Positions 1-20,452 of a stretch of 20,452 nt of DNA are shown piece after piece (within the stretch, counting starts at the first letter, position 1; each line of letters opens with the position of its first letter). This DNA comes from a virus. A model generated the notes under the pieces. That model was given only the letters and a program-made list of their open reading frames with translations. It had not been told where the DNA came from and made no database searches. Both the position numbers and the translations under genes were made by a program. The stretch lies in IMG/VR virus record IMGVR_UViG_3300034072_001470, positions 1 to 20,452 of that record; one strand, given 5' to 3'.

Positions 1-51
1 TTGGTCCGCTCCGCCGCCTGTCCTGCCCCGGTCTTTGGCGCTCGACAGCGG

Positions 52-1095
52 TTACGATGCGTTGCGCGCCGTTGATTGGCGAGGAATGAGCTGGAGGCCG
101 AGATCGACCAGGGTCGAAGACTGGCGTCCGCCACCGGTGGCCCGGATCAGCATGTCGGCCGCGCGGTAGCCAATCTCGTAGCGGGGCAGCCTGACCGAGG
201 TGAGCGAGGGATAGGCGACGCCTGCATAGTCGAAATCGTTGAAGCCGCAGATGCCGAAGTCGGCGGGAATGCGCAGGCCTCTGCGCTGGCATTCGAACAA
301 GGCTCCAAGCGCCAGGTCGTCGCTGTGGCAGAAGGCAGCATCGGCATCGGAGTGGTCGCTCAGCAGGCGATCGAGCAGATGGCCGCCGAGCCCGACACTG
401 GTATTGCTGTCGATGGTCAGCACCAGTTCCGGATCGAAAAGCCCTTGCGCCTCCAGCACGACACGATAGCCCTCGAGACGACGGAGCGAGCGACTGTCCG
501 AACCGCCGCCCAAAAGCGCGATGCGCCGGTAACCCTGCTCCAGCAGATGGCGGGTCGCCGCCTCCGCCGCCATGCGGTGATCGATGCCGACAGCCATTTC
601 CGCCGGGGTATGGCTCACATCCATGATTTCGACGACCGGACAGGGCGCACGCTGGAGAAGTTCATCCAGAGCGGGTTCTCGATTGCGCCCGACATAGATG
701 ATACCGGCCGGCTTCTGCGAAAAGAAAAAGCGCAGCTTGCGGGCCTCATCCTCGCCGTCATTGCCGGGATTGGCATACTGGATGCGCAGGTCAGTGGAAC
801 GCAGCCTGTCCTCGATGCCGCGCATGACGGCAATGAAGGCGTAATTGGTGAGGCCGGGGGTGAGCACGCCAATCAGGCCGCTGTCCTTGCTGGCGAGGGC
901 CCGAGCGGCCATGTCGGGCACATAGCCCATCTGCTCGACGACCCGCAGGATCGTTTCCCGCAGGGCCGGCGACACCTTTTCCGGATCCCGCAAGGCGCGC
1001 GAAACGGTGATCGCGCTGACGCCCGCGACCCGTGCGACATCTGACAAGGTGACTTTTTCCTGGCGGTGACGCCGCCTTCTGGTGCCTGGAATCAT
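52..1095 (-). CDS. LacI-family transcriptional regulator, GntR (gluconate repressor)-like
   Basis: A 347-aa one-component DNA-binding repressor, expected to bind a sugar-acid operator and release it on ligand binding. The N-terminal helix-turn-helix is plain (VTLSDVARVAGVSAITVSRA, about residues 15-34), followed by the hinge region (YVPDMAARALASK) and a periplasmic-binding-protein-like sensor domain with typical LacI signatures (IGVLTPGLTN, CPVVEIMD, FCHSDDLALGALFECQRRGL). By recalled family resemblance, the sensor domain is closest to gluconate repressor GntR. I chose the ATG at 1095 because it sits just before the HTH; the open frame runs upstream to 1542 but would add about 150 residues of non-homologous sequence crossing the attL site. 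The gene belongs to the chromosome, not to the element. Its ligand and target genes are outside the window, so the sugar specificity is an inference. Confidence 0.9.
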   Translation of the reverse strand: MIPGTRRRRHRQEKVTLSDVARVAGVSAITVSRALRDPEKVSPALRETILRVVEQMGYVPDMAARALASKDSGLIGVLTPGLTNYAFIAVMRGIEDRLRSTDLRIQYANPGNDGEDEARKLRFFFSQKPAGIIYVGRNREPALDELLQRAPCPVVEIMDVSHTPAEMAVGIDHRMAAEAATRHLLEQGYRRIALLGGGSDSRSLRRLEGYRVVLEAQGLFDPELVLTIDSNTSVGLGGHLLDRLLSDHSDADAAFCHSDDLALGALFECQRRGLRIPADFGICGFNDFDYAGVAYPSLTSVRLPRYEIGYRAADMLIRATGGGRQSSTLVDLGLQLIPRQSTARNAS

Positions 1096-1390
1096 GCGTG
1101 CCACTTTAGCAGATTGTTCAACCGATGGTAGGCGGAGATGCGGATGCGTCAACACCAGAAGACCGAGTTGTCCAATCAAGAATATTCTTAAATATTCGTC
1201 AATGCAACGGCTTGAGACGCCGCAATGGGGGTAAGTAAACTTCTCATTGTTGTTAAATACAACTATGAGTGGGATGAACGACTTTTGTTTGGAGATGACC
1301 GCATCTCGCAGATGCGGCAAGGCCGAACCACCGCGCCTCAGCGCATTCGCCGGACGGTTCACCCATTTGCCGGCAGCCAGGCACCGACCA
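1096..1390. promoter_or_regulatory. Gene-free chromosomal stretch upstream of the LacI-type gene
   Basis: No convincing gene is seen here. It should carry the promoter of the leftward regulator. An imperfectly spaced palindrome, GAATATT-ctta-AATATTC (1180-1197), could be an operator, and a TTGACG (minus strand, 1197-1202) could be a -35 element, but no good -10 box follows it. A perfect 8-bp hairpin, CCGCATCT-cgc-AGATGCGG (1299-1317), has no T tract. An open frame at 1225-1440 runs through the terminator and the tRNA remnant and is not a believable gene. Confidence 0.4.
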
Positions 1391-1391
1391 T

Positions 1392-1469
1392 GAAAAAACC
1401 CCGCCGAAGCGGGGTTTTCAAGCTGGTCGGAGTGAGATGATTCGAACATCCGACCCCCACGTCCCGAAC
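1392..1469 (-). repeat. attL: 3' half of tRNA-Pro plus terminator, direct repeat of 19785-19860
   Basis: This segment matches 19785-19860 over about 77 bp: terminator, encoded CCA end, acceptor 3' strand, T-arm, variable loop and anticodon arm up to GTTCGGGACG (minus strand). Identity stops sharply after 1469, in the anticodon loop, which is a usual crossover place for tRNA-targeting integrases. Only five bases differ in the tRNA part, all within the T-stem (GGATG/CATCT here, GAGTG/CACTC on the right), and pairing is kept. One extra A in the A tract is the only other difference. Since the 5' part and promoter of the tRNA are on the right, this is probably the original host 3' half. Confidence 0.9.
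1393..1417 (-). terminator. Rho-independent terminator, left copy (tRNA-Pro 3' side)
   Basis: Stem CCCCGC/GCGGGG closed by a TTCG loop (read on the minus strand), flanked by an A tract on one side and TTTT on the other. It is the same terminator that follows the intact tRNA-Pro at 19786-19809, so it is part of the duplicated attachment segment. It would originally have ended the tRNA-Pro transcript before the element inserted. Confidence 0.8.
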
Positions 1470-1520
1470 AACATGAACGCGACCAAAAAGCCCGGATTTT
1501 GGGACTTTCGCATTCATGTT
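1470..1520. repeat. Inverted repeat next to attL
   Basis: Outer arms 1470-1482 (AACATGAACGCGA) and 1508-1520 (TCGCATTCATGTT) are complementary except for one position. The spacer can itself pair (CCAAAA 1483-1488 with TTTTGG 1497-1502). It lies directly on the element side of the crossover, where integrase, Xis or a bending protein would bind. That role is inferred from position. Confidence 0.6.
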
Positions 1521-1523
1521 CGC

Positions 1524-1570
1524 GGCAATGATTTGCGCTCAAACAGGTTCATTCATTGCCAATCATTGCC
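1524..1570. promoter_or_regulatory. Integrase arm-type sites, left arm (three decamers)
   Basis: Three copies of a decamer A(T/A)TCATTGCC: ATTCATTGCC at 1551-1560, AATCATTGCC at 1561-1570, and the second form inverted (GGCAATGATT) at 1524-1533. The same decamer occurs twice near the other end (19731-19740 and 19743-19752). Short repeats present only in the two arms of an att region fit the arm-type binding sites of a lambda-class tyrosine integrase. Confidence 0.65.
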
Positions 1571-1656
1571 GTGACCCGCGCAGCAAGAATCACAGAGCGA
1601 CATAGAAGTCAACAGCCTGCCGACTCTGTCGGCGGGCTCTTCCAACAGGAGAAATG

Positions 1657-1917
1657 ATGAAGATCATAGACGTCCGGCCGCCTGGCCGGCCGAAGGATTT
1701 GGCCGTCTTCGATATCGAGATCGGCCCGCACCTTCGGCTCTACAATCTCACGCTGCGCAAGTCGCCGGACGGCAGACTTCGGACCCTAGCGCCAAACGCC
1801 GCTGGCAAGCATTCCGCGACATTCCATCCGGACCTTGCCGAGCAGATCACACGCGCCGCCGCAGCGGCAATTGGAGGCCTTGCAGCCAATGACAACATTG
1901 CCCATCAAGCAGCCTGA
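1657..1917 (+). CDS. Small conserved phage protein, SpoVG-like (tentative)
   Basis: An 86-aa protein at the head of the replication module. There are two adjacent ATGs (1654 and 1657). AGGAG at 1647-1651 is 2 nt from the first and 5 nt from the second, so 1657 is preferred. The pattern IIDVRPPGR...LAVFDIEIG...LRLYNLTLRKSPDGRLRTLAPNA...FHPDLAEQI resembles the strand-strand-helix plan of SpoVG-type single-stranded nucleic-acid-binding domains, though the likeness is weak and judged by eye. The 3' end overlaps the start of the primase-helicase by 29 bp, which suggests coupled translation and a role in replication or its control. A similar pattern recurs in the gene at 16234. Confidence 0.75.
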   Translation: MKIIDVRPPGRPKDLAVFDIEIGPHLRLYNLTLRKSPDGRLRTLAPNAAGKHSATFHPDLAEQITRAAAAAIGGLAANDNIAHQAA

Positions 1918-3781
1918 ACCCGTCTACTTGGACCCTGCCCGCGTTGCCGCCGCCATCGGTGGGAAGGCAAAGGGCAACAAAATCACAGCCCACGCGCCAG
2001 GGCATAAGAAGGGCGCGCCTGAACTGGAGATCCTGATTGATCCGAATGCTCCTCGTGGTCTGCTCGTGCGATGCTACAGCGGAGAGGATGCCGTGGAAAT
2101 GAAGGACTGGATTCTCCGCCAGTGCGGCGAACCTGATTTCGCCCCCACACAGAAAGCGGCGACACCGACTGCGCATCTCGCCCTGCTCAAGCCGAAAGCT
2201 CCGCCGAAGCGTTTTTACGACGGGCACCTGATCGAGCAAGGATACACCGCTGTCGCGGAGTACGACTACGCCGACCCTCACGGCGAAGTCATGTTTCAGG
2301 TCGTCCGCTACGAAGGCGAAGGGCTGCCCAAGACCTTCCTGCAGCGCCACCCAGACAGCCGCGGCGGATGGTTCTCCGGACGTGGCGAGCCGATCATCTA
2401 CCGCTGGCCGGAAATCGCCTCTCGGCCTTCTGAGCCTGTCTATGTGACGGAGGGCGAGAAGGATGCCGATGCGTTGGCCGCGTTAGGCTTGCTGGCGACG
2501 ACGGCTCCAAATGGCTCATGGCCTGACGACGTGTCACCGCTTAAGGGCCGTAAGGTTTTCGTGATGCCCGATAACGACGAGGCGGGCGAGAAAAAGGCGG
2601 CTGCGGCCATCGACAAGCTGCAGGGTGTGGCCACGGTTCGGCGCATTGATCTCCCCGACCTTCCACCCAAGGGAGACGTTTCGGACTGGCTTGCGGCAGG
2701 CGGCACCATTGATCAGCTGAAGGCGCTGGCCGATTCTGCGCCACCTGTTGCCGCGAATGAGAATAGTCCCGGCGCGCGATTCAAGATCGACTGGTTTGGC
2801 GACATCGAAGAGGACTTGCCCAAGGAAACGTTCATCAAGGGCGTTTTTGGCGTCGGCGAGTTCACGATGCTTTCCGGCAAGCCGGGCACCGGCAAGTCGG
2901 TGATCGTCACCGACATGGCATGCCACGTTGCCGCCGGCAAGGATTGGGACGGTAGGAAGGTGAAGCAAGGCCTCGTGGTCTATGTCGCTGCAGAGCGCAA
3001 GGATCTTACGAAGCGTCGGATGCTTGCATTCCGCAAGACCCACGGTCTCGGTCATATCCCGCTTGCCGTCATCAGCGGCCGCATCGATATGACTACGGGT
3101 CTCAAGGACGCCGAAGAGCTTTCCGCGGCCATAACGAAGTTGGAGCAGGACTGCGGCCAGAAGTGCTCGTGGGTCATCATCGACACGCTTACGCGTGTCT
3201 TCGGCCCAGGTGACCAGAACGCGTCCAAGGACATGGGGCGGTTTATCCAGTCTTGCGACGAGATCCGTGAACGCGTTGACGCACATCTAACCGTCATACA
3301 TCACACCGGCCACCAAGGCGATAGAGCTAAAGGCGCGATCGACCTTGATGGCGCCGTTGATGCTTCTTTCATGGTCAAGAAGGAGGCCGGTGGATACATC
3401 CTTGAATGCGACGGCGCGAACGATAGCGCCGAGGGCGTCATCGCGCGGTTCAAGATGGAAGGCGTGCAGGTCGGCATCGATGAAGACGGTGAGCCGACTA
3501 TGGCGCCTGTTGTCGTGCCGCTGGACGCCAAAAGCCCTGCCGAGCGGCTGGTGGAAAATGCGAGTAAGCACCACACTACCGCGCTCGACGTCCTCAAGAG
3601 GCTTTCCGCCGACGAGGACGGCCATGGCGTGCCCCGCGCCGACTGGCAAGCCGCCTATTACGCCGAGTACCCCGATGAGGGGAACAAGGAGTCGCTGCGG
3701 GCCAGGTTCAACCGAGCCGTCAAGTGGCTCGCGCAACAGGGAATGGCCAATGAAGTCGACGGCCATTGGCATGCTGACTAG
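1889..3781 (+). CDS. TOPRIM / RepA-like AAA+ primase-helicase
   Basis: A 630-aa replication protein. Region about 17-80 resembles the N-terminal part of phage primases but has no zinc-binding cysteines. A TOPRIM domain follows (VYVTEGEKDADAL, about 184-195; the MPDNDEAG acidic pair at about 227-234). Then comes a RecA-fold ATPase with Walker A SGKPGTGKS (about 329-337), Walker B VIIDTLTR (about 429-436) and a TVIHHTGHQ motif (about 468-476) typical of RepA/DnaB-type ATPases. The C-terminal 100 residues look like a winged-helix region. The expected role is priming and unwinding at the element's own origin. The ATG at 1889 is preferred (GGAGG at 1873-1877, overlap with the previous gene); an upstream in-frame start at 1835 would add 18 residues of low-complexity sequence. 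The palindrome cluster right after the stop may be its target. Confidence 0.88.
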   Translation: MTTLPIKQPEPVYLDPARVAAAIGGKAKGNKITAHAPGHKKGAPELEILIDPNAPRGLLVRCYSGEDAVEMKDWILRQCGEPDFAPTQKAATPTAHLALLKPKAPPKRFYDGHLIEQGYTAVAEYDYADPHGEVMFQVVRYEGEGLPKTFLQRHPDSRGGWFSGRGEPIIYRWPEIASRPSEPVYVTEGEKDADALAALGLLATTAPNGSWPDDVSPLKGRKVFVMPDNDEAGEKKAAAAIDKLQGVATVRRIDLPDLPPKGDVSDWLAAGGTIDQLKALADSAPPVAANENSPGARFKIDWFGDIEEDLPKETFIKGVFGVGEFTMLSGKPGTGKSVIVTDMACHVAAGKDWDGRKVKQGLVVYVAAERKDLTKRRMLAFRKTHGLGHIPLAVISGRIDMTTGLKDAEELSAAITKLEQDCGQKCSWVIIDTLTRVFGPGDQNASKDMGRFIQSCDEIRERVDAHLTVIHHTGHQGDRAKGAIDLDGAVDASFMVKKEAGGYILECDGANDSAEGVIARFKMEGVQVGIDEDGEPTMAPVVVPLDAKSPAERLVENASKHHTTALDVLKRLSADEDGHGVPRADWQAAYYAEYPDEGNKESLRARFNRAVKWLAQQGMANEVDGHWHAD

Positions 3782-3783
3782 TC

Positions 3784-3895
3784 CGTACGGCGCGTACGTA
3801 CGGGCGTACGGCGGCGTACGTACGACCCAATGAGCACCCGCATAAATCTGTACGTACGCGTACTCCCCCTTAAGGGGAGTACGTACGTACGGATT
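3784..3895. repeat. CGTACG / GTACGTAC palindrome cluster with a long hairpin (candidate origin)
   Basis: Two blocks lie immediately after the primase-helicase gene. In 3784-3824, CGTACG occurs alone (3784, 3805) and as CGTACGTACG (3793-3802 and 3815-3824). In 3844-3895, two arms of about 25 nt (AAATCTGTACGTACG... and ...CGTACGTACGGATTT) form an almost perfect hairpin around a CCCCTTAAGGGG centre. No coding frame explains this. Clustered short palindromes beside a replication gene suggest an origin or iteron array; a structured 3' UTR is the alternative. Confidence 0.65.
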
Positions 3896-3973
3896 TAGAA
3901 CTGAAAATCTAGAAAAACAAACAGGCCTCGAGGCCACAAATCAACCAGAGGAGATTACCCATGGAAAGAAATC

Positions 3974-4186
3974 ATGATCCCTGTAAATCCACCCTACATC
4001 GCCGAACGTCAGGTTTATGAGCAGCAGCCTGACGGCAAGTGCACCCCATCGTGGGAGCAATGTCGCGTTATCGGCGTAACCATGCAAGACGACGAGCCGG
4101 CTTACGTTGTCGAGATCTATCATTTTGGCACGCAATCGCTGGCGATCGAGACCGAGGTGAAGCGCAGCGGGCCGTCTGGGTTTTAA
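3974..4186 (+). CDS. Small hypothetical protein
   Basis: A 70-aa protein of unknown function (MIPVNPPYIAERQVYEQQ...), predicted soluble, probably small beta-rich, with two cysteines. The start is uncertain. The best ribosome-binding site here (AGAGGAG, 3947-3953) is correctly spaced for an ATG at 3961, which is in another frame and opens only a 19-codon ORF that overlaps this start. So either the short ORF is a leader that couples translation into this gene, or a single-base indel between 3961 and 3974 has displaced the start. The stop codon lies inside a 26-bp perfect palindrome. Confidence 0.5.
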   Translation: MIPVNPPYIAERQVYEQQPDGKCTPSWEQCRVIGVTMQDDEPAYVVEIYHFGTQSLAIETEVKRSGPSGF

Positions 4187-4209
4187 TTCCGGATAATTAT
4201 CCGGAATTA
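4184..4209. repeat. 26-bp perfect palindrome
   Basis: The half-site is TAATTCCGGATAA and the other half is its exact complement, with no spacer. It overlaps the stop codon of the preceding small gene. It could be an operator for a dimeric regulator or, in RNA, a hairpin. There is no T tract, so it is not a classical terminator. Confidence 0.7.
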
Positions 4210-4219
4210 CGAGAAACGG

Positions 4220-4247
4220 GATCAAGTGCAAGATTTTGCACTTGATC
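4220..4247. repeat. 12-bp stem, 4-nt loop hairpin
   Basis: GATCAAGTGCAA (4220-4231) pairs perfectly with TTGCACTTGATC (4236-4247) around GATT; two more pairs including one G-U extend it outward. It follows the 26-bp palindrome by 10 bp. The stretch 4187-4442 has no gene that I can support; these two structures and an AT-rich segment (4271-4300) are its main content. A role in transcription control between the replication genes is possible. Confidence 0.65.
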
Positions 4248-4442
4248 TCCACCCCGAAAGCGGGCGCGCCTTTATAATAAAATCCAGAAAAAGTCAATAG
4301 GCGCACTTAACTATTCCGTCGCAGATTCTTATCTACACATCGAGGCTCCAAACGAGCCTGACAAGCTGCCGCCACACGCGGCGAACGCGGCCAAGACCGG
4401 ACCAACCGGCGCCGCTCTACGTGATGTCGAGGGACACACTGC

Positions 4443-5840
4443 ATGACAATCCTGAATAGCCTCACCGGCAACGGTTTTCCGCGCCCGCTCTATGGGCAGC
4501 GGTTTTATAGCAATCCGGCACTTTCCGCATGGATTGCTGGCAAGTCTCTTCCTGCCAAACCCTCCAAACCAGTCGAGCTATCGCCCGAAGCGCTACGCAT
4601 GCCGTGGCTGTCCGACAAGCACCTTGCGCACCTGCTGGACCCGGAAGACGTATCGCAGGGCGGGCGCTATCTCAGCCTCACGGCACGCATGAAGCGGTTC
4701 TTCGCCATCCGGACCAGCATCAACCACCACCCCGTCTATCGGCCAGTGGTGCGCGGCGAGCTTGTGCTTATGGAGAACGACGGCCCGACGGACTTCTGGC
4801 GCGCGTGGACAGCGCTTGTGTGGGCAAACATGCTCCCCAAGGACTCCGACATCTTCGACCGGCCAGCCGAGACGGACAGCCCAAAGAACAAGCACCTCGC
4901 CAAAGCCATGAAGCCGCTGCTTGCCTGGCGCGAAATGTCGAGGCCTATCAGCATCGGCGGCACGAACTGGATGCAGGCTGATAACGACAATTATGAAGAC
5001 CCAGGCGCACGGCCTGCGATTTACCCCGAGCGTCGGCTAAGGCTCACTGCCAAGAAGAGCGCTCTTGAAAAGTACATCGACAAGGCGGGGCCAACCGTCG
5101 AATGGCGACATGCGAAGTTCGAAGGCATCGGTGAAGCCGAGAACCGACCCACCGACATCACACTGCAGACCGTCGTCGACAAGCGCGATGAAGCTGGCCG
5201 CGTTCCCAAGAGCCACCGAACGATTGTTCGCGCCGGCAAGCTGCGTATCGCCAACGGCCAGACCATGCGGGATAACGTCCGCATCGAGGAGGGCACGATT
5301 CTATTTCAGGAAGACCGCTTCGGCGAACTGCTCGGACCTGAGCCTAAGCCGATTGATGCCGAACGCTCGCAGTCCTACTGGCTCAAGCTGATGTCCAACG
5401 AAGGACGCAACGAGCTCGAGAAACTGGACTTTAAAAAGGCCGGCAAAATGCGCCGGAAAGAGATTATCACCGCAGAAGAGCGGCGCGCACTGCTTGCCGG
5501 ACCTTTGCCGCCCGTCACCTACTATAAGCCCGGCATTGCCCATGGGACGCCTGATATCGGTTCTCAGTTTCTCGGCGGCTGGATATCCAACCCGAAGGGC
5601 AAACAGCCCCCGGAACGCTGGCAGGACATTTCGGACGAGATGGCACGCCAAGCGGAGTTTCAGCGCTGGGCTAACGCACTGCCGGAAGATGAGCGGAAGG
5701 CGCTCCACATCGCCACCACGGCCAGCACGTTCGCAGACATTGGCAAGGCATTTGGCAAGAAGGGAAAGAACGCCGAACGTCATGGAATGAAGCTGGCCAA
5801 AGCCGCGAACGACAACCTGAGAAAAATAATGGCGGCATAA
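4443..5840 (+). CDS. Uncharacterised 465-aa phage protein
   Basis: I do not recognise the family. The start is well supported by GAGGGA at 4429-4434, 8 nt before the ATG. The protein has no signal peptide or membrane segment, is rich in charged residues, and carries repeated short lysine/arginine patches (for example KKAGKMRRKEIITAEERRAL near residues 330-350). The last 60 residues (DERKALHIATTASTFADIGKAFGKKGK) look helical and could be a DNA-binding helix-turn-helix, the ADIGKAFG part resembling a recognition-helix arrangement. It lies between the primase-helicase and a terminator, so a replication, recombination or late-regulatory role fits the context. No catalytic motif is obvious. It is full length with no sign of decay. 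Confidence 0.8.
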   Translation: MTILNSLTGNGFPRPLYGQRFYSNPALSAWIAGKSLPAKPSKPVELSPEALRMPWLSDKHLAHLLDPEDVSQGGRYLSLTARMKRFFAIRTSINHHPVYRPVVRGELVLMENDGPTDFWRAWTALVWANMLPKDSDIFDRPAETDSPKNKHLAKAMKPLLAWREMSRPISIGGTNWMQADNDNYEDPGARPAIYPERRLRLTAKKSALEKYIDKAGPTVEWRHAKFEGIGEAENRPTDITLQTVVDKRDEAGRVPKSHRTIVRAGKLRIANGQTMRDNVRIEEGTILFQEDRFGELLGPEPKPIDAERSQSYWLKLMSNEGRNELEKLDFKKAGKMRRKEIITAEERRALLAGPLPPVTYYKPGIAHGTPDIGSQFLGGWISNPKGKQPPERWQDISDEMARQAEFQRWANALPEDERKALHIATTASTFADIGKAFGKKGKNAERHGMKLAKAANDNLRKIMAA

Positions 5841-6107
5841 GGTCCCCATTTCGCATCTCGGCGGCAAAGGGAGTGAGGGCAATGCAGAACGGGACTTGTC
5901 CCTAGATGCGAAGACCCTCCACCCCAATTCCAGCATCGGCCGTTTTTGATCTCCTCTTGGGCGGCTGGTCGAGCCCGTCGAGCGCAGCAATGCGAACCGG
6001 GCGAAGTTTCTATTGCCGTTGCCAACATGGCGGCAATCAGCGGGATGACGGACTCCTAGCCGGGCATCCCGCACACCTTTCTCCGTGGTGTCCCTCACCA
6101 CCCACCT
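5841..6107 (+). ncRNA. Hairpin-rich non-coding stretch, candidate structured RNA
   Basis: No gene is visible in 5841-6179. Several inverted repeats follow one another: TTCGCATCT/AGATGCGAA (5850-5858 and 5904-5912, enclosing a GGGAC..TCCC hairpin), ATTGCCG/CGGCAAT (6012-6018 and 6031-6037), GCGGGATG/CATCCCGC (6040-6047 and 6065-6072) and GTGGTG/CACCAC (6085-6090 and 6096-6101). They end in a strong terminator. This may be a small RNA, the structured 3' UTR of the previous gene, or a remnant. Only two very short ORFs start inside it (5883, 7 codons; 6028, 10 codons). Confidence 0.35.
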
Positions 6108-6134
6108 GGCAGGCCTTCGGGCCTGCCTTTTTTT
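6108..6134 (+). terminator. Strong rho-independent terminator ending the replication module
   Basis: Stem GGCAGGCC/GGCCTGCC with a TTCG loop followed by seven T. It separates the replication genes from the morphogenesis operon. Confidence 0.92.
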
Positions 6135-6144
6135 ACGCCCGTTA

Positions 6145-6175
6145 GACCTCTTGGTCGCGGCAAACTTTAGAGGTC
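6145..6175 (+). promoter_or_regulatory. Inverted repeat that could hide a ribosome-binding site
   Basis: GACCTCT (6145-6151) is complementary to AGAGGTC (6169-6175), which contains the Shine-Dalgarno AGAGG (6169-6173) placed 6 nt before the ATG at 6180. In RNA, the hairpin would block translation of the first gene of the morphogenesis operon; as DNA it could be an operator. Both are inferences. Confidence 0.45.
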
Positions 6176-6179
6176 GCGC

Positions 6180-6590
6180 ATGCGCATCCTACCTGAATAT
6201 TGGAGCGAGCCGGCTTTTGACGCGGCCGCTGCAGCCCGAATTGCCGACGTCGAATACGACACGTTCTTCGGATGGCAACGACTAGCCCGAGCCATGGGTT
6301 ATGAATTTGGCACGCAAAGGCGCCGTTACTGGTCCTTCAGGGCTGCAGACCTCTACGCGCTCCTCATCATCGCCAAGCTGTCGAAGCTCGGTCTGCCGAT
6401 CGGCATGCCGCAGATCAAGGCGGTGTTTCATTTTTGCTTTGGTGAAGACGGCGAGCCCCGCGCTCCACCGGGTCCATTCATTCAACTGTCGGCTTGCAAG
6501 CGCGCATTCGTTCAGGTCGATGCCGTCGGCTTGTTCGAAGACGTAATCGCTGGATGCGAGGAGGGAGCTCGAATTGCTCAGTCGAATTAA
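6180..6590 (+). CDS. MerR-like winged-helix protein at the head of the morphogenesis operon
   Basis: A 136-aa protein. Residues about 14-75 (AAAAARIADVEYDTFFGWQR ... RRRYWSFRAADLYALLIIAKLSKLGLP) follow the MerR pattern: a helix-turn-helix, an RRRYW wing and a helix rich in alanine, leucine and isoleucine. The rest has no known motif. The start at 6180 has AGAGG 6 nt upstream. The gene ends 17 bp inside the portal gene and uses the strong AGGAGG near its end to launch it. Position before the portal could mean a late-gene regulator or a packaging accessory; the true small terminase seems to be the gene at 14008. Family assignment is by pattern only. Confidence 0.7.
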   Translation: MRILPEYWSEPAFDAAAAARIADVEYDTFFGWQRLARAMGYEFGTQRRRYWSFRAADLYALLIIAKLSKLGLPIGMPQIKAVFHFCFGEDGEPRAPPGPFIQLSACKRAFVQVDAVGLFEDVIAGCEEGARIAQSN

Positions 6591-7962
6591 AAACTGGCTC
6601 ACTGCATCAACCCGCAGCTATCAGGCCGCGCAGGGCGGCAGGCGTGGGTCCGCATTGAAGACGATGCACCACCCCCTGCAGTCGATCGCCGCCGCACGTG
6701 GCACGCTTGCGGCCCGCGCACGCCACCTTGCCGCCAACAACCCGCTGGCCGCTTCTGGCGTCGAGGCGTGGGTGTCGGCGCTTGTCGGGACCGGCATTAA
6801 GGGACAGGCAAAAGCAACCGGCCCGCTTCGCAACACGTTGAACATCTCGTTCGAGAATTGGACGGACGACGCGGACGCGGACGGCATAACCGACTTTTAT
6901 GGCATGCAGGCTTTGATCGTCCGGCGTGTCGTCATCGACGGCGAGGCCTTGGCCATCTTCGTGCAGGACGGCGACGTTTTGCAAATCCGCGTCATCGAGG
7001 CCGAGCAGCTTGATTCTAGCTATACGGCCAACCTAACGAACGGCAATGTCGTCGTTCAAGGTGTCGAGCATGATGCCAATGGCCGGCGCGTGGCGTTCCA
7101 CATCTTCGATCGACCGGCTGCCATGGACTACGCTGCCACCAGGCAGCGCACGCGATATGCGGCAAGCGAAGTGATGCACATCTTCCGGCGCGATGTTCCT
7201 GGCCAGTGCCGGGGCGTCTCGTGGCTTGCCCCGGTAATCGTTCGCCTTTCCGATCTCGACAGTTGGCGTGACGCCTCCCTAGTCAGGCAGCGCATGGCAG
7301 CGATGCTCGCCGGCTTCATCACCACGACGGACGGCAGCGCTTCGCCCATGGAAGGCGAGCAGTCGGGCAGCAGTGTCGTCGGGGGGCTCGAACCGGGGAC
7401 GCTGCAATATCTCGATCCCGGCCAGGATATTCGATTCAGCGATCCCGCCAAGATCGGTCAGGACGTCATCGACTTCGCCGACATCACCGAGCGAGAAATC
7501 GCCGTTGGCCTTGGCCTTCCTGATTACCTTTTGAGCGGCGACCTCAGCGACGTGAATTACAGCAGTATTCGTGCCGGCATGGTCGAATTCCGCCGCAGAG
7601 TCGAGGCACTTCAGCACTCGCTCCTGGCGTTCCAGTTCCTTCGGCCCGTGTGGCGCCGTTGGGCCACGCTAGAGGTGCTGTCTGGCCGAGTACAGGCACA
7701 AGTCGCCGAAGCCCTTCCGGTAAGCTGGATCACACCGAAGCAACATTGGGTGGATCCTGCAAAGGACGTGCGCGCCGAAGTCGAAGCCGTAGCGGCTGGC
7801 CTAATGTCTCGCCGTGAAGCGGTTGCAGCACGAGGCATCGATATCGAGCAGCTTGATGCCGAGATCGCCGCTGACCAGGCAAGGGCGGCTAGCCTCGGCC
7901 TTACCTTCACGACGATGCCGCCCGCGGCAAACGACAATCAGCCGGCTTCTCAGGCGGCATAA
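6574..7962 (+). CDS. Phage portal protein, lambda family
   Basis: A 462-aa portal, the dodecameric ring at the packaging vertex through which DNA enters and leaves the head. Recognisable features are AARARHLAANNPLAASGVEA near the N-terminus, a typical motif of lambda gpB-type portals, then VVIDGEALAIFVQDG and EREIAVGLGLPDYLLSGDLSDVNYSS, characteristic of this family near residues 305-335. Length is somewhat less than lambda gpB (about 530). The start is TTG at 6574, supported by AGGAGG at 6559-6564 with 9-nt spacing; the first downstream ATG would cut away conserved sequence. It overlaps the preceding gene by 17 bp. Confidence 0.92.
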   Translation: MLSRIKNWLTASTRSYQAAQGGRRGSALKTMHHPLQSIAAARGTLAARARHLAANNPLAASGVEAWVSALVGTGIKGQAKATGPLRNTLNISFENWTDDADADGITDFYGMQALIVRRVVIDGEALAIFVQDGDVLQIRVIEAEQLDSSYTANLTNGNVVVQGVEHDANGRRVAFHIFDRPAAMDYAATRQRTRYAASEVMHIFRRDVPGQCRGVSWLAPVIVRLSDLDSWRDASLVRQRMAAMLAGFITTTDGSASPMEGEQSGSSVVGGLEPGTLQYLDPGQDIRFSDPAKIGQDVIDFADITEREIAVGLGLPDYLLSGDLSDVNYSSIRAGMVEFRRRVEALQHSLLAFQFLRPVWRRWATLEVLSGRVQAQVAEALPVSWITPKQHWVDPAKDVRAEVEAVAAGLMSRREAVAARGIDIEQLDAEIAADQARAASLGLTFTTMPPAANDNQPASQAA

Positions 7963-7976
7963 CCTTAGGTGCATCG

Positions 7977-9713
7977 ATGACACTACCTAACGGCACGCAA
8001 CAGCGCGCCGCGCCTATGCGCGCGTCAACTTGGAATGCGGACGAACTGAGCTTCGACCTTGTTCTCTCTACCGGCGCCGCTGTCGAGCGCGGTGGCTTCA
8101 TTGAGGTTCTGGATCTGGCCGGCGCCACCTGGCCCGACACGATCCCGCTCCTCGACAGCCATCGCCAAGGCTCGCTTGATGACAACATCGGCGATGTCAC
8201 CAACATCCGGCTTGAAGGCTCCGAAATCATCGGCACCGCCAAGCTGTCCAAGCATTCCGAAAAGGCGAAGCGCATTGCAGCCGAGCTTTCGGACGGCCGG
8301 TCCTTCTCTGCCTCGATCGGTTACGACGTGGCCAAGTGGGCGGAAACAAGCACAGGCGGAAAGCGCACGCTAACCGCTAAATCCTTCAAAATTCTCGAGG
8401 TCAGTCTTGTGTCGGTACCTGCCGACGCAGCCGCTGGCATTCGCTCCCATACCCCTGAAAGGCAGACAATGACCCGCGCTGAAATCAACGCAGAAATCCG
8501 CTCTATCGCCAAGGCCACGCAGCTTGATTCCGCATGGATCGACTCGCAGGTCGATGCAGAAGCGACCGTCGACCAGGCACGCGCCGCCGCCATTGAGGCG
8601 ATGAAGACACGCGCCACCACGACGCCAAGCAACATCAAGGTTGGCACTGACCACACCGACCCGGAGGCGATCCGCTCGGCAATGTCCGAAGCGCTCGCGC
8701 ATCGCCTGGCACCGGCCACAGTTAAGCTGGAAGGCCGCGCCACCGAGTTCCGCGGTCATACTGTCCTTGACCTGGTCGGCGACATGGCAGCGGCACGCGG
8801 CGAGCGCGTCAACCATCGCGACCGTGAAGCCCTCCTGCAGCGGGCGGTTGGCGCCCATAGCACGAGCGACTTCCCGCTCATCATGGCCGCTGCCGCAAAC
8901 AAGGCGCTGCTCTCGCAGTACGAAGTTGCCGCGCCCACTTATCGCATGTGGGCGGCTCGCAAGCCCTTCACCGACTTTAAGGCTCATCAGTTCCTCCGCG
9001 TGGGTGACGTTCCGGCATTCAGCGAAATCAACGAAGGTGGCGAGGTCAAGTACGGCACCATCAGCGAAAGCGCTGAGAAGATCACCGCGAAGGAATTCGG
9101 CACGGGCGTTGCTATCGGCCGCAAGGCGCTTATCAACGACGACCTGTCGGCCCTCTCGGACTTCTCGTCTGGCATCGCCATTCGCGCGGCCAACGATGAA
9201 AACCGGATGGCCTATGCGGTCCTCGCTGCCAACGCTGCCCTGTCGGATGGCAACGCGCTATTCTCCTCGGCCCACGGCAACCTTGCCGCATCCGGTTCGG
9301 CGATCGACGCGGCAAGCATCGGCGCTGCTGTTGCTGCCATGCGCGCTCAGAAGTCCCTTGACGGTATGGTGCTGAACCTTCAGCCGGCTTATCTCGTGGT
9401 TGGTCCCGCCTATGAGACAGCGGCCCGCCTCATTCTGGCATCGGTCAACGCAACGAAGACCAGCGACGTCAATGTTTGGGCAAATCTAGCGCAGCTTGTG
9501 GTCGACGCGAACATCACTGACAACTCTTGGTATTTGTTCGCATCGCCAACGGCGGCGCCGGTTGTGGTCTATGGATTCGTCGGCGGATCCGAAGGGCCTA
9601 CCGTGAGGAGTGAGCGGGATTTTGACACTCAGGCGGTCAAAGTTGCCGCCTCACTTGATTGGGCTGTCGGTGCCATCGACTGGCGCGGTGCTTACCGAAA
9701 TGCCGGCGCATAA
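7977..9713 (+). CDS. Prohead protease / major capsid protein fusion
   Basis: A 578-aa fusion. Residues about 1-160 form an HK97-type prohead protease with a histidine in LLDSHRQG (H62) and a serine in RSFSASIGYDV (S113), plus the EVSLVSVPADAAA segment that ends the domain. Residues about 165-270 form a charged, helical, scaffold-like region. Residues about 280-578 look like a major capsid protein (RVGDVPAFSEINEGGEVKYG, GRKALINDDL, YGFVGGSEGPTVRSERDFDT). Single-chain protease-capsid fusions of this kind are known in alphaproteobacterial and Mu-like phages. It starts 14 nt after the portal stop. An internal in-frame ATG at 8469 with its own GAAAGG could make scaffold-capsid without the protease. 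The gene ends TAATG with the next one. Confidence 0.92.
   Translation: MTLPNGTQQRAAPMRASTWNADELSFDLVLSTGAAVERGGFIEVLDLAGATWPDTIPLLDSHRQGSLDDNIGDVTNIRLEGSEIIGTAKLSKHSEKAKRIAAELSDGRSFSASIGYDVAKWAETSTGGKRTLTAKSFKILEVSLVSVPADAAAGIRSHTPERQTMTRAEINAEIRSIAKATQLDSAWIDSQVDAEATVDQARAAAIEAMKTRATTTPSNIKVGTDHTDPEAIRSAMSEALAHRLAPATVKLEGRATEFRGHTVLDLVGDMAAARGERVNHRDREALLQRAVGAHSTSDFPLIMAAAANKALLSQYEVAAPTYRMWAARKPFTDFKAHQFLRVGDVPAFSEINEGGEVKYGTISESAEKITAKEFGTGVAIGRKALINDDLSALSDFSSGIAIRAANDENRMAYAVLAANAALSDGNALFSSAHGNLAASGSAIDAASIGAAVAAMRAQKSLDGMVLNLQPAYLVVGPAYETAARLILASVNATKTSDVNVWANLAQLVVDANITDNSWYLFASPTAAPVVVYGFVGGSEGPTVRSERDFDTQAVKVAASLDWAVGAIDWRGAYRNAGA
8457..8471 (+). promoter_or_regulatory. Internal ribosome-binding site and in-frame start at the protease/capsid junction
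   Basis: GAAAGG (8457-8462), 6-nt spacer, ATG (8469-8471), in frame at codon 165 of the fusion. It falls exactly between the protease domain and the scaffold-like region, so it could produce a 414-aa protein in excess over the full-length chain, comparable in logic to nested phage protease and scaffold genes. Seen in sequence; the use of this start is inferred. Confidence 0.5.
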
Positions 9714-9943
9714 TGGCGACCCTCGCTGAATTGCAAGCAATGCGGGCGGCCCTAGTGGTCGCCCGCTCGTCTGGCACGCTCAAGACAGTCTTCACCTCCG
9801 GCTCTACCCGGCGAGAGGTCGAATACAAATCCGACAGCGAGATGGCGGCGGCAATCGCTGCCATCGACCGCGAGATCAATGCGGCCAGCGGCACCAAGCC
9901 CCGCCGCTTCCTCCCCTCATTCAACGATGGATTCAATCAATGA
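9713..9943 (+). CDS. gpW-like head-tail joining protein
   Basis: A 76-aa protein (MATLAELQAMRAALVVARSS...) of the lambda gpW type: an N-terminal helix, a short beta hairpin (VFTSGSTRREVEYKS) and a second helix (SEMAAAIAAIDREI). gpW plugs the portal after packaging and is the docking surface for the tail. The start ATG at 9713 shares bases with the stop of the capsid gene (TAATG); an earlier in-frame start inside the capsid gene is unlikely. The stop overlaps the next start by 4 bp (ATGA). Confidence 0.85.
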   Translation: MATLAELQAMRAALVVARSSGTLKTVFTSGSTRREVEYKSDSEMAAAIAAIDREINAASGTKPRRFLPSFNDGFNQ

Positions 9944-10257
9944 AAAACTTCATCTCCACAGGCGAAATCCTTGAAGTAACGGCACCCTATGACGTTGCGT
10001 CAGGTGGTGGCGTTCTCGTCGGCTCGATCTTCGGCTTTGCCGTGACCTCTGCAGTGTCCGGCCAGCCGGTTAACATCAAACGCAAGGGCGTTTTCGAGCA
10101 CGCAAAGACAAGTGCTCAGGCCTGGACGCAAGGTGCTGCCCTTTACTGGGACAATACCAATAAGGTTCTGACGACAGCATCCAGCGGCAACACGCTCGTC
10201 GGCGCGGCTGCCCTCCCGGCCGCCAACCCCTCGGCCGTCGGTCGCATTGTGATCTAA
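9940..10257 (+). CDS. DUF2190-family capsid-associated (decoration/cement-like) protein
   Basis: A 105-aa beta-rich protein matching the DUF2190 pattern: an N-terminal GEILEVTAPYDVASGGGVLVGSIFGFA stretch, a middle QAWTQGAALYWDNTNKVLT segment and a glycine/alanine-rich end (LVGAAALPAANPSAVGRIVI). Proteins of this family are found beside capsid genes and are thought to sit on the capsid surface. Starts in an ATGA overlap and ends in a TAATG overlap, fully embedded in the translationally coupled head operon. Confidence 0.85.
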   Translation: MKNFISTGEILEVTAPYDVASGGGVLVGSIFGFAVTSAVSGQPVNIKRKGVFEHAKTSAQAWTQGAALYWDNTNKVLTTASSGNTLVGAAALPAANPSAVGRIVI

Positions 10258-10622
10258 TGGACTGGCGCGCATTAGAGGCCGCAACCGATGCCATAGTGGT
10301 GCGCGCCTTCTCCGAACCGGTTCGGCTGTCGTTTTTAAAGAACGGCAGCCCCGACCCGACGAGGCCAGCCCGCGATATCCAGGCCGTCGTTCATCACCCG
10401 AATGCTGAAGGATCAATCTCCATCGGCAACGGCATGATCACCACGCTATCGGCAAGCGGCTCGGCACTCGTCATTGAGCGGGCCGCATACCCCGGCATCG
10501 TGCTCAAAGCAGGCGACCGCGTCCGCGCTTCGAACGTTACCGGCGCGTTGGTCTGGTACGAAGTCAAATCCGTATCAGACCGCTTCTCGAGCATCCTCGT
10601 GGCCAATCTCAACGAGGCCTGA
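10257..10622 (+). CDS. FII-like head-tail attachment protein
   Basis: A 121-aa protein. Size (lambda FII is 117 aa), position after gpW and DUF2190, and a beta-rich pattern (IQAVVHHP..., LVIERAAYPGIVLKAGDRVRA, WYEVKSVSD) fit the gpFII-like connector that joins the portal/gpW complex to the tail. Assignment rests on position and general pattern rather than on a diagnostic motif. Starts at TAATG with the preceding gene. Confidence 0.7.
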   Translation: MDWRALEAATDAIVVRAFSEPVRLSFLKNGSPDPTRPARDIQAVVHHPNAEGSISIGNGMITTLSASGSALVIERAAYPGIVLKAGDRVRASNVTGALVWYEVKSVSDRFSSILVANLNEA

Positions 10623-10625
10623 CCC

Positions 10626-10781
10626 ATGCAAATCATCTCGAAGATTGCGGCGCACTACGCTGCCACGCTCGGCCGCGTCTACTCGGCCCTGCCTCCCAAA
10701 TCCACCGACACACCCATCACCGCAGCCACCCTGCGCGAAGCCCTCAAGGAGGAGAGCAAATGCACGTCAACTATTCACTGA
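10626..10781 (+). CDS. Small 51-aa protein between adaptor and tail chaperone
   Basis: Short ORF starting 3 nt after the FII-like stop and overlapping the chaperone start by 22 bp. The protein begins MQIISKIAAHYAATLGRVY and has a helical centre (TAATLREALKEES). No family is recognised. It contains the strong AAGGAGGAG that serves the next gene, so its translation may help couple the two. It occupies the place where a tail terminator or tail tube gene would be expected, but it is far too short for either. Confidence 0.5.
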   Translation: MQIISKIAAHYAATLGRVYSALPPKSTDTPITAATLREALKEESKCTSTIH

Positions 10782-11032
10782 AAACCCCGATCGAATTCGG
10801 CGGCAAGACCTACACCGACCTCACGTTTCGCGAGCCCAAGACGGGCGACATGATGGTCTTGGACAAGTTCACGGGCGAAATGTCGAAGATGGTCGCACTC
10901 ATCGCCACCATCGCCGACGTGCCGATCCAGGTCATCAAGGACGCGTCCCTCAAGGACTTCACGGCCATCTCCGAAGCCGTCGCGCCGCTACTGGGAAACG
11001 ACCCGGAATCGACGGGCGCTGGATCGATCTAG
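10760..11032 (+). CDS. Tail assembly chaperone, short form (Phage_TAC_7 / Mu gp41-like)
   Basis: A 90-aa protein. The pattern YSLKTPIEFGGKTYTDLTFREPKTGDMM followed by helical sequence (LIATIADVPIQVIKDASLKDFTAISEAVAPLLG) is that of the tail assembly chaperones of the P2 gpE / Mu gp41 type. These coat the tape measure protein before the tail tube polymerises. Strong AAGGAGGAG at 10746-10754, 5 nt before the ATG. It carries a slippery heptamer near its end (10993-10999) that gives a longer product. Confidence 0.85.
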   Translation: MHVNYSLKTPIEFGGKTYTDLTFREPKTGDMMVLDKFTGEMSKMVALIATIADVPIQVIKDASLKDFTAISEAVAPLLGNDPESTGAGSI

Positions 11033-11166
11033 TCGCCATCGTTGCTGCTGAACTCTCCACCTCCATCAGCGAGGTGGAGGGCTTCCCCCCTGAGAAAACC
11101 ATCGCCTACGCGCAAGCCGCTGTCCGGTGGCTAAACCAGAAAAATGGTGGCCCGAAGAATGGCTAA
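10760..11166 (+). CDS. Tail assembly chaperone, -1 frameshift fusion product
   Basis: Translation slipping by -1 on G GGA AAC (10993-10999) leaves the short form after 80 codons and reads 55 further codons (beginning RPGIDGRWIDLVAIVAAELS) to the TAA at 11164, giving a 135-aa protein. The second part has sensible composition, contains helices, and ends at the start of the tape measure gene, as gpG-T of lambda and E-E' of P2 do. P2 E+E' (142 aa) is similar in size. No independent start with a ribosome-binding site is seen for the second part. Confidence 0.85.
10993..10999 (+). promoter_or_regulatory. Programmed -1 frameshift site GGGAAAC
   Basis: A perfect X XXY YYZ slippery heptamer in the right phase of the chaperone frame (ct G GGA AAC gac). 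A short GC stem (GGCGCT with AGTCGCC, 11014-11037) lies just downstream and a stronger hairpin (CCACCTC/GAGGTGG, about 11059-11079) follows about 60 nt after it; one of these may stimulate slippage. Confidence 0.85.
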
Positions 11167-13336
11167 GACGCAAGACGCAAAACTAATCGTAAGCTTGCTG
11201 GACCGCCTCAGCGGTCCGGCGAAAGCCATCTCCGGCACACTCTCTCGCCTTTACGCCATGCAGGCGCGTAACACCGCCGCACTCGACCAGATGCGGGGCA
11301 GGATGCTCGACGCAATGGGCGCCGGCTATGCCCTCGCTCGCTCCCTGTCGGCACCGATCAATGCCGCTGTTGCATTCGAATCCACCATGGCCGACGTGGC
11401 CAAGGTCGTGGATTTCGAAAGTCCGGCCGCGTTCAAGCAAATGTCCAGCGACATTCGCGAGCTATCCTTGCGCATCCCGATGGCTGCCGACGGCCTCGGC
11501 CAGATTGTTGCGGCTGCCGGCCAGTCAGGCATTGCGAACAACGAACTGCTCAAGTTCACAGAGCTCGCCGCTAAAGTCGGCGTGGCGTGGGACATGTCGG
11601 CAGACCAGACCGGCGAAGCGCTCGCAAAGCTGAAGACGGCCCTCGGTCGCAGCATCGACGACACGGCCAGCCTTGCCGACGCCATCAACCACCTCGGCAA
11701 CAATTCGGCCGCATCGGCTCCGAAGATCCTCGACGTCGTTCGCCGCGTGGCGCCTATGGCCAGCCAATTCGGCATGACAGCCGAAGAAGTCGCGGCGCTT
11801 GGTGCTGCCATGACCGGCGCAGGCTTCGAATCCGAAGTCGCATCTACTTCTATCTTGAATATCGGCCGTGCGCTTACTCGTGGATCCGGTGCAACTGCTC
11901 GTCAGTCCAAGGCTTTCAAGACGCTTGGGCTGCAGTCCAAGGCCGTGGCCAAGTCGATGCAAAACGATGCCATGGGCACGTTGCAGGACGTTCTAGAGCG
12001 CGTTGGCCGTCTTCCTGCCGACATGCGAGCAAGTCTCGTGTCCGACCTATTCGGCGATGAAGCACGTGCCCTCGGCCCGCTCATCAGCAACGGCAAGCTG
12101 CTCGGCGATACGCTCGATCTAATCGGCGACAAGTCTGATTATGCGGGCAGCGCTGCCAAAGAGTTTGAGGTTCGCAGCAAGACCTCTGCCAACAACATGC
12201 AGCTCTTCCGAAACCGCGTGACGGACCTTGCCATCAGCGTGGGCGACGCCCTGTTGCCGGCGCTTAACAAGGTCATGGACGTCCTCGGTCCAACAGTCAC
12301 AAGCATCAGCGATCTCGCGCAGCGCTTCCCAGCGTTGACGGCTGGCATCATCGCGGCAACGTCTGCAGTCATCGCCTTCCGGATCGCCCTCACTGCCTTG
12401 CGCTTCGCCGGGCTCTACGCTTTAGGCGGCATGATCTCCACGGCAATCGGCTTCACGACCTTTGCCGGTGCTGCAACAGCAGTCGGTGCTGCCCTGGCAG
12501 CCATCAGCGCGCCGGTATGGCTTGCCATTGGTGCAGCGGTTGCCGTTGTCGCTGCGGCAGGTGCTTGGCTCTACAAATACTGGGATCGTATCAGCGCGAC
12601 CATGCGTGGCGTTGCGTCAGCCCTGTCGGAAGAGCTCGCACCCGCCTTCGAATTCCTGAAGCCTGTCATCGAACCAGTGGCGGCAGCCTTGCGAGCGATC
12701 GGCGACGCAGGTGCATGGGTTTACGACAAGCTGTCCGGCCTGGGCTCGATGCTCTCCGGTCTCTTCGATCGGGAAATACTCGGGTACAATCATGCGCAGG
12801 CGATCGAGGCCAACGCCAAGAACGTAACGGCCAGAATAGTCCGCGCATTCATTGACGGTCACGCGCAGATCTTCGCTGCCGGTTCGCAGATGGTGCAAGC
12901 GTTGTGGGACGGCATGGTGGCGAAGTTCGACTCCTTCATCGCGTGGGTGAAGACAATCCCGTCGCGCATCCGCTCGGCAATCGGCAACATCGATCTGTCC
13001 GGAATGATCCGCCTTCCGTCCTTCCTTGGCGGTGGTGGTGATGCTCCGAAGGTAGACGGCGCACGCGCTGCAGGCGGTCCCGTAGGCGCTGGCAAGACCT
13101 ACTTGGTCGGCGAGCGTGGGCCTGAATTGTTCAGCCCGTCAAATGCAGGTGTCATCACTCCGAACCATGCGCTCGGCTCGTCTGCTGCCAATAGCAACGT
13201 GCCGCCGGTCGTGGTCACAAACCACTTCCACATCTCAGGTGCGGGTAATGCCGAATCGGTGGCGCAAGCCGTCGTTGATCGTCAGGCCGGCGCAACAAAA
13301 GCAGCCGTCGAGGCCGCTTACATGGATGCAGCATAA
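11159..13336 (+). CDS. Phage tail tape measure protein (TP901 family)
   Basis: A 725-aa protein that sets tail length and is ejected with the DNA. The N-terminal third has the TP901 tape-measure core (FESTMADVAKVVDF, ADGLGQIVAAAGQSGIA, MTAEEVAALGAAMTGAGF, FGDEARALGPL). Hydrophobic helices with many Ala/Ile/Val residues fill about residues 385-465. The C-terminus has the usual GGPVGAGKTYLVGERGPELF motif near residue 650. I prefer ATG 11159 (MAKTQDAKL), which overlaps the frameshift product by 8 bp; ATG 11144 is in the same frame and would add five residues. It is complete but on the short side for the family. No tail tube gene precedes it. Confidence 0.93.
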   Translation: MAKTQDAKLIVSLLDRLSGPAKAISGTLSRLYAMQARNTAALDQMRGRMLDAMGAGYALARSLSAPINAAVAFESTMADVAKVVDFESPAAFKQMSSDIRELSLRIPMAADGLGQIVAAAGQSGIANNELLKFTELAAKVGVAWDMSADQTGEALAKLKTALGRSIDDTASLADAINHLGNNSAASAPKILDVVRRVAPMASQFGMTAEEVAALGAAMTGAGFESEVASTSILNIGRALTRGSGATARQSKAFKTLGLQSKAVAKSMQNDAMGTLQDVLERVGRLPADMRASLVSDLFGDEARALGPLISNGKLLGDTLDLIGDKSDYAGSAAKEFEVRSKTSANNMQLFRNRVTDLAISVGDALLPALNKVMDVLGPTVTSISDLAQRFPALTAGIIAATSAVIAFRIALTALRFAGLYALGGMISTAIGFTTFAGAATAVGAALAAISAPVWLAIGAAVAVVAAAGAWLYKYWDRISATMRGVASALSEELAPAFEFLKPVIEPVAAALRAIGDAGAWVYDKLSGLGSMLSGLFDREILGYNHAQAIEANAKNVTARIVRAFIDGHAQIFAAGSQMVQALWDGMVAKFDSFIAWVKTIPSRIRSAIGNIDLSGMIRLPSFLGGGGDAPKVDGARAAGGPVGAGKTYLVGERGPELFSPSNAGVITPNHALGSSAANSNVPPVVVTNHFHISGAGNAESVAQAVVDRQAGATKAAVEAAYMDAA

Positions 13337-13896
13337 TGACAATGACAGCCAAATGGTCCGACAAGACCATCCTCAAGTTCGGCCGGCAAATTGACCGGCT
13401 GAACCGCGAATTCCCAAAGGTTTTACCTCAAGAAATCAACAAGGTAGGCGAGCGGGCCAAGACCTTGGTCATTCGCACGCTCACCAAACAGACCGGCTTG
13501 GATAAGGCCGTAATCGTCCGCGCTATCGGGAATCCGAGCAAGGCACGGCCGGGCAAACTCTCCTACGATATGAAGACGAGAGGCGGTCAGATCCGCCTCA
13601 AGTACTTCAATCCGAAGGAGGCTGATGGTGGCGTCGTGGCCAAGCCATTCGGAAAGAAGACCTACTATCCTGGCGCGTTCCTTATGGGCGGAGCAATGGG
13701 CAATCGTAAGGTTGTGGCTAAGTTCGATGGTCATGCCATGGTCAGGACCAAGGGCAGATTCTACACGTTCGCGCGATCAGGGGTTGTGATCCCCACCGAG
13801 ATGACCAGCGGTGCAACGCAAGCAGCCTTCGACAAACTGGCCGGACCACTGCTTGAGCAGCGCGTGCAAAAGGTCATCGCTAAACTATTGAAATAG
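13336..13896 (+). CDS. gpZ-like minor tail protein
   Basis: A 186-aa protein resembling lambda minor tail protein Z (192 aa): a basic N-terminal half (EINKVGERAKTLVIRTLTKQTGL, RAIGNPSKARPG), a YPGAFLMGG segment matching the gpZ PGAF motif, a VVIPTEM motif and a C-terminal helix. gpZ is needed for correct completion of the head-tail joining end of the tail. In lambda it lies before the tape measure; here it lies after it. Starts in a TAATG overlap with the tape measure gene; a second ATG (13342) is possible. Confidence 0.75.
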   Translation: MTMTAKWSDKTILKFGRQIDRLNREFPKVLPQEINKVGERAKTLVIRTLTKQTGLDKAVIVRAIGNPSKARPGKLSYDMKTRGGQIRLKYFNPKEADGGVVAKPFGKKTYYPGAFLMGGAMGNRKVVAKFDGHAMVRTKGRFYTFARSGVVIPTEMTSGATQAAFDKLAGPLLEQRVQKVIAKLLK

Positions 13897-14007
13897 CGCA
13901 ACAAAGCAGCGAGGGCAAAAGGTACTCCTAGCCCTTGACGGTAGGCGGGTCGTCGCGATCCCGAGATCTGCCAGCCCGCCGCTTCACCTAAGGGGGTTCC
14001 GCCACCA
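13897..14007 (+). other. Intergenic gap before terminase, candidate cos region
   Basis: This is the only sizeable gap inside the morphogenesis operon (111 bp). It holds a GGCGGG (13946-13951) with GCCCGCC (13974-13980) inverted repeat and the small-terminase ribosome-binding site AAGGGGG (13991-13997). Lambda-type terminases cut at a cos site that usually lies just upstream of the small-subunit gene, so cos may be here. No cos consensus can be named. Confidence 0.25.
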
Positions 14008-14529
14008 ATGAGCGAAAATGACGTCAGCGCCAAGGCGCTCGGCGAATGGCTCGACGTGTCCGACAGGACCATCAGAGAGCTCGCCGAACGGGGCATCGCA
14101 GTCCGCACCGGACGCGGACGCTATGACCTCAAGCAGTCCGTAATCAACCACACGCGCCACCTTAGAGAGGTGTCAGCCGGCCGTGGCGGGGAGAACCAAA
14201 TCCTCGACCTCACCGCCGAGCGGGCACGCGAATCCAAAGAGCGAGCCGACAACCTGGCGCTCAAGAATGAGCAGCTTAGGGGCGAACTCCTCCACGTCGA
14301 TGACGTCGTGCGCAATTGGCAGGACATCCTTCGGCGAGTGAGCAGCAGCCTCTTGTCCGTGCCCGAACGGGTAGCGGCCCGACGCTCCGTCGACGCGGAC
14401 ATTGTCCAAGCGTTCGATCGCGAAATCAGAGACACATTGAATGACCTTGCGGACGATGAAGACGGCTCGCCGGCTCGCCTTGAGCAGCCTGCGCCCGCCG
14501 ATGAAGCTACGTCTGAGCGAGTGGGCTGA
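14008..14529 (+). CDS. Terminase small subunit, Nu1-like
   Basis: A 173-aa protein. Residues 6-50 form the winged helix-turn-helix of Nu1-type subunits (AKALGEWLDVSDRTIRELAE, then GIAVRTGRGRYDLKQSVINH), followed by a long helical region (LTAERARESKERADNLALKN) and an oligomerisation segment. It recognises the packaging site (cos) and recruits the large subunit. AAGGGGG about 10 nt upstream supports the start. Its 3' part overlaps the large subunit gene by 89 bp. The gene uses several AGA and AGG arginine codons, which the element's own tRNA-Arg(UCU) would read. Confidence 0.85.
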   Translation: MSENDVSAKALGEWLDVSDRTIRELAERGIAVRTGRGRYDLKQSVINHTRHLREVSAGRGGENQILDLTAERARESKERADNLALKNEQLRGELLHVDDVVRNWQDILRRVSSSLLSVPERVAARRSVDADIVQAFDREIRDTLNDLADDEDGSPARLEQPAPADEATSERVG

Positions 14530-16222
14530 AAAGGAACTGCGGCTGCCGGAGGGCGGGGCGGTGCCCGGCCCGCTGAAGCTCTACGCCTATCAACGAGGCA
14601 TCGCTGATGCCATTACAGATCCCGCCTTCGAAAAGGTCTCGGTGCTCAAGAGTGCCCGCATAGGCTATACTATGCTGCTCACTGCAGCCGTGGCCAATTT
14701 CGTGGTCAACGATCCTTCGAACATTCTGTCGGTATTCCCGACGGACGAGGCGGCAAGCCGCTTTGTGGTGTCGGACCTTGAGCCGACTTTTGCTGCTTCA
14801 CCAAAGCTGCGACACGCGTTCGAAGCGGATCGGAGCCGCAAGAGCCGCAATCGCATCATGGCCAAGCGCTTCCCCGGTGGGGAACTGCGCGCCGTGTCGG
14901 CCATCCCGCGCAACCTGAATGCCCATACGAGCCGCGTCGTTATCCTCGACGAGGTAGACCGTATGGAGCAAACGGTCGAAGGCTCGCCGATCGCCTTGGC
15001 CGAAAAGCGCACTCTCAGCTTCCGGAACCGGAAGATCCTTGTCGGCTCGACACCCCGTTTCACCGAAACCAGCTTTGTTATTGCGGCCTACAACAAGTCC
15101 GACCAACGCATCTACGAGGTGCCGTGTCCGGCATGCGGAGAGCACTGCGAAATCCAGTGGAAGGATATCAAGTGGCCTCCAGGCGAACCGGCTAAGGCCT
15201 TCTGGTGCGCGCCGTGCTGCGGCGCGGTTGTCGAGGAATCGGACAAACTGGCACTGGTCGAGAAAGGCCGTTGGCGAGCCACCAAGCCTGAAGTCAAAGG
15301 GCACGCCGGGTTTAAGGTGTCTTCGCTGATCAGCCCATTGCCGCAAGCGACATGGGGCAAGATTGCAAGCGAGTTCGTCGACTGCGGCAAGGATCCGACA
15401 CTACTGCAGGCGTTCTTCAATACCCTCATCGGCGAGGGCTGGGACGCGCTTGGTGGTGAAGGTCTGGACGAGACGGTCCTATTCAATGGCCGCGAGCCGT
15501 TCGGACTGGATGCCATTCCGGAAGCCGTCCTGTCTTTGGTTTGTGGCGTCGACGTCCAGCATGACCGCCTTGAGGCCACCATCATCGGACATGACCGGCA
15601 AGGCGTTGCCTACGTTCTATCGCATCAGATCCTCTATGGCCGATGGGACGACAGCGCCACGTGGGCCGACCTCGATGACCTGCTCAAGACCCGCTGGCCT
15701 CATCCTCTTGGTGGCCAGATCGGCATCGATGCTGCATGCGTCGACAGTTCCGACGGCGTCACCATGGACCGCGTTTATGACTTCTGCTTTCCGCGGAGCC
15801 GTCGCCGTATCATGGCCGTGAAAGGCCGGGGCGGAAACGTGCCGTGGATCGTGGCCAGCCGGACCAAGCGCAACGCCTCGCTCTGGATTGTCGGTGTGGA
15901 CGGGATCAAGCGTGCGCTCTTCGATCGGCTGCAGGCCGGCGGATTCTTCCGCTTCTCTGAAGACCTAGACCTCGAGTTTTTCGAGCAGCTGAACGGCGAA
16001 CGTCTCACCGAAAAGCGGAAAGCCGGCGTCAAGGTGCTGCAGTTCGTGCCGGTGCCTGGCAGGCGCCACGAGGTTCTCGACTGCGTTGTCTACGCGCTTG
16101 CCGCCCACAAATCACTGAACATCGATCCAGATCGCCGTGAAAGCGAACTGCGCGTCGAACATCAGGCGCCGGCTAGGCCGCGCGTCATCAAAAGCGAATG
16201 GGCCACGGCTCACCGAAACTAA
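14441..16222 (+). CDS. Terminase large subunit, lambda gpA family
   Basis: A 593-aa packaging motor with ATPase and nuclease domains. Visible are the N-terminal LRLSEWAEKELRLPEGGAVPG, the lambda-type variant Walker A LKSARIGYTMLL (about 69-80), Walker B VVILDEVD (about 146-153), the coupling motif VGSTP (about 181-185), a zinc-binding-like CPAC...CAPCC pair (about 219-250), and nuclease acidic motifs CGVDVQHD, GIDAACVDS and HEVLDCVVYALAA. The start is uncertain: ATG 14441 or 14456 retain the ARRLALSSLRPP lead usual in this family. At the end of the structural operon, rather than its start, the terminase genes are in an unusual place. The zinc site and all motor motifs are intact. Confidence 0.92.
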   Translation: MTLRTMKTARRLALSSLRPPMKLRLSEWAEKELRLPEGGAVPGPLKLYAYQRGIADAITDPAFEKVSVLKSARIGYTMLLTAAVANFVVNDPSNILSVFPTDEAASRFVVSDLEPTFAASPKLRHAFEADRSRKSRNRIMAKRFPGGELRAVSAIPRNLNAHTSRVVILDEVDRMEQTVEGSPIALAEKRTLSFRNRKILVGSTPRFTETSFVIAAYNKSDQRIYEVPCPACGEHCEIQWKDIKWPPGEPAKAFWCAPCCGAVVEESDKLALVEKGRWRATKPEVKGHAGFKVSSLISPLPQATWGKIASEFVDCGKDPTLLQAFFNTLIGEGWDALGGEGLDETVLFNGREPFGLDAIPEAVLSLVCGVDVQHDRLEATIIGHDRQGVAYVLSHQILYGRWDDSATWADLDDLLKTRWPHPLGGQIGIDAACVDSSDGVTMDRVYDFCFPRSRRRIMAVKGRGGNVPWIVASRTKRNASLWIVGVDGIKRALFDRLQAGGFFRFSEDLDLEFFEQLNGERLTEKRKAGVKVLQFVPVPGRRHEVLDCVVYALAAHKSLNIDPDRRESELRVEHQAPARPRVIKSEWATAHRN

Positions 16223-16233
16223 AGGAGCATGCA

Positions 16234-16581
16234 ATGTCTGAATTCAAAGTCGTAGGTATGAGGATCATGAACGGCGCGATGCGTTCCGGCGGCACTCGCA
16301 TTCTCGCTCAGTTCGATTGTGAGTTTCGCGGTCTGCGGATTAACGGCTGCCAGATCCTAGAGCGGGAAGCTGGTGATGTCGTCGTTACCCCGCCATTGAT
16401 CAGGAGCGGAAACAGCCGATTCCGCGCCATCAAGTTCCCCGATGCGCGCCTTATGGGCCAGTTCTTCGACGCCGCGATGGATGAATACCGGACGATCAAG
16501 GATGCCGAGCCAGCCGACGCAGGCCTTCGGCGCGTTCTTGGAGAGGCGGAGCGGGATAGCTTGAATATTGCGGGGATCTAA
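16234..16581 (+). CDS. Small phage protein with SpoVG-like pattern
   Basis: A 115-aa protein starting at ATG 16234 with AAGGAG (16222-16227), 6 nt away; an earlier in-frame ATG (16198) lies in the terminase gene. The pattern FKVVGMRIMNG...ILAQFDCEFRGLRINGCQILER...VVVTPPLI...IKFPDARLMGQFFDAAMDEY resembles SpoVG-type nucleic-acid-binding proteins more closely than the gene at 1657 does. It closes the morphogenesis operon. The stop codon sits inside the terminator loop. Similarity is judged by eye and could be to another small beta-strand family. Confidence 0.7.
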   Translation: MSEFKVVGMRIMNGAMRSGGTRILAQFDCEFRGLRINGCQILEREAGDVVVTPPLIRSGNSRFRAIKFPDARLMGQFFDAAMDEYRTIKDAEPADAGLRRVLGEAERDSLNIAGI

Positions 16582-16600
16582 CCCCGCCTTTGATTTTGCT
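16571..16600 (+). terminator. Terminator at the end of the morphogenesis operon
   Basis: Stem GCGGGG/CCCCGC with loop ATCTAA, followed by the T-rich CTTTGATTTT. The loop contains the stop codon of the preceding gene. Confidence 0.8.
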
Positions 16601-16607
16601 AGGAAAC

Positions 16608-16634
16608 TTTGACAAATTTTACAAATTTGTCAAA
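16608..16634. promoter_or_regulatory. 27-bp operator-like palindrome
   Basis: TTTGACAAATTT (16608-16619) and AAATTTGTCAAA (16623-16634) are exact complements with a 3-bp spacer. AT-rich in a GC-rich element, it contains a TTGACA that could be a -35 box. A regulator bound here would control the rightward genes from 16725. Which regulator is unknown; the product of 17149 is the obvious candidate. Confidence 0.65.
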
Positions 16635-16724
16635 AAAAACAATAACTTAGAGAAAATAACGCTTTACATGCTGCGAATGTTCCGGCACCTTTTGGTCATC
16701 GAAAACGCCAACGGGGGCAAGGAA

Positions 16725-16973
16725 ATGCAGGCAGAGGCACACAGACCACTTACCGCTGAAGATGAGGCGATCACGCTGCGGGTGTTTCAGAATTCGAAGC
16801 GCCTCATCCTGGCTGAACCGCATGTTCGGCGACTTGCTGCTTTGACGATCGGGATGAACCTCTTCATTGAAGAGCTCAAGGACAGCGGTGACGAGGTTTT
16901 TATTGCGCTTGCCGACATCTTGGACACGGCCGGCGAGATCGCACGAGAGGCGCAGGCGGCTATGAGGGCCTGA
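16725..16973 (+). CDS. Small hypothetical protein
   Basis: An 82-aa protein (MQAEAHRPLTAEDEAITLRV...) mostly helical, with a hydrophobic ALTIGMNLFIEEL stretch and an acidic, Ala-rich C-terminus. No family is recognised. The start is not certain: the frame is open upstream to 16590, through the operator palindrome, with other ATGs at 16668 and 16677; 16725 is chosen because GGGGG and AAGGA precede it and because upstream residues have a composition unlike a protein. It ends 8 bp before the tRNA-Arg gene. Confidence 0.5.
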   Translation: MQAEAHRPLTAEDEAITLRVFQNSKRLILAEPHVRRLAALTIGMNLFIEELKDSGDEVFIALADILDTAGEIAREAQAAMRA

Positions 16974-16981
16974 GAAGTTTT

Positions 16982-17058
16982 GGTCTCGTAGCTCAACAGG
17001 ATAGAGCGGCCGACTTCTAATCGGCAGGTTGAAGTTTCGAGTACTTCCGAGACCACCA
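16982..17058 (+). tRNA. tRNA-Arg (anticodon TCT), element-borne
   Basis: A full cloverleaf of 77 nt including an encoded CCA end: acceptor GGTCTCG/CGAGACC, D-arm GCTC/GAGC, anticodon stem GCCGA/TCGGC with loop CTTCTAA, and T-arm GAAGT/ACTTC with the TTCGAGT loop. The anticodon reads AGA and AGG, which are rare arginine codons in GC-rich alphaproteobacteria and occur in the element's own genes (several in the small terminase). It is inside the element, away from both att sites. Confidence 0.95.
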
Positions 17059-17117
17059 TATACAGCGGCGGCGAGGGCACCACCTTGGAAGCCTCACCAG
17101 CTTCACTGACCCGTCGC

Positions 17118-17157
17118 GCCGCGCTCGGCCTTAGCTTTGAGCGCGGCATCATTTTTC
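17118..17157 (+). terminator. Terminator after the tRNA-Arg gene
   Basis: Stem GCCGCGCTC (17118-17126) / GAGCGCGGC (17139-17147) followed by ATCATTTTTC on the plus strand. It would stop rightward transcription before it meets the leftward gene at 17149-17706. Confidence 0.75.
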
Positions 17158-17706
17158 GGCAACAAGCGTGCCGATATGCCCCAGCGACGACTGGCTGAAC
17201 TTGCTGATGAATTCCAGATCGCCGCCAGTGCGCCGCTTCTGTTGTTCGTATCCCACCGCATAGCGGTAGGTGTGGTTCTTGCCTTTCGTCCTGATTTCAA
17301 TCTTGGCCGAAGGATTGGGGCCGTAGAGGAAGACATCGACAAAACCGTCTTCATCGCTGCCAGCTTTCCAAGCCTCAGGACTTGCCGCAAGCACTTCCAT
17401 CAGTGCCGCTATGGCATCGCCGAACGACGCACCTCTCTGCTCGTCGGTGAAGTCTATGGGGTAGTCAGCGGGCAGGTCTTTGTAGCTGGAGACGACCTTA
17501 GCGCTGTCCTTCACGTTCCGGCTCGCTGCGACCGCAATCAGCAAGTTCGCTGCATCTTCGAACGTAACGGCTGAAGTACCCCTGCCCCGCACGCCGAGGC
17601 TACGCAAGCCGGCAACCATGAGGTTGCGATCGTGGAGGATGACGGTCCCCTCCGGGACGCCAGTCACCTCGGCTATTTTCGAGACAAGTTGTTTTGGTGT
17701 GGCCAT
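17149..17706 (-). CDS. Candidate phage regulator with HTH-like N-terminus
   Basis: A 185-aa protein and the only leftward gene in the element. The start is firm: AAGGGAG 6 nt before the ATG. The first 60 residues (MATPKQLVSKIAEVTGVPEG, then TVILHDRNLMVAGLRSLG) look like a DNA-binding helix-turn-helix followed by an AAA-rich helix; the C-terminal half (GFVDVFLYGPNPSAKIEIRTKG) is beta-rich, without the serine-lysine pair of LexA-type self-cleaving repressors. Its orientation against all other element genes, and the operator-rich divergent gap next to it, are what a lysogeny repressor would show. I cannot name a family, so the regulator role is inferred from context. Confidence 0.7.
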   Translation of the reverse strand: MATPKQLVSKIAEVTGVPEGTVILHDRNLMVAGLRSLGVRGRGTSAVTFEDAANLLIAVAASRNVKDSAKVVSSYKDLPADYPIDFTDEQRGASFGDAIAALMEVLAASPEAWKAGSDEDGFVDVFLYGPNPSAKIEIRTKGKNHTYRYAVGYEQQKRRTGGDLEFISKFSQSSLGHIGTLVAEK

Positions 17707-17848
17707 AGGGCGCTCCCTTCAACCGCACACCTACCAAAAATTTATTTTGCGCACCACACATTTTTAGCCTTGCACAATTTTCTTATTCTGCGCATATAAC
17801 ATTTATTGGAACGCCAGACAGGCCGGGCCGCGACAAGAGGAGATGAAC
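17707..17848. promoter_or_regulatory. Divergent operator/promoter region
   Basis: An AT-rich gap between the leftward regulator and the rightward genes. A 12-bp direct repeat with one difference, TTATTTTGCGCA (17742-17753) and TTATTCTGCGCA (17783-17794), is spaced by 41 bp, near four helical turns. A TATAAC (17795-17800) directly follows the second copy and could be the rightward -10 box, with a weak TTGCAC (17770-17775) as -35. The repeats are good candidates for repressor operators. Confidence 0.55.
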
Positions 17849-18151
17849 ATGCAGTATTTTACCGTTGAAATTGAAGAACAACCGATCGCTTGCTTTCGTT
17901 GCGAGGATCGCGACGGCGCCGAGGACATCCTCGGTCAGGGTTTTTTCCGTGAAGACCTGACTACGCTGGACGGGCCGAACGGCAAGCCGCTTTGGGATGG
18001 CGTTTCTCCCATCACCCTCCGCAAGGCGACGAAGAAGGAAGCCGCCGAAGTCGAGCGTGTCTGGCTAGCCGATGATGACCATCTGGTCAGCAACGAAGAC
18101 GACTATGTCGCCTTCCTCGTAAACGTCACTGACGACACCGACGACGCCTGA
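17849..18151 (+). CDS. Small acidic hypothetical protein
   Basis: A 100-aa, strongly acidic protein (MQYFTVEIEEQPIACFRCED..., ending NVTDDTDDA). ATG 17849 is preferred because AGGAG (17838-17842) is 6 nt upstream; the ATG at 17843 directly abuts it. No known motif; the acidic composition recalls DNA-mimic or inhibitor proteins found in early phage regions, but nothing in the sequence proves that. First gene of the rightward early group. Confidence 0.7.
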   Translation: MQYFTVEIEEQPIACFRCEDRDGAEDILGQGFFREDLTTLDGPNGKPLWDGVSPITLRKATKKEAAEVERVWLADDDHLVSNEDDYVAFLVNVTDDTDDA

Positions 18152-18169
18152 GACAAGGGGAGAAGAGAT

Positions 18170-18424
18170 ATGAAAGGTCTATGCACCGCTACACTGACGC
18201 GCTCAACTCGAATGGGTGTAGCTGGCACCTACACCGTCCGCACAGGTGATGGTGAGATATTGCCCGGCAACTTCTCGAAAGACGAGGCAGATCTGATCGT
18301 CGAAGCTCTCAACGGAACCGGAGACGTTGACCGTCTGGAGCAGATGGCCGAGACGAAGGGCAGCATGCTCAAGTATGTGCTTGGAGACCATATCAAACGC
18401 CTGCGCATGCGGTCTGCATACTGA
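18170..18424 (+). CDS. Small hypothetical protein of the early group
   Basis: An 84-aa protein (MKGLCTATLTRSTRMGVAGT...) with a beta-strand-rich first half and a basic helical end (YVLGDHIKRLRMRSAY). AAGGGGAGAAGAGAT precedes the ATG. No family recognised. It overlaps the next gene by one base (TGATG), so both are probably translated together. Confidence 0.7.
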   Translation: MKGLCTATLTRSTRMGVAGTYTVRTGDGEILPGNFSKDEADLIVEALNGTGDVDRLEQMAETKGSMLKYVLGDHIKRLRMRSAY

Positions 18425-18837
18425 TGCTCTCCCCCGCAAACGACAACATCCAGCCGGACGCTCCCGTTCGGCTGGCGGCAATCTTGCCTGTCGCTTTCCC
18501 TCACGGCGGAATGACCGTCAGCGGGCTCCGCAAGGAGGCTGCGCGCGGTCGACTGACCATTATGCGGATAGCGGGCAAAGACTTCACCACGCTGCAGTCC
18601 ATAGAGGAGATGAAATCAAAATGTCGCGTGCCCGCAAACCAGCCCGGCTCTGGCTGCGACCGGCCAGCAAAGACCGAGCCGCCACATGGATCATCCTCGA
18701 CGGCGGCAAACAGCACGGCACTGGCTGCAGCGCATCTGATCGTGAGGGAGCTGAAAGAGCGCTCTCAGACCACATCGCGCGACAGTTCATCGCCAGTCCG
18801 GCGAAGAAAGGGCGAGACGCGTCAGAAGTCAGCGTAG
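18424..18837 (+). CDS. Xis-like DNA-binding protein overlapping the integrase gene
   Basis: A 137-aa protein. Residues about 26-69 (PHGGMTVSGLRKEAARGRLT, MRIAGKDFTTLQSIEEM, CRV) form an excisionase-type winged helix commonly seen right before integrase genes of rhizobial prophages. The second half (PPHGSSSTAANSTALAAAHL, then a basic tail) is Ser/Ala-rich and probably disordered, and recalls the tails of related proteins. It starts in a TGATG overlap and covers the first 217 bp of the integrase in another frame. The likely role is to steer the integrase towards excision. Whether the long tail is functional or just the way to translate into the integrase is open. Confidence 0.7.
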   Translation: MLSPANDNIQPDAPVRLAAILPVAFPHGGMTVSGLRKEAARGRLTIMRIAGKDFTTLQSIEEMKSKCRVPANQPGSGCDRPAKTEPPHGSSSTAANSTALAAAHLIVRELKERSQTTSRDSSSPVRRRKGETRQKSA

Positions 18838-19727
18838 CTGAAGTTCTGGGGCATTACGTCGCCCTCAAGAGCGAGACGGCCACCAGACCGAAGGAGCTTG
18901 CCGCGCGGGCAGAAAACCTGCTCGCCTATTGGGGCGACAAAACCCTCGACGACATAACCAGCGCGACGTGCGCCGACTACGCCAAACGCAGAGGGACACC
19001 AAACGGCGCTAGACGAGAGCTTGAGGACTTGCGGGCCGCATGTCGCCAGGCAATCGCCGACAATGTCACTCGCCAGTCTGTAACGGTCACGCTACCCCCG
19101 AAGGCAAAGGGACGCGTCAAGCATCTGGACAGGTCCACACTGGCCAAGTTGATCTGGGCAGCTTACCGCAAGCGGGGCAAATACCGAGGCGCGCCGAACA
19201 AGAGGAAGCCGACGATTCACATCGCTCGTTTCGCGTTGGCGGCAGTCTACACCGGCAGTCGATCGGCGCGTGTATGGCAGGCGTCATTCGTCAAAGAGGA
19301 AGGCCGGCCATATATCGACTTGGAAGCTGGCGTCTTCTATCGGGCATGGGACGGCGAACGTGTAGCTGCAAGCAAGCGCGCTCCGCCGATCCGCCTGCCC
19401 GGCCGCCTTCTAGCGCATATGCGCCGCTGGCACCGGTTGGGCGCCCGTTACGTCGTCGAGTACAACGGCCAGCCTGCGGATCCGAAGAGGGCATTCCGCA
19501 ACCTTGTCGACGAGGTGCTGGGCGAAGATGCTGAGGGGATCGTCAGGCACACCCTGCGGCATACCGCGGCGACGTGGCTGATGCAGGCGGCAACCGACAA
19601 GTGGGAGGCTTCCGGATATCTCGGCATGACGCTCGAGACACTGGAAAAGACCTACGGCCATCATCACCCTGACCATCAGGCAAACGTTGGCGCTGCATTC
19701 ACATCAGGCAGAGCGGGCCGCAAATGA
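18621..19727 (+). CDS. int: Tyrosine site-specific integrase
   Basis: A 368-aa phage integrase that recombines attP with the tRNA-Pro gene. An N-terminal arm-binding part (MSRARKPARLWLRPASKDRA...) is followed by a core-binding SAM-like domain (about 68-160) and the catalytic domain with R214 (YTGSRSARVWQASF), K252, H310 and R313 (VRHTLRHTAATWLM) and the nucleophile Y345 (LEKTYGHHHPDHQ). The position usually held by the second histidine (nine residues before the tyrosine) is methionine (LGMTLETLEKTY), a variation common in alphaproteobacterial integrases. Start ATG 18621, with GAGGAG at 18604-18609. Arm-type sites begin 4 bp after the stop, and attR lies about 60 bp further. Confidence 0.93.
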   Translation: MSRARKPARLWLRPASKDRAATWIILDGGKQHGTGCSASDREGAERALSDHIARQFIASPAKKGRDASEVSVAEVLGHYVALKSETATRPKELAARAENLLAYWGDKTLDDITSATCADYAKRRGTPNGARRELEDLRAACRQAIADNVTRQSVTVTLPPKAKGRVKHLDRSTLAKLIWAAYRKRGKYRGAPNKRKPTIHIARFALAAVYTGSRSARVWQASFVKEEGRPYIDLEAGVFYRAWDGERVAASKRAPPIRLPGRLLAHMRRWHRLGARYVVEYNGQPADPKRAFRNLVDEVLGEDAEGIVRHTLRHTAATWLMQAATDKWEASGYLGMTLETLEKTYGHHHPDHQANVGAAFTSGRAGRK

Positions 19728-19730
19728 ACC

Positions 19731-19752
19731 ATTCATTGCCGTATTCATTGCC
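19731..19752. promoter_or_regulatory. Integrase arm-type sites, right arm (two decamers)
   Basis: ATTCATTGCC at 19731-19740 and 19743-19752, 12 bp apart. It is the same decamer as in the left arm (1524-1570). Together they give five copies confined to the two ends of the element. Confidence 0.65.
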
Positions 19753-19784
19753 GGAAGTAGGAGGAGGAATATTAGCAGGAAAAG

Positions 19785-19860
19785 AAAAACCCCGCCGAAG
19801 CGGGGTTTTCAAGCTGGTCGGAGTGGAGTGATTCGAACACTCGACCCCCACGTCCCGAAC
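19785..19860 (-). repeat. attR: element-supplied 3' half of tRNA-Pro plus terminator
   Basis: A direct repeat of 1392-1469. The crossover lies in the segment CGACCCCCACGTCCCGAAC, identical on both sides (1451-1469 and 19842-19860). Because the promoter and 5' half of the tRNA continue to the right, this copy is the one brought by the element to keep the tRNA gene whole. Confidence 0.9.
19786..19809 (-). terminator. Terminator of the tRNA-Pro gene
   Basis: Minus-strand stem CCCCGC-TTCG-GCGGGG followed by a T tract, 5 bp after the encoded CCA end of tRNA-Pro. Identical to the left copy at 1393-1417, so the element carries host terminator sequence in its attachment site. Confidence 0.88.
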
Positions 19861-19891
19861 GTGGTGCGCTACCAGGCTGCGCTACACTCCG
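19815..19891 (-). tRNA. tRNA-Pro (anticodon CGG), integration target
   Basis: A 77-nt cloverleaf including an encoded CCA end: acceptor CGGAGTG/CACTCCG, D-arm GCGC/GCGC with AGCCTGGTA loop, anticodon arm CCACG-TTCGGGA-CGTGG (anticodon CGG, codon CCG), T-arm GAGTG-TTCGAAT-CACTC. The gene remains intact after insertion, being rebuilt from host 5' and element 3' parts. Confidence 0.95.
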
Positions 19892-19905
19892 TGACCAGCG
19901 GCGCC

Positions 19906-19934
19906 TCTATAAACCAGCGCTTTTGCGAGTACAA
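19906..19934 (-). promoter_or_regulatory. Sigma-70-type promoter of tRNA-Pro
   Basis: On the minus strand, TTGTAC (19929-19934) and TATAGA (19906-19911) are separated by exactly 17 bp, with the tRNA 5' end about 14 bp after the -10 box. Confidence 0.7.
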
Positions 19935-20265
19935 GCGGGGACGCGACAAAATCACGGCAGAAAGGCGAATTTTTTCAGCTCAGGTGGAAAACGCGCCTGC
20001 TTTCCAAGGCTTTTGCGGTGGCGCCCAGGGCCGGGTCATGCAGCGGACAGCCTGCGATACAGCCACAGGTTCCGGTCCGCGGAACATTTTATCCTTCCGT
20101 GTCGTTGCGCAGACGCATCAGACAGAAAATTTACGGTGTGTGACCGTGGCGGACAATTTCCCCTGGAGATTTTTGCCGATAAAGGCAGGTTGGGGACGCG
20201 CAACCGGCAGCGCGCCTGATATCAGGGCCGGAACATGCATATTCATGGTGCAAGGGGCAGCAAAA
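19935..20265. other. Gene-free chromosomal stretch right of tRNA-Pro
   Basis: No believable gene is seen. It should hold the promoter of the lipoprotein gene starting at 20266. A 12-bp perfect palindrome CCTGATATCAGG (20215-20226) lies 40 bp before that start and may be an operator. The other open frames in it have no ribosome-binding site or protein-like composition. Confidence 0.4.
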
Positions 20266-20452
20266 ATGAGATTCCGCAACATGGTGACGGCGGGCCTGAT
20301 GGCCGCCTTCGGACTGGCAGCCGCGGGCTGCACGACGACGGGAGTGCCGAAGAACCCGGTCGAGGCGCGCTGGAACGGCCAGCAGGCCGGCACGTTCTTC
20401 GCCCGGTTCGGGCCGCCGGTGTCCGACGCTGCGGCCGGCAATTCGACGCTCT
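20266..20452 (+). CDS. Small lipoprotein, 5' part only (runs off the window)
   Basis: Begins MRFRNMVTAGLMAAFGLAAA with a basic start, hydrophobic core and the lipobox AAGC (lipidated C22), so the product should be anchored to a membrane. The mature part starts TTTGVPKNPVEARWNGQQAG and has a FFARFGPPVSD segment, a pattern seen in several small cell-envelope lipoproteins of alphaproteobacteria. AAGGGG (20252-20257) is 8 nt from the ATG; an in-frame ATG at 20245 would lengthen the signal peptide. At least 62 codons are visible; the end is outside the window. Confidence 0.8.
   Translation, partial: MRFRNMVTAGLMAAFGLAAAGCTTTGVPKNPVEARWNGQQAGTFFARFGPPVSDAAAGNSTL

Follow-up and report, generated by a model that had tools for sequence, protein, structure and literature searches.

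The 18.4 kb element in the window, as we call the whole 20,452-nucleotide stretch of DNA analysed here (IMG/VR virus record IMGVR_UViG_3300034072_001470), is probably an integrated phage satellite of a Rhizobiales-type bacterium. It appears to be a satellite that forms its own capsid and borrows its tail, working in the manner of the cf-PICIs, and its gene content makes this the likely reading, the lifestyle being inferred from genomes only. On a wider scale, we lean cautiously towards the view that widespread alphaproteobacterial satellites own the genes from capsid to ruler (the tail tape measure protein, TMP), swap a neck-chaperone-ruler block and re-size the tail of a contractile helper to a small head, with repeated and independent capture of rulers from different phages.

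The element is delimited by two direct repeats of 76 nt that are 93% identical, with a spacing of 18,391 bp and a tRNA-Pro gene as target. Between them are found a primase, a portal, a protease-capsid fusion, gpW, cement and FII proteins, a P2-type tail assembly chaperone (TAC), the TMP, gpZ, both terminase subunits (TerS and TerL) and an integrase (Table 1). The genes from 6180 to 13896 form a single operon whose gene ends overlap or nearly touch, followed by TerS, TerL and two small genes. The head, neck, chaperone, ruler and packaging genes that the preliminary description had listed were all present and intact by profile matches, as were the integrase, the att sites and the in-phase slippery site. 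The description had placed these head, packaging and tail-length genes in a block at 6180-16581; the block does contain them, but its right end, 16234-16581, is an ORF without tail match.

Table 1. Features of the element and their positions in the window.
Feature	Position	Strand	Remarks
attL	1394..1469	.	76-nt direct repeat (93%) of tRNA-Pro 3' region
86-aa ORF, no assigned function	1657..1917	+	homologue in L001, 37-38%
Primase-helicase (Toprim + AAA_25)	1835..3781	+	start probably 1889; profile match
465-aa ORF, no assigned function	4443..5840	+	phrog_36072
136-aa putative helix-turn-helix protein	6180..6590	+	directly upstream of portal
Portal, lambda gpB family	6574..7962	+	PF05136 5.6e-92
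Prohead protease (S78) fused to major capsid	7977..9713	+	PF25209 6e-45; phrog_4523 1.9e-152
Head-tail joining protein gpW/Ad1	9713..9943	+	NF047331 1.7e-15
Capsid cement/decoration protein	9940..10257	+	PF09956 2.4e-28
FII-like neck/stopper protein	10257..10622	+	phrog_25398 3.7e-22
51-aa conserved ORF, 5' of chaperone	10626..10781	+	homologues in four relatives, 53-69% identity
Tail assembly chaperone (TAC), short form, P2 gpE / Mu gp41 type	10760..11032	+	PF10109 2.5e-16
G GGA AAC -1 frameshift heptamer	10993..10999	+	in phase with chaperone
Chaperone -1 frame extension, 57 aa	10993..11166	+	peptide conserved in L002, L003, L009
Tail tape measure protein (TMP), 725 aa	11159..13336	+	PF10145 3.8e-40; phrog_28 4e-109
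gpZ-like tail completion / Neck1 protein	13336..13896	+	phrog_27 1.1e-14
Terminase small subunit TerS (Nu1-like)	14008..14529	+	phrog_57 2.9e-27
Terminase large subunit TerL (gpA)	14441..16222	+	1e-76; start probably 14456
115-aa ORF, no assigned function	16234..16581	+	no tail match by profile search
tRNA-Arg (TCT), carried by element	16982..17058	+	
185-aa ORF, no assigned function	17149..17706	-	homologue beside related integrase in G132_C5
137-aa ORF, 5' of integrase	18424..18837	+	possibly excisionase/AlpA-like, inspection only; 68% homologue in G132_C5
Tyrosine integrase	18621..19727	+	profile match
attR	19785..19860	.	at tRNA-Pro (CGG) gene 19815-19891

Searches of all called ORFs with Pfam, PHROGs and NCBIfam profiles gave no match to a tube, sheath, baseplate, fibre, holin or endolysin, in agreement with the earlier claim that tube, tail tip, fibre and lysis genes are missing. 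The absence of the tube is a result of profile searches only, and the 185-aa ORF on the minus strand gave no assignable fold, its structure model being of no use (pLDDT 41). The tube, sheath, baseplate and lysis genes that characterise a complete temperate contractile phage are thus lacking in the window, and it differs from a gene transfer agent, which has a full tail set and neither integrase nor att sites, in carrying integrase and att sites together with an incomplete tail. What it does contain is the combination of a satellite TAC and TMP without tube that is typical of a PLE-like chimeric tail. Nevertheless, a PLE uses the capsid of its helper and has no capsid gene, whereas the window has one, and the resemblance is limited to the tail genes.

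Satellites that provide their own ruler are already known. Western blots, mass spectrometry and transduction experiments demonstrated that PLE11 places its own TMP and BhuB in tails otherwise made of ICP1 proteins, and deletion of its tmp decreased PLE transfer by 96-99.9% (PMC12987554). PLE11, PLE1 and PLE4 of Vibrio cholerae encode, like the window, their own TAC and TMP, and the PLE ruler is shorter than that of the helper. For PLEs, chimeric contractile tails with helper tube, sheath and baseplate have been demonstrated, whereas those of the window are predicted from its genes. PLEs also remodel helper capsids, and PLE11 adds its own baseplate hub, while the window has its own capsid, portal, terminases and neck; genes and hosts differ as well. 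Until 2026, characterised satellites were thought to use helper tails unaltered, and PLEs are the first shown exception.

By analogy with the proven case of PLE11, a chimeric satellite-helper tail is proposed here. In a cell where a contractile-tailed helper phage multiplies, the satellite would excise and replicate, and its genome would be packaged into its own head. Its chaperone and TMP would recruit the baseplate, tube and sheath of the helper, which may polymerise on the satellite ruler to give a tail of the length that this ruler sets. The tail would then be joined to the satellite head through the satellite gpW, FII and gpZ, and the lysis genes of the helper would release the particles.

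It is very unlikely that the satellite TMP and chaperone mainly interfere with the assembly of helper tails, satellite particles using unmodified helper tails or none. Inhibition of tail assembly by a satellite is known from Rta of PLE11 (PMC12987554), and Tai systems are described as inhibitors of tail assembly (PMC11364771). However, an inhibitor would need neither the chaperone frameshift nor the neck and completion proteins that accompany the TMP, and the functionally equivalent PLE TMP is a virion component (PMC12987554).

The preferred reading, a satellite that owns its head and borrows its tail, also has to be weighed against the deletion of a prophage. The preliminary description had named a clean internal deletion as the alternative. 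Complete contractile prophages do combine homologous FII, gpZ, chaperone and TMP with tube, sheath and baseplate, and the tail genes of the window probably come from them. In one of them, G372, which belongs to the same bacterial order, the gene order is gpZ-TerS-TerL-portal-capsid-cement-FII-V-W-J-...-sheath-tube-TAC-TMP-U-X-D. This suggests that the neck and ruler genes may derive from such a phage via loss of two blocks, V to tube and U to lysis. A prophage that became defective by cleanly losing two internal blocks, one from tail tube to baseplate and one from tail end to lysis, would accordingly have about the gene set of the window, but this origin is highly improbable for the element itself. 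Its head genes are about 32-37% identical to those of G372 (capsid about 37%) versus 52-87% to those of the nearest satellites, so that the window did not arise by recent deletion from such a prophage. Since its capsid is nearest to that of other satellites (52-87%), the present element is a mosaic whose reduced form is of long standing. Moreover, genes are intact and under purifying selection, frameshift sites are kept, and the reduced set is found in eight att-bounded elements with differing gene orders and TMPs of several origins. Deletion or decay is strongly disfavoured by this recurrent layout, as far as it can be read from genomes.

The recurrence itself was observed at two levels. Two metagenomic contigs (L002 and L003) have the same order as the window, portal-capsid-gpW-cement-FII-51aa-TAC-TMP-gpZ-TerS-TerL, and two other relatives (L008 and L009) keep it across the stretch that each covers. 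The TMP of the metagenomic relatives is 77-91% identical to that of the window. Pairwise dN/dS (NG86) was 0.08-0.09 for portal, 0.12-0.16 for capsid and 0.09-0.13 for TMP. Window-type genes, TMP included, are under purifying selection; the TMP behaves like the portal and frames are intact, and the earlier remark that the element is unlike random decay holds.

At a wider level, a search with a capsid alignment (A2) matched in 53 of the 397 genomes from the order of a Chelatococcus MAG, and, at different cut-offs, in 21 and 38 genomes of two overlapping draws of 297 from the family. A capsid alignment scan of genome contigs gave a single match, and the family of G132 comprised 10 genomes only. 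The gene neighbourhoods of the capsid matches fall into three classes: complete phages, head-only satellites, and satellites that have both head and ruler as the window does. Element boundaries were called from repeats, exact or nearly so, at tRNA genes. Capsid and TMP occur together, with no tube, in seven other att-bounded elements located at seven tRNA genes: G078 (15,301 bp), G312 (16,836), G314 (17,068), G481 (18,388), G595 (15,061), G634_C13 (17,047) and G581c (18,081). A recurring tube-less layout of 17-20 kb had been set as a test of the satellite reading, and these elements of 15.1-18.4 kb, with the same-order metagenomic relatives, provide it. G078 and G595 are near relatives and the remaining ones differ in gene order, with the ruler following either cement or TerL, separating TerS from TerL, or encoded on the other strand. 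That similar elements recur at tRNA genes in many genomes makes a maintained life form, rather than a broken prophage, the probable nature of the element. In two genomes, G581 (L138, L140 and L142) and G634 (L135, L137 and L143), three satellite-type capsid loci were present together.

Head-only satellites of the same bacterial order (G228, G174, G329, G132 etc.) share with the window a homologous protease-capsid fusion, portal, gpW, cement, TerL, alpA/int and tRNA att sites, and their content is completed by primase and TerS; unlike the window, they lack TMP, TAC, gpZ and FII. They measure 16,577 bp in G132, 10,881 in G228, 12,536 in G329 and 12,085 in G174. In one head-only satellite (L050-L051, G132:C2:420-437 kb), two genes of 700 and 865 aa after TerL resemble a putative type III restriction-modification pair. 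The cf-PICIs, with an average size of 14 kb, also have their own capsid and packaging genes and no full tail or lysis genes, and Extended Data Fig. 10b of PMC12987554 depicts some of them with putative tmp genes. They have been reported mainly from Firmicutes and Gammaproteobacteria, whereas the window family is alphaproteobacterial, and the window differs from them in its fused protease-capsid and in having TAC, TMP, gpZ and FII as a set. On the phage side, the TMP of Paracoccus phage vB_PyeM_Pyei1 and related contractile prophages is 41-44% identical to that of the window, and their chaperone and FII are homologous. Unlike the window, Pyei1, a complete 50 kb phage, and these prophages have tube, sheath, baseplate and lysis genes.

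The FII-like protein of the window is homologous and syntenic (43% identity) to a G372 protein encoded between cement and baseplate genes, and it is not a tube because G372 carries this homologue plus a separate tube gene. The nearest folds to its model (pLDDT 64) are neck/stopper proteins of phages Chi, phiXa, Douge and 7-7-1, with no match at E<=0.001, so that the resemblance is supportive at most. The least probable reading is an autonomous mini-phage whose own tail tube and tip have diverged too far to be recognised. Several small ORFs have no family match and the 185-aa model is unusable, but the late operon has no unassigned ORF of tube size. The 185-aa ORF is encoded on the opposite strand close to the integrase, and a TMP-less element contains a homologue of it. 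Lysis genes were not detected, and the FII model resembles a neck protein and not a tube.

Downstream of FII, the 51-aa ORF that had been noticed at the place of a tube gene is real, as its conservation indicates, and no homologue was detected in L001. ORFs of 45 to 107 aa occupy this position in G312, G481 and G568. In-phase frameshift heptamers were found in the chaperone genes of the window, L002 and G312 (GGGAAAC) and of G078 (TTTTTTG). Neither L003 nor L009 showed a classical X XXY YYZ slip site, though both conserve the -1 peptide.

The genes around the ruler tend to occur with it. HMMs built for this analysis detected gpZ and/or FII in 8 of the 11 TMP-bearing lineages and in none of the 41 TMP-less satellites (p=2e-7 on the assumption, not fully valid, that elements are independent), a contrast that detection bias may partly explain, the HMMs being seeded partly from TMP-bearing elements. 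The same HMMs also detect these genes in complete phages outside the seeds. Neither gpZ nor FII was found in the ruler-bearing G312, G314 and G467. In the TMP tree, satellite rulers are scattered among phage rulers with four changes, a number that is the same across the 5-95% bootstrap range; at least two changes are forced by well-supported branches, and several long branches leave exact positions unsure. The phage TMPs nearest to that of the window, with 41-44% identity over most of the length, come from complete phages with sheath, tube, U, X and D. After removal of near-copies, the median ruler length was 716 aa in satellites versus 812 aa in phages (p=0.03, a weak trend in a small and related sample).

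To judge from these genomes, a neck/chaperone/ruler set that is gained and lost largely as a block in an alphaproteobacterial satellite family with its own capsid is a new combination. The principle of a satellite-encoded tail ruler is not new, PLE chimeric tails having been shown in 2026 (PMC12987554). The earlier proposal of an own-ruler satellite as a new variant is thus supported for the alphaproteobacterial capsid-making family and too broad for the ruler idea. Compared with PLE11, the apparent novelty of the window lies in a capsid of its own, in its neck and completion genes, in a P2-type chaperone with predicted frameshift and in the bacterial group. No report of such satellites in Alphaproteobacteria was found in a literature search that covered neither of the two main cf-PICI surveys (Alqurainy 2023, de Sousa 2023). 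The genomes indicate that ruler ownership is a recurrent strategy in a capsid-making lineage unrelated to PLEs, and that the ruler is usually accompanied by neck and completion proteins. This suggests that the choice of tail is fixed at the neck and ruler.

As to possible helpers, a contractile tube gene (PF04985) was found elsewhere in the host genomes of four ruler-bearing elements (G078, G481, G568 and G634) and was not found in G312, G314, G510, G581, G588 and G595. In G078, a contractile prophage resides about 70 kb from the satellite, and its FII is 42% identical to that of the satellite (E=1e-25). The rulers of the two match at the C-terminus only (34%, E=7e-8), and this match may reflect a generic motif. 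In G481 and G568, the resident contractile phages are little like the satellites and gave no FII or ruler match of this kind. A general pairing of satellites with resident helpers was dropped, the signal being partial in G078 and absent from G481 and G568. Hosts like G078, with a satellite and a contractile prophage in one genome, make the matching of a satellite head to a foreign tail testable.

Defence genes were looked for and none were found. Profile searches gave no family match for the 136-aa protein upstream of the portal, which may be a late-operon regulator. Small, probably helix-turn-helix proteins adjoin the portal on its upstream side in the window and in many related satellites. 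The 137-aa ORF preceding the integrase had no match in Pfam; alpA-like genes are present in the relatives L003 and L009 and in many head-only elements. Another type of element, L088 (G132:C5), has a distant capsid and shares with the window its integrase (74%) and the 185-aa protein (44%), from which it follows that the integration cassette is exchanged between element types. Regarding the tRNA-Arg carried by the element, AGA/AGG codons are most abundant in the integrase gene, which has 9 of the 41 present in the element.
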